Source: Oribacterium sp. P6A1
Lineage (GTDB): Bacteria > Bacillota > Clostridia > Lachnospirales > Lachnospiraceae
Reading direction: 5' to 3'
Assembly: GCF_000702885.1 (NCBI RefSeq)
Contig: NZ_JNKO01000008.1
Span: 1-64,000, forward strand
Length of the DNA: 64,000 bases
The translations under genes were made by a program, and so were the position numbers. Under the pieces are notes generated by a model, which made no database searches, was not told where the DNA came from, and worked only from the letters and a program-made list of their open reading frames with translations. Shown here piece by piece: positions 1 to 64,000 of this stretch (positions are counted from its first letter, which is position 1; every line of letters begins with the position of its first letter).

Positions 1-283
1 TCACGTATAATCCAATCATATTAGAAAAGTGATTGGATTATTCCTTTCTCCCAGGTTCTCTGGGCTATTTCTAATCCTTTTCTGATATATTTATTTAGGC
101 ACTGTGGATCTGTTTCTAAATCAATACAGCTTTGACTGGTGTGAGGTGACTCAGACCACAGCTTTTCGTCTAATACTGGTAATTAGTTTGTTAACGCTTG
201 ACGTTTAGATTTACGTGATTACACAGTCGATCTCTCTGTGGTAGACAACAGTGCCAACTATAATAATCAGGAGGTTATATCTA
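1..283 (+). ncRNA. Candidate bridge-RNA region upstream of the IS110 recombinase
   Basis: This stretch has no gene but holds several hairpins: a perfect 11-bp inverted repeat (arms 8-18 and 30-40, 11-nt loop), a 5-bp CCCAG/CTGGG stem (50-54 and 60-64, 5-nt loop), and further partial pairings around 130-160 and 210-242. In IS110-group elements a structured bridge RNA that chooses target and donor is made from the non-coding left end, upstream of the recombinase. The position and structure agree with that. The RNA itself, its ends and its guide loops are inferred and could not be folded here. Confidence 0.4.
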
Positions 284-1459
284 ATGTCTATGTATTTTGC
301 TGGAATTGATATTTCCAAGTACAAACATGATTGCTGCATTATAGCTGCAGCCGATCAATCTGTAGTTGCTAAATTCACTTTTAAAAACAATAAAGAAGGA
401 TTTGATCAACTATTCACAACTATTAACTCTTTATCCTCTCCCGAGGACATAAGAATAGGGTTTGAATCAACATCTCATTACGCCCTAAATCTTGAGCTTT
501 TCCTTGAAAACGCCTCGCTAACGTTCATGGAAGTAAATCCAGTCTTGATATCGGAATATAAAAAATCAACCACTCTAAGGCGTACAAAAACCGATTCTGT
601 TGACTGTGAATCTATTGCTCGATGGTTAATGACTGTTGAGTACAAACCCCATTCAAAAGGATTTTATCACTCTTATTCTTTAAAGTCATTAACCCGTCTT
701 CGCGATAGGTTAGTCCGTCAAAGATCTTTATATCTTGTTAAACTCACTAATGTTCTTGACCATACATTTCCGGAGTTTAAGCCATTCTTTAATGAACGTT
801 TTTCTAAAACAGCTCTATATCTATTAGAAAACTACGGCTCTGCTGAAAACATGTCTGCCATGAATGAAACTGACTATAATGAAATCCGTCGCATATCCCA
901 TGGTAAGTTTTCTCCTCAACAGTTCCTTGAGTTGAAGCGTTTAGCTACTAATACTGTTGGCATCAATAATTCCATATTTGATGTCGAACTTGAAAGTTTA
1001 CTATCCCTTTTCAAATCCTTAGTCAAAGAAATAAATTCGCTTGAAGGCGAGATTATAAGGCTCATCAACGAAGTTCGTCCTCACTTCATGACCATTCCAG
1101 GAATTGGTCCTATTTCTGCGGCAGTAATCTACGCAGAATACGGAGACATTTCCAATTTTTCATCACCAGCACAGATGCTAGCATTTGCTGGCATTGAGCC
1201 AAGCGTAAATGATTCAGGTACAGAATCCCATGGTGGAAAGATGGTAAAGCACGGATCATCTCCATTGCGATATGTCTTGCTAAACTGTTGTCTTCCTTTA
1301 ATTCGCTTCGATATGACTTTTGCAACTTACTATGCCAAGAAGCGTCATGAAGGTAAACCTCATCGGGTAGCTATAACCCATGTTGCAAAGAAACTCATAC
1401 GAGTAATCTTTGCTTTAGAAAAACAAAACATAGACTTCAATTCTCAGAAATCACGCTAA
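284..1459 (+). CDS. IS110-family transposase (DEDD/serine recombinase)
   Basis: This 391-residue protein catalyses movement of the element. The N-terminal RuvC-like domain opens with GIDIS (Asp9), then has an ESTSHY segment and a KTDSVD motif, giving the acidic residues of the DEDD site. The C-terminal Tnp20 domain contains IPGIGPISAA and KHGSSPLRY, the region that carries the catalytic serine in this family. The ATG at 284 is chosen because AGGAGG lies at 269-274, 9 bases before it; an earlier in-frame GTG at 251 has no ribosome site. Length is normal for the family and there is no frameshift, so the element may be active. It lies convergent to the truncated adhesin gene, whose end it probably replaced. 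Confidence 0.93.
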   Translation: MSMYFAGIDISKYKHDCCIIAAADQSVVAKFTFKNNKEGFDQLFTTINSLSSPEDIRIGFESTSHYALNLELFLENASLTFMEVNPVLISEYKKSTTLRRTKTDSVDCESIARWLMTVEYKPHSKGFYHSYSLKSLTRLRDRLVRQRSLYLVKLTNVLDHTFPEFKPFFNERFSKTALYLLENYGSAENMSAMNETDYNEIRRISHGKFSPQQFLELKRLATNTVGINNSIFDVELESLLSLFKSLVKEINSLEGEIIRLINEVRPHFMTIPGIGPISAAVIYAEYGDISNFSSPAQMLAFAGIEPSVNDSGTESHGGKMVKHGSSPLRYVLLNCCLPLIRFDMTFATYYAKKRHEGKPHRVAITHVAKKLIRVIFALEKQNIDFNSQKSR

Positions 1460-1483
1460 TTTCAAATAATATCTGATCCGTCC

Positions 1484-1517
1484 ACCATCTGAAATACGGT
1501 ATATTCAGATGGTTTAT
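1484..1517 (+). terminator. Hairpin after the IS110 transposase
   Basis: A perfect 10-bp inverted repeat, ACCATCTGAA (1484-1493) and TTCAGATGGT (1504-1513), is followed by TTTA. It begins 25 bases after the transposase stop. It could end transposase transcription or belong to the right end of the element. The T-run is short, so function is uncertain. Confidence 0.5.
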
Positions 1518-1571
1518 TAAAGTTACCCTCAAGTCAATTAATCCCAAATTTTCTCTAAAACCTATTGACTA

Positions 1572-4133
1572 CTAATAGTTTGTCACCTCAACATGAATTC
1601 CCTTTCCGGAATACTTCATACAGGATCTTGAAGCTTCATCTATTGTGTCCTTTATATATGCAATAGATGTTAATTTCTCATCGTTAGCATGAATTGTCCA
1701 GGTCACATCACGGACTGTACAACCGTTTGAGGCTGTTGAAACCTTTGCTGGATCATCAACAAGTGTGCCGTATTTGACTATACTTGAGTAAGAAATATCG
1801 GACTCATAATGCGTGTCTATAACATTTTCTATACCCGGAACCTTTACGGTTACTGTATTTCCGGTTTCATCAAAGCTGATCTGGCTGTAATTATCGATGC
1901 TCTGAAGATTTACTGATGCGGTGTAGTCGATAGTAATGATTTCGTCGTCGTTCATCTTCGGAACTTTGATGGTGAAGCCGCGGCTGTCTTTTGAGCTGAT
2001 AACCGCTTTGTCACTACCTTTTATTCTGATGGAGTCCGTATCCAGACTGAGAGCCTTTCCGTCAATCTTGTCCTCAATGGTTATATTTTCGGAAACACCT
2101 TCTGCACTTGCGGTAACTGTATAATGGATCTTATTATCTTTATTATCGTAATAGCCCTCTTTCTTGATATTGACTCTGTGGGAATCATCTACCACTATTT
2201 CTCTTACAACTGTATCCGAAAACATCACCCTCTTTGATGTTTTGTCGAAATGTCCCTCCAGTTCTGCGTAAAACTCTACGTTTGTGGAGTTAAGAAGCAT
2301 GTTGTAGTTGGAGCTATTTTTATTCCACTGAAATCCCACTATACCCTCAGTGCTGTCTACCACCATACGGTTTCCTTCGACTATGTAAGAAGTACTACCA
2401 TCCTCGATAGTTGCAGGAAAGGTAGTCTCTGTATCCTCCAGATAAAGTCCCAAGGGGATGCGGTATGTCATCCAGGTGTCATTATCAGGAAACTGATTAT
2501 CGTTGGTTTCCTTAAATTTAAGCTTCAGCTTGTAGTTTTTTCCTTCTCTTACTGTCCAGGTCTTTCCGTCATCGGAATAAGCACCTTCGATGAAAACATT
2601 TTCAGCAAGATCGGCAATGTTTATTCCTGTCTCAACCATGGCATACTTTGAGAATGATTCGGAAGAAAATTCTATCTTTTGAACAGCCCCATCCGAATCC
2701 TCGGAAACGACTGTTTCGGAAGATTCAGTCAGGTCTTTAACACGATTAAGATCGTTGTTCTCTATATGATAGATTTTCACTTCGGAATTTTCTTCTGTTA
2801 CCACAGGCTCTGTGAACTCCATGCTGATGGAGACATTGCCATCCGGCTCCACTTCATTTCCGTCTTCATCTATGAAGGAAATGTCGTAAGTATAAAGATT
2901 TCTGACATACAGTTTTTCGTCCTTCAGAAGCTTGTTAAAGGCTTCCTCGGCATTTTTCTTATCCTCTGACTTAACCGCACTTACCCTGAGGGAAACATCA
3001 CCCTCAAATGTAGAAATGCCGTAAGATGCTGTAACAGATACTTTTTCATCATCAGAAACCGCAGTCTGAGACAGCGCTTTATAAATAGAAATGCTGCCGG
3101 CCTGACCTCCCAGTTCTATCTCTGTGATGTCATCCTCATTTTCCGGCATTGCCTTTGCTTTAAAGTAAAAGGCTCCGTCTATGTCCTTTCCTTTTTTTAC
3201 AAAGCTCTCGTCAAAACGGATGATGAGGGAATCCTCCTTAAGGACATATCTTCCGATGGTTCTGTCATTGGAGCGTACATCTCCGGTCTCGTCTTTTACA
3301 GCCACAAGACCTTCAGGCATAACATAGACCACGCTAGATTCCTCAGGGGAAAGGGTTTCTCCGGGAATGTTGAAGAACAGTGTGACGTTGATTTTTTCGT
3401 TTGAATCAAACTCTGTAGCTTCTGTGAGCTTTCCGTGTGAAAGATGTTTTACTGAAGATATGGTCAGGTAATCATTTATCTCTATAGCATCTTCTGACTC
3501 AAGGTCCTTTTCGTCATTTTCTTTTTCAGCGGAATTGTTATCTCCGGATTTGATCCGGGAATCATCTTCTTTTCCCATGATTGATTCATCGAAATCCTCA
3601 GAGTCTTTTATCTCGCTGGCTGTTGCTTTCTTCCCGTTTTCCTTTATCTCGCTGGCCGTTGCAGTCTTTTTCTTCTGTATTTCGCTTTTAGTAGAAATAT
3701 CAAAAGCAAATTTATTGTTCTTGATATCATCCTCATGTCTCGCATATACAAAACAGGATCTGTTACTGCTTATTTTGTCAATGCCGGCCATTATCTTATC
3801 ATCAAGCCTGCGTTCTGCTTCTCCGAGTTTTACCGATAAATCGCTTTTGGTGGAGATTTTGTTTCCGTCGGAATCTTCATCAAAATCAAATATAGGAGAA
3901 TCTGTCACTCCGTTTCTGGTAAGTGCTCTTCTGGCTTCTTCTCTTGTGAGTTCACCGGATTCATATCCTTCGATGATACTGTTTATGTAGTTGTCCCTGT
4001 ATGCTGCTATAACCGGCTGCGCATCCCTCATTATGCTTAATGCCAGTATGGCAGATGCCATTAACAGGCTCATGAACTGTTTTTTAAATCTGCTGTTAAA
4101 GCAGGGAGTAAGCTCTGTGAAATGTTTTTTCAT
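1572..4133 (-). CDS. Secreted surface adhesin, 3' end lost (truncated by IS110)
   Basis: This 853-residue protein begins with a basic N-terminus and a hydrophobic signal segment (about residues 20-44). A low-complexity acidic stretch with two ATASEIK repeats follows (about 150-200), then a series of beta-rich modules typical of Firmicute cell-wall adhesins with SpaA/Cna-type folds. The last modules (about 650-850) resemble collagen-binding adhesin repeats. It ends in the middle of such a module and has no proline-rich stalk, LPxTG-like motif or C-terminal membrane anchor. The stop lies right beside the IS110 element, so the 3' part was probably removed or separated by the insertion. If made, the protein would be secreted but not anchored. 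It follows the pilin-like gene at 4226-4972 with a 92-base gap and the two probably formed one surface-protein operon. Specific ligand unknown. Confidence 0.7.
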   Translation of the reverse strand: MKKHFTELTPCFNSRFKKQFMSLLMASAILALSIMRDAQPVIAAYRDNYINSIIEGYESGELTREEARRALTRNGVTDSPIFDFDEDSDGNKISTKSDLSVKLGEAERRLDDKIMAGIDKISSNRSCFVYARHEDDIKNNKFAFDISTKSEIQKKKTATASEIKENGKKATASEIKDSEDFDESIMGKEDDSRIKSGDNNSAEKENDEKDLESEDAIEINDYLTISSVKHLSHGKLTEATEFDSNEKINVTLFFNIPGETLSPEESSVVYVMPEGLVAVKDETGDVRSNDRTIGRYVLKEDSLIIRFDESFVKKGKDIDGAFYFKAKAMPENEDDITEIELGGQAGSISIYKALSQTAVSDDEKVSVTASYGISTFEGDVSLRVSAVKSEDKKNAEEAFNKLLKDEKLYVRNLYTYDISFIDEDGNEVEPDGNVSISMEFTEPVVTEENSEVKIYHIENNDLNRVKDLTESSETVVSEDSDGAVQKIEFSSESFSKYAMVETGINIADLAENVFIEGAYSDDGKTWTVREGKNYKLKLKFKETNDNQFPDNDTWMTYRIPLGLYLEDTETTFPATIEDGSTSYIVEGNRMVVDSTEGIVGFQWNKNSSNYNMLLNSTNVEFYAELEGHFDKTSKRVMFSDTVVREIVVDDSHRVNIKKEGYYDNKDNKIHYTVTASAEGVSENITIEDKIDGKALSLDTDSIRIKGSDKAVISSKDSRGFTIKVPKMNDDEIITIDYTASVNLQSIDNYSQISFDETGNTVTVKVPGIENVIDTHYESDISYSSIVKYGTLVDDPAKVSTASNGCTVRDVTWTIHANDEKLTSIAYIKDTIDEASRSCMKYSGKGIHVEVTNY

Positions 4134-4186
4134 ACCAAATAACTTCTTTTCTACTCTTCTACTACTATTTTAAAATTACATTATGA

Positions 4187-4210
4187 TGAGAGTGTCCATG
4201 ACCGACATCC
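4187..4210 (-). repeat. Partial copy of dispersed 3'-flanking repeat A
   Basis: Read on the minus strand, GGATGTCGGTCATGGACACT matches the 3' half of repeat family A (other copies near 10.1, 36.4, 53.6 and 57.7 kb). It starts 16 bases after the stop of the pilin-like gene, in the same orientation relative to the preceding gene as the other copies. Only about 24 bases align, so this is the weakest member. Confidence 0.4.
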
Positions 4211-4225
4211 CATGGAATAAAACAT

Positions 4226-4972
4226 TTATCTTCGCGCTTTTTTCAGCCATATGATCATCCAGGATATCAGTATCAGCACTGAAGCGGCTGTAAGATAAAG
4301 ATACAGCTGCATCCTGCTTTCGTCTCCTGTCTGTGGTGTTCTGCCTGCCCCAAGGACCATCTTTTTTTCAGGTATGGGAAGGTCACGACCTGCACCGAGA
4401 ACGTTTCCCTTTTCGTATTCAAAATGGTCGGGTGATGAAGGTGAATCATTATCGGGAGTATTTCCTCCGCCACCACCGTTTCCTTTTGAATCCTCGATCT
4501 TTGCCTCTATGGAGACTGAAGAAGACTCGTACCCGGGAACAGAAACCAGACTGGGAGATGCATCATAGTCGTCTCTTTCGGAAAAAATGATGATGTATAT
4601 TCCGTCTTTAAGGTCTTCAAAAAATACTTTGCCTTCAGTGTCCGATGAAGCTGAAGCTGTTGCTGTAATTCCGGTTTCTCTTATATGGTCCTGAAGCTCC
4701 AGAGCCTTGTTGGATATTTCGTTGGCGGTTTTTTCTTCTGTTATAAAGGCTGTATCTATTAAGCCTTTATAGCTTTCCTCAACAGAGTAGGAAAGTGTTT
4801 CTGAATCATAAGCCGCTATCTCATATAGAGCTATGTTCCAACCGCTTATTGCCTGATTTTTGGAATTTTTAATATGTGAAATGGTGATTGAATTGCTTTC
4901 TGATGCAATTGCTGTTGATGCCGGAAAAACGGACATCAAAAAAAGAAACATCAATGTAATAAACTTTTTCAT
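4226..4972 (-). CDS. Sortase-anchored SpaA/pilin-like surface protein
   Basis: This 248-residue protein has a signal peptide (residues 1-23, ending STAIAS), a prealbumin-like SpaA-type beta domain (about 25-160), a Gly/Ser/Pro-rich linker with GGGGG, and a C-terminal sorting signal: TPQTGD, a hydrophobic span (about 222-243) and the basic tail KKARR. TPQTGD is a variant of LPxTG, so it is probably attached to peptidoglycan, or to a pilus, by a sortase. No sortase gene is in the window. The domain GKVFFEDLKDGIYIIIF is typical of SpaA folds, which often hold isopeptide bonds. It is upstream of the large adhesin on the same strand, so both may form one surface structure. Confidence 0.8.
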   Translation of the reverse strand: MKKFITLMFLFLMSVFPASTAIASESNSITISHIKNSKNQAISGWNIALYEIAAYDSETLSYSVEESYKGLIDTAFITEEKTANEISNKALELQDHIRETGITATASASSDTEGKVFFEDLKDGIYIIIFSERDDYDASPSLVSVPGYESSSVSIEAKIEDSKGNGGGGGNTPDNDSPSSPDHFEYEKGNVLGAGRDLPIPEKKMVLGAGRTPQTGDESRMQLYLYLTAASVLILISWMIIWLKKARR

Positions 4973-5173
4973 ACTATTCAGCGCTCACTCTTCGCTTAAA
5001 CTGTTTGAATTTCGATGTTTGCTCCATGAAAGAGAATTCTTTATATGGAGTATTTAAAATATTTATAGCGCAATAGAAACCTCTACATGCGCACAAGGAA
5101 AAAGAATAGTACAAAATTACTTAGAAATCCGCTTAAAAATTAAGATAATTAAACTGCTTTATTTTTTTTTAAT

Positions 5174-5226
5174 AAAAAGACGGCTCCCTATGTGATCTTA
5201 AAAATCACATAGGGAGCCGTCTTTTT
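5174..5226. terminator. Very strong bidirectional terminator
   Basis: A 23-bp perfect stem (5174-5196 and 5204-5226) with a 7-base loop is bounded by A5 and T5. It lies between the tRNA-Leu gene and the pilin-like gene, both on the minus strand, and would end the tRNA transcript. Confidence 0.95.
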
Positions 5227-5237
5227 GATTATTTTTA

Positions 5238-5318
5238 TGGGGTCGAAGGGACTTGAACCCTCACGTCATGGACACAGGAACCTAAATCCTGCGCGTCTGC
5301 CAATTCCGCCACAACCCC
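5238..5318 (-). tRNA. tRNA-Leu (anticodon TAG)
   Basis: The minus strand folds as a class II tRNA. The acceptor arms GGGGTTG and CGACCCC pair, the anticodon stem CAGGA/TCCTG carries the loop TTTAGGT with anticodon TAG, a long variable arm follows, and the T arm contains GGTTCAAGTCC. The 3' CCA is not encoded. It stands alone between a strong terminator and the PAS-GGDEF-EAL gene. Confidence 0.95.
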
Positions 5319-5331
5319 GTTTAATGAAAAA

Positions 5332-5393
5332 GGTGGATTCTCTTAATCATCAGCGCTTTTATATAATAGCAAATGACGATAAGATAATCCACC
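5332..5393 (-). terminator. Terminator after the PAS-GGDEF-EAL gene
   Basis: Arms AATCCACC (5386-5393) and GGTGGATT (5332-5339) pair, with weaker pairing inside. On the minus strand the structure is followed by CTTTTTCATT. It starts 11 bases after the stop of the minus-strand gene at 5404. Confidence 0.65.
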
Positions 5394-5403
5394 ATTAATT
5401 ATA

Positions 5404-7116
5404 TCAGATGATTTTCTCGCTCTTATAGATACGGCTGTATTTCTTCTCAAAGTCCATGATAGATACAGGCTTTGAGTAAAGATATCCCTGATAAACGTCA
5501 CATCCCATGGAATTTAACTCACGGAACTGCTGAGGTGTTTCAACACCCTCTGTGACGGTATACATTCCGAGACGTTTAGCCATATATATAACAGAATCAA
5601 GTATTATCCTGCTTCGATCCTCATTCTCGGATTTGCGCAGAAAGCCCATATCGATCTTTACAACGTCGGCTCTTATATCCTTCAGCATGTTAAGGGAAGA
5701 ATATCCGCTTCCGAAGTCATCTATCTCAATTATGAAGCCATCATCCTTCAGACGGAGTATCATCTCGCTTACAGTGGCCGGGTTACGCATAATAGCGGTC
5801 TCTGTTATTTCGAGATGCAGCTTTCCCGGGTCTATATCATACTTTTTCACAATACCTGTGATGACTTCGTATACATCCATAAACTCCATATCTCTCGGAG
5901 AGATATTAACAGATATATACAAGTCTCTGAACTCGGTATGCTTCCACTCACGGAGCTTGACTGCTGCAAGTTCCCAGACGTAAGCGTCCAAATGGCTGAT
6001 CAGATTGGACTTTTCAAGAACAGGTATGAAGGCATTGGGCGGAATAACGGTAATGTCATCCTTCTTCCATCTTACAAGGGCTTCACAACCTATCAGCTCT
6101 TCATGCTGATTCATCTGCGGCTGCAGATATATTCTGAATTCCCCGTTCTTAAGTGCCGATTCAAAATGAGTAACCACTATTTTCTCGGTAATGGCCTTTT
6201 TCATCATTTCAGGATCATAAAAGGCAAAGGTTACAGGGTCCTCTGATTTGATGGAATTTAAAGCTATCATGGCTCTGTCGCACATTGCGCTTACATCGTC
6301 CATCATGGTATCCATCTTATAGACACCTGCCTGGAGTCGAAGTACATGTTTTTCGGATGTGATCTGACTTCTGATCAGATTTATCATGCTGTGATACATT
6401 GCCTTGTCAAAATTCTTTTCGGGAACAAGGATTGCGAACTTATCTGCGTACAGACGTCCGTAAATATCATCTGCATACAGAAGGGACTTGATTATGCGTC
6501 CTGTAGTCTTAAGTATGGAATCGCCGAACTTGTCTCCGTGTATCTGATTTATCAGCTTGAAATCCCGGATATTTGTTATGATGAGGTAATGTGCGCCGCG
6601 GTCCAGCTTATGCTGATTACGGTACTCTTCCACTACGTGACAGAATCCCTCGCGATTTAAAAGACCGGTAAGGGGATCATGCATCTGTCTGTATAGTGCA
6701 CCTGCTCTTCCGGAAACATTGGAAACGCACTCATCTATGATGTATATGGAACTGCGAAGCTTGCCTTCAGCACTCTTTATATGCTGACATGTGATATCGA
6801 AGACCTTTTCTCCGTCTATGGACTCATAAACCTGACACCAGTTGGAATATTCAAGATTACTGGAATAGGTCTCTATCCAATTAAAGAATACCTTTTCCAG
6901 ACTCTCACTGCTGGTAACGTTAAACATCTCAAATGCTCTTGCGTTAGCGTATGTAAGCCTGTTTTTGTCATCGAAGCATACGAGTATCAGATTGCTTGAC
7001 TTGATTGCCTGCTGTAATAATGCCACAAGCTTTTCATTTGTTAATGCAGTATCCGTAAATGAATCTCTATATCCTATTAGATTTCCAAAGCGAAAATAAG
7101 CATCATCGTTGAACAT
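5404..7116 (-). CDS. PAS-GGDEF-EAL protein, probable c-di-GMP phosphodiesterase
   Basis: This 570-residue soluble protein has a PAS sensor domain (about 30-130), a GGDEF domain (about 145-305) and an EAL domain (about 315-560). The GGDEF signature reads YADKF, so the cyclase site is degenerate and probably inactive or regulatory. The EAL domain keeps the catalytic set: CEALVRW, the Asn in NISPRD, EITETA, DDFGSGYSS, KIDM, EGVET and QGY. It is therefore expected to hydrolyse c-di-GMP, with the PAS domain sensing an unknown cytoplasmic signal. There are no membrane segments. Start is ATG with an AGGAAG ribosome site. It is a single-gene unit with its own terminator. A full diguanylate cyclase is encoded at 16.6 kb, giving both arms of the signal in this window. 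Confidence 0.92.
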   Translation of the reverse strand: MFNDDAYFRFGNLIGYRDSFTDTALTNEKLVALLQQAIKSSNLILVCFDDKNRLTYANARAFEMFNVTSSESLEKVFFNWIETYSSNLEYSNWCQVYESIDGEKVFDITCQHIKSAEGKLRSSIYIIDECVSNVSGRAGALYRQMHDPLTGLLNREGFCHVVEEYRNQHKLDRGAHYLIITNIRDFKLINQIHGDKFGDSILKTTGRIIKSLLYADDIYGRLYADKFAILVPEKNFDKAMYHSMINLIRSQITSEKHVLRLQAGVYKMDTMMDDVSAMCDRAMIALNSIKSEDPVTFAFYDPEMMKKAITEKIVVTHFESALKNGEFRIYLQPQMNQHEELIGCEALVRWKKDDITVIPPNAFIPVLEKSNLISHLDAYVWELAAVKLREWKHTEFRDLYISVNISPRDMEFMDVYEVITGIVKKYDIDPGKLHLEITETAIMRNPATVSEMILRLKDDGFIIEIDDFGSGYSSLNMLKDIRADVVKIDMGFLRKSENEDRSRIILDSVIYMAKRLGMYTVTEGVETPQQFRELNSMGCDVYQGYLYSKPVSIMDFEKKYSRIYKSEKII

Positions 7117-7360
7117 AAATTTCTTCCTGTTTCCTGTAATTTAGCGCGGTTTTTAATATATCATACCCACTTGTATCTATCTACATAAAAAAAGACATGA
7201 ATGAATTAAATTTCATATCATGTATCAATATTTTTTTGTAAAAAATAATATACTACATAATTCCAAAAAATTAAATCTATGAAAAATCTTAAAAAAATTA
7301 ATTTTACACACCTGATATAACCTGGTTTGCATAAAAAGCGGTAAAAACGGAAAAATAAGC

Positions 7361-7389
7361 AAAAAAAAGATGTAACCGAAGTTACATCT
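7361..7389 (-). terminator. Terminator of the tRNA cluster (UUCG loop)
   Basis: On the minus strand AGATGTAAC, loop TTCG and GTTACATCT form a perfect 9-bp stem with a stable UUCG tetraloop, followed directly by a run of T. It begins 24 bases after tRNA-Lys, the last gene of the cluster. The rest of 7117-7412 is A+T-rich with no other feature seen. Confidence 0.95.
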
Positions 7390-7412
7390 GAACTGATCAA
7401 AAATATAAAAGA

Positions 7413-7485
7413 TGAGGCTGACGGGATTCGAACTCGCGACAACTTGATTAAAAGTCAAGTGCTCTACCGACTGAGCTACAGCCTC
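7413..7485 (-). tRNA. tRNA-Lys (anticodon TTT)
   Basis: Acceptor GAGGCTG pairs with CAGCCTC. The anticodon stem CTTGA/TCAAG holds loop CTTTTAA, anticodon TTT. It is the last of four tRNAs transcribed from right to left and is followed by a terminator. CCA is not encoded. Confidence 0.97.
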
Positions 7486-7490
7486 ATAAA

Positions 7491-7562
7491 CAGGGCCAGT
7501 TGGATTCGAACCAACGAATGCAGGCGTCAAAGGCCTGTGCCTTACCGCTTGGCGATAGCCCC
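7491..7562 (-). tRNA. tRNA-Gln (anticodon TTG)
   Basis: Acceptor GGGGCTA pairs with TGGCCCT using two G-U wobbles (1-72 and 6-67). The anticodon stem CAGGC/GCCTG carries loop CTTTGAC, anticodon TTG. The wobble-rich acceptor with an easily opened first pair is a known feature of glutamine tRNAs. Five bases separate it from tRNA-Lys. Confidence 0.94.
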
Positions 7563-7582
7563 ACTTTAGCCTGCTGGCTAAG

Positions 7583-7657
7583 GGTGGGTACCGGAACTCG
7601 AATCCGGGATCTCCAGAACCACAATCTGGCGCGATAACCAACTACGCTATACCCACC
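7583..7657 (-). tRNA. tRNA-His (anticodon GTG)
   Basis: Acceptor GTGGGTA pairs with TACCCAC. An extra 5' G (position -1, base 7657) faces C73 (base 7583), the identity mark of histidine tRNA. The anticodon stem CCAGA/TCTGG holds loop TTGTGGT, anticodon GTG. Confidence 0.97.
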
Positions 7658-7714
7658 ATATTACGGCCGCGTTAGCGAACCTTTATTGTCATTCTCTTTT
7701 TCTCAAAAGAGAAA

Positions 7715-7788
<74 letters not shown>

Positions 7789-7945
7789 ATTTGTTTTTGT
7801 GTCGCTCGCTTCAGGCGACTCAGTTATATTAGCGAATACCCGCGAGAATGTCAACAACAAATTCAAACTTTTTTCAAATATTTTTTTGAATGGGCTTTAA
7901 GCCTTGATTTTACAGGGGGAAATGCCACGATTTACTTTAAATAAA

Positions 7946-7983
7946 ATGCTGTTCTGTATCTCCTTCCGGATACAGAACAGCAT
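7946..7983 (-). terminator. Terminator after kdgA
   Basis: A perfect 15-bp stem (7946-7960 and 7969-7983) with an 8-base loop begins 6 bases after the kdgA stop. On the minus strand it is followed by TTTATTTAAAG. Confidence 0.85.
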
Positions 7984-7989
7984 AAATAA

Positions 7990-8622
7990 TCAGTGTGTGA
8001 GATCGTAAGCTTCCTGACAAAGCTTTGTGATGCCTGCCCAGTCCTTGGCTGCAACGAGATCCTTCTTGCATACCCATGTACCGCCAACGCTGATGATCTT
8101 GTCGAAACCAAGATACTCGTTGACATTATCAACATTAACACCGCCTGTAGGCATGAACTTGATCTGTGGGAATACGCTTGCAAGAGACTTGATTGTCTTA
8201 AGTCCGCCGTAGTTTCCTGCAGGGAAGAACTTTACCATAGGAAGATTGTATCTGAGAGCATTTGTTATATCAGTAGGAGTACATGTTCCGGGGCAATATG
8301 CTACTCCGTGTCCGATAGCGCACTGTGCTACTTCATCTGAGAAAGATGGTGCAACGATGAACTGAGCACCTGCCTTGATGGCACGTGTGCACTGCTCACG
8401 ATCGATGACTGTACCGGCACCAACTACTACATTCGGGCACTCCTTGGCGATACGGGCGATAGCATCGGCAGCTGCAGGTGTTCTGAAAGTAACCTCAGCC
8501 ATAGGAAGCTTTCCTGCTTCAAGAGCCTTTGCAAGAGGAACAGCATCCTCAACGTCATCAATAACAACTACAGGACAAACCTTAATTTCAGCAAGTCTTG
8601 CCATAAATTCTTCTTGTGTCAT
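7990..8622 (-). CDS. kdgA: 2-keto-3-deoxy-6-phosphogluconate (KDPG) aldolase
   Basis: It cleaves KDPG to pyruvate and glyceraldehyde 3-phosphate, the last step of hexuronate breakdown; many members also act on 4-hydroxy-2-oxoglutarate. The 210-residue protein is the usual length for this class I aldolase. Catalytic Glu43 lies in AEVTFRT and the Schiff-base Lys131 in MVKFFPA; GAGTV, CPGTCTPTD and PTGGV are the other family motifs. It stands as a single-gene unit with its own promoter, a cre-like operator on the start site and a terminator, but its substrate comes from the uxuAB pathway encoded 3 kb away. No KDG kinase or uronate isomerase is in the window. Confidence 0.96.
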   Translation of the reverse strand: MTQEEFMARLAEIKVCPVVVIDDVEDAVPLAKALEAGKLPMAEVTFRTPAAADAIARIAKECPNVVVGAGTVIDREQCTRAIKAGAQFIVAPSFSDEVAQCAIGHGVAYCPGTCTPTDITNALRYNLPMVKFFPAGNYGGLKTIKSLASVFPQIKFMPTGGVNVDNVNEYLGFDKIISVGGTWVCKKDLVAAKDWAGITKLCQEAYDLTH

Positions 8623-8677
8623 AACATATCTCCTTTGTATAACAATATAAATACAGGTTCATAAACATAAGCGGTTT

Positions 8678-8727
8678 TGTAACCGCTTACAAGACTATAT
8701 TATATATTAAAAAAACAGCTCTTACAA
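8678..8727 (-). promoter_or_regulatory. kdgA promoter with cre-like LacI-family operator
   Basis: On the minus strand -35 TTGTAA (8722-8727), a 17-base spacer and -10 TATAAT (8699-8704) form a good sigma-A promoter. Just downstream, over the expected start site, TTGTAAGCGGTTACA (8678-8692) fits the CcpA catabolite-response consensus WTGNAANCGNWNNCW at every fixed position. It also forms part of a 9-bp inverted repeat (TAAGCGGTT 8668-8676, AACCGCTTA 8681-8689). A LacI-family protein, either CcpA or a dedicated uronate regulator, is expected to repress here. Confidence 0.8.
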
Positions 8728-8800
8728 GTAAAAGTACCTGCGATTTACAAAGAACAAAACCGGTTTACAGAATTTCAAACAAAGCTCTTCTTCATATAAT

Positions 8801-8848
8801 TGAGTCAAACAGTCGGGTTTCGTGCTCCGCACTCTCAACCCTGACTCA
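8801..8848 (-). repeat. Hairpin repeat B, copy 1 (3' flank of the rdgB-yfcE fusion)
   Basis: The ends TGAGTCA (8801-8807) and TGACTCA (8842-8848) pair exactly; inside, GTGC/GCAC forms a small apical stem. On the minus strand the 3' half contains GCACGAAAC, then CG, CTGTTTGACT. The same block recurs at 20641-20676 with covarying arms. It starts 22 bases after the stop of the gene at 8871. There is no T-run, so it is not a plain terminator. Confidence 0.6.
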
Positions 8849-8870
8849 TATAAAAGAATTCAGTTCAGTA

Positions 8871-10055
8871 TCATTTCCTGTCAAGATAGACCTGGTGATA
8901 TTTGAATTCCCCTTCTTCGTTTATATCTATGACCATATAGGAAGGACGTCTGTCAATCTGTCTGGGGAAGCTTATAGAACCCGGATTTATGCATGTAACA
9001 CCGTTTACAACCTTCAGAAAAGGTTTATGGGTATGGCCGAACATGGCGATATCACATCCCCGGAGCTTTGCCTCCTCTGCGAGCTGTGTCATGTCGAAAT
9101 TCACCCCGTAATAGTGACCGTGAGTCATAAAGCACTTGTGGTTACCGAATTCCGCAACTATATCCCTGGGAAGATCATTGAAGAAATCGTTGTTTCCCTG
9201 CACAAAGTAACACTTTACACCATCTCCGGCATATTGCTGTATCATGCCCTCTGTTCCCTCTGCATCGCCAAGATGAACGAGGAAATCTATCATACCGAGA
9301 CGGCTCAGTACATCCTTCAGATTCTCGTCTTTATGATGCGAGTCACTTACTACAAGGATTGTCTGAAAGGGGCGGACAAGTCCGCTGTCCTCCTTATTCT
9401 CGGGGAATGCTGCCTGATTGATTCCCTTTTTCTTATCTTCTTCGAAAACCTTCTTAAGAAGATCTCTCATGGCTCTGAGAGCCTTGCCTCTGTGAGACAT
9501 GCTGTTTTTTTCCTCAGGAGTAAGCTCGGCTGAAGTTTTTCCGTATTCCGGAAGATACAGTATGGGATCATAGCCGAAACCGTTCGTGCCCTTCGGTTCC
9601 TCTGCGATCAGACCTTCAAAAAGTCCCTCGGTATGAAATACTCTTCCGTCAGCGAATACCGCGCAGATATTGCATGTGAAGTGTGCTGCACGCTCCTCGC
9701 CCTGTGCAAACCGAAGTTCATGTATGATACGGGCATTCTTCTCTTCATATGAAGTATCCTCGCCCAGATATCTTGCACTGTATATTCCCGGCAGTCCGAA
9801 CATGTAGTTCACGCATAGTCCGGAATCGTCTGACATGATAATGTCATCGTCCTTCAGCATTCCGTGGGCCAGCATGTAGCTTCTTATGCCTGCGGCTTTA
9901 AGTTCTGCATTGTCCGCAAATGTCTTTCCCGTTTCAACAGGCTCAAAGTCGATACCGAGTTCGCTTTTTGCAACTATGTCGCTTGCCACTTCGCCCAGTA
10001 TCTGCCTTACCTCGATGATTTTGTTTTTGTTATGTGTAGCAAAAATAATACGCAT
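8871..10055 (-). CDS. Fused XTP/dITP diphosphatase (RdgB/HAM1) and YfcE-type phosphodiesterase
   Basis: Two enzymes lie in one 394-residue frame. Residues 1-205 are an RdgB/HAM1 domain: ATHNKNK (6-12), SDDSGL (75-80), GLPGIYSARYLGE, FGYDPIL (160-166) and MSHRGKA. This enzyme removes ITP, XTP and their deoxy forms from the nucleotide pool. Residues 232-394 are an MJ0936/YfcE calcineurin-like phosphoesterase with all metal motifs: DSH (238-240), GD (263-264), GNND (287-290), THGH (311-314) and GHTH (340-343). A charged linker (about 205-230) joins them. In Clostridia the two genes are often neighbours, so fusion after loss of a stop is easy to imagine; both active sites look intact. The partner substrate of the YfcE part is unknown. 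Confidence 0.92.
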   Translation of the reverse strand: MRIIFATHNKNKIIEVRQILGEVASDIVAKSELGIDFEPVETGKTFADNAELKAAGIRSYMLAHGMLKDDDIIMSDDSGLCVNYMFGLPGIYSARYLGEDTSYEEKNARIIHELRFAQGEERAAHFTCNICAVFADGRVFHTEGLFEGLIAEEPKGTNGFGYDPILYLPEYGKTSAELTPEEKNSMSHRGKALRAMRDLLKKVFEEDKKKGINQAAFPENKEDSGLVRPFQTILVVSDSHHKDENLKDVLSRLGMIDFLVHLGDAEGTEGMIQQYAGDGVKCYFVQGNNDFFNDLPRDIVAEFGNHKCFMTHGHYYGVNFDMTQLAEEAKLRGCDIAMFGHTHKPFLKVVNGVTCINPGSISFPRQIDRRPSYMVIDINEEGEFKYHQVYLDRK

Positions 10056-10108
10056 ATCCTATCTCTTTTCTCAGGGTGATTTGCAGGCGCCTTTCTAACA
10101 GTAAGACA

Positions 10109-10167
10109 TGAGTGTCAAAAGCCGACATCGAATCGTTCTGCAAAGAACGCTCTTACATTTATGTCAT
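10109..10167 (-). repeat. Dispersed repeat A, copy 1
   Basis: Read on the minus strand it runs ATGACATAA, then GAGCGTTCT, then ACGATTCGATGTCGGC, then TTTTGACACTCA. The blocks match copies at 57673-57729, 53630-53686 and 36399-36446. The segment TGTC...GACA can form a small stem in each copy. It lies between the uxuB terminator and the rdgB-yfcE gene, in the sense direction of uxuB. No protein is coded. Confidence 0.65.
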
Positions 10168-10209
10168 ATTAAGCTATCCTAAGAAAAGGAACATGCTCTC
10201 TATGGATAA

Positions 10210-10249
10210 GGCTATACCTACAGTATTAAATAATACAGTAAGTATAGCC
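10210..10249 (-). terminator. Terminator after uxuB
   Basis: GGCTATAC (10210-10217) pairs with GTATAGCC (10242-10249), and the inner segments around an AAAT loop pair with a few mismatches. It lies 60 bases beyond the uxuB stop. T-runs are weak on the minus strand, so efficiency is uncertain. Confidence 0.6.
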
Positions 10250-10308
10250 ATACATAAAAGTTAAAATTGATAATTAATCAAATTTAAGCATATTTGTAAT
10301 TTGAAGCT

Positions 10309-11919
10309 TTAACCAAGGTACTTCACAAGAGTTGCTCTTACTGCACCCTTGCCGGCGATTTCCTCTTTGAAAAGCTCCTCTATTCTCTCTCCGAGACCTA
10401 CTGAGTAGAGGTCTGAGCCGAAAATGTTGGCATTGGAAAGGATAGGCTTTAACTTATCGCCTACAGTTTCAGGCTTGCCAAGCTCGATTCCCTTAACGGC
10501 CTCTGTAAGAGACTCAAGCATAGGGTCTGATGAGCGTTCAAATGCTTCACCCTGATCATCAACGCCGAGAAGGTATCTGAGCCAGCCTGCAATGGCAAGA
10601 GGAATAGCCTCAAGCTTCTTTGCATCACCATACTTCGCAACATAGCTCTTGATGGTCTCACCGTAACGGATGCCTACCTTCTGGGATGTATCTGTGGCGA
10701 TACGCTGAGGTGTGTCAGGCATGAAAGGATTAGGTATTCTTTCGTTGATAACCTCATTAACAAAGGTTTCAGGTGAAAGGATTCCGGGATCTGTAACTAC
10801 AGGCATGCCCTCTACAGGTCCGATGCGATGAACAAGCTCCTTGAGCTCCTTGTCCTTCATTTCATCGGCAATAAGGTTATATCCGAGAACGCAGCCGTAA
10901 ACAGCAAGTGCTGTATGAAGCGGATTTAAGCAGGTTGTAACCTTCATTCTCTCAACCTTGTTTACGGTATCACGGTCTGTCATGTAAACACCGGCTTTCT
11001 CAAGTGCGGGACGTCCGTTAGGGAACTTGTCTTCGATAACAAGATACTGAGGACCCTCAGCATTAACAAAAGGTGCGATGAATGTGCGCTTTGAAGTTAC
11101 TACAGGAGCCATGTCCTCGATGCCAAGCTTCTCAAGCTCAGCCTCAACAGACTCTGCAGGTCTCGGTGTGATCTTGTCGATCATTGACCATGGGAAGGCT
11201 ACCTTTGACTCATCTTTTAAGTAATCAATGAAGTCTGCCGGAACGAAGCCTTTCTTTGACCACTCTTCTGCCATTGTTACTATTGAAGACATAAGCTTCT
11301 CACCGTTGTGTGAGCAGTTGTCGCAGCTGACGATGGCTACAGGATACTTTCCTGCCTTGAAACGTTCAAAAAGAAGAGCTGTAACGATAGCCATGGCTGC
11401 ACCCGGCTTCTCGGGACCGTTGTCGATGTCTGCCTGTACGAAGGGGAAATACTCGCCGGAAGCATTTTTAAGAGCATAGCCCTTTTCTGTGATGGTAAAG
11501 CTTGCCATCTGGAATTCAGGATTTGTGAAAATCTCCTTGAGACGGTTCCAGTCCTCAGGAACCTGAGCCTGAGCCTTAACAGCTTCTGTCAGAGAACCGA
11601 TGACTCTCTTCTCTGTTGTACCGTCAGCCTTTAAGGTTACGCCCAGTACCAAATTGTCGTAAGGCGCATAAATCTTGTCCACAACATCGAAGTCAAATGT
11701 CTCCACACAGGTGATTCCTTTATCAAGAGCACCCTTCTCGATGAGAGTGTCTGCAATACCGCCGATGAAGATACGGAAAATGTTTCCGATTCCGAAGTGT
11801 ACCCATACAGGAGACTTCTTTGTATTCTCCGCAACAGCTTCTATATCATACTGAGGAAGCTGTACACCGGCCTGCTTCCATGCCTCTTTATCCTTTAATC
11901 CTTCAAGTGTTAAACGCAT
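10309..11919 (-). CDS. uxuB: D-mannonate oxidoreductase / fructuronate reductase
   Basis: It reduces D-fructuronate to D-mannonate with NADH in the glucuronate branch of uronate catabolism. The 536-residue protein belongs to the long-chain mannitol dehydrogenase family: an N-terminal Rossmann domain (about 30-270, with HFGIGN) and a C-terminal helical domain with the TTCLNPLHTALA stretch that holds catalytic and substrate residues of the family. The start at 11919 is chosen because its GGAGG site lies in the last codons of uxuA and only one base separates the uxuA stop from this ATG; a longer frame starting at 11946 would overlap uxuA without a ribosome site. The pair is therefore translationally coupled. 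The substrate assignment rests on the uxuA neighbour. Confidence 0.93.
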   Translation of the reverse strand: MRLTLEGLKDKEAWKQAGVQLPQYDIEAVAENTKKSPVWVHFGIGNIFRIFIGGIADTLIEKGALDKGITCVETFDFDVVDKIYAPYDNLVLGVTLKADGTTEKRVIGSLTEAVKAQAQVPEDWNRLKEIFTNPEFQMASFTITEKGYALKNASGEYFPFVQADIDNGPEKPGAAMAIVTALLFERFKAGKYPVAIVSCDNCSHNGEKLMSSIVTMAEEWSKKGFVPADFIDYLKDESKVAFPWSMIDKITPRPAESVEAELEKLGIEDMAPVVTSKRTFIAPFVNAEGPQYLVIEDKFPNGRPALEKAGVYMTDRDTVNKVERMKVTTCLNPLHTALAVYGCVLGYNLIADEMKDKELKELVHRIGPVEGMPVVTDPGILSPETFVNEVINERIPNPFMPDTPQRIATDTSQKVGIRYGETIKSYVAKYGDAKKLEAIPLAIAGWLRYLLGVDDQGEAFERSSDPMLESLTEAVKGIELGKPETVGDKLKPILSNANIFGSDLYSVGLGERIEELFKEEIAGKGAVRATLVKYLG

Positions 11920-11920
11920 T

Positions 11921-13027
11921 TTAGTTTCCTCCCAGTCTCTTCTCACTCTTCTCTATAGCTTCCCAAAGTCCCTGGATATATGTAGCGCCAAGGGCTCTGT
12001 CGTAAAGTCCGTATCCAGGCATTACACCAGGCTTACCAACCTCGTCCCAGATGTTTCGGCCATGGTCAGGTCTTATCGGACCGTCAAAGCCTGTCTCGTA
12101 AAGTGCACGAACGATCTCATACATATCGAAGTTTCCATCGCTTGAAATGTGGCATGCCTCCTGGAAATCGTAGTTCTCACGGGATGTATCGTTGAATCTT
12201 AAGTTTCTTACATGTGCAAAATGTACACGGCCCTTAAGTACACGGATCATATGAGGGAGATCATTCTCAAGATTTGTTCCATAAGATCCTGAACAGAAGG
12301 TTACACCGTTGTGTACATCATCAACCGCCTTCATAAGACGAAGGATGTTCTCTTCAGAGTTTATGATTCTTGTAAGGCCGAAAACTGACCATGCAGGATC
12401 ATCAGGGTGGATAGCCATCTTGATGTCATACTTGTTGCATACAGGCATGATGGCCTTAAGGAAATATACGAGATTTTCGAAAAGCTTCTCTCCGTCTATA
12501 TCCTTGTACATAGCAAAGAGCTCGTTGATCTTTGCCATACGCTCAGGCTCCCATCCCGGAAGTACTGTTCCCTGAGACATCTTCTCCATGGAAGCTGCAA
12601 GATCGGAAGGATCGATTGCATCGATAGCCTTCTGATTGTATGCAAGACCTGTTGAACCGTCAGCATTCTTTCTTGCAAGCTCGGTTCTTGTCCAGTCGAA
12701 TACAGGCATGAAGTTATAGCATACAAGGTGAATGTCTTCCTTACCAAGATTCTCAAGAGTCTGAATGTAGTTCTCGATGTACATATCGCGATCCTTGTCG
12801 CCGACCTTTATGGAATCGCAGACATTAACAGATTCGATACCGCTGATGTGAAGACCTGCAGCCTCAACCTCTTCCTTTAATGCGTGAATTCTTTCCTGTG
12901 ACCAGACCTCACCAGGTGTTGTGTCATAAAGAGTTGTGATAACGCCTGTTACGCCCGGAATCTGGCGAATCTGCTGTAAAGTTACAGAATCAAACTTTGA
13001 TCCATACCAACGAAATGTCATTTCCAT
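11921..13027 (-). CDS. uxuA: Mannonate dehydratase
   Basis: UxuA dehydrates D-mannonate to 2-keto-3-deoxygluconate. The 368-residue protein has family length and the typical N-terminus MTFRWYG, the IESVNV segment, and metal- and substrate-binding histidine and cysteine segments (MAIHPDDP, FCSGSYG, HFAHVRN, RPDHGR) of this TIM-barrel Mn-dependent enzyme. The first ATG has AGGAG 8 bases upstream. It is the first gene of uxuA-uxuB and is divergent from a GntR-type regulator with which it shares a 404-base control region. KDG made here would be phosphorylated and cleaved by the KDPG aldolase encoded nearby. Confidence 0.97.
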   Translation of the reverse strand: MEMTFRWYGSKFDSVTLQQIRQIPGVTGVITTLYDTTPGEVWSQERIHALKEEVEAAGLHISGIESVNVCDSIKVGDKDRDMYIENYIQTLENLGKEDIHLVCYNFMPVFDWTRTELARKNADGSTGLAYNQKAIDAIDPSDLAASMEKMSQGTVLPGWEPERMAKINELFAMYKDIDGEKLFENLVYFLKAIMPVCNKYDIKMAIHPDDPAWSVFGLTRIINSEENILRLMKAVDDVHNGVTFCSGSYGTNLENDLPHMIRVLKGRVHFAHVRNLRFNDTSRENYDFQEACHISSDGNFDMYEIVRALYETGFDGPIRPDHGRNIWDEVGKPGVMPGYGLYDRALGATYIQGLWEAIEKSEKRLGGN

Positions 13028-13109
13028 AATGCATTCTCCTTTAAATACGCTTTAAATTTCTTCACTTACTACACATCATTTCAAAAGATATGTGTAACAT
13101 CTCAGAAAA

Positions 13110-13162
13110 TGTATACCAGTTTTTACGATGCTAATGTTAAGCCTGTTTCACCATAATGTCAA
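13110..13162 (-). promoter_or_regulatory. uxuAB promoter and operator
   Basis: On the minus strand a perfect -35 TTGACA (13157-13162), 17-base spacer and -10 TAACAT (13134-13139) are followed 15 bases later by the operator TGGTATACA, read as TGTATACCA on the plus strand at 13110-13118. The same nine bases occur twice more in this intergenic region, next to the gntR promoter. GGTATACC-type cores are known for FCD-GntR uronate regulators such as UxuR, so the divergent GntR protein is the likely repressor. Confidence 0.75.
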
Positions 13163-13326
13163 TCCTGTTTTTTGACTTTTTTGCATTAATTCATCATCGG
13201 ATCAGGACGGTATTTAGGGTAATTGGTACAATATATTGTGATTTTTTTATCTATGTGAATAATCAAAAGTATTGATACGATTATAAGGAATTTATCCGGC
13301 AATGATGAAAAGTCGGATTCATGTAG

Positions 13327-13416
13327 TATAATATCTGTATACCACTTTTTGAAAATACAGAGTCGGCTTGATTTATCGCCGGTTTTATTTTATGTTTATC
13401 TTATATTTGTATACCA
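13327..13416 (+). promoter_or_regulatory. gntR promoter with two TGTATACCA operators
   Basis: A perfect -10 TATAAT (13327-13332) has no clear -35. The operator TGTATACCA follows at 13336-13344 over the expected start site and again at 13408-13416 just before the ribosome site of the regulator gene. Together with the site at 13110 this suggests autoregulation and joint control of uxuAB. The remaining part of 13028-13431 is A+T-rich with nothing else recognised. Confidence 0.7.
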
Positions 13417-13431
13417 GATTGAGAGGTTGAT

Positions 13432-14160
13432 ATGGAAACACCCAATTTTGAAAACAAAGACTCCGCTATCGAGGCACCGAAGCTTCCGGACGAGATACAT
13501 TATTATCTATGGAATAAGATAGCAACCCTTGAACTGAAACCGGGAGTCAAGCTTAGTGAGCTTGGTCTTGCGGAGCAGTTTAACTGCAGCCGTATTCCGG
13601 TAAGGGAAGCTGTAAGAAGGCTTAATGTTGAAGGCGCTTTGGACTCACAGCCTCAGAGGGGCAGCTTTGTAAGCCGCATAGATCTTAACGAAGTGAAGCG
13701 CGTAAGATATTTGAGAGAAGTTCTGGAAACAAGAATAGTTCTGGATGCTTATGATGCAGATCTTCTTGGCCCCCTTGTTCCGCTTCTCCGTGGTATGGTT
13801 CGTGATCAGAAAAATATGCTTTCCTTCAATGAACTTGAGAAAATGACAGAAGCCGACTCTCAGTTCCATGATTTTTTCTACCATCTTGAAAACAAGGAAT
13901 TCGTACAGGCCCATACAGGAAGATACGATATCCACTATATACGGGCACGTCGCCTTGCCCTTGGTGTAGAACGCAGTGATAAGCAGCGTTATGATGACAG
14001 TTTAAATGTAGTACTCCAGCATGACCGCATGGTTGATGCCATCGAAAACAGAGACCGTGCCGCACTTGAAGACGAGCTGATTAATCACTTCAGAAACATT
14101 AACCATACTCTCGAAGATATATTAAGCAGGAACGAATTTACCGATTATTTTTTAATTTGA
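13432..14160 (+). CDS. GntR-family (FCD) regulator of uronate genes
   Basis: This 242-residue DNA-binding protein has an N-terminal winged helix (about 20-85; LGLAEQFNCSRIPVREAVRRL is the recognition region) and a C-terminal all-helical FCD effector domain (about 95-235). The latter keeps the metal-coordinating Asp/His residues DSQFHD and NHFRNI that bind a carboxylated ligand through a metal ion. FCD regulators beside uxuA normally sense glucuronate, fructuronate or mannonate and repress the catabolic genes; that role is inferred from position and from the three shared operator-like sites. Start ATG with GAGAGG upstream. Confidence 0.9.
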   Translation: METPNFENKDSAIEAPKLPDEIHYYLWNKIATLELKPGVKLSELGLAEQFNCSRIPVREAVRRLNVEGALDSQPQRGSFVSRIDLNEVKRVRYLREVLETRIVLDAYDADLLGPLVPLLRGMVRDQKNMLSFNELEKMTEADSQFHDFFYHLENKEFVQAHTGRYDIHYIRARRLALGVERSDKQRYDDSLNVVLQHDRMVDAIENRDRAALEDELINHFRNINHTLEDILSRNEFTDYFLI

Positions 14161-14178
14161 TTAAAAATTTTATAAAAT

Positions 14179-14207
14179 TTGACCAATTTTGATTGACAGA
14201 GTATAAT
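14179..14207 (+). promoter_or_regulatory. Promoter of the SDR gene
   Basis: -35 TTGACC (14179-14184), 17-base spacer and -10 TATAAT (14202-14207) lie 51 bases before the start codon. No TGTATACCA site is seen here, so this gene may be regulated separately from uxuAB. Confidence 0.8.
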
Positions 14208-14257
14208 CAGAAGCAGTGAAAATTAAAGTCAGTTGCTGACAGGAAAGAGGTTGGAAA

Positions 14258-15031
14258 ATGAAAGAGTATTTTGACTTAAAGGGTCAAGTGGCTATAGTCA
14301 CCGGCTGTTCAACAGGTCTTGGAGTTCAGATGGCCAAGGCTCTTGCAAATCAGGGTGCAACTATCGTTCCCGTTGCTCGTCGTCAGGAAAAGATCGAAGC
14401 CGTTGCAAAGGAGCTCACTGAAGAGTTCGGCGTAGAAACATTACCTATCCGCTGTGATATTACAGATACAGAGGCAGTTGAAGCATTAGTTGATAAGGTT
14501 CTTGAGAAGTTCGGAAGAATCGATATCGTTATCAACAACGCAGGCACAGGCGCAGTTGCTCCTGCTGAGGACATTACAGATGATCAGTTCTCTGCCGAGA
14601 TCAATATAGACCTGTTCGGAACCTTCAAGGTTGCACGTGCCGCAGCAAAGAAGGCTATGATACCTGCCGGATACGGACGTATCATAAACATTGCATCCAT
14701 GTACGGTCTTGTTGGCAACAAGATCGCTCCTGCAAGTCCATATCATGCTGCCAAGGGTGGAGTTGTAAACCTTACAAGAGCACTTGCTGCTGAATGGGGC
14801 AAACTGGGAATCACAGTCAATGCTATCTGTCCCGGATATTTCTGGACTCCTCTTACAAAAGAAACTCTTGATTCCGATTGGTTCAAGGAGTACGCAAAGG
14901 CTTCCATACCTATGGAGCGTTACGGAAAAGAAGGCGAGCTTGATACAACTGCCCTCTTCCTTGCATCAAAAGCATCAGGCTATGTAAACGGTGTTATGAT
15001 TCCTGTTGATGGCGGATACACCTGTGTCTGA
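14258..15031 (+). CDS. SDR-family sugar-acid dehydrogenase (gluconate 5-dehydrogenase / KduD type)
   Basis: This classical short-chain dehydrogenase has 257 residues. The cofactor motif TGCSTGLG lies near residue 16, NNAG near 92, the catalytic Ser in NIASMYG and the Tyr-Lys pair in YHAAKGG; the C-terminus ends PVDGGYTCV. Closest known groups are gluconate 5-dehydrogenase and 2-deoxy-D-gluconate 3-dehydrogenase (KduD), which interconvert keto-sugar acids with NAD(P). Its place behind the uronate regulator supports a role in sugar-acid metabolism, but the precise substrate cannot be read from the sequence. Ribosome site AGAGG; single-gene unit closed by a strong terminator. Confidence 0.85.
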   Translation: MKEYFDLKGQVAIVTGCSTGLGVQMAKALANQGATIVPVARRQEKIEAVAKELTEEFGVETLPIRCDITDTEAVEALVDKVLEKFGRIDIVINNAGTGAVAPAEDITDDQFSAEINIDLFGTFKVARAAAKKAMIPAGYGRIINIASMYGLVGNKIAPASPYHAAKGGVVNLTRALAAEWGKLGITVNAICPGYFWTPLTKETLDSDWFKEYAKASIPMERYGKEGELDTTALFLASKASGYVNGVMIPVDGGYTCV

Positions 15032-15067
15032 TTATTAGGTACTGAGCCATCTTAAATAAAGAAAATA

Positions 15068-15106
15068 AAAATCCGGTAAAGCATTCGATCTGCTTTACCG
15101 GATTTT
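15068..15106. terminator. Bidirectional terminator
   Basis: A perfect 16-bp stem (15068-15083 and 15091-15106) with a 7-base loop, A-run before and T-run after. It ends the SDR gene on the plus strand and can also serve the SPFH gene on the minus strand. Confidence 0.93.
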
Positions 15107-15194
15107 CTTTATTATTTCCTTTTCTTATAAACAGCCCTATGTTTTCGGCTAATCTTCCCGGGAACTGAACAAAGACATTACCATCCCGGTTTCG

Positions 15195-16211
15195 TCATTT
15201 TCCGGGTCTCTCAAGGAAGTCCGGCTCTTTGTGAATATCGAAGCCATCTTCCTTTGAAGGAGTCTTTACACCGGCCTTTTCCTTTGAAGTTTCAAATGTC
15301 TCTGCCGCAACAGATGCAAGGGATGCCACCTTTGTAAGATCAGACGGGATGAATATCTTTGTGGAATTTCCGTCTGCCACCTTTTCAAGTGTCTCAAGAC
15401 TCTTAAGCTTTATGACCGCATCATCGGCTCCTGATTCTCTTATCATACGGATACCGTCGGCAGTTGCCTGCTGTATCTGTCTGATAGCCTCTGCTCTTCC
15501 GGCCGCCTTATCGATGAGGGCCTGCTTTTCCGCTTCGGCTTCGAGAATTCTTTTACGCTTATCTGCCTCTGCATCAAGGATAAGGGCTTCCTTATGACCT
15601 TCTGCCTTAAGAATATCCGACTGCTTGTGACCTTCGGCTTCAAGTATTTCAGCTCTCTTGTTTCTTTCGGCAGTTACCTGCTTCTCCATAGCCTGACGAA
15701 CATCGGCGTTAGGAGTAAGTGACTTGATCTCCACTCTTCTCACAAGAACTCCCCAATCATCGGTTGCTTCATCAAGCACGGTTCTCATGGTACCGTTGAT
15801 TCTTTCTCTTGAAGTAAGTGCTTCATCAAGGGTCATCTCACCAACAACATTTCTCAAAGTAGTTGCCGCAAGAAGTTCGATTGCCTTCTCCGGATTTGTA
15901 ACACCGTAAGCATATTTCTTGGGGTTATCATCATTTTCACGTACCTTATAGAAGACAACGCTGTCTACCTGGAGCATGACATTGTCCTTGGTGATGGCTT
16001 CAATAGCTGCAAAGTCGCCTACCTGCTCCTTTACATTTACACGTCTTGCCACCCTCTCAAAAAAAGGAATCCTGAAATGGGGACCTGCATACCAGGTTGA
16101 ATGATATTTGCCCAGTACCTCGGTTACATAGGCAAAGCCCTGGGGAACGATGACCAATGTTGATACCGCAGCGGCAATCAAAATGATAAAAAAGAATAAA
16201 ACAACAAACAT
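15195..16211 (-). CDS. SPFH/Band 7 (stomatin-like) membrane protein
   Basis: This 338-residue protein has one N-terminal membrane segment (about 2-25), a Band 7 domain (about 25-190, with GPHFRIPFFERV and the RREVRIKSL-like RRVEIKSLTP) and a long Ala/Glu-rich coiled coil (about 185-260, repeated ILEAEGHK/ILDAEADK units). It resembles QmcA/HflK-type proteins that oligomerise into cages at membrane microdomains and hold membrane proteases such as FtsH. No NfeD partner gene is adjacent, although many stomatins have one. Ribosome site GGAGGGG. Specific role unknown. Confidence 0.9.
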   Translation of the reverse strand: MFVVLFFFIILIAAAVSTLVIVPQGFAYVTEVLGKYHSTWYAGPHFRIPFFERVARRVNVKEQVGDFAAIEAITKDNVMLQVDSVVFYKVRENDDNPKKYAYGVTNPEKAIELLAATTLRNVVGEMTLDEALTSRERINGTMRTVLDEATDDWGVLVRRVEIKSLTPNADVRQAMEKQVTAERNKRAEILEAEGHKQSDILKAEGHKEALILDAEADKRKRILEAEAEKQALIDKAAGRAEAIRQIQQATADGIRMIRESGADDAVIKLKSLETLEKVADGNSTKIFIPSDLTKVASLASVAAETFETSKEKAGVKTPSKEDGFDIHKEPDFLERPGK

Positions 16212-16610
16212 ATTACCCCTCCATCACATCATGTGTTTTTGATAATGAAAAATTAACTGTTCTTTTTCACATTATCCTAAGCTGTTTATTATTTCTGAGT
16301 ATATTTTAGCTGTTTTTTAATCAAAAGTCATAGGCCGTAAACAAAATTATAAAATCTTTCATGCTTTGTAAGGATAATTATATTTATGAAGTTATTATAA
16401 TTATTTTATAAGTTTTCGTGGAAAAGTATTAAAATAAAAGTATCAGCAGAACAATATTGATATTAAATTCACAACAATAACGTGTTATTTTAAATGTTGC
16501 TATATAAAATATAAATAGTATAATAGAGCAGGTAAATTGTTACGCTCTGAGTGTAGGAAAATCAGTATTTTTTAGTTTTTCATGTATAAAAAATTTTTTT
16601 GGGAGGGTCT
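16212..16610 (+). promoter_or_regulatory. A+T-rich divergent control region with one promoter
   Basis: This 399-base stretch separates the SPFH and diguanylate cyclase genes. A promoter for the latter is visible: -35 TTGCTA (16497-16502), 16-base spacer, -10 TATAAT (16519-16524), leaving an 80-base A+T-rich leader. No hairpin or operator was recognised in the rest. Confidence 0.55.
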
Positions 16611-18302
16611 ATGAAGTTTCTACGCGAACCTTACATTTCAATACAGACAAAGTTCGCCACTTTGATCCTCGCATGTATTTTCTTTACAACATTGGTCATA
16701 GGCGGGGTTGGTATCAGTACGTCAGTTTCCATACTGGATACCAATTCAACAAAAATTATGAATTTCACTGCTCTTGATTCTGCTACAAACCTGAACAACA
16801 AGATGCAGACTATCATTCAGAATGCCGATAAGAGTTCGTCTTATGCATTATCCATGCTGAATGACTGGCATGATCTTAAGGATCCGGCTTTCAGACAAGA
16901 GTACCTCGATGATCTTGATCAGGTTTTTAACATCATTTCAGGAACAGAGGATATAATCTATTCTTATGGAATCCTCCTCAATCCTGTGATTTCATCCGTC
17001 GATTCAAATATTTATTACTACAGACCCTCCAGTGACGAAGGCTTTATACGGGCAGATCATCTCGATATCCAGCAGTATGATGAGATGGACAGCAAAGTCA
17101 ACTGGTACTTTCAGGCCAGAAATGCAGGGACAGATTTATGGCTGAAACCCCATTATGATGATGTCTATCAAAGCTATGTTATTTCCTATGTAAAACCTAT
17201 GTATAAGGATGACATGTTCATAGGTGTCATAGGCATGAACATCGATTTTACATATATAACAGAGTATCTGGACAGCATCAGTCCGTATGATGGAAGCATT
17301 TCTTTTCTGCTTGATACAAAGGGACATGTGGTATATCACCGCCTTTATGAAGCAGGAACAAATTTCGCTTCCCTGAGTCCCGAAATAAACAGGATAACCC
17401 AGCGTATACGTACAGAGAATCACAGCGACAGTCTTGTGGATTTCAACTGTCCGGTAAAGGAAACCGACTACAAACTGACATGGTATACGCTTAAGAACAA
17501 TATGAAGCTTGTGGTAAGCGCTCCTACGGAAGCTATTGATGCAGAGCGCATCGAGCTTATGAAACGTATCATGTCAGCCTCCGTAATCATAACCATAGTT
17601 TTCTTTTCTCTGACTATGATTATGGTACAGCATATAATCAGACCTATTCATAAACTCAAGGACTACGCTTCGGAGATTGCCGCAGGAAAGCTTGATCTGA
17701 CACTTGAGCCCGAGTCCAATGATGAAATCGGTGATCTGACGGTGAGCTTCACCAAAAACGCCCAGGCTCTGAAGGAATATGTTGAGCAGATTAAGGTTTT
17801 GGCATACAGGGATGCTCTTACCGGTACAAAGAGCAAGCTTGCATACCAGGAATATCTTATCAATGCAGAGTATATCATGCAGCACAGGAGCAAACCCTTC
17901 TCCATCATAGTATTTGACGTAAACAATCTGAAGAAGATCAATGATCTCTACGGACATACTTATGGCGACAAGTACATAATTAACTGCTGCTACTGCTTCC
18001 GCAAGAATTTTGTTCACAGTCCCTTCTTCCGTATAGGAGGTGACGAGTTTGTTGTATTCCTTTATGATAACGACGATTATAGCAAGCGCTACAGTATACT
18101 TGAAAGTATCGAACAGGAGATGTTTGCACAGAATGCTTCGGACATCCCTGTGGAGAACAGAGTTTCAGTTGCCTATGGTATAGCAGACTTTGATCCTGAG
18201 ACATCCCCTGAAAACATGCATTTTGCGCAGCTTTTCGATATCGCCGATGTTCGCATGTACGACAAGAAAAAGGAAATGAAAAGGAAAGAGAAGGCCCTTT
18301 GA
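16611..18302 (+). CDS. Membrane diguanylate cyclase with extracellular Cache sensor
   Basis: This 563-residue protein makes c-di-GMP. A membrane segment (about 13-37), a large extracytoplasmic dCache-type sensor (about 40-310), a second membrane segment (about 315-337), a HAMP linker (about 338-390) and a GGDEF domain (about 395-555) follow in order. The active-site motif RIGGDEF and the metal/substrate segment FDVNNLKKINDLYGH are intact; no RxxD inhibitory site is obvious upstream of GGDEF. The ATG at 16611 is chosen because GGGAGGG lies just before it. The sensor has the family WYFQAR-type segment (here NWYFQARN) common in Cache domains. Ligand unknown. It is a single-gene unit with a strong terminator. 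Confidence 0.93.
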   Translation: MKFLREPYISIQTKFATLILACIFFTTLVIGGVGISTSVSILDTNSTKIMNFTALDSATNLNNKMQTIIQNADKSSSYALSMLNDWHDLKDPAFRQEYLDDLDQVFNIISGTEDIIYSYGILLNPVISSVDSNIYYYRPSSDEGFIRADHLDIQQYDEMDSKVNWYFQARNAGTDLWLKPHYDDVYQSYVISYVKPMYKDDMFIGVIGMNIDFTYITEYLDSISPYDGSISFLLDTKGHVVYHRLYEAGTNFASLSPEINRITQRIRTENHSDSLVDFNCPVKETDYKLTWYTLKNNMKLVVSAPTEAIDAERIELMKRIMSASVIITIVFFSLTMIMVQHIIRPIHKLKDYASEIAAGKLDLTLEPESNDEIGDLTVSFTKNAQALKEYVEQIKVLAYRDALTGTKSKLAYQEYLINAEYIMQHRSKPFSIIVFDVNNLKKINDLYGHTYGDKYIINCCYCFRKNFVHSPFFRIGGDEFVVFLYDNDDYSKRYSILESIEQEMFAQNASDIPVENRVSVAYGIADFDPETSPENMHFAQLFDIADVRMYDKKKEMKRKEKAL

Positions 18303-18345
18303 ATGCCGGTAATTGCATTCAAAGCGGTCTTCTTTAGTACCATCA

Positions 18346-18395
18346 AAGTGCAGTTGTCAGAGTGTAATTAACTCTTAAACTGCACTTATTTTTTT
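18346..18395 (+). terminator. Terminator of the diguanylate cyclase gene
   Basis: AAGTGCAGTT (18346-18355) pairs with AACTGCACTT (18378-18387), with an inner AGAGT/ACTCT stem, followed by ATTTTTTT. Confidence 0.92.
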
Positions 18396-18690
18396 AGATT
18401 TAAAATGCCTGCCGGGGGGCTAAGGCGTATGTTCAGGATTTGAGTTCCGTATAGTTCCGGTGTAACCTTCTGACGGAAAAATAGAAGAATGTTTTAATAT
18501 AACCACATTTTATGTCTGACTGCGGTTTTGCCAGGCATGCATATCTATTATTTATAGTAGTTTCTTCCGCCTTGACGCTGGGTTTTACCGATGTTACGCT
18601 TAGCGGGCATAATATATACGTAGAAGTTATTAGAAAAGTGGTTAGCGATATTTCAGTGTTATCCTTTTGGATTTATGAGATATCATGTAT
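18396..18690 (+). other. Upstream region of the riboswitch transcript, no gene
   Basis: No coding frame of convincing length is present. One possible promoter element, TTGACG at 18572-18577, is followed after 17 bases by TACGCT, a poor -10; CATAAT at 18609-18614 is an alternative. The transcript start of the glycine riboswitch should lie here, but I cannot fix it. Confidence 0.35.
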
Positions 18691-18694
18691 CTCC

Positions 18695-18880
18695 CGATAA
18701 ACGCTTTGTTTTCATAGGAGTACCTGCCTGCCGAAGGAGTAAAACTCTCAGGAGTCTGTAACAGACGGAGACTAATAACGGAGTGAACTCTGGAGAAGCT
18801 CTTTAATGAGTGCCGAAGGTGCAAAGGTCCGGGATAAGAAATTATCCTTCCCCAATCTCTCAGGCAAAAGGACAGAGAAA
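18695..18880 (+). promoter_or_regulatory. Tandem glycine riboswitch
   Basis: Two aptamers are visible. The first contains CTGCCGAAGGAGTAA and ACTCTCAGG (about 18727-18752). The second contains TCTGGAGA, GTGCCGAAGGTGCAAA, and the hallmark ATCTCTCAGGCAAAAGGAC (about 18790-18873). These are the conserved core sequences of the glycine riboswitch class (gcvT motif). It lies before an AGCS glycine/alanine symporter. In that setting the tandem riboswitch usually controls the transporter by glycine level; whether it acts as an on or an off switch here cannot be decided from sequence. Confidence 0.93.
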
Positions 18881-18941
18881 ATATTGCATTAGATATCATG
18901 ATTACATATCTATGGGTACTTTCAGGTACCTCTTTATTTTG

Positions 18942-18985
18942 TCAGACCACTTTATCGATTTAAAGGTCTGATGTATTTATTCCGT
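18942..18985 (+). promoter_or_regulatory. Possible expression platform of the glycine riboswitch
   Basis: TCAGACC (18942-18948) pairs with GGTCTGA (18965-18971), with an inner CTTTA/TAAAG stem, and TGTATTTATT follows. A smaller GGTAC/GTACC hairpin precedes it at about 18915-18930. Either could be a conditional terminator between the aptamers and the symporter gene; the T-run is interrupted, so this is tentative. Confidence 0.4.
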
Positions 18986-19075
18986 TATGTTTCTATAGTT
19001 TTCCCGAAAGTTTATTTATATTCCTTCTTTGCTATTAACCTCCACGGGTAATTCTTTTAAGAGGGAGTATGAGTT

Positions 19076-20455
19076 ATGGACGCAATTAACAGCATGGTTT
19101 CACTTTTGGATGACAAAGTATGGTTTATCCTTCTTTTTCTCCTTGTAGGAAGCGGAGTGTATTTTTCTATCCGTACAGGTTTTGTACAGGTCAGAAGATT
19201 CCCCCATGCATGGAACAGAGTATTCGGAAGCTTTTCTTTAAAGGGTGAGGCTTCAGGCAGTGATGGAATGAGTTCCTTCCAGGCCCTTGCCACTGCTATA
19301 GCGGCACAGGTGGGAACAGGAAATATCGCAGGCTGCGCTACCGCTCTCGTAGGCGGAGGTCCTGGAGCTATTTTCTGGATGTGGGTTGCTGCTTTCTTCG
19401 GTATGGCAACCATCTACGGTGAGGCTGTTCTTGCCCAGAAGACCAAAACAAAGGATGAGCACGGTGAGGTTATCGGAGGTCCTGTTTATTACATCACCAA
19501 GGCATTTAAAGGACAGGCAGGAAAGTTCCTTGCAGCATTCTTTGCTGTCATGATCATCCTTTCACTTGGTATCATGGGTAACATGGTTCAGTCAAACTCC
19601 ATAAGTGATGCCTTCTATACAGCCTTTGGAACACCAAAGTGGCTTGTCGGTGTCTTTGTAGCTCTTATTTCTGCTTTTATATTTGTCGGAGGAATCAGCC
19701 GTATTGCATCTTTCACCGAGAAAGTGGTTCCTTTCATGGCTGCCCTCTATATCGTTGCTGCAGTGATCATCATTTTCATTAACCATGCAAATCTTGTACC
19801 TGCTGTGGTATCCATCTTTACAGGCGCATTTACTCCTGAGGCTGTTGCAGGCGCAGGTGCAGGTATCACAGTTCGCCAGGCCCTTCGTCTCGGTGTTGCC
19901 CGCGGTCTTTTCTCAAATGAGGCAGGTATGGGTTCAACACCTCATGCACACGCTCTTGCAAAGGTAAAGAATCCTCAGGAGCAGGGCGAGGTTGCCATGA
20001 TAGGTGTATTTATCGATACTTTTGTGGTTCTTACACTGACAGCCCTTGTAATCCTCTCTTCCGGTGTTTTGGGTTCTGAAGTTCCTTATGCCGGAAGCAT
20101 CACAGGTACTCCTGTTGCGCAGCTTGCATTCTCAACAGGCTTCGGCAGCTTCGGTCCTATGTTTGTAGCCATCTGTCTTCTGTTCTTTGCATTTTCAACT
20201 ATCATCGGATGGTTTCTTTTTGCAAGACAGAATATCACATATCTTTTCGGTAAGAAGGCAGTCATCCCCTTCGCTCTTCTGGATGTGGTATTTATCTTCA
20301 CCGGATCACTTCTTAAGGTTGAGCTGGTTTGGAATCTTCAGGATCTCCTGAACGGCATCATGGTTATACCTAACCTTATTGCTCTTATCGCACTTTCCGG
20401 CGTGATATCTGTTATGTCCCGTGGAAAAGATGCAGATCTTGATAAGGCCGCTTAA
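19076..20455 (+). CDS. AGCS-family glycine/alanine:cation symporter
   Basis: This 459-residue membrane protein of the alanine-or-glycine:cation symporter family (AgcS/AlsT) takes up small amino acids with Na+ or H+. About 10-11 membrane helices are evident. Family motifs are seen: the N-terminal FSIRTGFVQVRRFPHAW-like segment, GTGNIAGCATAL, and the SNEAGMGSTPHAHA region. GAGGGAG lies 8 bases before the ATG. The glycine riboswitch in its leader makes glycine the likely substrate or signal, consistent with many riboswitch-linked AGCS genes. Closed by a long terminator shared with carB. Confidence 0.95.
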   Translation: MDAINSMVSLLDDKVWFILLFLLVGSGVYFSIRTGFVQVRRFPHAWNRVFGSFSLKGEASGSDGMSSFQALATAIAAQVGTGNIAGCATALVGGGPGAIFWMWVAAFFGMATIYGEAVLAQKTKTKDEHGEVIGGPVYYITKAFKGQAGKFLAAFFAVMIILSLGIMGNMVQSNSISDAFYTAFGTPKWLVGVFVALISAFIFVGGISRIASFTEKVVPFMAALYIVAAVIIIFINHANLVPAVVSIFTGAFTPEAVAGAGAGITVRQALRLGVARGLFSNEAGMGSTPHAHALAKVKNPQEQGEVAMIGVFIDTFVVLTLTALVILSSGVLGSEVPYAGSITGTPVAQLAFSTGFGSFGPMFVAICLLFFAFSTIIGWFLFARQNITYLFGKKAVIPFALLDVVFIFTGSLLKVELVWNLQDLLNGIMVIPNLIALIALSGVISVMSRGKDADLDKAA

Positions 20456-20545
20456 TTAATGGCTAAGACATTTGATGTATATGTACCAACGGCTTCGGAT
20501 ATTGGCATTCAAGCTGATGGTGTCATTACAAGGAAATACAATCAG

Positions 20546-20617
20546 AAAAGACCTGAATCAGAGAATTCTCATGTGATGAAACATCATCACGGAATTATCC
20601 GATTCAGGTCTTTTTTT
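20546..20617. terminator. Long bidirectional terminator between the symporter and carB genes
   Basis: AAAAGACCTGAATC (20546-20559) pairs exactly with GATTCAGGTCTTTT (20601-20614). The interior also pairs in part (GTGATG with CATCAC). T-runs flank both sides, so it can stop both convergent genes. Confidence 0.93.
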
Positions 20618-20640
20618 GCTTTTATGAGACTCCCGACAAA

Positions 20641-20676
20641 TAAGTCAAACAGACGAGTTTCGTGCTTTGTGACTTA
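20641..20676 (-). repeat. Hairpin repeat B, copy 2 (at the carB stop codon)
   Basis: TAAGTCA (20641-20647) pairs with TGACTTA (20670-20676). On the minus strand the block starts with the carB stop codon TAA and contains AAGCACGAAACTCG and CTGTTTGACT, as in copy 1 at 8801. The G-C pair of copy 1 arms is an A-T pair here, keeping the stem. Confidence 0.6.
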
Positions 20677-23600
20677 TTTTATGGATCCATGCCACTCCTG
20701 CAGTGACTTTATGCTTGCGTCTCCGTGGGACTTCACATAGCTTATACCTTCTGCCGCAGCTTTTGCAGCGGCTACAGTGGTGATATAAGGAATCTTTCCC
20801 TTGATGGCTGCTTTTCTTAAATAGCTGTCATCATGAACACTGTCTTTTCCTATCGGTGAATTGATGACCAGATCGATGTTTCCGTTAGTCATCAGATCAA
20901 GGATATTCGGTCTTCCCTCGTAAAGCTTCTTAACCTTTTCAGCCGGTATACCTGCTTCGGTGATGAGCTCATGGGTCTGTCCTGTTGCAAGAATCCTGAA
21001 GCCCGCCTCATGGTAAAGCTTAGCGATCTCTGCCGCATACTTGTGGTCTCTCATATTGAGAGAAATAAGCACTGTTCCATCAAGCGGAAGCTCGGATCTT
21101 GCAGCTTCCTGAGCCTTGAAGAAGGCTTCTCCCGTAGAGCCTGAAAGCCCCAGAACCTCACCTGTAGAACGCATCTCAGGACCAAGGACAGGATCAACCT
21201 CAGGGAACATATTGAATGGGAATACCGCTTCCTTTACGCCGTAGTAAGGTATGTTCTTTTCTTTGAGTTCAGGAACCGGTGAAGGTCTTCCCGTAAGCTC
21301 TCCTGTGATAATGTCTACCGCCAGAGGTACCATTCTGATACCGCAGACCTTTGAAACCAGAGGTACTGTACGTGAAGCTCTCGGATTTGCTTCGATGACA
21401 TAAACCTTGCCATTCTCTATTGCGTACTGCATGTTCATAAGACCTACAACATGCATCTCCTCTGCTATCTTTCTGGTGTATTCCTTTATGGTAGCGAGAT
21501 TCTCTTCGGAAATGTGCTTCGATGGTATGATACAAGCCGAATCACCTGAGTGGATTCCTGCAAGCTCGATGTGCTCCATAACAGCCGGTACATAAGCATT
21601 GGCACCGTCACTGATGGCATCTGCCTCGCACTCCGTTGCCTCATTGAGAAAACGGTCAATAAGTATAGGTCTGTCAGGAGTGACACCTATTGCGGCTTTC
21701 ATATAATCAGTAAGGCTTTCGTCGTCATAAACAACTTCCATACCCCGGCCTCCGAGAACGAAGGATGGACGAACCATAACAGGATAGCCTATTTCGTGAG
21801 CAACCTCCAGAGCCTCGGAAACATTTGTTGCCATACCTGCTTCTGGCATAGGTATGTTCAGCTTGTTCATCATGGCTCTGAAGAGATCTCTGTCTTCAGC
21901 GAGATCTATAACATGAGGTGTGGTTCCCAGGATCTTTACGCCGTTCTTTTCGAGACTGTCAGCAAGGTTAAGAGGGGTCTGTCCTCCAAACTGGGCAATA
22001 ACGCCAACCGGCTTCTCCTGCCTGTAAATGCTTAGGACATCCTCAAGAGTCAGGGGCTCAAAGTAAAGCTTGTCCGAGGTGTCATAGTCGGTGGAAACAG
22101 TCTCCGGATTACAGTTTACGATTATGGTCTCGAATCCGAGCTTTTTAAGGGACTGTGCAGCATGAACACAGCAATAGTCAAATTCTATTCCCTGTCCTAT
22201 ACGGTTTGGTCCGCCGCCGAGTATCATAACCTTCGGACGGTCTTCACCGGTCTTTTCTTCACTTGGGCTTCCGGATGAAGCGTCGTCTGTCTCATATCCG
22301 CCGGCAGCCGGATTCTCAGGTTCAGCTGCGGAATCTTTTACGGCTTCCGCACTATGGGATCCATCCAGGGAGATCACAGCGTTATCGTAGGTACTGTAGT
22401 AGTAGGAACTGTCCTCTGTTCCGCTGACATGCACGCTGTCCCAGCTTTCTGTGATACCCAAAGCCTCACGTCTGTTTCTGATATCATCCTCCGGGATATC
22501 CAGTATCTTTGCGAGATACTTATCAGAGAAACCATCCTGTTTTGCCTGCAGAAGAGCTTCGTCAGACGGAACATGTCCCCTGTTTTTCAGAAGCTCCTCT
22601 TCTTCCTCCACAAGCTCCTTCATTTCTTCTATGAAATATTTCTTTACCTTTGTGAGCTCGAAGATTTCATCCACAGTGGCTCCCTTTCTAAGGGCTTCAT
22701 ACATGATGAAATGTCTTTCACTGGAGGGTGTAATGAGGGCTTTAAGCAGCTCTTCTTTTGAGAGACTGTTAAAGTTCTTTACATAGCCAAGACCAAACCG
22801 ATCCTTTTCCAGGGAACGTATTGCCTTCTGGAAGGCCTCCTTGTAGGTCTTTCCTATGCTCATGACTTCGCCAACGGCGCGCATCTGGGTTCCCAGCTTA
22901 TCTTCCACACCCTTGAACTTTTCAAAGGCCCAGCGGGCGAACTTTACAACCACATAGTCTCCGTCTGGAACATATTTATCGAGAGTCCCGTATTTTCCGC
23001 AGGGAAGTTCCTTTAAGGTAAGACCTGTAGCGAGCTTTGCGGAAACAAGGGCTATAGGGAAACCTGTTGCCTTTGATGCAAGAGCTGAGGATCTTGAAGT
23101 ACGTGGATTTATTTCGATGACAACTATACGGTCTGAAACCGGATCATGGGCGAACTGAACATTGGTGCCGCCTATGACTCCGATATGCTCTACAATCCTG
23201 TAGGCCTGTCTCTGAAGCTCATCCTGCAGTTCTTTTGAAATGGTAAGGAAGGGCGCTGTACAGAAGGAGTCACCTGTATGGATTCCCACAGGGTCCACGT
23301 TCTCTATGAAGCAGATGGTGATCATGTTATTATCCTTGTCACGGACAACCTCCAGTTCCAGCTCTTCCCAGCCGAGAATGGACTCTTCAACAAGTACCTG
23401 ATGTATGAGGCTTGCCTGAAGACCTCTTGCACAGACAGTTCTGAGCTCCTCCTTGTTATATACAAGTCCGCCGCCGGCACCCCCCATGGTATAGGCAGGA
23501 CGAAGTACTACGGGATATCCAAGTTCATCTGCGATTTTAAGAGCTTCTTCAACGCTGTAGGCAACTTCGCTTCGGGCCATCTCAACACCAAGCTTGTTCA

Positions 23601-24006
23601 TGGTCTCCTTGAACTCTATACGGTCTTCACCTCTCTCGATGGCATCCACCTGAACACCTATAACCTTGACCCCGTATTTGCTGAGAATTCCTTCCTTATA
23701 AAGCTCTGAACAGAGATTAAGTCCCGACTGGCCACCCAGATTCGGAAGCAGAGCATCCGGACGCTCCTTCGCGATGATCTCCTCAACCCGTTTAACATTA
23801 AGCGGTTCAATATATGTGATATCCGCCATCTCAGGATCCGTCATGATGGTAGCGGGATTGGAATTAACCAGAACGATCTCATATCCGAGGCTTCTCAGAG
23901 CCTTGCAGGCCTGAGTTCCCGAATAGTCGAACTCACAGGCCTGACCTATGACTATAGGTCCCGAGCCGATAATAAGTATTTTGTGAATATCTGTGCGCTG
24001 TGACAT
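20674..24006 (-). CDS. carB: Carbamoyl-phosphate synthase large subunit
   Basis: CarB makes carbamoyl phosphate from ammonia, bicarbonate and two ATP for pyrimidine and arginine synthesis. The 1110-residue protein has the two homologous ATP-grasp halves (about 1-400 and 600-930), an oligomerisation region between them, and the C-terminal MGS-like allosteric domain (about 960-1090). Motifs such as GSGPIVIGQACEFDY and GGGPNRIGQGIEFDY start the two halves. It is about 40 residues longer than usual: an acidic Ser/Gly/Glu-rich insertion lies in the linker before the second half (about 565-605). carA, which supplies ammonia, is not next to it. An own promoter lies just upstream. Confidence 0.96.
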   Translation of the reverse strand: MSQRTDIHKILIIGSGPIVIGQACEFDYSGTQACKALRSLGYEIVLVNSNPATIMTDPEMADITYIEPLNVKRVEEIIAKERPDALLPNLGGQSGLNLCSELYKEGILSKYGVKVIGVQVDAIERGEDRIEFKETMNKLGVEMARSEVAYSVEEALKIADELGYPVVLRPAYTMGGAGGGLVYNKEELRTVCARGLQASLIHQVLVEESILGWEELELEVVRDKDNNMITICFIENVDPVGIHTGDSFCTAPFLTISKELQDELQRQAYRIVEHIGVIGGTNVQFAHDPVSDRIVVIEINPRTSRSSALASKATGFPIALVSAKLATGLTLKELPCGKYGTLDKYVPDGDYVVVKFARWAFEKFKGVEDKLGTQMRAVGEVMSIGKTYKEAFQKAIRSLEKDRFGLGYVKNFNSLSKEELLKALITPSSERHFIMYEALRKGATVDEIFELTKVKKYFIEEMKELVEEEEELLKNRGHVPSDEALLQAKQDGFSDKYLAKILDIPEDDIRNRREALGITESWDSVHVSGTEDSSYYYSTYDNAVISLDGSHSAEAVKDSAAEPENPAAGGYETDDASSGSPSEEKTGEDRPKVMILGGGPNRIGQGIEFDYCCVHAAQSLKKLGFETIIVNCNPETVSTDYDTSDKLYFEPLTLEDVLSIYRQEKPVGVIAQFGGQTPLNLADSLEKNGVKILGTTPHVIDLAEDRDLFRAMMNKLNIPMPEAGMATNVSEALEVAHEIGYPVMVRPSFVLGGRGMEVVYDDESLTDYMKAAIGVTPDRPILIDRFLNEATECEADAISDGANAYVPAVMEHIELAGIHSGDSACIIPSKHISEENLATIKEYTRKIAEEMHVVGLMNMQYAIENGKVYVIEANPRASRTVPLVSKVCGIRMVPLAVDIITGELTGRPSPVPELKEKNIPYYGVKEAVFPFNMFPEVDPVLGPEMRSTGEVLGLSGSTGEAFFKAQEAARSELPLDGTVLISLNMRDHKYAAEIAKLYHEAGFRILATGQTHELITEAGIPAEKVKKLYEGRPNILDLMTNGNIDLVINSPIGKDSVHDDSYLRKAAIKGKIPYITTVAAAKAAAEGISYVKSHGDASIKSLQEWHGSIK

Positions 24007-24060
24007 ACTGCCCCTCCATACTCTAAAATAGATAACTTAAATAAAGTCCCACGATATATA

Positions 24061-24089
24061 ATTTTAAACCAGCCTCAGAGCTTTGACAA
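24061..24089 (-). promoter_or_regulatory. carB promoter
   Basis: Minus strand: -35 TTGTCA (24084-24089), 17-base spacer, -10 TAAAAT (24061-24066), 55 bases before the carB ATG. No PyrR or arginine-type leader structure was recognised in the short leader. Confidence 0.75.
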
Positions 24090-24134
24090 TCATACATACA
24101 GCAACTGAAATATCCCAAAGTTATAATAGATATC

Positions 24135-24163
24135 AAAAAAGTCCGCCGGTTAAGGCAGACTTT
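24135..24163 (-). terminator. Terminator of the 24.3-25.6 kb gene pair
   Basis: On the minus strand AAAGTCTGCC, loop TTAACC and GGCGGACTTT form a 10-bp stem with one G-U pair, followed by TTT. It lies between the gene at 24303 and the carB promoter. Nothing else was recognised in 24007-24302 apart from that promoter. Confidence 0.75.
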
Positions 24164-24302
24164 CATGCTATTTGTATGATGATTTATGGCATATCCGGGA
24201 AATAATATACCGGACTCTTTTGTGCAAAGAGATTTTTGTCATTTACTGATTTTGGTATATGCCGTGAACAGCTCGTTTTATTTTTAAAACCGTAATATTT
24301 CC

Positions 24303-24965
24303 TCAATCCTTCCATGTGTAATACCATGTGGTAGTAACAGGATATCTGTCACCTCTATGGAATTTGCATGTTACTTCAAGTTTCTCTCCCGTTTGTCCTT
24401 CCGGAAATTGTGCCTTCAGCTTCCACTCATAGGAGCCATCACGGCAGTTATAGTATTTAGGCTCATCGTCTATTACATTATCCCAGGATTTGGTGTAATT
24501 GCTTGGCCAGTGACCATCATTAAGGTGATAGTCTATGTATCCCATCTCAAGGAGTCCCCAGACTCCCGGATCTGCTACAACATTCTCTGCATAAACCTTC
24601 ATATCCACGGTGGTGAATTCTTCGGGGTACAGATACGTCGGAATGTTTGTACATTCACCGATGGCGGTATAGTGCGCATATTCATCAGTCTTATGCCAGG
24701 TATAGTCGATTATGTATCGGCCGCCTTCATCTATGTCCTTATACTCATATTTCCATGTTTTATATACATCACTTTCACCATCCATCACTTCATGTGTCGT
24801 ATCCGTCAGCACCCAGCAGTGCGAAGGTTCTGCATCTTTCTTCTTGAAAGTATTCCATATGTCTCCCTGCTTTAAACCGGCTGCAAATGCAAAATTGCTC
24901 ACTAAAAGAGCAATGATCAAATTGATTGCCGCTATAACAAATAGTTTACATTTCTTACCAGTCAT
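24303..24965 (-). CDS. Secreted protein of unknown function
   Basis: This 220-residue protein has a clear signal peptide (residues 1-29: basic KKCK, hydrophobic core, cleavage near FAFAAG). The mature part (about 190 residues) is rich in Trp, Tyr and charged residues and appears beta-rich; it ends with YYTWKD. There are two to four cysteines but no lipobox. I recognise no domain. It follows the gene at 24993 by 27 bases on the same strand, so the two are probably co-transcribed. Confidence 0.65.
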   Translation of the reverse strand: MTGKKCKLFVIAAINLIIALLVSNFAFAAGLKQGDIWNTFKKKDAEPSHCWVLTDTTHEVMDGESDVYKTWKYEYKDIDEGGRYIIDYTWHKTDEYAHYTAIGECTNIPTYLYPEEFTTVDMKVYAENVVADPGVWGLLEMGYIDYHLNDGHWPSNYTKSWDNVIDDEPKYYNCRDGSYEWKLKAQFPEGQTGEKLEVTCKFHRGDRYPVTTTWYYTWKD

Positions 24966-24992
24966 AAAAGGCCTCCTTGTAATTTCATTTTT

Positions 24993-25634
24993 TTAGTTTT
25001 CTTTTTGTTTATAAGAATCTTCATTTATTCTGATTTCCTTCTTTATTTCACCTTTTTTACTATCAAAAACCAGAATAATGGAAAAAAGAATACAGCCTTT
25101 CAATATGAATATTCGTATATCTTTTGCCAGAGCCGACAAAATGGACGTAGGCAATTCTATCCAGTCTTTTTCATCTCCATCCAGATATCGTTTGTAGGAT
25201 GCCAGATTATAGCTTTCAATAGTCCAAAGGTAAGCATCCGAAACACTATCACAATCCATTTCCGAAAGTGACTTTTTATCGGCCCGGCGAATGCCTATAT
25301 CTGATGCTTCCTTTTCATTTAATTCTATGGTTTCGTAGTTTGTACCCAACAACACTTTTATTTTTTGTGATACACCGGACAGATTTTTAAATGAAATATC
25401 ATGTGAAGTACCGGGAGACAGTTCCAGGGTAAGGATACACAGAGGTCCGTTTCCATCGATAGTGATACATCTGTCGCTTGTATTTCCGGAAATTCTGCTT
25501 ATTTCCATCATCTCTTCCATAGCGAGATTCATATGCATCATATCACGGCTGCAAAGATTTTGTTCCTTTGCGTACTGCTCGGCAGTACTTTTTATATCTT
25601 TAACAGCTCTTTGTTCATCGTCTATAGTGATCAT
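24993..25634 (-). CDS. Degenerate RsbW-like (GHKL) protein with a C-terminal membrane segment
   Basis: This 213-residue protein begins like an anti-sigma-type histidine-kinase-like ATPase: residues about 10-55 contain MNLAMEEMME, the same pattern as the N box helix IDLALEEMLV of the RsbW-like protein at 57210. The conserved Asn and the later glycine-rich G1/G2 boxes are not recognisable, so ATP binding is doubtful. A hydrophobic stretch (about 170-192, FILKGCILFSIILVF) could be a membrane segment or a buried helix. It pairs with the secreted protein at 24303. A partner-switching role is inferred from weak similarity only. Confidence 0.5.
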   Translation of the reverse strand: MITIDDEQRAVKDIKSTAEQYAKEQNLCSRDMMHMNLAMEEMMEISRISGNTSDRCITIDGNGPLCILTLELSPGTSHDISFKNLSGVSQKIKVLLGTNYETIELNEKEASDIGIRRADKKSLSEMDCDSVSDAYLWTIESYNLASYKRYLDGDEKDWIELPTSILSALAKDIRIFILKGCILFSIILVFDSKKGEIKKEIRINEDSYKQKEN

Positions 25635-25752
25635 ACCCTCTCCTTCCGTTTTATTAAAAGCTTATAATGCTCAGATGCGAATTTACTACTGTATCTTTAT
25701 CGTCGGCAGTTTTATAAAAAGAATAATTTGATATTAGTGTAATGAGTAAAAC

Positions 25753-25807
25753 AAAAAAGTCCTCCGGGAGACTATCGCACATAGCAGCCTTCCCAAAAGA
25801 CTTTTTC
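25753..25807. terminator. Terminator of the arabinose operon
   Basis: AAAAAGTC (25754-25761) pairs with GACTTTTT (25799-25806), with inner GGGA (25766-25769) and TCCC (25791-25794). It lies 80 bases beyond the araB stop and works in both directions. Confidence 0.85.
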
Positions 25808-25885
25808 ATAACGTATAGGTTAAACATCATATACAGGTAAGGTATCCTTTAAAAACCTGTTCCACTGTACTTTTATTAAAAGAGA

Positions 25886-27487
25886 TCACCATTTCATGGC
25901 ATCAACAGCTGCTTTCTCAACTGCTATACCCTCTTTATAACGCTCTGTGAAGGTTTCAAAGCCCTCCACATCAGCGGGATCCGGCTCAACAGTTGTACCG
26001 GACTGATCAGCAAAAATCTCCTTTGCAAGGAAATCTCCGAGACTTCCTGCATCCTTACCCCGAAGCATATAAAGGGCAAGAAGCGCTTCACCCCATGGAC
26101 CGCCTTCACTTGCGGTGTCCATGACGGTAACAGGTGCATTTACCGCAGCTGCCAGATAATTCTGGGCAACACCCTTTGTCTTGAAAAGTCCTCCATGTCC
26201 TGTGATGCTCTTAACCTCAACTTTTTCATCCTTAAGCAGGATATCGAGACCGAGTTTAACAGCACCGAGTGAAGTATAGAGATGGGATTTCATAAAGTTT
26301 GAAAGTGTAAACTTACTGTCAGGTGTACGCGCAAACAGAGGTCTTCCTTCATTAAGATGAGTAATGCCCTCTCCCGAGAAGTATCCGTAAGAAAGAAGTC
26401 CTCCGCAGTCTTTGTCTCCCTTAAGAGAATTGGTATAAAGCTTTCCGTACAGATCTCCCATGTCAACACTGTAACCCATAAGCTCTGAAAACTCTTTAAA
26501 AAGATTTACCCAGGCATTGAGGTCTGAAGTTCCGTTGTTGGCATGGGACATGGCAACAGGGTAACCGTCCGGTGTTGTCACCATATCGATTTCTCTGTAG
26601 AGCTTAGACAGCTTCTTGTCCTGCTGAAGCACCAGCATTGCAAAGGTACTGGTTCCGGCGGAGACATTACCCGTACCAGGAGCAACTGAATTTGTAGCAA
26701 CCATTCCGGTTCCCGCATCACCTTCAGGAGGACACAGAGGTACTCCGGCCTTTAGAGTTCCGGTTTCGTCAAGAAGCTTTGCACCCTCTTCTGTTAATGT
26801 TCCCGCTTTTTCGCCTGCCACCAGAACCTTTGGTACTATATCCCTAAGCTTCCATGGATAGCCTTTTTCTCTGATGAGAGCGTCAAACTTCTTAACCATC
26901 TCTTCATCATAGTCAAGCTTTTCAGAGTCTATGGGGAAGATTCCCGCAGCATCACCTATACCTGTGACCTTCTCTCCCGTAAGCTCCCAGTGAATAAAGG
27001 AATCCAGGGTAGTCACAAAGGAGAAATCTTTAACGAAATCTCTGTCCTCCAGAACCATCTGATAAATATGTGCTATGGTCCAGCGAAGGGGGATGTTGAA
27101 CTGAAATTCTTTGGTAAGCACATCCGCAGCCTTTTCAGTATTACTGTTTCGCCATGTCTCAAAAGGACTCAGAAGTTTACCATCTTTATCAAAAGCCAGG
27201 ATTCCGTGCATCATGGCACTGATACCGAGAGCTCCATAGGTTTCGGGAACTATGCCATACTGCTCCTTTATGCTTTTCACCAAAGAGCTGTAGCATCCCC
27301 TGAGGCCTCCATGAATATCCTCCATGGTATAGGTCCAGATATCATTGACCAGGCGGTTTTCCCAGTCATGGAAACCTGTGGCAAGTACATGTCCTTTATC
27401 GTCTGTAAGAACTGCCTTTATTCTGGTGGAACCGAACTCGATTCCAAGGGCGGTTTTACCTTCGGTTATATTTTCTTTTGCACCCAT
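25886..27487 (-). CDS. araB: Ribulokinase (FGGY family)
   Basis: It phosphorylates L-ribulose to L-ribulose 5-phosphate, the second step of arabinose catabolism. The 533-residue protein has the FGGY sugar-kinase fold: N-terminal ATPase motif GIEFGSTRIKAVL (near residue 15), GTGNVSAGTSTFAM in the middle, and the C-terminal HGGLFKTKGVAQ nucleotide-binding segment. It is closer to the long XylB-like ribulokinases found in Firmicutes than to E. coli AraB. The start at 27487 follows the araD stop by 10 bases with GGAGAG upstream; an in-frame extension to 27523 would overlap araD without a ribosome site. It is the last gene of the arabinose operon. Confidence 0.9.
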   Translation of the reverse strand: MGAKENITEGKTALGIEFGSTRIKAVLTDDKGHVLATGFHDWENRLVNDIWTYTMEDIHGGLRGCYSSLVKSIKEQYGIVPETYGALGISAMMHGILAFDKDGKLLSPFETWRNSNTEKAADVLTKEFQFNIPLRWTIAHIYQMVLEDRDFVKDFSFVTTLDSFIHWELTGEKVTGIGDAAGIFPIDSEKLDYDEEMVKKFDALIREKGYPWKLRDIVPKVLVAGEKAGTLTEEGAKLLDETGTLKAGVPLCPPEGDAGTGMVATNSVAPGTGNVSAGTSTFAMLVLQQDKKLSKLYREIDMVTTPDGYPVAMSHANNGTSDLNAWVNLFKEFSELMGYSVDMGDLYGKLYTNSLKGDKDCGGLLSYGYFSGEGITHLNEGRPLFARTPDSKFTLSNFMKSHLYTSLGAVKLGLDILLKDEKVEVKSITGHGGLFKTKGVAQNYLAAAVNAPVTVMDTASEGGPWGEALLALYMLRGKDAGSLGDFLAKEIFADQSGTTVEPDPADVEGFETFTERYKEGIAVEKAAVDAMKW

Positions 27488-27497
27488 ATTCACTCTC

Positions 27498-28196
27498 CTA
27501 GCTCTTCTGTCCGTAGTAGGCATTGGGACCGTGCTTTCTCAGGAAATGCTTATCCAGGATATTCTGCGGCCCCCGCTGTACATCAGGATCAACGATTTTT
27601 GTGTACAGATCCATCTTGGCCACTTCCTCAAGAACCTTTGCATGATAAACGGCTTCGTTTACATCCTTTCCAAAGGCAAAGGGACCGTGATTTCTGCACA
27701 CAACCCCAGGCACATATACAGGATTCAGCTTACGTTCACGGAAAGTCTCAACGATAACCTTTCCGGTGTTGCCTTCATAGTCTTCCTGTATCTCCTCTGT
27801 GGTGAGTGCTCTTGTACACGGCACATCCCCGTAGAAATAATCCGCATGGGTCGTTCCGTAGAAAGGCACATCCTGTCCTGCCTGGGCAAATGCCACAGCA
27901 TAGGGTGAATGTGTATGCACAACACCACCGATTTCAGGAAAAGCTTTGTACAGTTCAAGATGAGTTTTGTTATCTGAAGAAGGACTAAGATTTCCTTCTA
28001 CCTTATTGCCCTCCATGTCCATGACCACCATGTCCTCCGGGCGAAGCTTTTCATAGGATACTCCGGAGGGTTTTATGACAAAGAGCCCCTTCTCTCTGTC
28101 AATTCCGGAAACATTGCCCCAGGTGAATATCACAAGGCCAAGTTCGGGAAGCCTCATGTTGGCCTGATATACTATTTCTTTTAAATCCTCTAACAT
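27498..28196 (-). CDS. araD: L-ribulose-5-phosphate 4-epimerase
   Basis: It converts L-ribulose 5-phosphate to D-xylulose 5-phosphate, which enters the pentose phosphate or phosphoketolase route. The 232-residue class II aldolase-like protein has the family motifs: GNVSG near residue 28, KPSGV, the zinc ligands in HTHSPYA and the third histidine in RNHGPF. Ribosome site AGAGGGG. It sits between araA and araB; a stem-loop lies in the 105-base gap after araA. Confidence 0.96.
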   Translation of the reverse strand: MLEDLKEIVYQANMRLPELGLVIFTWGNVSGIDREKGLFVIKPSGVSYEKLRPEDMVVMDMEGNKVEGNLSPSSDNKTHLELYKAFPEIGGVVHTHSPYAVAFAQAGQDVPFYGTTHADYFYGDVPCTRALTTEEIQEDYEGNTGKVIVETFRERKLNPVYVPGVVCRNHGPFAFGKDVNEAVYHAKVLEEVAKMDLYTKIVDPDVQRGPQNILDKHFLRKHGPNAYYGQKS

Positions 28197-28211
28197 TACG
28201 TCCCCTCTTAT

Positions 28212-28253
28212 AGCCCGATTATTTGATGATTTACTGATATATATAATCGGGCT
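28212..28253 (-). promoter_or_regulatory. Intra-operon stem-loop between araA and araD
   Basis: AGCCCGATTAT (28212-28222) and ATAATCGGGCT (28243-28253) form a perfect 11-bp stem with a 20-base loop. On the coding (minus) strand no T-run follows; the araD ribosome site comes right after. It may set relative mRNA stability of araA and araD rather than end transcription. Confidence 0.5.
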
Positions 28254-28301
28254 TATACATTTTTTTTAGGTCAATCTCTGGAAATGCTGATCAAATCCAT
28301 C

Positions 28302-29732
28302 TCAAAAGTGAAGAAGATCAGCTTCAGTTGTATCATCCCCTATGGTTACAAGCTCTGTATTTGTAAGCTTTGCAAAAAGTGCAATGTCTTCTCTTGTAAG
28401 TGATGTGGAGATAACACTGTGATGTGCTCCGCCTGCATAGCACCAGCCTTCTGTACCGATCTGGAAGTTTGGCTTATGACGGAACATAATCCGGGCAACA
28501 GGAAGCTTAGGCATAGGCTCAGCCTGCTTTACAAGCTCGATATCTGCACAGATGATACGGAAACGGTCTCCCATATCCACCATGGTTACCTGGATGGCAT
28601 CACCTGTGATACCGTCAAATACAAGACGTGCAGGGTCTTCCTTTCCGCCTATACCGAGAGGATGAACCTGGATTTCAGGTTTTGATGCCGCAAATGCAGG
28701 CGGTACCTCAAGCATATGGGAAGCAAGCTCAACTTCCTGCCCCTCTGTAAGGTCATAGGTGTAATCCTCTATGAATCCGGTTGCGCCCTTTCTGCACTCT
28801 GACATCTTCATAAGAACTGCAGACAATGCTGAAACCTTGTAATCACCCTCCGGGCCGAAACCTACGCCCTTGGCCATGAGGTTCTGTGCAGCGATGCCCG
28901 GAAGCTGCTTAAGGTTATGAAGATCCTGGAAGGTATCGGCGAAGGCACCGATTCCGTTCTTCGAAAGGAACTTATCGAGAGCCACTTCCATCTTTGCCTG
29001 CTCGCGTACAGACTCAACATTGTCTGTCTTCATGGTGTAGAGTTTTTCATACTCTGCCATCTTTTCATCTACTTCAGCCTCTGAGACATTGGCCATGATA
29101 TCAACAAGATCTCCGATACCGAAGTAGTTGCACTCCCATCCGTAACGGATCTGGGACTCTACACGATCACCGTCTGTAACCGCAACTTCACGCATGTTGT
29201 TGCCGAAGGACGCAACACGAAGATGATGTGAGTAGTCGATAGCCTTTGCTACTTCCGCAAATTGTCTTATCTTCTTAAGTACACTTTCATTCTTATAGTA
29301 GCCTGCAACCACCTCATGAGGTATGCCGAGACGGGCAACGATAAAACCATATTCACGGTCGCCGTGTGCTGACTGGTTCAGGTTCATGAAGTCCATGTCG
29401 ATGCTGTCGTATGGAAGCTTTTCGTTGTACTGAGTGTGGAGATGTAAAAGGGGCTTACGAAGCTCCTGAAGGCCCTTTATCCACATCTTTGCAGGAGAAA
29501 ATGTGTGCATCCATGTGATGACACCGATACAGTCATCATCTGTTGAAGCTTTTCTCAGGTCCTTTATACAGGTCTCTGAATCTATTACTGTGGGAAGGAG
29601 TTCCACCGAAACAAGCTCTTTGAGCTGCTCATTTAAAAATGCTGTCATGTCCGCAGCATCAGCCGCAACCTGACGGAGGCACTCCTCACCGTAAAGATCC
29701 TGACTGCCGACTACAAAATACAATTTCTTCAT
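28302..29732 (-). CDS. araA: L-arabinose isomerase
   Basis: It isomerises L-arabinose to L-ribulose. The 476-residue protein is near the usual length and shows the family blocks: N-terminal FVVGSQDLYGEECL, the MHTFSPAKMW segment, GVGFGPEGDYK, and a C-terminal HHSV metal-binding segment. The start at 29732 is chosen for AAAGGA 9 bases upstream and the typical MKKLYFVVG beginning; the frame is open further back. It follows the second permease gene by about 100 bases, which hold a bulged stem-loop (29763-29777 with 29796-29808). Confidence 0.97.
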   Translation of the reverse strand: MKKLYFVVGSQDLYGEECLRQVAADAADMTAFLNEQLKELVSVELLPTVIDSETCIKDLRKASTDDDCIGVITWMHTFSPAKMWIKGLQELRKPLLHLHTQYNEKLPYDSIDMDFMNLNQSAHGDREYGFIVARLGIPHEVVAGYYKNESVLKKIRQFAEVAKAIDYSHHLRVASFGNNMREVAVTDGDRVESQIRYGWECNYFGIGDLVDIMANVSEAEVDEKMAEYEKLYTMKTDNVESVREQAKMEVALDKFLSKNGIGAFADTFQDLHNLKQLPGIAAQNLMAKGVGFGPEGDYKVSALSAVLMKMSECRKGATGFIEDYTYDLTEGQEVELASHMLEVPPAFAASKPEIQVHPLGIGGKEDPARLVFDGITGDAIQVTMVDMGDRFRIICADIELVKQAEPMPKLPVARIMFRHKPNFQIGTEGWCYAGGAHHSVISTSLTREDIALFAKLTNTELVTIGDDTTEADLLHF

Positions 29733-29834
29733 AACTATTCCTTTCTTATTGGTTCCATTTTTACGCATATACCGGCTCTGCCCTTACATGGACAAAGCCG
29801 TATAGCGTATGTGTAAGGAGAAAAATACAACTGA

Positions 29835-30869
29835 TTATCTTGTGCGGTTCTTAACATATGCAAATACACTCTGCAGTATGATGAAGAAGCAAAGCAGCGC
29901 AGCCGTTGCGATATTTGCCCAGCTGGAAAGCAGCTTACCGTTTGTATTTACAAGGGTTGTGATGGTTCCGGTAATCATTACACCGAAGAAGGAACCGATG
30001 ACATTACCGACTCCGCCTGTAAGAAGGGTGCCTCCGATAACTGAGGAGGCGATGGCATCCATTTCAAATCCTGAAGCCTGCTGTACTGAACCTGACATGG
30101 TGTTCAGGCAGTAGCAGATACCGCCGATGGAGCAAAGGAAAGAAGAAAGGATATATGCCTTCATCTTTATCATTCTGGTATCCAGTCCCATCATGGCTGC
30201 AGATGTCTGATTACCTCCTACTGCATATAGAGAACGACCGAACTTTGTATACTTCAAAAGGAAGAAGGTTGCTGCAACAACCAGAAGTGCGATGACAACC
30301 GATATACGGATGAAGGGCACCTGAAGCTTTCCTTTTTTATTTACATAGCCAAGGAATGCCGGAAGCTGGATTTTGAAATTGGCCCAGGCATAAAAGAGCT
30401 TGTTTGTAGTATCTGTAATGGAAATCTGATCTGTACAGATGACTGCTGTCATACCTCTGGCAAAGAACATACCTGCCATGGTGATGATAAATGGCTGAAT
30501 CTTCATGTAACCGATGAGGAATCCCTGCACTGCTCCGAAGATAAGGCCGATAACAAGTATCATCAGTATAAGGGGGATACATGGCAGGTTTTGCTTACCC
30601 ATGCCATAGGCAAGTATCATACAGTCCATGGCCACAAGGGAACCAACGGAAATATCTATACCGCCGCACAGCATGACACAGGTCATTCCGCTGGCCACAC
30701 AGATAAGTCCGGCATTTGTGATCAGAAGATTCAGAAAAGTCTGTAGATGAGTAAAACCTTTACCGCTGTAGATCATGCACCCGATGAGATACATAAAGAA
30801 GAACAGGCAGATGGTGATCACCAAAAGCAGTGTGTTGCCGTTTAATTTTTCAAAGACCTTTTTGTTCAT
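29835..30869 (-). CDS. CUT2 sugar ABC transporter permease (YjfF-like)
   Basis: This 344-residue membrane protein of the BPD_transp_2 (RbsC/YjfF) family has 8-10 helices and the conserved GGIDISVGS segment that contacts the ATPase. It forms a permease heterodimer with the protein encoded just upstream, whose stop overlaps this start in the sequence TAATG (1-base overlap). Together with the ATPase at 31936 and the binding lipoprotein at 33629 it builds an importer. Its place in an araADB operon indicates L-arabinose or an arabinofuranose sugar as cargo; the closest named relatives are galactofuranose transporters. Confidence 0.92.
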   Translation of the reverse strand: MNKKVFEKLNGNTLLLVITICLFFFMYLIGCMIYSGKGFTHLQTFLNLLITNAGLICVASGMTCVMLCGGIDISVGSLVAMDCMILAYGMGKQNLPCIPLILMILVIGLIFGAVQGFLIGYMKIQPFIITMAGMFFARGMTAVICTDQISITDTTNKLFYAWANFKIQLPAFLGYVNKKGKLQVPFIRISVVIALLVVAATFFLLKYTKFGRSLYAVGGNQTSAAMMGLDTRMIKMKAYILSSFLCSIGGICYCLNTMSGSVQQASGFEMDAIASSVIGGTLLTGGVGNVIGSFFGVMITGTITTLVNTNGKLLSSWANIATAALLCFFIILQSVFAYVKNRTR

Positions 30870-31933
30870 TATGCGGCCTCCTTCTTCTGAGTTTCATTTT
30901 CCTGTACAAGCTTCTTTGCCTTACGTTCCTGAAGGAAAGCCTTAAATGCAGGAGCCTGTGCCGTTACGATCAGGATAACGATGATGGCCTTTACTACAGG
31001 GGCCTGGTCTGTGGAAATGCCCATGGCAAGAAGTGTTACGGTTATAGCCTGAATCGTATAGGCGCCGATTATGGAACCCGCCATGTTGAAGCGTCCGCCT
31101 CCGAGGGAATTGCCTCCGAGAGCAACTGCAAGAATCGAATCAAGCTCATAGTTTCGTCCGATATTGTTGGAGTCTGCGGAATAGATTCGTGAAGATGCCA
31201 CAAGTCCTGCGATACCTGCACAGAGTCCGCAGATGAGGTAACACATAAAGCAGATGTTGCTTGAATTGAGGCCTGAAATCCTGGCGGCTTTTTTATTGAT
31301 ACCTACCGACTGGATATAAAGTCCCATAGCTGTTTTCTTAAGGAAAAGCATGACTATGGCAACCACAACCACAGTAATGAAGATTGCTGTTGGAACGGGA
31401 CATCCCGGAATGAAGTTTCCGAAATACTTGTAAGGCTCATAGCGGATATAGGTTATCTGATTGTTGCAGAGCAGAAGTCCTATGGCTCTCGCTGCGGTAA
31501 ACAGAATGAGAGTCGCTACCATGGGCTGAATGTTCAGCTTTGATACAAGGAAACCGTTGAATGCGCCGCAGCACATGGCAAGGACAAGACCGAACAGAAG
31601 TCCCACTATAAGAGGTACCGCAAGAGTCGTTGTACTGTTAACGCCGTATCCTGCAAGAAGCATACAGGTTCCGCAGGCCGTAAGGCTCATTACGGATCCT
31701 ACTGAAATATCGGTACCGGCTGATACCGCAACAACCAGTGTCTGTCCGACCGCAAGTATGGCGATTTCAGATCCGCGGTTAAGGATATCTATGATACGAC
31801 CGTAAAGAACACCATTCTGAATATTGATTGAAAAGAAATCCGGACTCTTGATAAGGTTTATAAGAAGTACCAGAATCATCATTGCAAATGGAAGAAAAAG
31901 CTGATTCTTAGTTAATGTCTTCAATTTTCCCAT
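30869..31933 (-). CDS. CUT2 sugar ABC transporter permease (YtfT-like)
   Basis: This 354-residue membrane protein of the RbsC/YtfT family has about 8-10 helices and the GTDISVGSVMSL motif. It is the first of two unlike permeases, as in E. coli ytfT-yjfF, and is translationally coupled to the second. The ATPase stop lies 2 bases before its start. A Lys-rich C-terminal tail (about 325-354) is cytoplasmic. Confidence 0.92.
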   Translation of the reverse strand: MGKLKTLTKNQLFLPFAMMILVLLINLIKSPDFFSINIQNGVLYGRIIDILNRGSEIAILAVGQTLVVAVSAGTDISVGSVMSLTACGTCMLLAGYGVNSTTTLAVPLIVGLLFGLVLAMCCGAFNGFLVSKLNIQPMVATLILFTAARAIGLLLCNNQITYIRYEPYKYFGNFIPGCPVPTAIFITVVVVAIVMLFLKKTAMGLYIQSVGINKKAARISGLNSSNICFMCYLICGLCAGIAGLVASSRIYSADSNNIGRNYELDSILAVALGGNSLGGGRFNMAGSIIGAYTIQAITVTLLAMGISTDQAPVVKAIIVILIVTAQAPAFKAFLQERKAKKLVQENETQKKEAA

Positions 31934-31935
31934 TA

Positions 31936-33456
31936 TTATTTCTCACCTCCTGCAATTGCTCCCATAACAGCCTGCTGGGTCATAGCTCCCTCTTCGGAAG
32001 ATATTTCGCCTACCTTCTGGCCGTCACGCATTACGCACATCCTTGTGCATGTACGAATCATCTCTTCGATTTCCGAGGAAATGAAGATAACACTCATTCC
32101 CTGCTTAGCAAACTCAAGCACCAGTTTCTGGAATTCTGTTTTTGTACCGATATCGATTCCTCGTGTCGGCTCATCCAGGATAAGGAAATCAGGATGTGTG
32201 CACAGCCATCTGGCAAGGATGACCTTCTGCTGGTTTCCTCCGGAGAGCTGATTTATTGGTGTCTCACGGGAGGCTGTCTTTATCTGCAGCATCTTAATGA
32301 ATTCATCCGCTATACGGTTCTGTTCCTTGATTGGAATTCTCTTGAACATACCGTTTCTTGCCTGAAGAGCCAGAATTATATTCTCACGTACACTAAGCTC
32401 ACCTATACATCCGTCAGCCTTTCTGTCATCGGGAAGGTAACCCATACCGGCCCGGATAGAATCAATAGGAGCCTTTGCTTTAAGCTCTTTACCATGCATG
32501 CTGAGCTTTCCGCCTGTAGGTTTGTCTGCACCGTAAATACAGCGGACCATTTCCGAACGTCCGGATCCCAGAAGTCCTGTAACACCTACTACTTCTCCCT
32601 TATGGATCTTGAAGTTAAACGGCTTTATGGTTCCCTTATGACTAAGCTCCTCTGCTTCTACGACCACTTCCTCCGAGAAACTGCTGTGTCCCTCTGCCTT
32701 GATGGCTGCAAGATCATCAAAATCCTTTCCCAGCATGGCTGCAACCAGCTTTACACGGGGAAGTTCCTGTACGGAATAGTCACCTACGAAAGTACCGTTA
32801 CGCATTACAGTGATGCGGTCACATACTGCGTATACCTGCTCAAGGAAATGCGTTACGAAGAGAATACCTACGCCCTTATTCTTTAGATCCGTCATGAGCT
32901 TGAAAAGCTTTTCAACTTCATTGTCATCAAGTGAACTTGTGGGCTCATCCAGGATAAGAACACGACAGTCCATATCCACTGCACGGGCAATGGCGATCAT
33001 CTGCTGTATCGCCAGTGAATAATTATCAAGAGTTTTTGTTACATCAATCGGAATTTCCAGATCCTCCATGATCTTCTTTGCTTTCCGGTTCATGGTCTTC
33101 CAGTCTACTGTCCCGAACTTTGTTTTAGGTTCACGACCTATAAAAAGATTTTCTGCAACACTGAGATTCGGGCAAAGGTTGACTTCCTGATAAACCGTTG
33201 CGATACCGATTTTCTGGGCATCCATAGTTGAGTGGTTGTAGATATTACCTTCGACACCCTCCATGTACACCTCACCGGAATCACGTTCATAAACACCGGT
33301 AAGACATTTGATGATGGTGGATTTACCGGCACCGTTTTCTCCCATAAGTGCGTGGATTTCACCCTTTCTGATGGTAAGCTGTGCATGATCCAGTGCCACA
33401 ACTCCCGGGAAGGTTTTGGTGATATCCCGCATCTCTATCAATACGTTATTAATCAT
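31936..33456 (-). CDS. CUT2 sugar ABC transporter ATP-binding protein (YtfR/MglA-like)
   Basis: Two ABC domains lie in one 506-residue chain, as in all CUT2 importers. The first has Walker A GENGAGKST, Walker B LILDEPTSSLD and its signature degraded to YSLAIQQM. The second has a degenerate Walker A (GLLGSGRSE) and the intact signature LSGGNQQK with LILDEPTRGID. The ATG at 33456 has GAGG at short distance; one at 33465 is also possible. A strong hairpin in the 170-base gap after the binding-protein gene probably lowers its expression relative to that gene. Confidence 0.94.
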   Translation of the reverse strand: MINNVLIEMRDITKTFPGVVALDHAQLTIRKGEIHALMGENGAGKSTIIKCLTGVYERDSGEVYMEGVEGNIYNHSTMDAQKIGIATVYQEVNLCPNLSVAENLFIGREPKTKFGTVDWKTMNRKAKKIMEDLEIPIDVTKTLDNYSLAIQQMIAIARAVDMDCRVLILDEPTSSLDDNEVEKLFKLMTDLKNKGVGILFVTHFLEQVYAVCDRITVMRNGTFVGDYSVQELPRVKLVAAMLGKDFDDLAAIKAEGHSSFSEEVVVEAEELSHKGTIKPFNFKIHKGEVVGVTGLLGSGRSEMVRCIYGADKPTGGKLSMHGKELKAKAPIDSIRAGMGYLPDDRKADGCIGELSVRENIILALQARNGMFKRIPIKEQNRIADEFIKMLQIKTASRETPINQLSGGNQQKVILARWLCTHPDFLILDEPTRGIDIGTKTEFQKLVLEFAKQGMSVIFISSEIEEMIRTCTRMCVMRDGQKVGEISSEEGAMTQQAVMGAIAGGEK

Positions 33457-33539
33457 TTTCCTCATCCTCTGTAGTGAAAAATTTCGAAATATTCGGAAAC
33501 GATCCTATGATCCGTGTTTCCTCGGTATTATTTTTAAAA

Positions 33540-33567
33540 GGGGGATGGCTCCCAAAGAACCACCCCC
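33540..33567 (-). terminator. Leaky terminator after the binding-protein gene
   Basis: On the minus strand GGGGGTGG pairs with CCATCCCCC (arms 33540-33548 and 33560-33567, one bulge), then CTTTTAAAAA follows. It lies between the binding lipoprotein and the ATPase gene. Such hairpins are common in sugar ABC operons and allow excess binding protein. Confidence 0.75.
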
Positions 33568-33628
33568 GATTGGCTTCTCCGTACTATGTACGCAGCCTGT
33601 GAGCCGCACTGAGGCTGTCTGTTTATAA

Positions 33629-34792
33629 TTAGTAAGCTGCGTCAACTACTGCCTGATCAACTACTACAAGCGGCTCAGTTACTTCGTTTCCTGAGTTGTT
33701 TGTGTATGTGATTTCCTTAAGCTTATCTTCTGCAACGTACCAAGGCTCTGCCATGAATGTCTTCTGATCTACAGTCTCGCCTGCTTCAAGCTTCTTGATG
33801 ATGTTGAGACAGTCAGGTCCCTGAAGCGGGTTGCACTGGAAGTCTGCATTGATCTCGCCTGCAAGTACCTTCTGAAGTCCTGCTGTACAAGCATCAAATG
33901 AGATAACGATTACATCGCCGTCTACACCATAGGAAACACCTGCTGCCTTCATAGCATCGATAGCACCAAATGCCTCGTTATCGTTCTGGCATACAACTAC
34001 GTTGAACTTTCCGTCATATGACTTAAGGTAAGACTCCATAACCTTCTGGCCGCCTTCCTGTGTGAAGTCACCTGTCTGCTCATCGATCTTGTTCCAGTTC
34101 TCAGCCTCAACATACTTATCAAAACCGTTTGAACGTCCGATCTGTGCGGAAGAACCTGTGGTACCTGAAATAACAAGTGCATTAACCTCTGAGATACCCT
34201 TATCAGCCACATAAGCCTTAAGCCATGCACCTGCTGCAAGTCCCTCATTTGTGAACTCTGAACCTACCCAAGAAACATACTTGTCTGAATCATCGATGGT
34301 ACGGTCGATTACGATAACAGGAATGCCTGCATCGTCTGCCTCTGTAAGAACTGTATCCCAACCTGTTGATACGATAGGATCGATAACGATGTAATCAACA
34401 CCCTGCTGGATGAAGTTACGAACTGCTTCAAGCTGTGCTGCTGAATCGTTATCACAGTCTACAAACTGAAGGTCGATTCCGTTTTCCTTGCTGAGTGCAC
34501 TCTGTACTGAATTTGTTGATGCTGTACGCCAGTCAGACTCGTGACCAACCTGTGCAAAACCAACTGTGATGGTCTCTCCGTTAGCTTCTGCTTCTTTTGC
34601 GGCCTCTGTAACTGCTGCAACAGTCTCTGCTGCCTTTGTCTCTGCGGGAGCTGCTGTTGTTGCTGCAGCCTGTGTCTCTGCTGCTTTTGTCTCTGCAGGT
34701 GCCTGAGTAGCCTGTGTGTTTGATGATCCACATGCTGCAAGCATTGAAGTTGCCATAGCGGCTGTTAACAGAACTGATAATGTTTTTCTCAT
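33629..34792 (-). CDS. Sugar-binding lipoprotein of the arabinose-operon ABC importer
   Basis: This 387-residue type I periplasmic-binding-fold protein has a lipoprotein signal (lipobox SMLAAC, Cys21) and a long Ala/Thr/Glu-rich linker (about 22-72) that lifts the domain from the membrane; the DNA of the linker is repetitive. The binding domain (about 75-385) matches the YtfQ/ChvE group: TVGFAQVGHESDWR, IDPIVSTGWDTV, VIVIDRTI and VVVCQNDNEAFGA. It feeds the two permeases downstream. A paralogue lacking a transporter is encoded at 38060 next to a histidine kinase. First gene of the operon; start ATG with AGGAGG upstream. Confidence 0.93.
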   Translation of the reverse strand: MRKTLSVLLTAAMATSMLAACGSSNTQATQAPAETKAAETQAAATTAAPAETKAAETVAAVTEAAKEAEANGETITVGFAQVGHESDWRTASTNSVQSALSKENGIDLQFVDCDNDSAAQLEAVRNFIQQGVDYIVIDPIVSTGWDTVLTEADDAGIPVIVIDRTIDDSDKYVSWVGSEFTNEGLAAGAWLKAYVADKGISEVNALVISGTTGSSAQIGRSNGFDKYVEAENWNKIDEQTGDFTQEGGQKVMESYLKSYDGKFNVVVCQNDNEAFGAIDAMKAAGVSYGVDGDVIVISFDACTAGLQKVLAGEINADFQCNPLQGPDCLNIIKKLEAGETVDQKTFMAEPWYVAEDKLKEITYTNNSGNEVTEPLVVVDQAVVDAAY

Positions 34793-34851
34793 AACTTCCT
34801 CCTAAAATGGTATTCGTTCTTTTGGAACTCTTTGTTCCTCTTCATGTAACT

Positions 34852-34880
34852 ATTATCCTATTCAGGCGGTATTTTAACAA
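34852..34880 (-). promoter_or_regulatory. Arabinose operon promoter
   Basis: Minus strand: -35 TTGTTA (34875-34880), 17-base spacer, -10 GATAAT (34852-34857), 60 bases before the binding-protein ATG. The AraR-like box at 34913-34928 lies 33 bases upstream of the -35. Confidence 0.65.
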
Positions 34881-34912
34881 TGTTTACACTGCATACTGCA
34901 CAATAATCATCG

Positions 34913-34941
34913 TTTTGACCGTACAAATTATGTGCTATAAT
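34913..34941 (+). promoter_or_regulatory. araR promoter with AraR-like operator
   Basis: -35 TTGACC (34915-34920) and an extended -10 TGCTATAAT (34933-34941) are separated by a short 15-base spacer. Between them the minus strand reads ATTTGTACGGTCAAAA (34913-34928), 13 of 16 bases equal to the B. subtilis AraR operator core ATTTGTACGTACAAAT. A half-site GTACAAAT recurs at 34953-34960. The repressor probably controls its own gene and the divergent arabinose operon from here. The rest of 34793-35173 has one long-range ATCCGGT/ACCGGAT stem (35075-35081 and 35117-35123) in the araR leader. Confidence 0.72.
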
Positions 34942-35173
34942 ATGCAGAAAAAGTACAAATATTCCGAAGTATTTGAAGAATGGGTAAATATTTTGGATAG
35001 TTTCACCGAAATGGTAGAAATATTTAGATTCAAATATGAATTTAAGAGTATTTATATGCGCAAGATGCATAAAAATCCGGTAAAAATCAGATTATTTAAG
35101 TTGATTTCTTTAAATCACCGGATACTGCAGCTAAAATTTTTTACTTTTTACATCTATTTTAGGGAGGTCTTTT

Positions 35174-36289
35174 ATGATTCCGGAAAATATTCATACAAAT
35201 GTGATAAAACCTGTTCCGGGAATCCGTAAATCCGGGCAATTAAAAAAGCATCTGCTCATGGAGATAGAGCAGATGCTTAAAGATAAAAAAAGTACTCTTG
35301 AACCGGAACATAAACTTATGGAACGTTTTGGTGTCAGCCGTCAGACCGTACGTAAGGTTCTTAAGGAACTTACAGATGAAGGTTATCTCCTGTCCCGTCA
35401 GGGAAGCGGAACCTACCTTACAGGTAAATCTCCCGATGACAGGGGGAATGTTGTTGAGATACTTCTGGCAACACCGGATGATTACATTTTCCCGGAATTA
35501 CTGGCTTCTCTTCGTCAAAAACTTGGTGTCCTTGGTTTCAGGGTTTCCCTTACGGATATTAAGGGGGATTTTTATGCGGAACGAAAAATCCTTGAAGGCT
35601 TTCTGAAAAATCCGCCCCGGGCCATCATATCCGAGTGCTTCTCGGCTTTAAAAAATCCAAACCTTGATCTTTATACAAAGCTTAATCAGCGCGGAACTTC
35701 TCTCCTCTTCTTATATGGTATCTATCCTGACTTTCCCGCATGGTCAGTGGTAAAGGACGATAACTATCATGGGGCATATGAACTGGTAAAGAGACTTAAG
35801 GGACGTGGACACAGTTCCTTCGCGGGAATCTTTATCTCTGATACCGTACAGGGACAGGAGCGTCTCTCCGGATATACCGATGCCCTCAGGGATCTCAATA
35901 TGGATTTTTCCAGATCACATATTCTGATGCTGAATAAATCCGATCTTAAAGATCTTTTGGATCCCGCTCTTAAGATAAGACTTCAGAACTTTACTAAAGA
36001 TGTTCTTTATGAAGCTACGGCTCTGGTCTGCTATAACGATGAGATAGCATATCGGCTTCTTCCCATACTGACTAAATATCATATCAATGTTCCCGGGGAT
36101 CTGAGCATCGTAAGCTTCGATGACAGTTTCCTGAGTCTCATCGAACGTATACACATAACATCTCTTGCTCACAAAAAACACAGCTTTACCGATGCTGTAA
36201 CCACGTCCATCACCCGGCTTCTCTCGGATACTGCAGAAACCACAGTCAGCGTGCCATGGGTACTTAGTGAAGGAAACAGCGAGACATAA
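35174..36289 (+). CDS. araR: AraR-type arabinose repressor (GntR-LacI hybrid)
   Basis: This 371-residue regulator has an N-terminal GntR winged helix (about 20-90; the segment MERFGVSRQTVRKVLKEL is the recognition region, with SRQGSGTYL forming the wing) and a C-terminal LacI-type sugar-binding domain (about 97-365). This domain order defines AraR, which releases DNA on binding L-arabinose. It is divergent from the arabinose operon, with an AraR-like box between them. GGGAGG lies before the ATG. A second, more distant member of the type is encoded at 40782. Confidence 0.88.
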   Translation: MIPENIHTNVIKPVPGIRKSGQLKKHLLMEIEQMLKDKKSTLEPEHKLMERFGVSRQTVRKVLKELTDEGYLLSRQGSGTYLTGKSPDDRGNVVEILLATPDDYIFPELLASLRQKLGVLGFRVSLTDIKGDFYAERKILEGFLKNPPRAIISECFSALKNPNLDLYTKLNQRGTSLLFLYGIYPDFPAWSVVKDDNYHGAYELVKRLKGRGHSSFAGIFISDTVQGQERLSGYTDALRDLNMDFSRSHILMLNKSDLKDLLDPALKIRLQNFTKDVLYEATALVCYNDEIAYRLLPILTKYHINVPGDLSIVSFDDSFLSLIERIHITSLAHKKHSFTDAVTTSITRLLSDTAETTVSVPWVLSEGNSET

Positions 36290-36446
36290 GTTTCGTGGCA
36301 GGTCCACAGGACCTGGCATATAGCCCCAGCCTTCGCGTAGCGAATTTCCATGGCTGGGGTTCCCAGCGAAGCGACTTTCAATGGGCTGGTGTTCCCAGAG
36401 AGCGATCTGCACGGAAAGATTCGATGTCAATTAATGATATCTCAGG
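36290..36446. repeat. Composite structured intergenic element including repeat A, copy 4
   Basis: This convergent gap holds, in order, a 7-bp hairpin (36299-36305 with 36309-36315), a larger nested hairpin (CCCCAGCC 36324-36331 with GGCTGGGG 36352-36359, inner TTCGC/GCGAA), two near-identical direct repeats GGCTGGKGTTCCCAG (36352-36366 and 36384-36398), and a copy of repeat A (36399-36446, with AGATTCGATGTC and CTCAGG). The copy ends inside the stop codon of the response-regulator gene. No T-run follows the hairpins, so it is not a simple terminator. Confidence 0.6.
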
Positions 36447-38040
36447 AAATCTTCGTTCTGTACTCCTTAGGAGACATGCCCTGGGTCTTGCGAAACACAA
36501 AGCTGAAATAGTGTGCATCCTTGTATCCTATAGCCTGGGCCACCTCAGCAGTGTGAAGCTTTCTGGTACTTAAAAGTTCCTTTGCCTTATTCATGCGGAG
36601 CTCTGTAAGATACTCTGTAAAGGTCTTTCCCATTTCCTGAGAGAACATGGAGCTGAAATATGTACCGGATACCCCTGCCACCGTGGCTACGGAATTCAGC
36701 GAGATATCTTCCTCGGTATAGTGCTGCTCGATATATGGCAATGCCTCCTTAACCACAGTATGACCTTTACTTTCAGATTCCTGATCCCTGAGGGAAAAGG
36801 CCAGTCTCAGCATACTTATGACATAATCCGGTATTTTTTCGCTGTTTCCCTCCAGCTCATGGATATCAAAGGGCAGCTTCTCCAAAAATTCCTTTTGATC
36901 CATACCATAGTCTTCCACAAAGCGTATGACGGTAAATCTTATGTTCAGGATCAGATAGCTTCTGAATATCTTGGACTTAAGCACATCCTTCAGGCTTTCA
37001 AGATATCCATTCACAAATTCAGTTACATCACTTACATCCCCGTTTTTCAGAAATCCGGTAATGATGGAGGGATCAACACTTTCAGCATTGACGCCATCTA
37101 TACTTCTCTTCTCGTCTGAAACAGTAAGACTTGCGTCCTCCGGGCGGAGGATATTCCTTTCCGGCCGCCAGAAACGTTCCGCAAAGCGGTGATTTGTCTT
37201 TTCAAAACATTCCGTCAGCTGACTGAAACGGTCCACAGGTTCCCCTGCCGCTACATACCACTGCATAGGACATCGGGTGTCCGAAGCGATTCTTTCTATT
37301 TCCTCAATGCCTCTTGCCGTAAAATCTCTGACAACATCCTTTTCTCCCCGTACTATTACACAATAGGAACTCAGGCTCCATTTAGAAAGAATGTATTCGG
37401 GAAATCTAAGAAAAAAAGCCAGGATATCGTTCTGCCTTATACGGAACTCATCACTTTCGTTCTTTTTCTTGTCGTTCACACTGAACAAAAGGATGTTGTA
37501 ACAGGCTGAGTTCACATTGAAGCTTAGTCTTTGGGCTTCCTCATAAATCTTTTCAACACTAAGTCTTCTGCCGAAAAGAGCCTCCAGAAAACTACGTCTC
37601 TGGTACTGCTCATACTCCCGGGATTCAAGACGGTATTTTTCCTGATAGTTCTTCTGCTCTCTTTCATTATCGATTTTCTGTTTAACCTCATCGAGAGCTT
37701 TTTTAATGGTTCTTCTGGTAATAGGCTTACTGAGGTACTGGTCCACACCTTCCTGTATGGCACGTCTCGCATACTCAAAATCATCGAAGCCGCTCATGAT
37801 GATCATTTTCATTTTGGGAAATTCCTGTCCCACTATATGACAAAGAGTCAGACCATCCATAAAGGGCATACGTATATCTGTAATAAGCACATCCGGTTCA
37901 GTCTTACGGATCATGGGCAGAGCCATCTCTCCGTCGGAAGCTTCACCGGTAAACTGAAATCCGTATTCCTCCCAGGGGATATTGTCCCGAAGTGCCTCAC
38001 GCACTGTAACTTCATCCTCTACCAAGAAAACTTTTAACAT
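36442..38040 (-). CDS. AraC-type response regulator (YesN family)
   Basis: This 532-residue protein has a receiver domain (1-125; phospho-acceptor Asp in DVLITDIRMPFMDG, Lys in YLSKPI), a long middle region (about 140-420) of the kind found in YesN proteins, and a C-terminal AraC double helix-turn-helix (about 430-530, ending GMSPKEYR). It should be phosphorylated by the histidine kinase at 39109 and switch on sugar genes. It is the third gene of a kinase, binding protein, regulator set. The arabinose operon next door is the natural target, an inference from location. Confidence 0.93.
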   Translation of the reverse strand: MLKVFLVEDEVTVREALRDNIPWEEYGFQFTGEASDGEMALPMIRKTEPDVLITDIRMPFMDGLTLCHIVGQEFPKMKMIIMSGFDDFEYARRAIQEGVDQYLSKPITRRTIKKALDEVKQKIDNEREQKNYQEKYRLESREYEQYQRRSFLEALFGRRLSVEKIYEEAQRLSFNVNSACYNILLFSVNDKKKNESDEFRIRQNDILAFFLRFPEYILSKWSLSSYCVIVRGEKDVVRDFTARGIEEIERIASDTRCPMQWYVAAGEPVDRFSQLTECFEKTNHRFAERFWRPERNILRPEDASLTVSDEKRSIDGVNAESVDPSIITGFLKNGDVSDVTEFVNGYLESLKDVLKSKIFRSYLILNIRFTVIRFVEDYGMDQKEFLEKLPFDIHELEGNSEKIPDYVISMLRLAFSLRDQESESKGHTVVKEALPYIEQHYTEEDISLNSVATVAGVSGTYFSSMFSQEMGKTFTEYLTELRMNKAKELLSTRKLHTAEVAQAIGYKDAHYFSFVFRKTQGMSPKEYRTKIS

Positions 38041-38059
38041 ACTTTATCTCCTGTCGTAA

Positions 38060-39103
38060 TCAATAGCTTCGGTCGTCAACATAATCGGAAGCATTCAAAA
38101 GTGTAAATACCTTTTCCTCCATGTAGTAGGCTTTCTCCACCTGATTTCCCATTTCCAGCTCATGGATCACCTCTGAAAGTTTAGGACCGCTTGCGGGATT
38201 GCACTCCACATCCACATCTATGATACCCTTAGTCACCAGTTCCAGTCCCTGACGGCTTGCATCAAAGGAAATGATGATGGGTTTTTTCGGACTGTAGAGA
38301 TCTATTCCTGCATTTTTCATGGCCTGGAGAGCACCTATGGCCATATCATCGTTCTGACATACCACAACATCGATGTTATCGTATTTTTCCAGAAAGCCCG
38401 CCATGATCTCCTGGCCCTTTGCTGTAGTGAAATCCCCGTCCTCTCTGTCAAGCAGTACCCAGTTCTGATGTTTATCACAGATGGTGTCAAAGCCAATGCT
38501 TCTGCCTATCTGACTAGAGGATCCCCGGGTACCCAGAAGCTCCACTATGTTTATCTTGTCATGGCTTCTGCCGCGATCTTCCAGTACCTTTGCAAGTCCT
38601 TCCCCGGCATTTTCCCCCTCCTGCCGCATGTTTTCTCCTATCCATGTGGTATATAGTGATGAATCTGAAGATACCTGTCTGTCCACAATGATGACGGGAA
38701 TCCCTGCATCTTTTGCCTCTTTCAGCACCGTATCCCAACCATCTTCTGTCACGGGACAAAAGGCAATGTAATTCACCTGCTGGGATATAAAACCGCGTAT
38801 GGCTTTTATCTGATTTTCCTGTTTCTGACGTGCATTATTGAACTGAAGGAAAAAACCGTTCTCTACTTTCAGGGAATCCTTTATGCTGACGCTGTTGGCC
38901 CGCCGCCATTTGGATTCTGACCCCAGCTGCGAAAATCCTACACGGATAAGATTCTCTCCGGTTTCTGTTTCATAGGGCTTTTCATTTTTTGTTGTTTCAT
39001 CCACGTTAAAAGGTGAACAGGAAGAAACTGATGCAGAGAATAGTGCCACCAGTAATGTAAGCATTATTTTTTTCGTAATTCTATATTTAGTCATATCAAA
39101 CAT
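38060..39103 (-). CDS. Sugar-binding lipoprotein linked to a histidine kinase (sensory paralogue)
   Basis: This 347-residue exported protein has a lipobox-like end (VSSC near residue 29) and a type I periplasmic-binding domain (about 45-335). It is clearly a paralogue of the transport lipoprotein at 33629: shared segments include GFSQLGSESKWR versus GFAQVGHESDWR, EDGWDTVLKEAKDAGIPVI, GSSSQIGRSIGFD and VVVCQNDDMAIGA. It lacks the long Ala/Thr linker and has no transporter genes of its own. Placed between the kinase and regulator genes, it probably binds the sugar and presents it to the kinase sensor domain. Translation start 5 bases after the kinase stop. Confidence 0.9.
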   Translation of the reverse strand: MFDMTKYRITKKIMLTLLVALFSASVSSCSPFNVDETTKNEKPYETETGENLIRVGFSQLGSESKWRRANSVSIKDSLKVENGFFLQFNNARQKQENQIKAIRGFISQQVNYIAFCPVTEDGWDTVLKEAKDAGIPVIIVDRQVSSDSSLYTTWIGENMRQEGENAGEGLAKVLEDRGRSHDKINIVELLGTRGSSSQIGRSIGFDTICDKHQNWVLLDREDGDFTTAKGQEIMAGFLEKYDNIDVVVCQNDDMAIGALQAMKNAGIDLYSPKKPIIISFDASRQGLELVTKGIIDVDVECNPASGPKLSEVIHELEMGNQVEKAYYMEEKVFTLLNASDYVDDRSY

Positions 39104-39108
39104 CTTTA

Positions 39109-40557
39109 TTATTTTTTAGCAGACTCTTTCGGAATCCTTACTGTGACCATGGTTCCGCTGCCGGGATTCGAATCCAGGGTAAGACCGTATTCCGGGCCGA
39201 AGTTCATACGTATACGTTCATTTACATTGGCCATGCCAAAGCCGGAATCCGTATCCTTGCAGGGCTTTGTAATGGCAATTCTCAGTTTTTCAAGGGTCTC
39301 CCTGTCCATACCGATACCATCATCTGAAACAGTAAAGAGGATATCATTATCCCGCAGACGTCCGGTGATACGTATGATTCCCCGGTCACGCTTGTTTTTG
39401 ATACCGTGGTAAAGTGCATTTTCCACCAGCGGCTGAAGAGTCATCTTAAGAATACGATACTCATAAAGCGCCGTATCCATATTTATCTCGTACTCAAGGA
39501 TATCATGGTATCTGAACTTCTGAATCTCAAGATAGCTTCTGATGTGCTGTTCCTCTTCATGGATACTTATGTATTCATGACCATGGCTTAAAACCAGACG
39601 GAAAAAGTTGCTGAGGGACACCAGCATATCCTCGGCTTCATCAAGCTTACGGCCTTCGATAAGCCATATAATAGTATCCATGGTGTTATAGAGAAAATGG
39701 GGATTTATCTGTTCCTGCAACAGACGAAGCTCTGCATGACGCATCTTCTTTTCATCATCACGGATCTTTTGCATCATTTTTTCAAGACTTAATGCCATAT
39801 CATTGATACGTTCACCCAGCACCGCGATTTCATCTCCTGCGGCACAGTCGGCTCTTGCCTGAAGGTTTCCATGAGAAATCTCCTGGGCCACCTGTCCGAG
39901 ATCTGCTATGGGCACAGTGATGCTTCGTGATATATGAATTACTATTAACAAAGAAACGCCTACTATAAAGAATAAAAGCAGGGCTACAAAGACCACAAAA
40001 TAACGAACCCGCACACGTAATTCTGTTTTCATCTGTTCCATGATGCGGGTCTGATAATACAGATAGTACTGAATGTCATCCTGAATCAATTCGGTCAGGA
40101 TGTAGACATTGTCATTTAACATATGAATATTCGCATCGTAATGACTTCCATCTGACAGGTTTCTTTCAATGTCTCCGATACGAAGTTCCAATGTGCTGAC
40201 ATTTCTTAAGAGATTGTTTAACCAGTTACGGCTTTCAATGTCCTGGGTTTTTTCCTCCAGCGCAGAAAAGCTTTCCTTAATTTCCCTAAGGGATTCATAG
40301 GGATCACTGAGCTCAGGATCATCACCTATTACTTCAAATGAAGCTCCACTGACTACAATCTTATAAAGATTCTCATCAACTGCTTCTTTAAACTTAAGGT
40401 TATACTGATTGGCTACTGCCATGTTGCTTACGATTGCATCATAGTCATTGCTATAGCTTCGCAATGCAAATATCAGGTATTCGGCCACAAGAACCAATGG
40501 AATCATGGAGACCGAAGCCAAAAGAGCCAGTCTCTTACGAAGCGACAAATTATCCAA
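39109..40557 (-). CDS. Sensor histidine kinase (YesM/LytS type)
   Basis: This kinase of about 482 residues has two membrane segments (about 10-32 and 190-212) flanking a mostly helical extracellular domain, then HAMP (about 212-265), a His_kinase domain (phospho-acceptor His in INPHFLYNTMD) and a GHKL ATPase (NALYHGIK, DDGIGM, GFGMANVNERI). The TTG at 40557 is preferred because AGGTGG lies 8 bases before it; a GTG at 40569 is only 2 bases after that site. Forms a three-gene unit with a binding-protein paralogue and an AraC-type regulator. The fixed gene order suggests ligand-bound lipoprotein as the stimulus. Confidence 0.92.
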   Translation of the reverse strand: MDNLSLRKRLALLASVSMIPLVLVAEYLIFALRSYSNDYDAIVSNMAVANQYNLKFKEAVDENLYKIVVSGASFEVIGDDPELSDPYESLREIKESFSALEEKTQDIESRNWLNNLLRNVSTLELRIGDIERNLSDGSHYDANIHMLNDNVYILTELIQDDIQYYLYYQTRIMEQMKTELRVRVRYFVVFVALLLFFIVGVSLLIVIHISRSITVPIADLGQVAQEISHGNLQARADCAAGDEIAVLGERINDMALSLEKMMQKIRDDEKKMRHAELRLLQEQINPHFLYNTMDTIIWLIEGRKLDEAEDMLVSLSNFFRLVLSHGHEYISIHEEEQHIRSYLEIQKFRYHDILEYEINMDTALYEYRILKMTLQPLVENALYHGIKNKRDRGIIRITGRLRDNDILFTVSDDGIGMDRETLEKLRIAITKPCKDTDSGFGMANVNERIRMNFGPEYGLTLDSNPGSGTMVTVRIPKESAKK

Positions 40558-40625
40558 GACTTTAACCACCTTTGTGCAAAATGTACATAATTTCGCAAAG
40601 ATGAGCTAATTTTAGCATAAATGAC

Positions 40626-40654
40626 AAAAAAAAGACAGGCAAAAGCCCGCCTGT
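40626..40654 (-). terminator. Terminator before the histidine kinase operon
   Basis: On the minus strand ACAGGC and GCCTGT (40635-40640 and 40649-40654) pair around an 8-base loop, followed by TCTTTTTTTT. With the hairpin at 40709 it isolates the kinase operon from the transporter operon, or it may act as an attenuator in the kinase leader. Confidence 0.8.
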
Positions 40655-40708
40655 ACCCAACGAAAAATGTATGATTGTAAATATTTCAGTCAGGTATAAA
40701 ATTTGCGA

Positions 40709-40750
40709 AGAGCCGGAGGGCATCCATATAAAAAGATGCCCTCCGGCTCT
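40709..40750 (-). terminator. Terminator of the second sugar-transporter operon
   Basis: A perfect 16-bp G+C-rich stem (40709-40724 and 40735-40750) with a 10-base loop lies 31 bases after the stop of the regulator gene at 40782. On the minus strand AAATTTT follows. Confidence 0.88.
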
Positions 40751-40781
40751 GACTAAAACTAAACCTATCCTGAATGAATCG

Positions 40782-41903
40782 TCACCTTATATCTTTCACA
40801 GAATTGCCTGAATTAAAAGCTACGGGAAAACGGTATGCATAATTATGATGAGTCCAATCACGATCATTCATCATGCGCAGAAGATTATTGGCAGCCATTT
40901 TTCCCAGTTCAAATTTCGGATGGACTACGGATAAGATATTTATCTCTCCTGTTTCCTGCATTTTCGCATCATCAAAGGAAACCAGCGAAATATCCTCAGG
41001 AACCTTCACACCACGTTCTGTCAGAAAATCCATATACCGATAGGCGATTTCATCATTGTACATAATAAGAGCTGTACACTCTTTTGTCCTTCGATAAAAC
41101 TCCATCAGGCTTTTTTTGCTGAATTTTTCCTCCATATCCTTTGTGGTATACCACCGTACCCAGTCATCGTCAAAACGAAGGCCGAAATCCGAAAGGCACT
41201 CCGTAAATCCGCGATACCGCTCCATACCCTGCATATCATCGGACTTCATCATAGCACCGATCTTTCTGTGTCCGTTTGCTGCCAGATACTTAGTCAGCTC
41301 ATAACTGCTTTTTGAGTCAGACATCTCGACGCTGTCAAAAGAGATGTTTGAATAATGATTATGAATAAAAATGGTGGGAATATTCTTTCTTCTGATTTCC
41401 TTATACAAACGAAGATTGGGATTGGGAAAACTTGTACGTGTACCTTCAATGATAAGCCCCGATACACCTGCCTTCAAAAAATTCTCAAGGTACATGGTTT
41501 CCTCATTCAAACGATTTCTCGTAATTGCAACATCGATTTGAAAACCCTGTTCCTTCATAACCGATTCTATGCCTGCATAAACTTCCGGGAATAAATAATC
41601 GGCAAAATAGCTGAGTATCAAACCTATATGCGGCTTATTATCACCATCATCTCCCGTCAATGTCTCGTATGAGACGTAGGTTCCGCTGCCCCGGACTCTT
41701 TTAATCAGTCCTTCCTGCTCCATTTTTTCAAGGGCCGCACGTACCGTTTGTCTGGAATATCCAAACTTTTTTTCCAGTACATGTTCAGACATAAACTTGT
41801 CGCCGTCCTTCAGCACACCACTCATGATCAGTGTACGGCCCCATTTATACAGTTTCTGGTATTTTAAACTTTCATTTATATGTTTGTGGATTTCCTTTGC
41901 CAT
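40782..41903 (-). CDS. GntR-LacI (AraR-type) sugar repressor
   Basis: This 373-residue protein has the AraR domain order: GntR winged helix (about 10-80, EKKFGYSRQTVRAALEKMEQEG, wing RGSGTYVS) and LacI-type ligand domain (about 88-370). It is the last gene of the second CUT2 operon and probably its local regulator. The ATG at 41903 is preferred over 41936 because the latter has no ribosome site; GAGTGAG is present before 41903. Its likely operators are the CAATACAA/TTGTATTG repeats upstream of the operon. The sugar it senses is not known. Confidence 0.88.
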   Translation of the reverse strand: MAKEIHKHINESLKYQKLYKWGRTLIMSGVLKDGDKFMSEHVLEKKFGYSRQTVRAALEKMEQEGLIKRVRGSGTYVSYETLTGDDGDNKPHIGLILSYFADYLFPEVYAGIESVMKEQGFQIDVAITRNRLNEETMYLENFLKAGVSGLIIEGTRTSFPNPNLRLYKEIRRKNIPTIFIHNHYSNISFDSVEMSDSKSSYELTKYLAANGHRKIGAMMKSDDMQGMERYRGFTECLSDFGLRFDDDWVRWYTTKDMEEKFSKKSLMEFYRRTKECTALIMYNDEIAYRYMDFLTERGVKVPEDISLVSFDDAKMQETGEINILSVVHPKFELGKMAANNLLRMMNDRDWTHHNYAYRFPVAFNSGNSVKDIR

Positions 41904-41962
41904 ATCACTCACTCTTTTTTGTCGGGCAAGAGGCATTTACATGCGATTTCCATCATAACAGC

Positions 41963-42940
41963 TTACTTGATAACCTGTAATGACTTCCGGTCAGCAAATA
42001 CAGCTACAAATACCAGGAATACTATTCCCTGAATAAGCTGCATCATCTGTGTGGAAAATCCCATCATGGTCAATCCACTGTTCAGTACTATATACAAAAG
42101 TGAACCTACGATGATATTTTCAAAACGTACTTTGGCACCGCCGGAAATCGGCATACCTCCCAGCACCAGCGCAATCAGTATCTGTGTCTCAAGCTGACTT
42201 CCCCCGGATGACGTAACCGATCCAACTTTGATTACATTGATGAATGCAGCAAAACCCGTAATGGCTCCGGAAAGTACATAAACAAAGAACTTCATCTTAT
42301 CCGTACGGATACCGGAAAACATAGCGGCTTTTTCTCCTGCACCTATTGCCTTAAGATAGGTTCCGAATTTTGTGAATCTGAAAAGCACGAAACCAACAAC
42401 AAGTATAAGTAATGTGAGAGCCACTTTCAATCCTGTGCTGTCATAGTTTATGAGAGCCGCAGATCCGGCAACCGGAGCATTGGTTGTCAAATACTTTATA
42501 AATCCACGGAACAGAAACATGGTACATATGGTAACGATAAATGATTTGATCTTACGGTATACATAGAAGTAGCCGTTAAATGCACCTATCAGGGCACCTG
42601 TCAGAATTCCGCATACTATGCTTAAGGGAATGTTGATTTTAGATACCATACACACCACTATGGATGCAATTCCAAGTATGGATCCCTGTGAAAAATCAAG
42701 GCCTCCCATAGTCATGATGAAAAACACACCTGTGGTGGCGATCATTGTCACATAGATCTGTGAAAGAACCAGAGACATGTTTTTGATCATCCTGAAATTT
42801 GTAAGTATATTAAAAATCAAAAACACTATGATGAGACCAACGATGGGAAGAAATGTCTTGACCATGGACATTATGGAAATGTCTTTCTTTAACTTTCCTT
42901 CTTTAGCTGTTGTCATCTCAGTTTTACCTACTGCAACCAT
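41963..42940 (-). CDS. CUT2 sugar ABC transporter permease, second system (B)
   Basis: This 325-residue RbsC-type membrane protein has 8-9 helices and the MGGLDFSQGS contact motif. It is one half of the permease pair of the transporter encoded at 41.9-46.7 kb. It follows the ATPase by 9 bases, with GGAGGG before its ATG. Cargo unknown. Confidence 0.92.
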   Translation of the reverse strand: MVAVGKTEMTTAKEGKLKKDISIMSMVKTFLPIVGLIIVFLIFNILTNFRMIKNMSLVLSQIYVTMIATTGVFFIMTMGGLDFSQGSILGIASIVVCMVSKINIPLSIVCGILTGALIGAFNGYFYVYRKIKSFIVTICTMFLFRGFIKYLTTNAPVAGSAALINYDSTGLKVALTLLILVVGFVLFRFTKFGTYLKAIGAGEKAAMFSGIRTDKMKFFVYVLSGAITGFAAFINVIKVGSVTSSGGSQLETQILIALVLGGMPISGGAKVRFENIIVGSLLYIVLNSGLTMMGFSTQMMQLIQGIVFLVFVAVFADRKSLQVIK

Positions 42941-42949
42941 AATCCCTCC

Positions 42950-44449
42950 TTAAACCATCATTGTGATCAGATTGTTTTCATCAAGAGTTTCATGTCTTTC
43001 AATCTCTCCGCTGATCATTCCATCCTTCATAATGATGATACGATCACACATTCCGATGAGTTCCATCAGCTCTTCAGATATCATGATGATAGACTTCCCT
43101 GCCTTTCTCATTCTGTCCATAAGCTGATATATATCCTGCTTTACCTTTATGTCGATACCTCTTGTGGGACTGTCCAGAACAACTATATCTGAGTCCTTTC
43201 CGATCCATCTGGCAAGAACAACCTTTTGTTTGTTTCCGCCGGAGAGATCTGATACAAACTGATCAACATTTACCATCTTTACAGACATTTCCTTCGCGAA
43301 TTTATCCGCAAAGTCCCGGAGTTTTTTATCACTCAGCATATGTCTCTTATCTGAAAGCTCATCCAGTGAAGGGAGGCAGATATTATCCATGATACTTTGA
43401 TTCAGTACGACAGATTCATTGTCCCTGTCCTTTGATGTATATGCGATACTGTTCTGTATAGCTGTGGGGATATCATTGATTTCTGTTCCATCCTGCAGTG
43501 TAACTGAACCCTTCCTGTCATAGGACGCACCGAAAATGGCCTTTCCGACTTCATGCATGCCTGATTCGGATAATCCGCCGAATCCCAGAATCTCACCTTT
43601 ATGAAGTTCAAAATCAAGGTTACTGATAAGTCCGGGAACCGAAACATCCTTAACCGAAAGAACGACTTCCGGAGATACGACGCTGCCGTAATCAGATCGA
43701 TAGTAGTCTCCTGTCACTTCACGTCCTACCATGAGACGCTTCAGGTCCTCTTCCGTGACATCTTCACTTTTTACAGTGTCAATGTAAACTCCGTCACGTA
43801 ATATGGTTATGGTATCAGAGTGCTCCAGTACTTCCTGAAGATCGTGGGATATGAAAATGATAGTATTTCCTTTTGCCCTTATCCTGTCCATCACCTTGTA
43901 AAGCTCATTTCTTCCTTCCTGGGAAAGAGCCGTCGTTGTTTCATCCACCACCACGATCTTAGGGTCAAAATAGGTTGCCTTTACAATCTCAACAAGCTTA
44001 CGGTCTTCGAAATTGTAATCATCTATCATTCGCTGTGCTTTGATACGGTCAAAGCCATAGTTATGAAGAAGCTCATTGGCCTCTCTGATCATCTGCTTTG
44101 TATTTTTGATTCCATACTTCACAAAGCGGTCTTCATGTCCCAGAAATATGTTTTCGGCTACAGTAAGACCGGATAATGTTCCAAGCTCCTGCACTATGAT
44201 GGAAACTCCGTGATCATTGGCATCAACCTGATTCTTTGGATGTATCTCCTCCCCATCCAGTACAAAGGTACCGCTGTCGATACTGTAAATACCGGTCAGC
44301 ATATTGGTCAGTGTGGATTTTCCGGATCCGTTTTCCCCGATAAGCGCGTGAACTTCTCCTTTATTGACGGAAAATGAAACATCTTTGACTGCCTTCGTAA
44401 TACCGAAGGACTTACAGAGATTTTTTACCTGTAAACGAATTTCACTCAT
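42950..44449 (-). CDS. CUT2 sugar ABC transporter ATP-binding protein, second system
   Basis: This 499-residue double-ABC protein has a first domain with Walker A GENGSGKST and Walker B VVVDETT, where the usual DEPT is changed. Its second domain has a degenerate Walker A region (GGLSESG) but an intact signature LSGGNKQK and VVLDSPTRGID, where the Walker B glutamate position reads Ser. Such asymmetry is common in CUT2 ATPases, though the two Walker B changes are unusual. The ATG at 44449 has AAGGAG at 7 bases; an upstream GTG at 44467 would overlap the preceding gene. Confidence 0.92.
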   Translation of the reverse strand: MSEIRLQVKNLCKSFGITKAVKDVSFSVNKGEVHALIGENGSGKSTLTNMLTGIYSIDSGTFVLDGEEIHPKNQVDANDHGVSIIVQELGTLSGLTVAENIFLGHEDRFVKYGIKNTKQMIREANELLHNYGFDRIKAQRMIDDYNFEDRKLVEIVKATYFDPKIVVVDETTTALSQEGRNELYKVMDRIRAKGNTIIFISHDLQEVLEHSDTITILRDGVYIDTVKSEDVTEEDLKRLMVGREVTGDYYRSDYGSVVSPEVVLSVKDVSVPGLISNLDFELHKGEILGFGGLSESGMHEVGKAIFGASYDRKGSVTLQDGTEINDIPTAIQNSIAYTSKDRDNESVVLNQSIMDNICLPSLDELSDKRHMLSDKKLRDFADKFAKEMSVKMVNVDQFVSDLSGGNKQKVVLARWIGKDSDIVVLDSPTRGIDIKVKQDIYQLMDRMRKAGKSIIMISEELMELIGMCDRIIIMKDGMISGEIERHETLDENNLITMMV

Positions 44450-44463
44450 TGCTTTCTCCTTCG

Positions 44464-45432
44464 TCACTTTACAATTTCGCCCTTATTGATCTTTGTGGTT
44501 ACCGTAATAATGATCAGGAGAGCAAAACCTGTGATTACATCCTGAATGGCAGTCGGGGCACCCAAAGCAATAAATCCGAAAAATATAATGTTGATGATGA
44601 ACTCACCGATGATGATAGCCTGTAAAGGTATACCGTATTTTTTGAAAGCAACTCCAAAGAAGCAGCCCATGGTGGGGATAAAGTTACGGCTCATGGAGGC
44701 CATACCTGTAACAGCAACCATGGAAGATCCATAGCTGATAGTCAGAACCGCCATGATGCCCAAAAAGCCACCGCTTAAAATGAATGCGAGAACTTTATAT
44801 TTATTGACATTTATTCCCATATTCCTGGCTACAAATTCATTGCTTCCGATGGCATAGGTATATGTACCTATCTTCGTATAATTCAGGAATACATAAGCCA
44901 CTAAAAAGGCAGCAATCGCAAGAACTATATCTCCCGGCATCTGTCCGAACATTCGAAGACCGGCCGGTAATGTCTGCTCCACTCCTCCCGCGATGTAGTT
45001 TGCAACCGCTTCATAGATAAGAGCAAGACCCGTGGTAACTATCATGGATGGAATCCTGAGTTTTACGTAAAAGCTTCCGTTAAATAATCCTACGAGACAT
45101 CCGCAGCATAAAGCTCCCAGAACAAGCCCGATATATCCAAGTCCCAACTTTGTTGCGAAAACACAGCCAACGATTGCTGAAAGCATTATGTTTGCGCCTA
45201 TTGAAAAATCAAACATGCCCATGACCATGACAAAATAGAATCCCACAGCACCTACGCTGGCGATAAGACTGGCCTGAAAATAACTGAGCATATTATTTAG
45301 TGTTCCGAAATTATGTGGTGTAAGTATCTTGAAGATACTCCATGAAAGCACAACCAGGAAAAGTAAAATCATATACCCCCGAAGGCTTCCTTCGATCTTT
45401 TTTTGATCCATTGTCACAGTGGCAGAATTCAT
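44464..45432 (-). CDS. CUT2 sugar ABC transporter permease, second system (A)
   Basis: This 322-residue RbsC-type permease has 8-9 helices and the MGMFDFSIGANI motif. It is the first permease gene after the binding protein, from which it is separated by a leaky terminator. AAGAGG precedes the start codon. It forms the pore with the product of 41963. Confidence 0.92.
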   Translation of the reverse strand: MNSATVTMDQKKIEGSLRGYMILLFLVVLSWSIFKILTPHNFGTLNNMLSYFQASLIASVGAVGFYFVMVMGMFDFSIGANIMLSAIVGCVFATKLGLGYIGLVLGALCCGCLVGLFNGSFYVKLRIPSMIVTTGLALIYEAVANYIAGGVEQTLPAGLRMFGQMPGDIVLAIAAFLVAYVFLNYTKIGTYTYAIGSNEFVARNMGINVNKYKVLAFILSGGFLGIMAVLTISYGSSMVAVTGMASMSRNFIPTMGCFFGVAFKKYGIPLQAIIIGEFIINIIFFGFIALGAPTAIQDVITGFALLIIITVTTKINKGEIVK

Positions 45433-45464
45433 TTCATTACCTCTTCTTTATTTTTTAAAAACCA

Positions 45465-45497
45465 AGCCGGTATCTGTGCCTACGCTCGATACCGGCT
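45465..45497 (-). terminator. Leaky terminator after the second binding-protein gene
   Basis: AGCCGGTATC (45465-45474) pairs with GATACCGGCT (45488-45497); on the minus strand TTGGTTTTTAAAAAA follows. Same position and probable purpose as the hairpin at 33540. Confidence 0.8.
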
Positions 45498-45526
45498 CTT
45501 TTTCTGTTTCTTGACAGATCAATAGT

Positions 45527-46693
45527 TTATTTTCCTGCACGAGAGGCTGCATCCTCAATAGAGATCTTTGCAGCTGCCTCCTTTAATCCTTCAAAATCAA
45601 GCTTTGACATCTCAACAAGCTCATCATCAGTGTATGGAAGCTGATCTACGAAGTACTTCTCATATGCCTTGTAATCATCTGCGGATGAAACAAAAAGATA
45701 CGGGAACGGAACGTCATTGAATTTTCCTTCGAATCCTGTGTAGTTGCCCTTGATTGCATTGTAAACCATCATAAATGCAATAAGCGGATCACAGTAATGT
45801 CCTCCGGATTCACCGGCCATGGAACCGTTTGCAAGTCTCTCTCCAAGATCAGGAAGGAAATCAGTTGATACTATATCGATATCATTTGTCTTTCCTGCAC
45901 GCTCAACCGCTGCGATAGCTCCCTGAAGAGGATCTCCGCCGCCGCCTGCAGGAATAAGCGCATCAAGAGTCGGGTCAGCTGACATCAAAGCTTCGGCAGC
46001 TTTGGAGCCGCCTTCTGAAGTAGTTCCTGCATACTGCGGCTCAGAAAGCTTTGCCTGATCATCAGGATGCTCACTGTTCCACTTCTCTACTCCTGCCTTA
46101 TAGCCTTCCCATCTTCCGAGCCATGTAGCATCGCCCTGCTCCCATCCGATGAGACCGATGTTTCTGTCTCCCTTTTCAAGGAGAATGTTTACAAGCTTCT
46201 CACCATTCTCAGGCTCATTCTCATGAACCGCACCTACGAAATAAGGAGAATCTGTAGCGGCTTTATAGATATCTGCGCTATTGTCCTTTGAAATAACACG
46301 GAAGAACTGTGCAAGATAAACCTTGTTGTCATTACAGGTCTTAATGGCTGAAGTCATCTCAGTATCCGAAGAGTTGCAAATAACAATTCCCTGACATCCT
46401 GCTGCGGCAAGCTGCTCCACAGAAGCAGTTACCTTCTCTGATACATGTCCCTGGTCAACGTACTGAACCTGAACTCCCAATGACTTTGCAGCCTCATCCA
46501 GAATCTGCTTACACTGTGATCCAAGAACATCTGTTGAAGACCAGATGGATACACCGATCTTAATGTCCTTATTATCAATAGACTGTCCTCCTGCTGAAGA
46601 TGCAGAAGTTGAAGAACTACCACAAGCCACAAGTCCTGTTACCATAGCTACGGACGCTGCAACGGCCGCAACCTTTTTGAGAATTTTTCTCAT
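45527..46693 (-). CDS. Sugar-binding lipoprotein, second CUT2 system
   Basis: This 388-residue lipoprotein has a lipobox VTGLVAC near residue 24, a short Ser/Ala/Gly linker, and a type I periplasmic-binding fold (about 45-365) with IGVSIWSSTDVLGSQ and STDFLPDLGE. It is not closely similar to the arabinose-operon protein, so it probably binds another sugar or polyol. The ATG at 46693 has AAGGAGG at 8 bases. First gene of the operon, preceded by a promoter whose -35 is overlapped by CAATACAA repeats. Confidence 0.92.
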   Translation of the reverse strand: MRKILKKVAAVAASVAMVTGLVACGSSSTSASSAGGQSIDNKDIKIGVSIWSSTDVLGSQCKQILDEAAKSLGVQVQYVDQGHVSEKVTASVEQLAAAGCQGIVICNSSDTEMTSAIKTCNDNKVYLAQFFRVISKDNSADIYKAATDSPYFVGAVHENEPENGEKLVNILLEKGDRNIGLIGWEQGDATWLGRWEGYKAGVEKWNSEHPDDQAKLSEPQYAGTTSEGGSKAAEALMSADPTLDALIPAGGGGDPLQGAIAAVERAGKTNDIDIVSTDFLPDLGERLANGSMAGESGGHYCDPLIAFMMVYNAIKGNYTGFEGKFNDVPFPYLFVSSADDYKAYEKYFVDQLPYTDDELVEMSKLDFEGLKEAAAKISIEDAASRAGK

Positions 46694-46755
46694 AAGAAAG
46701 CCTCCTTTATTCAATTAATCACGATCTTAGTTGTTTTTCACAACGCTTTAACCGT

Positions 46756-46820
46756 AGTGTAACAGTGGTCTTGTCTATTATCAATACAATACAAGGTTTT
46801 ATCCTTAAATAGTTGTATTG
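46756..46820 (-). promoter_or_regulatory. Promoter and repressor sites of the second sugar operon
   Basis: Minus strand: -35 TTGATA (46779-46784), 17-base spacer, -10 TACACT (46756-46761). Two overlapping CAATACAA motifs (46782-46794) cover the -35, and the inverse TTGTATTG stands at 46813-46820. Together with a pair at 46971-46994 these are likely binding sites of the operon's own GntR-LacI regulator, whose family binds TTGTACGTACAA-like palindromes. Confidence 0.65.
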
Positions 46821-46970
46821 TTTTTATAGTGTATTTTATGCTTTTTTTCTTTGGTTTTTCAAAACGATATAAATAGTGCACAAACATCGGCCGTTTATGG
46901 CCACTTTTAATGGACATAAAATGATGTTTTTTCATTTGAAATTAATTTTTATTGTCTTAGTACAAACAAA

Positions 46971-46994
46971 CAATACAACTTCGTATTTGTATTG
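46971..46994. promoter_or_regulatory. CAATACAA/TTGTATTG inverted repeat
   Basis: CAATACAA (46971-46978) and TTGTATTG (46987-46994) form a perfect 8-bp inverted repeat with an 8-base spacer CTTCGTAT. It lies about 180 bases upstream of the sugar operon sites and 100 bases before the divergent SIMPL gene, so it may allow looping or also control that gene. Nothing else was recognised in 46821-47093 apart from A+T-rich DNA. Confidence 0.6.
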
Positions 46995-47093
46995 AATTTT
47001 TTTTGTAATTTTTTTTAGTTTTTCTGTGACCTCTTCACCCGGGAATCTGTGTATATGGTTAGAACGATAAAAAACACAGAAAAGGAGAAAATC

Positions 47094-47861
47094 ATGAAAA
47101 ATATCAAAAAATCAACTCTTTGCATAGGAATCACAGCATTAATCTTATCTTCCGCCCTTTTAACCGGCTGCCAGACCAATGAGATTCCTGCGATTTCGCC
47201 ACAGACACAGAGCATCCCATCAGATTCTTCGGCATCAAACACCATAACCGTATCGGCATCAGGTAAAGTGACCGCCATCCCTGATATGGCGGAGATAACA
47301 TTTTCCATAACCACAGAGGAGAAGGATGTAAAGTCAGCCCAGGACAAGAACAGCCGGGAAGCCCGGCAGGTAATTGATAAACTGAAAGAACTTGGGGTGG
47401 ACGAAAAAAGCATTAAGACATCAAACTATGATATCTACCCTCAGTATGATTATGATGAAGAGGTGGGAAACCGTATTGTAGGCTATACCGTGGATACCAC
47501 TCTTACTGTAAGTGATCTGAAAATTGAAGATGCCGGTAATGTCATATCCCGGTGTGTGGAAGCCGGAATCAACAGCATGAATAACATCACCTATTCCTGC
47601 TCGAGCTATGATGATGCTTATAATGAAGCTTTGAAGGAAGCCGTTGCCAATGCTGACATAAAAGCCAGGGCTCTGGCTGAAGCTTCAGGAAAGAAAATTA
47701 TCGAAATAAAGAATATTACAGAGGGATATCAGGATTACTCCCTTCAGTATAGGTCTCAATCAGTCATGAAGAATTCTCCGGAAGCTGCTTCTGATGCTGT
47801 CATCATGCCGGGAGAATCAGACATTGAAGCAAATGTAACTGTAACCTACAGCATAGGCTGA
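47094..47861 (+). CDS. SIMPL-domain (DUF541, YggE-like) lipoprotein
   Basis: This 255-residue exported protein has a lipobox LLTGC (Cys near residue 22) and a SIMPL/DUF541 domain (about 45-255), with NTITVSASGKVTAIPDMAEITF at its start and the Tyr-rich repeats of YggE-like proteins. The family forms oligomeric rings at the cell surface or periplasm; functions from stress protection to signalling have been proposed and none is settled. AAGGAG lies 7 bases before the ATG at 47094; the frame is open further upstream. Two hairpins follow. Confidence 0.88.
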   Translation: MKNIKKSTLCIGITALILSSALLTGCQTNEIPAISPQTQSIPSDSSASNTITVSASGKVTAIPDMAEITFSITTEEKDVKSAQDKNSREARQVIDKLKELGVDEKSIKTSNYDIYPQYDYDEEVGNRIVGYTVDTTLTVSDLKIEDAGNVISRCVEAGINSMNNITYSCSSYDDAYNEALKEAVANADIKARALAEASGKKIIEIKNITEGYQDYSLQYRSQSVMKNSPEAASDAVIMPGESDIEANVTVTYSIG

Positions 47862-47893
47862 TAAAAACTCTTATCCCAATAGAGCAGAAAAAC

Positions 47894-47919
47894 AGAGTAG
47901 GGAAAAAACTCCCTACTCT
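47894..47919. terminator. First hairpin after the SIMPL gene
   Basis: AGAGTAGGGA (47894-47903) and TCCCTACTCT (47910-47919) pair around AAAAAC. No T-run follows; it may assist the terminator at 47932. Confidence 0.6.
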
Positions 47920-47931
47920 ATGCTGCGTTGT

Positions 47932-47979
47932 CCGTCAAATGCATATCATGTACACTTGATATGCGCTTGACGGTTTTTT
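47932..47979 (+). terminator. Main terminator after the SIMPL gene
   Basis: CCGTCAA (47932-47938) pairs with TTGACGG (47967-47973), with a coaxial inner stem GCATATCA (47941-47948) and TGATATGC (47957-47964), then TTTTTTA. Confidence 0.92.
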
Positions 47980-47991
47980 ACTGTTCAATTA

Positions 47992-49716
47992 TCAATCCCA
48001 CCAGTAACTTCCGTAATAAGATGTGATTTTGGTGTTTTCAAGACTTACCTCAAATACTCCCGCTAAAGCAGGTCCGTTCTCAAGATACCGATCCGTATCT
48101 TCACTCATAAGCTTATAGTTTCTTATGATCCATTTATAAGGAGTGTCACCCTTTTCATAGTTTCCGAAGCTTCCGGTTTCGGCAGATGCATCAAATACCG
48201 CATCCCCGGAAACAAGAAGATTGTATTTAACAGGTTCACCCATAGCCGGATAGGGTATCGAAAGGGACACATCCTGAAGCATTACACCATCCTTCAGTAC
48301 TGAAATATTTTCACCGCTGTACATGGTATACCAGTATTTATCTCCCATGTATGTTCCGGCATGTTTCACGTAAGCGTCTGCAAAGCCGGAAGCCTTCACT
48401 TCTGAAAGGGTCTCTTTGGCATCACTTTCCGTTGTGTAGAGTCCGGTTGTGGCAGCATAGTAAGGTTCCGGATTAAGGCCGGAAAAATCAGGTGTATATA
48501 CCAGAAAGCTTCCGTTAAAGCCTGCACCTTCAAGTTTCTCTACAGCATCCACGCACTCATTCCGGTTCTTTGATGCTGATACAAATACGCCGTAATAGTC
48601 CTGTGATTTCAGCTCATCGTAATTCTGATACCCCCCATACATACCAAAGGATGAGGAATCAAACTCAACTTCATCCATGGTGATTACATGAGCACTGCCG
48701 TCATTTACTCTTTTGTATTTTCCGGTCGCCGGGATCTCCAAAGAATCATCAGCATTTGCAATATTCAAACTAAGTTCATCTCCACTCAGTTTATAATCAC
48801 ATGACAGTTCAAAAGGCATTCCTCCATATCCCAGGCGGTTTGCTGTGTATGTAAATGTTCCGTTCCGGAAATCACATCCCCCCGCAATGTAAAATACTTC
48901 TTTGGATGAATCCTTCCTGTACATATAAAGATCCGATCCTGTAAATTCAAGATAAAGGTCTGAACCTTTACTATCATCAAGAATCCAGAGTCCCTGTAAA
49001 TCTTTATCTCCTGATTTATCATCCCGATTCAGGTATACAAAAGCATCTTCTACCCTGTCATCCTTCAGAAAAAGCCTGCTGTCATCATATTCCGGCACAA
49101 GGAAATCCTCATTTTTAAAACCCTCAAAAAGAATTCCGTCATCAGTAAGGGTGATAGTGCCTTTATGTCCCGGATCCCAGTACATTCCCGCATTTGACAT
49201 CATTGAGAATCTGAGTTCATTTACAGTCACTGTATTGCCGTCTTCACTTGTCATCTCATCCGGATCATAGGGAACAAACTCACAGGCCCAGAAGCTGTAC
49301 GCCTCAAGACTTTTATAATCATCCGGCATGGCATGGCCGCAATAAGCATACAGATTGTCACCAAAGGGAACCACATCCATGATATAAAATTCTTCATTGC
49401 CATTTTCATCACTGTTATGATAGCTGTATTTACCGGATAAACGCCTGGCCAGAGACTTCTTTCCGGAATCTGAAGCTGCCAGACTCTTTGTCCTAGGAGA
49501 AGATTCAGACTCATCCTGCTTCTCGACATCCACGGCCTTATGACCATCATCCTGCTTAGTCTCGGGTTTTGTGTCATCCTGAGTAACCTCAGTATGCGGA
49601 TCAGTCTGTAACATACCGTCTCCGTCCATTACCTGATCTCTTGATTCGCATCCTGAAAGCAGCATCACCGAAGCTCCCGCAACCGCTATAAGGTATTTAG
49701 TGAATAATCTGTTCAT
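47992..49716 (-). CDS. Lipoprotein with SPOR-like domain, function unknown
   Basis: This 574-residue protein has a lipobox MLLSGC (Cys about 23) and an acidic, Gln/Asp-rich linker (about 25-90). A large beta-rich part follows (about 90-360) with two stretches that look like repeats of a lipocalin-like 'LWILDD...FTGSDLYMY...' type, as in bacterial META/DUF-type surface modules. A segment about 375-460 has the alternating pattern of an SPOR peptidoglycan-binding domain (YYGVFVSASKNRNECVDAVEKL, then FADAYVKH). The C-terminus (about 470-574) is not recognised. SPOR domains bind denuded glycan strands; here it would hold the lipoprotein at the wall. Single gene. Confidence 0.65.
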   Translation of the reverse strand: MNRLFTKYLIAVAGASVMLLSGCESRDQVMDGDGMLQTDPHTEVTQDDTKPETKQDDGHKAVDVEKQDESESSPRTKSLAASDSGKKSLARRLSGKYSYHNSDENGNEEFYIMDVVPFGDNLYAYCGHAMPDDYKSLEAYSFWACEFVPYDPDEMTSEDGNTVTVNELRFSMMSNAGMYWDPGHKGTITLTDDGILFEGFKNEDFLVPEYDDSRLFLKDDRVEDAFVYLNRDDKSGDKDLQGLWILDDSKGSDLYLEFTGSDLYMYRKDSSKEVFYIAGGCDFRNGTFTYTANRLGYGGMPFELSCDYKLSGDELSLNIANADDSLEIPATGKYKRVNDGSAHVITMDEVEFDSSSFGMYGGYQNYDELKSQDYYGVFVSASKNRNECVDAVEKLEGAGFNGSFLVYTPDFSGLNPEPYYAATTGLYTTESDAKETLSEVKASGFADAYVKHAGTYMGDKYWYTMYSGENISVLKDGVMLQDVSLSIPYPAMGEPVKYNLLVSGDAVFDASAETGSFGNYEKGDTPYKWIIRNYKLMSEDTDRYLENGPALAGVFEVSLENTKITSYYGSYWWD

Positions 49717-49927
49717 TTCAAATCTCCCATACTTCTTTCAGTTAATAGTAATTATAAACCCACTCATCTTTACATTTCGGAAAATAATCATTCTTTATAA
49801 GTTCGGGGAAAATCTCTTTTTCAAATATTATATAAAGAAAAATCTATTTATATTATACTTCCTGCTGTCCGATGTTTCAGGTAGGCTCACGGGTTCTTTG
49901 TTCTGATATGTTTGTCAGGAGGTAAAA

Positions 49928-51145
49928 ATGAGAAATAAAAAAAACGGTTCTGCGGCAGATTTTAAGATGAGAAACGGATGGTTTTGGGGGATTACGATAC
50001 TTCTCTGCACTGTTCTAATCCTGACTGCATCACCCACAGATTCCATGGCTGCTATACCTTCATGTGAGCCGGAAACCAACGGACCGTCAGTCAACATACA
50101 GAATGAAAGTGAACCTTGTACCCTCACTATGATCGCGGCCGGCGATAACCTTATTCATAAAACCATAGTAGACAAGGCATGGCGTCCATATTCGGGAACC
50201 CATGATTTTCATTTCCTTTACACACCGATTCTGGACACCATACAGTCCCGGGACCTGGCTGTCATAAACCAGGAGACCATTTTTATTTCCGACAACTCCC
50301 TGATCAGCGATTATCCCACCTTCGGAACCCCACAGATCATGGGAGAGGCACTGGTGGACAGCGGATTTGATATTGTGCTTTCCGCCACGAACCATACCTG
50401 GGACAAGGGCGTCCGTGGCGTAAACGACACGCTTAATTACTGGAAAACGTTCCATCCGGAGATAACACTTCTGGGAATCCACGACTCGCCGGAATCCTTT
50501 AACACCATCGACTACGTGGAGAAGAACGGCATACGTCTTGCCATGTTTAATTACACTTATGGACTTAACGGCTTCAGAGTGCCCGGGTCCCTATACTACA
50601 TGGTGAACCTTCTGGGGCAGTCCGGCAAGTTCCTGAATGACGTAAGAACTGCAGAGAATGAAGCCGACATTACAGTATGCTTTCTGCACATCGGGGAAGA
50701 ATACCGGTACCAGCCCACGGCCTTCCAGCAGTCTTATGTGTACTCCCTTATCGATGCAGGAGCAGACCTGATTATATGCTCTCATCCCCATGTGGTGGAA
50801 CCTGTATCTTACATCACTACAATGTCCGGAAACAGCGGTCTCGTATTCTGGTCCTGCGGAAACCTGATCTCGGCCCAGTCCAAGATTCCGCGAATCCTCG
50901 GAGGCCTTGCAGATGTGACCATTGAAAAAGATGATTCCGGAACCAGAATAAGTTCCTGGAATTTCATACCTACTGTAACCCATTTCTCCGGAATGGACGT
51001 ACGTGTCTTTCTCCTTAAAGACTATAACGATGTGCTGGCGGCAGTGAACCATGCGAACTTCAACGATGGCCCCCTTACCACAGAGAGACTGTGGAATCTG
51101 TGGACTTCCATCACCGGGCTTGGAAGAGAAATGTACAATCACTGA
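49928..51145 (+). CDS. CapA-family metallophosphatase-like protein
   Basis: This 405-residue protein has one N-terminal membrane segment (about 17-38) and an extracytoplasmic CapA/PgsA domain (about 60-390), with AAGDNLIHKT, INQETIF, SATNHTWDKG, FLHIGEEY and SHPHVVEP, the metal-site pattern of this calcineurin-like branch. CapA proteins are known from poly-gamma-glutamate synthesis, but capB and capC are not here, and many lone CapA-like proteins have unknown roles at the wall. GGAGG lies 6 bases before the ATG. Confidence 0.88.
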   Translation: MRNKKNGSAADFKMRNGWFWGITILLCTVLILTASPTDSMAAIPSCEPETNGPSVNIQNESEPCTLTMIAAGDNLIHKTIVDKAWRPYSGTHDFHFLYTPILDTIQSRDLAVINQETIFISDNSLISDYPTFGTPQIMGEALVDSGFDIVLSATNHTWDKGVRGVNDTLNYWKTFHPEITLLGIHDSPESFNTIDYVEKNGIRLAMFNYTYGLNGFRVPGSLYYMVNLLGQSGKFLNDVRTAENEADITVCFLHIGEEYRYQPTAFQQSYVYSLIDAGADLIICSHPHVVEPVSYITTMSGNSGLVFWSCGNLISAQSKIPRILGGLADVTIEKDDSGTRISSWNFIPTVTHFSGMDVRVFLLKDYNDVLAAVNHANFNDGPLTTERLWNLWTSITGLGREMYNH

Positions 51146-51191
51146 TATCGTTAGGGAACCGGAACTGATTATGACTGCTTTGTAACAGCAC

Positions 51192-52160
51192 CTATTCTGC
51201 AGTTGCCTTTTTCAGGAAAGAATCTGCCTCGGATTTTATCATTTCCACTAAATCCCTGTACGCAGAAATACTCTTATAATGTTTTTCCGAATAAACCAGA
51301 CTGATTTCCCCTTTAGTAGCTGTTTCATAGAATGGTATACATACCATATTTCCGTTCTCATATTCAGAATAACGAACATTGGCGGGATAAAAACTCACAG
51401 CAAAAACATCAGGCTGTTCACTGGCCATCTTGATAACCGTTTGAACAGAATCTACGGTAATAACATTACCGATAGTGATCTCCTTCACAAGATCCGGAAC
51501 AAAACCTGATAACATGGAATATGCACGTACCTCAGAGTCTTTTTCATCAATAGTTGATGAATGGCTGGGAAATGCCAGACAGTACCCCTTAAGATCCGAA
51601 AAATGAAGAGCTTTGAATTTGGAAAGGGGACTTTGCCTGTTGACGAGACATCCGAAATAGCCTTCCATCAAAGTTATTCTTTTTATCCCGTCCGTATATA
51701 ATGAATCATCTTTATCGTTAAGACTGTTAAGACACACCGCCAGCGCGGGATTTTTATTACTCAAAGCAACCAGTTTTTCCGGAGTGGCATCTACCTGATA
51801 CTTTAAAAGAACATTGGCATGATTTCTTTGAAAGGGGATATGCAGTTTTGGAATAAGGAAACCCACAAGGGAAATATGAGTAAAAGCATTTATGGTCATG
51901 GATTCACCTTCGCTGGAAAGCTGTTTCCAGCCGTTGTAGTAATCCAGCACGATCTGGGCTTCCTTATATATTTTTTCACCTTCACTGGTCAGCTGTATTC
52001 CTGCTTTGTTTCTTTCGAAAAGAGTAACACCAAGTTCAGCTTCCATTAATTTAATGGATTTTGTTAAACTTGGCTGCGCTACATACAGTTTTTTTGCGGC
52101 TTTGTTTATGGAACCTGTTTCGGCAATTGCAATAAAATATTTAAGAGAGCTTATCTTCAT
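51192..52160 (-). CDS. LysR-family transcriptional regulator
   Basis: This 322-residue regulator has a winged helix at residues 1-60 (SINKAAKKLYVAQPSLTKSIKLMEAELGVTLFERN) and a LysR substrate-binding domain (about 90-305). It is divergent from an MtaA-like methyltransferase gene across 353 bases, the normal arrangement of a LysR regulator and its target. Effector unknown. Confidence 0.92.
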   Translation of the reverse strand: MKISSLKYFIAIAETGSINKAAKKLYVAQPSLTKSIKLMEAELGVTLFERNKAGIQLTSEGEKIYKEAQIVLDYYNGWKQLSSEGESMTINAFTHISLVGFLIPKLHIPFQRNHANVLLKYQVDATPEKLVALSNKNPALAVCLNSLNDKDDSLYTDGIKRITLMEGYFGCLVNRQSPLSKFKALHFSDLKGYCLAFPSHSSTIDEKDSEVRAYSMLSGFVPDLVKEITIGNVITVDSVQTVIKMASEQPDVFAVSFYPANVRYSEYENGNMVCIPFYETATKGEISLVYSEKHYKSISAYRDLVEMIKSEADSFLKKATAE

Positions 52161-52513
52161 GGCATTCCCCGGCTTTAAAACATCACTCCGCTGATCAGCA
52201 CAGAATCGGAGTCCGACGGTACATATAGGATTTCATAGAAAATCTTACACAACCTGTGTATCAACTACAAAGATATATCGACCAACTTATTGATTATTAT
52301 TTCTAACTTGAGAGCAGAATGTTATAGCTTTTTTTCATATATTAAAGATTTTTATATATTATACAAAGATTTCTGAGGATAGTATATTAATTCAGCAGGT
52401 ATAGTTGAGATAATTTGAAGGAATAAACAGCTTATGACAAGTCCCCTATCGGGATACTCCTGTCACATTATTATTTCATGAGAGCTGTTCTTATCAAGGA
52501 GGAATAGAAAGTC
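52161..52513 (+). promoter_or_regulatory. Divergent control region of the LysR and UroD-family genes
   Basis: A weak promoter for the plus-strand gene is visible: TATACA (52360-52365), 17-base spacer, TATATT (52383-52388). A leader hairpin follows: TGACA (52435-52439) with TGTCA (52461-52465), inner GTCCC with GGGATAC. No clear T-N11-A LysR palindrome was picked out by eye in the A+T-rich remainder. Confidence 0.4.
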
Positions 52514-53551
52514 ATGACAAACAGGGAAAGAATCAAAAGGACATTTTCCAACCAGCCGGTGGATAGAGTTCCTATAGCCTTTTTTCATCATTTTACTTCA
52601 CCAAATGTCTGGAATATGGGTTTAAATGATCCTGAGGCCCTTGAAGCCAATATAAACCTCCACAAGCCGTCTCTTAAAAAGTTTGTTCCCGATATCATCA
52701 AGATAATGAATGATACTCTCATGATGATGCCTTTGGATGTCAGCGGAATCGAAAAAGCTTCTGATCTCTACAAGATAAAGAAGCCTATGATTGATTCACC
52801 TTATGCAAAGGCTCAGATTGATCTTACAAAGCGTGTTATGGAAATATACAAGGGTGTTGATGCACCTGTATATGTAACCTGCTTCTCCGCAGCATGGGTT
52901 CTTAGAAATGCTTTCACTCAGGGTCTTCCTGTTTTTGGAGCAAAAGAGGATATCATGCAGCAGTTCATGAGAGAAGATCCTGTTGCCGTTAAATATGCTT
53001 TGGATATTCTGACAGAAGGTATAATCGATCTGAACAGAGTACTTCTGACAGAATGCGGTGCTGACGGTATATATTTAAGCTGCAGCAATCAGGGCGGCTT
53101 CTTCAATGAAGTTTTCCATAAAAAGTATGTTGCTCCCACAGAGAAAAAGATACTTGATGAAGCAAAAAAGATAAAAAATACAAATATACTTCATATCTGC
53201 GGATATCATGGTCATGGAAATGATCTGAGACTGTATAAGAGCTATGATTCAGCTGCGGCCATAAGTGTTGCGGTTGTTGCAGAAGGAACAAATCTTAAGG
53301 AAGCCAAAAAGCTGTTTAAAGGCAAATGTATCATTGGCGGCTTCTCACAGGATGGCATCATATATAAAGGCTCCAGAGAAGAACTGGAAAAAGCCACTTA
53401 TTCCCTTCTTTCAGAATGCGGACAGACCGGTGTGATTCTTGGCGCCGACTGTACTGTTCCAAATGATATAGATGAAGAGCGTTTTAACTGGGTTCGTGAA
53501 GCTTGTAAAAACTACGCTGCATGCAATTCGGTTGTATCTTCAGCATCATAA
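52514..53551 (+). CDS. Uroporphyrinogen decarboxylase-family methyltransferase (MtaA-like)
   Basis: This 345-residue TIM-barrel protein of the UroD family has the zinc-site pattern of the MtaA/CmuA branch: His227-x-Cys229 in LHICG and Cys313 in GADC. HemE lacks that triad. MtaA-like enzymes move methyl groups between corrinoid proteins and thiol or folate acceptors. There is no corrinoid-protein gene beside it, so the methyl donor is unknown. HemE proper is less likely because no other haem gene is present. AGGAGG lies 11 bases before the ATG. Probably controlled by the divergent LysR regulator; closed by a terminator. Confidence 0.85.
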   Translation: MTNRERIKRTFSNQPVDRVPIAFFHHFTSPNVWNMGLNDPEALEANINLHKPSLKKFVPDIIKIMNDTLMMMPLDVSGIEKASDLYKIKKPMIDSPYAKAQIDLTKRVMEIYKGVDAPVYVTCFSAAWVLRNAFTQGLPVFGAKEDIMQQFMREDPVAVKYALDILTEGIIDLNRVLLTECGADGIYLSCSNQGGFFNEVFHKKYVAPTEKKILDEAKKIKNTNILHICGYHGHGNDLRLYKSYDSAAAISVAVVAEGTNLKEAKKLFKGKCIIGGFSQDGIIYKGSREELEKATYSLLSECGQTGVILGADCTVPNDIDEERFNWVREACKNYAACNSVVSSAS

Positions 53552-53603
53552 TTAATTTGCTTTAAAGAGAACTCTCCTCTCTTTAAATATATCCCCAAAA
53601 CAG

Positions 53604-53628
53604 TGCCCTTCCTCTAAGGGCATTTTTT
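53604..53628 (+). terminator. Terminator of the MtaA-like gene
   Basis: TGCCCTT (53604-53610), loop CCTCT, AAGGGCA (53616-53622), then TTTTTT. Confidence 0.93.
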
Positions 53629-53629
53629 A

Positions 53630-53686
53630 GTGCCATAAACGAGAACGCGACTCGCGGAACGATTCGCTGTCAACCTATGACACTCA
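53630..53686 (+). repeat. Dispersed repeat A, copy 3
   Basis: Plus-strand blocks GTGCCATAA, GAGAACGCG, ACGATTCGCTGTC, ATGACACTCA match the other copies. It follows the terminator of the preceding plus-strand gene directly. The ends AGTGCCATA and TATGACACT can pair with one mismatch, giving a long hairpin. Confidence 0.6.
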
Positions 53687-53710
53687 GGTAGTTATATGAG
53701 ATTAATCAAC

Positions 53711-53738
53711 AAGGGACCGGTTTTTGCACCGATCCCTT
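53711..53738. terminator. Terminator of the 54-kb minus-strand operon
   Basis: AAGGGACCGGT (53711-53721) pairs with ACCGATCCCTT (53728-53738) with one mismatch. It lies 16 bases beyond the stop of the small broken gene at 53754. T-runs are short. Confidence 0.6.
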
Positions 53739-53753
53739 TTATGATTATTCTTT

Positions 53754-53897
53754 TTACCATGCAGCTAATTTAGTTCCGTTCTCTTCTTCCGTCTGAACAG
53801 GAGCTTCAAATACCGCTTTGCTGCTGTCCGGAATGGTGTTTTTAATTATGATGCCAAGCGCAAGTATGAGACATAGTATTTTCTATATTCTTTTCAT
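53754..53897 (-). pseudogene. Small membrane/secreted protein gene with an internal amber codon
   Basis: A 47-codon frame starts with ATG right after the stop of the gene at 53898 (TAAATG), reads MKRI, meets TAG at codon 5 (bases 53883-53885), and continues as KILCLILALGIIIK, then a polar tail ending KLAAW. A hydrophobic segment after a basic start is what a signal or membrane anchor would look like, so the frame was probably a gene and is now interrupted by one base change. No alternative start codon is present after the TAG. Readthrough or a sequencing error are other explanations. Confidence 0.5.
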
Positions 53898-54086
53898 TTA
53901 CGCTCTGTTTCCTTTATTATTATCTTCTTTACCAAGAATGCTGATGGCTGTTATCACTATTCCTCCGGCCATAACAGCAAGCCAGCTATGACTCCAGTTG
54001 CCTTCAATATAACTCCAGATAAACATGATAAATACGGAGATCATAGCTATGACGGGTATAAGTTTTTTCGCAGTATGTATATTCAT
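53898..54086 (-). CDS. Small two-helix membrane protein
   Basis: This protein of 62 residues has two membrane helices (about 9-25 and 34-51) and a charged tail KEDNNKGNRA. The ATG at 54086 is preferred because AAAGG is 8 bases upstream; an ATG 6 bases earlier is too close to that site. It lies downstream of the lipoprotein at 54145. The size and placement after leader-peptide genes would suit an accessory or immunity protein, which is speculation. No family recognised. Confidence 0.55.
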   Translation of the reverse strand: MNIHTAKKLIPVIAMISVFIMFIWSYIEGNWSHSWLAVMAGGIVITAISILGKEDNNKGNRA

Positions 54087-54144
54087 GGTCATATCCTTTC
54101 TTAGATCTTTTGATAATCAGCTGTTTTTCATTTATGGATTTATT

Positions 54145-55266
54145 TTACTTTTCAGCTGTGAGTTTTGTGATAAATACACCGTCATAGTATACGGATACTT
54201 CATCACCTGCCTGAACACCCTTTGTATCATAAACTGTATAGGACATATACAAACGTTTTGTGTCTCCGCCGACAATCTCAGGCTCTCTCGTCTGCTCGAA
54301 TACAAAAGGATTTATGTAAACATCCTTTTCTTTTTCTATTACAAATTTAGTCTGATCAAAGGTCTTATCAGATCCCGTGTTGTTGTAGAGTTCAACTCCG
54401 AAATTCGGAGCACTTTCATTACAGCTTAGTTTGAGCTTTCGGCATTCAACTCCGTCAGAAGTTATAAACAGTCCGCCCTTTAGTTCCTTCACATCTTCGG
54501 ATGAATCTTTTACTTCAAGAGTAACAGGATATTTCTTTTCGCCTTCCTTTGCCTGCTCCATAATCATTTTTGTGTAGGCTTCTAAATCTATGTTGTTAAA
54601 GAAATTCTCCAGATCCTCAGTGTTATTCTCATCAAGATTTTCGATCTCCGCCATCATACTGCTCTCGGTTTTTTCAAACATAGGCTTTGCCACTTTCATG
54701 ACCTCGTCTATATCCATTTCCTTATCATCTGTGTACAAGGAGTAGATCATGCTTCCGTTAAACCAAAGAACATTACTTATATGATCATTGATGTTCTGAC
54801 GTGACTTTGTCTCTACTGTATTTGAAACTTCCTCGTTCTCCACATTCCAGTCATAGAAAAGACCTGAAATATCCTCGAATTCCGTTCCGGGTTTCATTCT
54901 GGCACAGTACTTCTTACCATCAAGAGTGAAGTTCATTTCAGAAAGCTTATCTGATTCCATGATTCCATAGGACACCTCTTCTGCTCCTTCCGGAACTATG
55001 AACTCTTCACCGGTGAGATTCTTTACCTCTTCAGGAGATACATCATATTTCCATGGATTTGCCATTCCGGAAGCTGCAGCCTCTGCTGTCTCATGTTCGG
55101 TTTGTTCTGCTGTTGTTTCAGGTGTTGTTTCAGGTGCTTTTGTTTCAGCAGCGGTTGTTTCCTTTATGGTTTCTGCCTTAGTGGTTTCTTCCTTGTTTCC
55201 TCCTCCGCATCCCATCAGGGCCACTGCCAGACCAAAACTTATAAGTACCATGCCGTATTTTTTCAT
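54145..55266 (-). CDS. Lipoprotein of unknown function in the leader-peptide locus
   Basis: This 373-residue protein has a lipobox ALMGC (Cys20), a Thr/Glu/Ala-rich linker (about 24-66, repeated TTAE/PETT units) and a globular part (about 70-373) that I do not recognise. The C-terminal region (about 250-373) looks like an Ig-like beta sandwich. The gene lies 123 bases after the zinc-ribbon leader protein gene on the same strand, with a small ATCTCT/AGAGAT hairpin (55362-55378) between, and may belong to the same regulon. Confidence 0.7.
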   Translation of the reverse strand: MKKYGMVLISFGLAVALMGCGGGNKEETTKAETIKETTAAETKAPETTPETTAEQTEHETAEAAASGMANPWKYDVSPEEVKNLTGEEFIVPEGAEEVSYGIMESDKLSEMNFTLDGKKYCARMKPGTEFEDISGLFYDWNVENEEVSNTVETKSRQNINDHISNVLWFNGSMIYSLYTDDKEMDIDEVMKVAKPMFEKTESSMMAEIENLDENNTEDLENFFNNIDLEAYTKMIMEQAKEGEKKYPVTLEVKDSSEDVKELKGGLFITSDGVECRKLKLSCNESAPNFGVELYNNTGSDKTFDQTKFVIEKEKDVYINPFVFEQTREPEIVGGDTKRLYMSYTVYDTKGVQAGDEVSVYYDGVFITKLTAEK

Positions 55267-55389
55267 ACTGATCTCCTCATCTGTAACCGTCTTTTCAGGT
55301 CCTTCATCTTTGACATACGGATATAAAATCCAATTGACTTTATACCCGCATGTTTTGGTTTATCTCTGACTTAGAGATGATTCTTATCC

Positions 55390-55725
55390 CTATTTCTTGG
55401 GAATGTCCTTCCACCACACAGGATAAACAATTCCCTGTGTCTGCCCTGCCTGTTCAAGGATCTTAATCATGGCGATGTAGTCTGCGTCAGAACAGAACTG
55501 GTCAATCTTACATGCATCACAGGTCCAGAAATTGTCACCATATGGATTGTCAACCGCCTTCATTGGTTTTCCGCATTCAGGACAGGTTGCCTCATTAGGA
55601 CCTCCAAGTCCGCCAGTAACATTTGCCATATCCTCATCGGATAATGCAGTGTTCATCTTTTTGCCAAGCTTTTCAACCTGCTCCTTGGAATTTCTGATAA
55701 ACTGAGTGTACTTGTTCTCGTTCAT
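55390..55725 (-). CDS. Double-glycine leader protein with zinc-ribbon core
   Basis: This 111-residue protein has an N-terminal leader (1-39) that ends ALSDEDMANVTGG, a double-glycine cleavage signal of the bacteriocin/C39 type. The part after the leader contains Cys48-x2-Cys51 and Cys69-x2-Cys72 (CPEC, CDAC), a rubredoxin-like zinc ribbon, plus Cys78; it ends WWKDIPKK. The leader aligns residue for residue with that of the protein at 55784 (LSDExxxNxTGGL). Cut after GG39 it would release about 72 residues. A folded zinc ribbon is unlike ordinary bacteriocins. GAGGAG lies before the ATG. Probable substrate of the NHLP-type exporter encoded 2 kb upstream. Confidence 0.8.
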   Translation of the reverse strand: MNENKYTQFIRNSKEQVEKLGKKMNTALSDEDMANVTGGLGGPNEATCPECGKPMKAVDNPYGDNFWTCDACKIDQFCSDADYIAMIKILEQAGQTQGIVYPVWWKDIPKK

Positions 55726-55750
55726 TTTTTCTCCTCTCTTAAATTTACTG

Positions 55751-55790
55751 GTTTCATTTGGTTTTATTTGTTTTTATTTGTTTTTAATCG
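55751..55790. repeat. Four 10-bp tandem repeats between the two leader-protein genes
   Basis: Four consecutive units GTTTCATTTG, GTTTTATTTG, TTTTTATTTG and TTTTTAATCG differ by one to three bases. They begin near the ribosome site of the downstream gene and end across the stop codon (55784-55786) of the upstream one. Confidence 0.6.
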
Positions 55791-56053
55791 TTTCCCAAAA
55801 CATGCATTGTCCAGCCCCCGGCTATGGCATACAGGCCTACCTTCGTGCCCTCCGGAACTACAGTATCAGTCCGGTTTGTGGCAAAGAGCATAGCTCCGTC
55901 ATCAAAAAGAACCTGATACTGTCTTCCTCCAAGATGAGTGACTACCGATCCCAAGGCATCAAATTCCGGTAATTTATGCTCTGATGCAGAAAGACCGCCG
56001 GTAGCGTTCAGCAGCATTTCATCCGAAAGCTTAAAATTCTTATTATCTGCCAT
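55784..56053 (-). CDS. Double-glycine leader protein with small beta-rich core
   Basis: This 89-residue protein has a leader (1-20) ending KLSDEMLLNATGG, the same LSDExxxNxTGGL motif as the neighbour at 55390. The remaining 69 residues look like a small beta barrel (GRQYQVLFDDGAMLFATN, then VGLYAIAGGWTMHVL) and lack cysteines. The ATG at 56053 has AAGGAG 7 bases upstream; the frame is open 20 codons further but without a ribosome site. First gene after a promoter with two direct repeats of LytTR type. No known bacteriocin family fits the core. Confidence 0.75.
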   Translation of the reverse strand: MADNKNFKLSDEMLLNATGGLSASEHKLPEFDALGSVVTHLGGRQYQVLFDDGAMLFATNRTDTVVPEGTKVGLYAIAGGWTMHVLGND

Positions 56054-56167
56054 ACCACTACTCCTTCTTCTCTTAAAAGCTTTTGCCTTTATCGGCACCG
56101 CTATGTTTTTCATTCCCCGGAAACCTTAACTTTATCTCTGTCAACATTTCCTTTTCTTTATGTCTCG

Positions 56168-56196
56168 ACTATAACAAGGCTATCCACCTTCTACAA
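56168..56196 (-). promoter_or_regulatory. Promoter of the leader-protein genes
   Basis: Minus strand: -35 TTGTAG (56191-56196), 17-base spacer, -10 TATAGT (56168-56173), 115 bases before the ATG at 56053. The weak -35 suits a promoter that needs an activator; two direct repeats lie directly upstream. Confidence 0.7.
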
Positions 56197-56198
56197 TG

Positions 56199-56237
56199 TT
56201 TCATGTCTATTCGGTCTTTTTTCATGTCTGATCGGTC
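56199..56237 (-). promoter_or_regulatory. Paired direct repeats, probable LytTR binding site
   Basis: On the minus strand GACCGAATAGACATGAAA (56199-56216) and GACCGATCAGACATGAAA (56220-56237) agree at 16 of 18 bases and are 21 bp apart, two helical turns. The nearer repeat ends 2 bases before the -35 element. LytTR-domain regulators bind such paired direct repeats next to the -35 of target promoters. The LytTR gene is the second gene upstream. Confidence 0.78.
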
Positions 56238-56267
56238 ATTCCGGCAGTTTAGGATTATTCTTTTCCG

Positions 56268-56699
56268 TTAGCTGACATTATCTTTATTCATAAATAATTC
56301 TTTCAGCTCTTCATTCATTTTTCTGATCTGCTTCTTCCAGAGCATGTACTGGACAAGCCATATCATCCCATAGACCAGGGTGAAAATGATTAGAACTGCA
56401 AAAAGTGTATTGTCGGGGAACCATCCCAGTATGGAGCTTATGATAAGCATGGTTATAAAAGTCACGAAATAATGTGTAAAGGTTGCTTTATCAAGAGACC
56501 ACTCTTCGAAATCATAGACAACGGAACCTCCATATCCTACGATTCCCAGAATTCCCGAACCCAATAGATGCATTACAAGAAATGATTTATTTACAGTACT
56601 TCCGTCAGGTGTGCAGACCACATACATAAATATGCCTACCAGGAGTTCCAGGGTGAAACCGAGTAAAATTTTCCACATGATCTTATGTTTTAAATCCAT
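56268..56699 (-). CDS. DUF3021 membrane protein, partner of the LytTR regulator
   Basis: This 143-residue protein has four membrane helices (about 8-28, 38-60, 73-92 and 97-118) and a charged cytoplasmic tail. DUF3021 proteins are usually encoded right after a LytTR DNA-binding protein and are thought to control it from the membrane. Here the start lies 2 bases beyond the LytTR stop, and the ribosome site AAAGGAG is inside that gene's end, so translation is coupled. It lies just upstream of the leader-protein promoter. Confidence 0.85.
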   Translation of the reverse strand: MDLKHKIMWKILLGFTLELLVGIFMYVVCTPDGSTVNKSFLVMHLLGSGILGIVGYGGSVVYDFEEWSLDKATFTHYFVTFITMLIISSILGWFPDNTLFAVLIIFTLVYGMIWLVQYMLWKKQIRKMNEELKELFMNKDNVS

Positions 56700-56701
56700 G
56701 G

Positions 56702-57169
56702 TTACTCCTTTCTCTGAAGAGCCAGTTTTACATCCTTAACTCTTCTTCTCGCGACCCAGGTGCTTTCACCGTTAACAAGTTCAACCATAATTGTTCCAGC
56801 GGCAGAAAAATCAAAACTCTTTACCATCTGAAGGTTAAGTATCTCAGACTGTGAGATACGTACGAACCTGCCATGATCAAGCATCTCCTCAAGTTCTGTC
56901 AATGTCTTTTTAATTTCATAGACCCTTTTTCCGGTGGACACCATGACTTTTCTGTTGTTAATGAATATCCTTATCATCTGGCTTTGTGGAAGCATGACCT
57001 GGCTTTCTTTAAAAAACGCCGGTATCATGGGTATCTTCTTGCTGGCATAGGATTGGATCGCAGAAATGACACCCTCCACCTCCTCGGTGTGAGCATTATT
57101 CGTAATCAATACATTAAGTTTTTGACATGCCTTGTCTATCACAAGTTTGATATCAACCAAGTCGGACAT
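56702..57169 (-). CDS. LytTR-domain DNA-binding regulator
   Basis: This 155-residue protein has an N-terminal region (1-50) and a LytTR DNA-binding domain (about 55-155; the RVYEIKKTLTELEEML, then HGRFVRISQSEILNLQMVKSF segments are typical). It has no receiver domain, as usual for the DUF3021-linked type. The ATG at 57169 follows AAAGGTG; an ATG at 57193 has no site. It is expected to bind the paired repeats at 56199-56237 and activate the leader-protein genes; autoregulation is possible but no such repeats were seen before its own gene. Confidence 0.88.
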   Translation of the reverse strand: MSDLVDIKLVIDKACQKLNVLITNNAHTEEVEGVISAIQSYASKKIPMIPAFFKESQVMLPQSQMIRIFINNRKVMVSTGKRVYEIKKTLTELEEMLDHGRFVRISQSEILNLQMVKSFDFSAAGTIMVELVNGESTWVARRRVKDVKLALQRKE

Positions 57170-57209
57170 ATTATCACCTTTTGTTGTGGCCATACTAAAC
57201 CGGCCGTAA

Positions 57210-57653
57210 TCATGTTTCGGAGTATGTACTGCTATCTTTTGGGAGATTCTTTCTCAGGATGGTGTGATTGTACCCATCCTTACGCTCATAACACATTTCA
57301 TCCATAACCATCTTGGTCATATAGATTCCAAGCCCGCCTTTTTTTCTCTGTCTAAGAGGAATGCTTACATCGGGATCCTCCTTTTTTGTGGGATCATAGG
57401 GGACACCCTTATCTCTTATATCCAGCTGTACCAGAGTTTCTTCCGGAAAGCTTACAGAAACATAAGCATCTCCGGTTATTCCCTCATAGGCATATTGGGA
57501 GATATTAACAAGCATTTCTTCAAGTGCCAGATCAATTCTTTGCATAACATCAACCCTGCATCCATGTTCTTCCAACAAAGAATTAATAAATCTGATGGCA
57601 GACTCTATATTTTCGAGTTTAGCCTCGATTTTCAGTTCCTTTATTTTCTCCAT
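57210..57653 (-). CDS. RsbW/SpoIIAB-like anti-sigma-type ATPase
   Basis: This 147-residue single-domain GHKL ATPase (HATPase_c_2) has the N box IDLALEEMLVNISQYAY (about 42-58), the G1 region DIRDKGVPYDP (about 92-102) and the G2 region KGGLGIYMTKMVMDEM (about 119-134). Such proteins are kinases that bind sigma factors or other partners and phosphorylate STAS antagonists. The STAS gene lies just upstream, so they form a partner-switching pair. No sigma-factor or SpoIIE-type phosphatase gene is next to them. A copy of repeat A fills the gap before its start; no clear ribosome site is seen. Confidence 0.9.
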   Translation of the reverse strand: MEKIKELKIEAKLENIESAIRFINSLLEEHGCRVDVMQRIDLALEEMLVNISQYAYEGITGDAYVSVSFPEETLVQLDIRDKGVPYDPTKKEDPDVSIPLRQRKKGGLGIYMTKMVMDEMCYERKDGYNHTILRKNLPKDSSTYSET

Positions 57654-57672
57654 GGTTCATTAATCTATGATG

Positions 57673-57729
57673 TGAGTGTCAAAAACTGACATCGAATCCT
57701 TCCGTATAGAGCGTTCTTTCTTATGTCAT
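57673..57729 (-). repeat. Dispersed repeat A, copy 2 (inside the exporter operon)
   Basis: Minus-strand blocks ATGACATAAG, GAACGCTCT, AGGATTCGATGTCAGT, TTTTTGACACTCA. The first block supplies the TGA stop codon of the STAS gene (57726-57728); the repeat fills nearly the whole gap to the RsbW-like gene. Confidence 0.65.
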
Positions 57730-58025
57730 TCTATTTTTATAAAATCTTTAAAGCCGGTAATCTTCAGGATTTCCATGACTTCAGGGGAAACATTTCTGAG
57801 AACAGCGATGCCCCCCTTCTGTTCGGTATAGTCCTGCGCCCAGTAAAGGACTCTCAGTCCCGCTGATGCTATGTACACAAGACCATGAAGATCAAAGTAA
57901 ATATTCTTTACCTCATCAGGTATATCGTTTAATCTGTCGTCCAGATCCATGGCGCTCATGGTATCAAGCTTTCCATCTATTCCAAGGAACAGATCCTCTC
58001 CTTTGACTTCCCAGGTTATTTCCAT
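57726..58025 (-). CDS. STAS-domain anti-anti-sigma factor (RsbV/SpoIIAA-like)
   Basis: This 99-residue single STAS domain has the core pattern GKLDTMSAMDLDDRL and LVYIASAGLRVLYWAQ; the serine in ASAGLR is the usual phosphorylation site. Expected to be phosphorylated by the RsbW-like kinase downstream and, when unphosphorylated, to sequester it. The ATG at 58025 has AGGAGG at 7 bases and lies 13 bases after the exporter gene; a longer frame overlaps that gene. What the pair controls is unknown; its linkage to an exporter and leader proteins is the notable point. Confidence 0.92.
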   Translation of the reverse strand: MEITWEVKGEDLFLGIDGKLDTMSAMDLDDRLNDIPDEVKNIYFDLHGLVYIASAGLRVLYWAQDYTEQKGGIAVLRNVSPEVMEILKITGFKDFIKIE

Positions 58026-58038
58026 ATATGATCCTCCT

Positions 58039-60222
58039 TTATGCATCCACTCTTTGTCGTTCCACAAGACTTGCAAAAAAGCCATTATGTTTCATGAGTT
58101 CATCGTAAGTTCCATCCTCTACGATATGACCGCCGTCCAGTACCAGTATCCTGTCGCACTGTTTTATGGTGGACAGTCTGTGTGCAATCACTATTCTTGT
58201 GCAGTCCATCTCACTAAGAGCATCTGAAACCTTTTTTTGTGTTATGTTGTCAAGGGCCGAGGTGGCCTCATCAAATATCAGAAGTTTTGGCTTCGGTGCC
58301 ACGGCTCTTGCTATCATAAGCCTCTGTTTCTGTCCTCCTGATATTCCGCCGCTTCCTTCCGAAATAAGTGTATTCATCCCCATAGGCATCTGTTTTATAT
58401 CTTCATCGATTCCGGCTATCCTTGCCGCCTCCCAGGCATCTTTAAGGGTAAGATGTGGCGCGGCGATAACTATGTTGGAAAAGATATCTCCCTGAAAAAG
58501 CTTTCCGTTTTGTGTAACAACACCTATATTTTTCCGGAGAGACCGAAGATCCAAAGCGTTAATGTCTTTTCCGTCATAAAAGATTCCTCCTTTTGTGGGC
58601 TTCTCAAAGCCAAGGAGCAGTCTTACAAGAGTTGACTTTCCGCAGCCGGTTTTTCCGACTATGGCTACATACTGTCCCGGAGTTATCCTGAGGGACAGAT
58701 TATCTATGATGATCTGTGAATTCTTTTTGTACCTGAATGTCAGATTGATGAGTTCTATGTTGCCTGAGATTCCGGTCAATGTTTCTTTATTTTCCGATAT
58801 TTCAGGTTCTGCTTTCAGTATGGGCTCTGCCATCTCAAAGGTGGGTTTGACATTGGCAGCAGTCAGAGCCATGCCAAAGAGTGACATAAAGGCCCCTGAG
58901 ACCATGCCGTAGGCTGTATTAAAAGCTATGTACTCCGCAGTTGAAACATGAGTCACGATGGCCTGATTGTACATCACTATGGTACCGATAATGGATATGG
59001 CGGAGCTTATGACCGAATTCATCTTTATAAGCATGGGGGGATCGTATCTCAGCTTTACTACCTTTGCATATAGATCACCCCACCTTGCGAAAGCTCTTTT
59101 TTCGGCTCCCGTAAGCTTTATCTTTTGAATTCCCGAAATCACCGCATAGCTCATACCGCTTTCTTTTGATCCGAGAAGCATCTGCTTTTTGGTGAGCTTC
59201 ATCTGAAGAAATGAGGATATTACCGTAAACCCCACCGTTATTGCTATGATGATGAGAGCCGGAATAACAAGCCCCGGAGCATAAGCAAAAATCTGTGTAA
59301 TGTACACCAGGGAAAAAACGGATGTAAGTCCTGTGTTAAGTGCAACATTAACAAGAGTGGAGCACAGGGAATTCACATAGGATGAACGGGAGGAAAGCTC
59401 TCCCGAACTGTAGTCCTTGAAAAAGCCGGCAGGAAGAGACATTATCCTCATCATGGTGGCAGCCTCTACCGATATGCTCATTTTCGTATCTATCCTTTGG
59501 GAAATAAGGTTTTTTGCCGCACTCAGCATAAGAGCGCCCCAGGATGTACATAAGAGAAACATGGCAGTCACTATAAGAAGGGATACCTCACCCTCAGCTA
59601 TCACATCCCTGAAGAGAAAAAGATTTATCCTGGGTGTCAGCATGGAAACCAGTATCACCACCAGCGTCGCAAGAGTGATCAGTACGTAATCAGAAGGCTC
59701 AATAATATGCAGGATGTATGAAAAAAGATCAGCTATCCCCAATTTCTTAACAGGAAAAGGCCTATAGAAAGAAAATGCTTCTCCCGTAAAGTCAGTTTCA
59801 TTTTTTCCGGTAACTCTCGTATATTTACCCGAAATATCATCAAAGAATCTGTAACCCGTAAGTCCGTAGGGAAGAAGGGCAACGGGAGCCCCGTCAGGTT
59901 TCCGGAAGCCTATCATGGCTCCAAAGGCATCATTTCTAAAGCCCGGTGTGAGCTTGACTCTTCTGTACATGATACCTGAAGGGTGAAGGACATAATCAAG
60001 CTTTTCTTCTATAGTCACTATCTTCTTCGGAATATCGGTCTTTCTGACATGATAGTACCTGAGTATCTCTTCGATGGCATTCTTAGCCTTTTCACCCGCA
60101 TCCATGCCGGAGTCAAGAAAGGTTTCTCCTGTTACTGCACCGGCGATCTTTCTGAAGGTGTTACTAAGAGCCTGTTCATCATTCTGTTTTCGAAGTTTAA
60201 TCTGATTATCAAACCAACCCAT
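58039..60222 (-). CDS. NHLP-type bacteriocin export ABC transporter, permease/ATPase subunit
   Basis: This 727-residue protein has a characteristic N-terminus (MGWFDNQIKLRKQNDEQAL, then KNAIEEILRYYHVRK) of the nitrile-hydratase-leader-peptide export family without a C39 peptidase. An ABC membrane domain (about 170-460, six helices) and an ABC ATPase (about 480-720) follow: Walker A GKTGCGKST, signature SGGISGGQKQR, Walker B LLIFDEAT, H-loop IAHRLST. Normally it pairs with a second ABC subunit that carries the C39 protease, and with an HlyD-type adaptor. Here only a remnant of the former precedes it (3-base gap) and no adaptor gene is present. The protein itself looks intact. Confidence 0.93.
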   Translation of the reverse strand: MGWFDNQIKLRKQNDEQALSNTFRKIAGAVTGETFLDSGMDAGEKAKNAIEEILRYYHVRKTDIPKKIVTIEEKLDYVLHPSGIMYRRVKLTPGFRNDAFGAMIGFRKPDGAPVALLPYGLTGYRFFDDISGKYTRVTGKNETDFTGEAFSFYRPFPVKKLGIADLFSYILHIIEPSDYVLITLATLVVILVSMLTPRINLFLFRDVIAEGEVSLLIVTAMFLLCTSWGALMLSAAKNLISQRIDTKMSISVEAATMMRIMSLPAGFFKDYSSGELSSRSSYVNSLCSTLVNVALNTGLTSVFSLVYITQIFAYAPGLVIPALIIIAITVGFTVISSFLQMKLTKKQMLLGSKESGMSYAVISGIQKIKLTGAEKRAFARWGDLYAKVVKLRYDPPMLIKMNSVISSAISIIGTIVMYNQAIVTHVSTAEYIAFNTAYGMVSGAFMSLFGMALTAANVKPTFEMAEPILKAEPEISENKETLTGISGNIELINLTFRYKKNSQIIIDNLSLRITPGQYVAIVGKTGCGKSTLVRLLLGFEKPTKGGIFYDGKDINALDLRSLRKNIGVVTQNGKLFQGDIFSNIVIAAPHLTLKDAWEAARIAGIDEDIKQMPMGMNTLISEGSGGISGGQKQRLMIARAVAPKPKLLIFDEATSALDNITQKKVSDALSEMDCTRIVIAHRLSTIKQCDRILVLDGGHIVEDGTYDELMKHNGFFASLVERQRVDA

Positions 60223-60225
60223 AGT

Positions 60226-60537
60226 TTACTCGCTTTGAACCAATTCCTTGTAGTAACCGCCCTTTTGATAGAGCTCCTCATGAGTTCCCCTGTCCACTAC
60301 TTCTCCGTGTTTCAGAACTATGATCTCATCACAGTCTCTGATGGTTGAAAGTCTGTGGGCAATGACTATACAGGTTATTCCTCTTTCTTTGATGGCATTT
60401 ACCACATCATACTCTGTTCTTGCATCAAGAGCAGAAGTTGCCTCATCAAGTATGACTATAGTGGGATCCTGTGCCAGAACCCGGGCTATCTCCATCCTCT
60501 GTCTCTGTCCTCCGGAATAGTCTTTTCCGCCTTCCAA
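60226..60537 (-). pseudogene. 3' remnant of the NHLP exporter peptidase/ATPase subunit
   Basis: About 103 residues match the end of an ABC ATPase: signature [15 protein letters not shown], Walker [14 protein letters not shown]-loop [10 protein letters not shown] and the tail YYKELVQSE. The Walker A, membrane domain and expected N-terminal C39 leader peptidase (some 600 residues) are missing. The similarity begins abruptly at EGGKDYSGG; before it the frame continues into unrelated codons that follow the stop of the gene at 60571. Only a TTG start is available. It is the broken companion of the intact subunit at 58039. Confidence 0.85.
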
Positions 60538-60570
60538 TTTGATGTAAATAAAAGAAAAAGTCCTCAGTTC

Positions 60571-60891
60571 TTAAGTTGCTTTAACACTTACTTTCTTTCC
60601 GGAGAATGAAATTCCAAATTTCAAAATATCCCGGATGCCTTCATTCTTCATTTCAGCATCATATCTCTTCTCATCAATCTGGGCTAATGCTTCATCCGCC
60701 AGTTCTGAAAGCGCCTCTCCACTCAGGTCCTTTTTCCACTTAAGCTCCATAATGATTCCGGGATATCTGTCTTCTCTCGGACTTAGGCTGATATCATACA
60801 TGCCATCTCCGGCTTCTCTGTTGGACTTGATTTTATACTGATTATCCATCAAAGCGATCAAACCAAGTACCAAGCCATGATATGACACCAA
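60571..60891 (-). pseudogene. C-terminal remnant of a PD-(D/E)XK nuclease-like protein (DUF1703)
   Basis: 106 residues correspond to the C-terminal domain of AAA-ATPase-like/PDDEXK_9 proteins that are multi-copy in gut Firmicutes. The nuclease-like motif is kept: Asp in GMYDISL and E-x-K in IMELKWKK. The AAA-like N-terminal part (several hundred residues) is absent and no ATG precedes it. Its stop TAA lies in the same frame as the exporter remnant 30 bases downstream, marking the junction of two unrelated genes. Confidence 0.8.
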
Positions 60892-60922
60892 ATAATATTA
60901 ACATTTTGAGCAATTAAAAAAA

Positions 60923-60949
60923 TGCCCTTTGAAAAGTAAGGGCACTTTT
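60923..60949. terminator. Bidirectional terminator
   Basis: TGCCCTT (60923-60929) pairs with AAGGGCA (60938-60944); T-runs follow on the plus strand and A-runs precede (T7 on the minus strand). It ends the gene at 61045. Confidence 0.9.
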
Positions 60950-61044
60950 TATTATCTATCTTTGAAGTGTATAACTAATCAGAGGTACAAGCATAACCGT
61001 AAATATCTCACGTACATATGTGTAATATACGACTCGGATATTTA

Positions 61045-61671
61045 TCAAGCTCCGTAGCAAAGATCCGTTACAACTCCATTTGCAACTGTTATATAGAGAA
61101 CCGGTCCGGTGCTGGATATAAATTCTGATTTACTCATATAGTAAAGCCCATCATCACCACCCTCCTCGTACTTGGTTTGACTGGTAAGTTTAAACTGATA
61201 GGTACCATTACTCATCCGTGTCGTGTCTTCCCAGTTATTACCCTGATAATAATCCAGGGAACCTTTAACTGTCAGAACATCACCACTGATTGAAACAGAG
61301 GACAGATGTGAAATACCATAGCCACTGTCATATAAGTTACCATAGTAAGTTCCGGATGTGGTTACATATGAGGAGCTGCTGCTTGAACTACTGTAACCGC
61401 TCGAGTAACGTGACGGCTGTCCATCCCATGCTCCATCTGAACCAACATAATATCCATCCGGTGTCCATGAGTTTACAAGCATAGCACCGTCACTTCCGAG
61501 ATAATAATTACCAACCCATCTGTTAGTCACAGCATACCCATAATCGTCTATATAGTACCAGTCGCCGAAGTCGAAGGTCCAGTGTCCGGCAAAAGCTGTG
61601 ATAGAGAAAAGTGAACTGATAATAGCCAGAACAATCGAAAATCTAAGTGCCTTTAAATGTTTACTTAGCAT
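61045..61671 (-). CDS. Secreted protein with cell-wall-binding (choline-binding-type) repeats
   Basis: This 208-residue protein has a signal peptide (1-28, ending ITAFAG), then two to three aromatic repeats of the CW_binding_1 type (about 29-85: WYYIDDYGYAVTNRW, YYLGSDGAMLVNSW, YYVGSDGAW), a Ser/Tyr-rich linker (SSGYSSSSSSSSY) and a C-terminal beta domain (about 105-208) that I do not recognise. The repeats normally bind choline or glucans at the surface. AGGAGG lies before the ATG. Monocistronic. Confidence 0.85.
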   Translation of the reverse strand: MLSKHLKALRFSIVLAIISSLFSITAFAGHWTFDFGDWYYIDDYGYAVTNRWVGNYYLGSDGAMLVNSWTPDGYYVGSDGAWDGQPSRYSSGYSSSSSSSSYVTTSGTYYGNLYDSGYGISHLSSVSISGDVLTVKGSLDYYQGNNWEDTTRMSNGTYQFKLTSQTKYEEGGDDGLYYMSKSEFISSTGPVLYITVANGVVTDLCYGA

Positions 61672-61950
61672 GTTTACCTCCTAAAATCTGATATGCAAAA
61701 AGCCACGAACTACTTGTGTCTAAAGAAGTATATCGGCGATGTTCAGGTGTTATATAAACTTTGAAATCTTCCTTCTCTGATTCCTTTGGTTTAAAAGCAT
61801 ATGTGTAATAGTACTTTCATTCCAAAAAAATAATCGAATAATTCACAGTATTTGTGACCTTAAGGCATAAAAATCTGTCTATAGATATGAAGGGACAACA
61901 CGACTGTATATTCCAGAGGTCAAGTTTAATCAAGATATCAGGAGGCATTT

Positions 61951-64000
61951 ATGAAGAAAAAACTCATAGCAAAAGGTCTGATGGCGGTATCAGTCATCGC
62001 ACTTACAGCATGCCAGAGTGGATTGGATATCCCGTCCCCACAGGATAACTCCGGCATTATCATGAAAAGCGAAAAAGATATAGCTGGAGATACCGGAAAT
62101 ACAGAAGCTGATGCAGAAAAAAACCGGAAGGATACATCCGGAGATGACCGAAAGGATGTAAATGATAAGGATGATACCAAAGAAACAGAGCTATCCACTG
62201 AAAAAGCCATAGAAATGGCAGGGAAAGCATATGACGGGTATGAAGCATCCTGGGACAAGCCTACCGTTGATTACATGCTGCTTAACCACGGAAGTTTTCT
62301 CGAAGAAAGCAGTGACAGTCTTCTGGAAGCATGCGACACGGAAGAAGAAAGGGAGGCTGCCAGGGAGTATCAGAAAATTTCAGAATCCCTCAGAGGATAT
62401 TTCAGAAGGGTCAAATATTACGAACCAAAAGATGGCATCACGATAGGGATAGCCAACAAGAAGCTATACGAATACAAGATATCCGATACTGAAGAAATAC
62501 TGAAACTCTATAAAAAAATGCTGGAACTCATGTATAGTCTCCCGGGATACGGCATGACATATGATGATGACATGAGTGCAGGGACATGGCTTAAGGGCAG
62601 CATGAATATGACAGGCTCTCTAGGAGCAATGAACAACTATATAATGGAGGCTGACGGTTTTACTGCTGAAGCTGCATCTGCCGCAGAAGAGGCTCCGTTA
62701 CCTATGCCGACATTGGCAGAAAAAGAATCCTTTGACTGGAATACGGAAGAATACAGGAGTTTTTCCGAGAACAGATTCATGTCAGCCAAGGCAAGCCCGT
62801 TCTCTACCTTCGGTATGGATATAGACACTGCATCCTACGGGAACCTCAGAAAGAAGGTTTTCAACGGAAGGGATATCCCCATCGATTCAGTCCGTACCGA
62901 GGAGATGCTCAACTACTTTGATTATGACTATGTGAAACCGGAAGGTGATGATAAATTCGGAGTAACCGTCGAGATGGCGGATACCCCATGGAATGAAGAT
63001 ACTAAGCTCCTAAGGATAGGTGTTAAGGCAGAAGAAGCCGTTACCGGTAACATTAGTTCAAATGTGGTATTCCTCATAGACACATCAGGTTCCATGTTCG
63101 ACCCTGACAAGCTGCCTCTTGTCCAAAAATCCTTCCTCATGCTTCTCGACGGGCTTGATGAGGACGACAAAATATCAATCGTGACATATGCCGGAGGTGA
63201 CACTGTAATATGTGAAGGTGTGACATGCAACAGGAAGGAAGAGATAACCGAGGACATACTCTCCCTTGAAGCATGGGGCGGCACAAACGGCGCGGCAGGG
63301 ATAAAGACAGCATACGAGCTGGCAAGAGATAACTACATTGAAGGCGGCAACAACAGAGTCATACTCGCCACAGACGGGGACCTTAACATTGGCGCATCAA
63401 GTGAGAGTGAACTTGTGGAAATTATAAAGAAAGAAAAGGAGTGTAATGTGTTCCTGTCCGTACTCGGAGTAGGAACGGGAAACTATAAAGATTCCAAGAT
63501 GAAGGCACTTGCGGACAACGGGAACGGCAATTTCGCATACATCGATTCCACATCAGCTGCGGACAAAGCACTCAGAAAAGATTTCTACTCCCTTATGTAC
63601 ACTGTGGCAGAGGATGCGAAGATGCAGGTGGAATTTAACCCCGATAAGATCAAAGGCTACAGGCAGATAGGCTACGAACTGAGGCAGCTCGATGTTGAAG
63701 ATTTTGCGGACGATACTAGGGATGGCAGCGAGATCGGCTCAGGACAATGCGTAACTGTTCTTTATGAAATAGTGCCTGTGGATTCATCAATGGAGATACC
63801 CGATGTAAAAACCAAATACGGGAATGACCGTGGGAACGTTACCGACACCGATGAACTCCTTACCGTGAGCATACGGTACAAGCAGCCGGGAAGCAGAGAA
63901 AGCATTCTGATGGAAGTACCGGTGACAGGAGACTCTTACAATGAAAAAATGAGTAACGACATGTCATGGGCTGCCGGCGTTGCCCAGACAGCCATGCTCC
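61951..64000 (+). CDS. VWA-domain lipoprotein (YfbK-like), partial at the window end
   Basis: The frame stays open from 61951 to the window edge (683 codons). Lipobox IALTAC (Cys21), an acidic linker, a YfbK N-terminal region (about 250-330, FSTFGMDIDTASYGNLR), a von Willebrand A domain (about 355-530) with an intact MIDAS motif DTSGS and the later ATDGDLNIG, and a following DUF3520-type part that runs off the end. AGGAGG lies 5 bases before the ATG. YfbK-like proteins are exported metal-binding proteins of unclear role, possibly adhesion or wall assembly. The 279 bases before it hold no recognised promoter. Confidence 0.9.
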   Translation, partial: MKKKLIAKGLMAVSVIALTACQSGLDIPSPQDNSGIIMKSEKDIAGDTGNTEADAEKNRKDTSGDDRKDVNDKDDTKETELSTEKAIEMAGKAYDGYEASWDKPTVDYMLLNHGSFLEESSDSLLEACDTEEEREAAREYQKISESLRGYFRRVKYYEPKDGITIGIANKKLYEYKISDTEEILKLYKKMLELMYSLPGYGMTYDDDMSAGTWLKGSMNMTGSLGAMNNYIMEADGFTAEAASAAEEAPLPMPTLAEKESFDWNTEEYRSFSENRFMSAKASPFSTFGMDIDTASYGNLRKKVFNGRDIPIDSVRTEEMLNYFDYDYVKPEGDDKFGVTVEMADTPWNEDTKLLRIGVKAEEAVTGNISSNVVFLIDTSGSMFDPDKLPLVQKSFLMLLDGLDEDDKISIVTYAGGDTVICEGVTCNRKEEITEDILSLEAWGGTNGAAGIKTAYELARDNYIEGGNNRVILATDGDLNIGASSESELVEIIKKEKECNVFLSVLGVGTGNYKDSKMKALADNGNGNFAYIDSTSAADKALRKDFYSLMYTVAEDAKMQVEFNPDKIKGYRQIGYELRQLDVEDFADDTRDGSEIGSGQCVTVLYEIVPVDSSMEIPDVKTKYGNDRGNVTDTDELLTVSIRYKQPGSRESILMEVPVTGDSYNEKMSNDMSWAAGVAQTAML

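Follow-up and report, generated by a model that had tools for sequence, protein, structure and literature searches.

The most probable account of the locus described here, though one held with some reserve, is that relatives of this genome export unmodified mini-domains through a PCAT under LytTR/DUF3021 control, and that the copy in the window, the whole stretch of 64,000 nucleotides that was analysed, was recently disabled. Judged by sequence, the complete locus is kept by Butyrivibrio-like relatives. In the present assembly, the leader genes, the promoter site and the regulatory genes are found together with one intact and one truncated exporter subunit (Table 1).

Table 1 Features of the locus and their positions in the window.
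Feature	Position	Strand	Evidence or remark
Small membrane protein	53898..54092	-	Recurs near leader genes in relatives
Lipoprotein of the cluster	54145..55266	-	Residues 227-368 shared (32%) with the L019/L032 lipoprotein that bears the OB core
Leader protein B	55390..55725	-	39-aa GG leader and zinc-ribbon-like core; C-terminal YPVWW conserved
Leader protein A	55784..56053	-	20-aa GG leader (MADNKNFKLSDEMLLNATGG) and OB-like core; structure prediction, PDB search
LytTR-type direct repeat	56204..56236	-	ACCGATCAG-12 bp-ACCGAATAG; ahead of leader A
DUF3021 membrane protein, presumed LytTR inhibitor	56268..56699	-	88 bits, cut-off 24.7; passages of PMC6193735
LytTR-family regulator without receiver domain	56702..57169	-	69 bits, cut-off 22.6
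RsbW-like kinase (HATPase_c_2)	57210..57653	-	80.1 bits, cut-off 27.4
STAS protein, anti-sigma-antagonist type	57726..58025	-	Over Pfam cut-off; start chosen by homology
NHLM_micro_ABC2, permease/ATPase without peptidase, intact	58039..60222	-	TIGR03797 over cut-off; motifs
ABC1 C39-peptidase subunit, torn C-terminal remnant	60226..60534	-	TIGR03796 positions 611-710 of 710
PDDEXK_9 gene scrap beyond the breakpoint	60571..60891	-	63.5 bits

The leader family and its predicted cores

The preliminary description had reported two small proteins with the common leader LSDExxxNxTGGL. The motif was indeed matched exactly in both leader protein A (LSDEMLLNATGGL) and leader protein B (LSDEDMANVTGGL). 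The window has 234 open reading frames of 45-140 aa; the loose leader pattern was matched by these two alone, against an expectation of 0.08 from shuffled reading frames (0.000 for the strict pattern). The start of leader A, earlier placed at 56113, was corrected to 56053 (89 aa, MADNKN...), which is the most likely start and is preceded by an AAGGAG site.

The leader motif is also conserved in homologues. In 32 aligned proteins, one common leader is carried by exchangeable cores (OB, SH3/chromo-like and zinc ribbon). N(-15), GG and a hydrophobic residue (M/L/V/F) at -7 were found in all 32, D(-10) in 31 and L(-12) in 30, in a set whose membership was partly selected on the leader motif. The L(-12), hydrophobic(-7) and GG features of PCAT substrates are present in this motif-selected family, but the consensus E(-8) is found in 7 of the 32 leaders, and E stands at -9 in 26. 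The leader-A profile matched 7 of 22 genomes searched, namely the window's own and six with an ABC2 at least 66% identical to that of the window, and none of the 15 genomes in which the ABC2 was 43-57% identical. Leader genes were located beside a full-length C39-type exporter in L018, L019, L032, L029 and L070. The cargo genes form arrays with variable cores, and cassettes are exchanged between genomes.

Core A had been described as cysteine-free and beta-rich. It has no cysteine, and a five-strand barrel was predicted with pLDDT block means of 86-91 over residues 31-80; OB folds were at the top when this model was searched against the PDB. When the leader-A set was searched against the PDB by sequence profile, the matches, to Tudor, OB and PCAT1-substrate entries, were all weak. 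For core B, the proposed zinc ribbon was retained in part. The CxxC...CxxC pattern is present, but the second CxxC is not strictly conserved among six aligned homologues (L019 and L032 keep one of its cysteines and L029 has C-x5-C), the zinc-ribbon fold match was weak and not significant (E 0.25), and the leader B profile gave nothing above noise in the PDB. Structure prediction, run for both cores as had been suggested, thus supports a small folded domain confidently for core A and moderately for core B. The SH3/chromo-like assignment is weak, with one PDB match (E 2.7e-4) and weak Pfam matches.

The OB core is also built, without a GG leader, into the lipoprotein of the cluster in L019/L032 (i-E 8e-11); it was not found in the lipoprotein of the window. 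Cores occurring without leader and exporter had been named in advance as evidence against the export reading. Such cases were partly seen, in this leaderless OB core and in leader genes of G000, G303, G307 and G309 on stretches without an exporter (6-20 kb viewed).

Alternatively, a PCAT could export the cargo as unmodified bacteriocins or as killing proteins of a bacteriocin-like kind, and the unusual cores would then belong to an otherwise ordinary bacteriocin locus. GG leaders, NHLP-type exporters and LytTR-DUF3021 control have each been described in bacteriocin or RiPP loci (passages of PMC2887384 and PMC6193735), and the cargo arrays with their variable cores and the exchange of cassettes also speak for this reading. 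However, leaders A and B gave no bacteriocin-model match at E up to 0.1, nor did either match TIGR03793 or TIGR03798; three homologues (L029 1148, L019 20121 and L018 13589) likewise gave no bacteriocin-model match at E up to 0.01. Over the 32 members, the best bacteriocin-model E was 0.0033, in one member, and TIGR03793 and TIGR03798 were both absent at E up to 0.1, in each case among the 25 of 29 families listed. Moreover, core A resembles a compact OB domain and not an amphipathic peptide, and the same OB core is part of the cluster lipoprotein. We regard the bacteriocin reading as rather unlikely. The lipoprotein fusion suggests that the OB core works outside the cell, and wall or matrix binding by the cargo, argued from analogy and from this fusion, is favoured over bacteriocin activity. 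In G319, two Nif11-leader proteins with SH3-like cores pass TIGR03798; they fall outside this leader family.

The exporter pair and its truncation

An intact NHLP-type ABC export subunit had been reported upstream on the same strand. This holds: ABC2 reached 715.5 bits, over the 709.4 required for TIGR03797. Its C39-bearing partner ABC1 is torn at 60534, where homology begins. Compared with L019, the intact locus of Butyrivibrio sp. INlla16, 625 of 727 residues are missing, and the remnant scored 176.9 bits against the TIGR03796 cut-off of 853.3. The interval originally described, 53754-60537, ends at this torn start of the second exporter subunit. The ABC1 proteins of L018, L019 and L029 scored 896-919 bits, above the same cut-off. 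Peptidase_C39 (Pfam) is present in the ABC1 of L019, the one tested, and all four of L018, L019, L029 and L070 retain the motifs LECGA and HW.FNHF.

From the assembly of the window, a C39 domain over cut-off and an adaptor stub are both missing, and the best HlyD adaptor match in this genome reached 22 bits against the TIGR03794 cut-off of 156.2. The adaptor of the relatives is itself a stub that covers the first 47-56 of 421 positions (19.6 bits in L019, 34.8 in L028). Another exporter in the same genome was sought, and only half-ABC exporters starting from about position 130 of TIGR03796 were returned, with no C39 over cut-off. A fragment on C21, considered as a closer exporter relative, was only 41% identical over 134 residues, and the leader site on contig C1 held no exporter remnants at E below 0.1. 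Since the C39 half of ABC1 is cut off and neither a C39 domain nor an adaptor is present in the assembly, this copy as it stands is probably without export. The earlier proposal that small folded domains are exported is supported in the relatives by the leaders, the full-length C39-type exporter and the predicted folds, but not in this genome, where the peptidase half is truncated.

In the ABC1 remnant, 2 amino-acid and 15 silent changes are unique to the window, a constraint like that in the relatives. This indicates that the loss is recent or that the junction is an assembly fault. Three-way comparison of unique changes revealed no general decay; LytTR changed faster in the window (23 amino-acid changes versus 8 and 7). 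Pairwise dN/dS told little, silent sites being close to saturation.

An assembly or binning fault would mean that the organism has a complete exporter and that the earlier picture holds. Apart from the constrained remnant, this agrees with the draft state of the assembly (95 contigs, 97.57% complete) and with contig C1, which ends in a transposase-like ORF (named by a look at the sequence) at the syntenic site where the congener G309 has its exporter, so that an unassembled second exporter copy may exist. However, the break falls within a contig of 149 kb, the junction has no other copy except one 36-base match, and the adaptor stub, a C39 domain over cut-off and an orthologous SpoIIE are all absent from the assembly. 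Such a fault is judged rather unlikely.

In a further explanation, the GG proteins now stay in the cell and serve as small LytTR-controlled binding proteins, with the leader a relic, or they are exported uncut by ABC2 with another half-transporter. Six leader genes do persist here with no C39 peptidase over cut-off in the assembly, and other half-exporters exist in the genome. The conservation of the leader residues in the 32 aligned members, the orphan genes of this genome included, and the fusion of the OB core into a lipoprotein make this explanation improbable. RiPP precursors are disfavoured by the failure to recognise modification enzymes in 20 Pfam-scanned proteins (a subset of the ORFs, 18 of them from leader-bearing loci) and by the lack of NHLP/Nif11 leader matches among those listed, and a phage or plasmid origin was rejected: tblastn placed leader A in no phage and leader B in no plasmid, and a search of viral contigs for exact copies of the promoter pattern found none.

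Promoter sites and regulatory genes

The LytTR-type site ahead of leader A was the only match in 64 kb, with 0 expected. It is followed 10 bp downstream by the -35 box TTGTAG, a 17-bp spacer and the -10 box TATAGT. Both the layout (9-bp direct repeats separated by about 12 bp, with about 10 bp between them and the -35 box) and the receiverless LytTR gene with an adjacent DUF3021/DUF2154-type membrane protein are those of a LytTR Regulatory System. No repeats that would point to autoregulation were found in the window before its own LytTR/DUF3021 operon. An earlier ATG would put the start of the LytTR gene at 57193.

In the relatives, a site lies ahead of the exporter operon, on the same strand as the LytTR gene and upstream of it; L070 has one ahead of the leader operon as well. 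Sites were defined by at most 3 mismatches of 24. They were found within 500 bp of 5/5 exporter starts (the L029 start being an estimated one) and within 350 bp of 14 of the 37 leader genes. Sixteen of the 23 siteless leader genes are located behind a site-bearing leader gene, OB lipoprotein or exporter on the same strand. The other 7 of the 37 are behind no tabulated site-bearing leader or exporter gene (two in L029, two in L140, where the upstream sequence available is 195 bases long, and one each in L129, L130 and L131), and the exporter locus L040 has no LytTR-type site. At up to 4 mismatches, 7 of 202 control ORFs had a site, all in the same clusters and one being an alternative leader-gene start. 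No site was found in the 21 loci scanned that have a related exporter and lack these leader genes. The repeat period was 21 in 26 of 28 pairs (13-39 allowed). When offsets of 7-14 and spacers of 16-18 were allowed, the best -35 box stood at exactly 10 bp, and was followed by a 17-bp spacer, in 15 of the 23 non-redundant sites. As far as sequence can tell, the regulon is wider than the exporter locus, the exporter and many leader operons having a common LytTR-type site.

The STAS, RsbW-like, LytTR and DUF3021 genes accompany the ABC2 subunit as described, all over their Pfam cut-offs. RsbV, RsbW and RsbU constitute a partner switch. The assembly contains no orthologous SpoIIE phosphatase (the best own match was 39% over residues 360-685 of 687), which leaves an RsbUVW-type switch of STAS, HATPase kinase and SpoIIE incomplete in this genome. 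STAS, HATPase_c_2 and SpoIIE are all present in L019 and L032, and a fused SpoIIE-HATPase in L021. Some relatives have both of the regulatory layers proposed earlier. Of these, the STAS/RsbW/SpoIIE layer is optional, the whole module being absent from L070.

Proposed mechanism and comparison with known systems

In its intact form, as in the relatives, the locus would be an NHLP-type peptidase-containing ABC export system with its own regulon. The DUF3021 membrane protein would hold back the LytTR regulator. Bound to the 9-bp direct repeats, LytTR would switch on the exporter operon and the scattered leader-gene operons from promoters of the sigma-70 type. The C39 domain of ABC1 would receive the leaders and cleave them behind GG. 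The cargo, a mini-domain of the OB, SH3/chromo-like or zinc-ribbon class that carries no modification, would cross the ABC1/ABC2 pair and fold outside, where it would most likely bind cell-wall or matrix partners. In some lineages, the STAS/RsbW/SpoIIE partner switch would add a second control. The genome of the window would have lost the peptidase half, the adaptor stub and the phosphatase, and its cargo genes and regulator would persist with no working exporter.

A bolder version, put forward tentatively, is a LytTR-controlled "cartridge" secretome of Butyrivibrio-like bacteria, in which one leader and one promoter element on exchangeable mini-domains are distributed over the chromosome, swapped between species and served by a dedicated PCAT pair as an extracellular binding kit; the window lineage would have kept the cartridges and recently lost the exporter. 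If true, GG-leader export would be a general clostridial route for small folded domains, beyond bacteriocins, pheromones and RiPPs, and bacteriocin or RiPP labels on NHLP-type exporters may mislabel such clusters. In that case, the promoter code could also list the cargo-gene set of a genome, LytTR Regulatory Systems would gain a new target type, and secreted SH3/chromo-like domains would become testable in Firmicutes.

The preliminary description knew of no described system with this combination. No paper recognised as describing the combination was found in the open PMC literature, but the statement was too strong for the parts, since the non-bacteriocin GG-leader proteins EbfG and MAM and LytTR-DUF3021 control are published. 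EbfG1-4/PteB of Synechococcus (PMC4997328) and MAM of Faecalibacterium (PMC12184118) likewise pair GG-leader proteins, not described as bacteriocins, with a C39 transporter, and have a biofilm or envelope role; in the portions of these papers used here, no common core folds were noticed and no LytTR regulon is mentioned. The HdrRM/BrsRM systems (passages of PMC6193735) share the receiverless LytTR beside a membrane protein (DUF3021 in several), the 9-bp repeats, the 12-bp spacer and the tendency of the repeats to stand 10 bp ahead of the -35 box, whereas here the sites precede exporter and cargo operons and the regulator genes of the window have no site. The RsbUVW switch is matched by the STAS, HATPase_c_2 and SpoIIE genes of L019 and L032 and the fused SpoIIE-HATPase of L021, but here it adjoins an exporter, and the phosphatase orthologue in the window's genome and the module in L070 are missing. 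STAS-only switches are on record (PMC8256260).

Secreted bacterial chromo-like domains (passages of PMC5906684) are also small secreted SH3-fold domains, proposed as wall or matrix peptide binders, and the similarity is weak; that paper notes near absence from Firmicutes, whereas here they would be GG-leader proteins of a Butyrivibrio-like group. NHLP/NHLM export (Haft et al. 2010, passages of PMC2887384) is matched by the ABC2 of the window over TIGR03797 and the ABC1 of the relatives over TIGR03796. The present system differs in its stub adaptor, in the absence of an NHLP/Nif11 leader model among the matches listed and of recognised modification enzymes, and in the lost peptidase half of the window. 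PCAT1-CtA and LahT-LahA (passages of PMC6959990 and PMC6363468) share the C39 peptidase-ABC exporter and the L(-12)/hydrophobic(-7)/GG leader, and CtA, too, carries a cargo of 66 residues. Unlike them, the system described here pairs two NHLM subunits where they have a single PCAT, has E at position -9, and carries several fold classes on one leader.

The leader family and its core folds

The genes of the locus, on the minus strand of the window, run in the order ABC1 remnant, ABC2, STAS, RsbW-like, LytTR, DUF3021, leader A, leader B, lipoprotein and small membrane protein. ABC1 is the C39-peptidase-bearing exporter subunit (TIGR03796) and ABC2 the subunit without peptidase (TIGR03797). The motif LSDExxxNxTGGL given in the preliminary description is present in both leaders. 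When a loose double-glycine (GG) leader pattern was applied to the 234 window ORFs of 45-140 aa, only leaders A and B matched (0.08 expected from shuffles). The most likely start of leader A is 56053, given that homologues begin there and an AAGGAG site lies in front.

The alignment comprises 32 leader proteins collected by profile searches and by reading loci, with membership partly chosen on the leader motif. The leader is near constant, with N(-15) in 32/32, L(-12) in 30/32, D(-10) in 31/32 and GG in 32/32, as measured on a set partly selected by that motif. The cores form three groups: OB, SH3/chromo-like and zinc-ribbon-like, the last comprising leader B and its homologues. Structure prediction had been proposed for the cores of leaders A and B. 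AlphaFold2 modelled leader A with low confidence in the leader and with a five-strand OB core (pLDDT block means 86-91, residues 31-80); a PDB search with this model ranked OB domains highest, those of proteasomal ATPases, eIF1A and IF1 (E from 8.5e-4, with two matches at 0.001 or lower). The model of leader B is of moderate confidence (mean pLDDT 71.5) and its match to zinc ribbons is not significant (E 0.25); one cysteine of the second pair is absent in loci L019 and L032 of relatives. One SH3/chromo-like member matches chromodomain Y-like 2 (E 2.7e-4), and weak family matches among the 32 were two to Spin/Ssty (best E 4.8e-4) and one to SipA (E 9.6e-4). The DUF3592 model matched 4/32 weakly, including the SH3-like L124 5253.

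The cluster lipoprotein of L019 and L032 also contains the OB core (i-E 8e-11; residues 218-278 in L019), for which the lipoprotein in the window showed no match. The OB-bearing lipoprotein has a lipobox-type start. Its embedded core is the best hint that the cores may act outside the cytoplasm.

Nif11-like or Nif11-type leaders were seen in two other loci. In the tandem array of L057 (table), the four of five proteins scanned were all under the TIGR03798 cut-off. In L089, from the genome of L020, leaders over the cut-off (33.1 and 32.6 vs 32.3 bits) precede SH3-like cores, assigned through weak matches to a profile (E 0.0036 and 0.0092), and the neighbouring protein is zinc-ribbon-like with a GG leader. 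Here another type of leader may be attached to similar core folds.

The promoter repeat and the intact loci of relatives

A direct repeat, ACCGAATAG-12 bp-ACCGAATAG, lies upstream of leader operons and exporter. It occurs once in the window, before leader A (0 in 100 shuffles). At no more than 3 mismatches of 24, sites lie within 500 bp upstream of 5/5 exporter starts (the L029 start placed by estimate) and within 350 bp upstream of 14/37 leader genes. Among the other 23 leader genes, 16 sit on the same strand behind a site-bearing leader gene, OB lipoprotein or exporter, and seven behind no such gene (two each in L029 and L140, and a single one in each of L129, L130 and L131). Sites at no more than 4 mismatches were found for 7/202 control ORFs, all within the same clusters: the OB lipoprotein in L019, L124 and L032 (L019 and L124 being the same contig stretch), two small membrane proteins, a 231-aa L029 protein and a leader gene read from an alternative start. 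Where related exporters occur without such leader genes (21 loci), no site was found, nor was one found in L040, L080, L129, L130, L131 and L140. The repeat period is 21 in 26/28 pairs (13-39 allowed), and 15/23 non-redundant sites have their best -35 box exactly 10 bp downstream, combined with a spacer of 17 bp. From the co-occurrence of site and regulator, we infer that the window's LytTR protein would bind the site before leader A.

The Butyrivibrio loci L018, L019 and L032, with ABC2 80-82% identical to the window's, hold a divergent SpoIIE, a 160-aa adaptor stub, ABC1, ABC2, STAS, LytTR, DUF3021, leader A and leader B; RsbW is also present in L019 and L032, with none seen in L018. L029 is similar. 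L070, from the congener G309, holds the adaptor stub, ABC1, ABC2, two leader-A-like genes, LytTR, DUF3021, lipoprotein and leader B, with no STAS, RsbW or SpoIIE within the 20 kb covered. The proposed co-occurrence of leader genes with the exporter thus holds in L018, L019, L032, L029 and L070. Two regulatory layers had also been proposed. Both occur in some relatives, but the STAS/RsbW/SpoIIE partner switch was not found in L070 and is therefore optional. Among 20 loci (L018-L035, L040, L041), STAS adjoins the exporter in 12 and SpoIIE in seven (three identified with Pfam, the other four because they cluster with those three). A SpoIIE-HATPase fusion lies next to STAS, in divergent orientation to the exporter, in L021 (table) and, assigned by clustering, in L022 and L024.

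A second NHLM-type exporter adjoins a GG peptide of 55-57 aa whose core is very short (...LKKV[ML]GGQ...) in L074, L075, L076, L077 and L079 (congeners G301, G304, G310, G309 and G307). Its setting, beside IMP dehydrogenase-like and NAD synthase-like genes (by sequence look), is conserved in congeners.

Positions of features in the window, in other contigs of the same genome and in relatives
Stretch	Position	Strand	Feature
Window	55784-56053	-	leader A
Window	55390-55725	-	leader B
Window	56204-56236		direct repeat
Window	18780-18885		glycine riboswitch aptamer, 50.5 bits
L126 (own genome, C1)	1-536		transposase-like ORF (by sequence look) at the C1 end, cutting the second leader gene of the C1 pair
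L009 (own genome, C21)	1501-1986		remnant (C-terminal half) of another torn ABC exporter, directly behind lumazine-synthase-like gene (by sequence look)
L070 (G309)	6283-6800		scar of deleted two-leader cassette (one leader's start, another's end), same promoter, directly before exporter
L070	13927-14475		small membrane protein behind LytTR-type site (DUF3592 by Pfam)
L029	9989-10507		small membrane protein behind LytTR-type site (look-alike)
L021	186-2159		SpoIIE phosphatase-RsbW-like HATPase fusion (Pfam)
L018	4186-5031		HExxH-motif membrane-type protein in leader-gene cluster (281-285 aa, no Pfam match)
L124	5836-6693		same type as preceding
L057 (G252, another genus of family)	1001-2831		five small proteins in tandem with Nif11-like GG leaders; zinc-ribbon core (CPxC...CxxC) in several

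The torn exporter and the apparent movement of leader cassettes

An intact export subunit had been noted. This applies to ABC2 (715.5 bits vs the TIGR03797 cut-off of 709.4), but its partner ABC1 is torn. The 103-codon frame preceding ABC2 is the end of TIGR03796 (positions 611-710 of 710). DNA homology to intact relatives begins at 60534, with a PDDEXK_9 scrap on the opposite side, and 625/727 residues (L019 numbering) are absent, including the C39 domain, the membrane part and Walker A. A search of the own assembly (95 contigs, 97.57% complete) gave no TIGR03796 match, C39 domain (best 15.8 vs 22 bits) or NHLM adaptor over cut-off. Neither an adaptor stub (at E 0.001) nor an orthologous SpoIIE phosphatase was found in it, the single match to the latter having 39% over the phosphatase part. 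The remnant shares 97% amino-acid and 82% DNA identity with L018, and changes unique to the window are 2 amino-acid vs 15 silent. Since the remnant is still conserved, the loss would be recent or the junction an assembly fault. The window copy is best read as a recently disabled system.

Contig C1 of the own genome holds two leader genes at the site where G309 holds its exporter. It terminates in a transposase-like ORF (by sequence look) that truncates the second leader gene, 85 aa long in the G303 counterpart. A second, unassembled exporter copy may therefore exist.

The leader-A profile matched 7/22 genomes, namely the own genome and six with ABC2 at least 66% identical, and 0/15 with ABC2 at 43-57%. 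It matched 4/17 genomes within the genus and 3/299 in a family sample of nearly one genome per genus. Leader B was found in 2/17 and 2/299, one of the latter being G252, via proteins with a different, Nif11-like leader. The own genome has six leader genes across three contigs, further arrays lie behind leader B in the genomes of L019 and L032, and leader genes also occur alone. The C1 pair is 88.6% identical to the G303 pair over 612 bases. The promoter and leader start on contig C7 are 98.7% identical to a G303 copy over 223 bases, after which the G303 copy has a different core. Because of these two likenesses, leader cassettes appear to move and recombine.

Proposed mechanism and comparison with known systems

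Most likely, the LytTR-DUF3021 pair would sense a membrane signal and switch on the operons for exporter and cargo, the leader would be cut off by the C39 domain, and the ABC1/ABC2 pair would export the unfolded mini-domain, which would fold outside. Where present, the STAS/RsbW/SpoIIE layer would contribute phosphorylation control. The preliminary description spoke of exporting folded domains; this is recast as folding after export, because PCAT1 cargo is described as unstructured in the cavity (PMC6959990). By analogy with the EbfG biofilm proteins (PMC4997328), MAM (PMC12184118) and secreted bacterial chromo-like domains (PMC5906684), we favour wall or matrix binding over killing as the putative cargo function.

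The repeat-promoter architecture is that published for LytTR Regulatory Systems, which have 9-bp repeats, mostly with a 12-bp spacer and a bias to 10 bp before the -35 box, together with a LytTR regulator and its inhibitor in the membrane (in several systems DUF3021), and whose targets include bacteriocin genes (PMC6193735). The claim that no described system has this combination holds in part. The exporter type, GG leaders, LytTR-DUF3021 control and non-bacteriocin GG cargo are each already known; the combination was not found described in open-access literature. As far as the open literature shows, what is new is a single leader and promoter attached to mini-domains of several folds.
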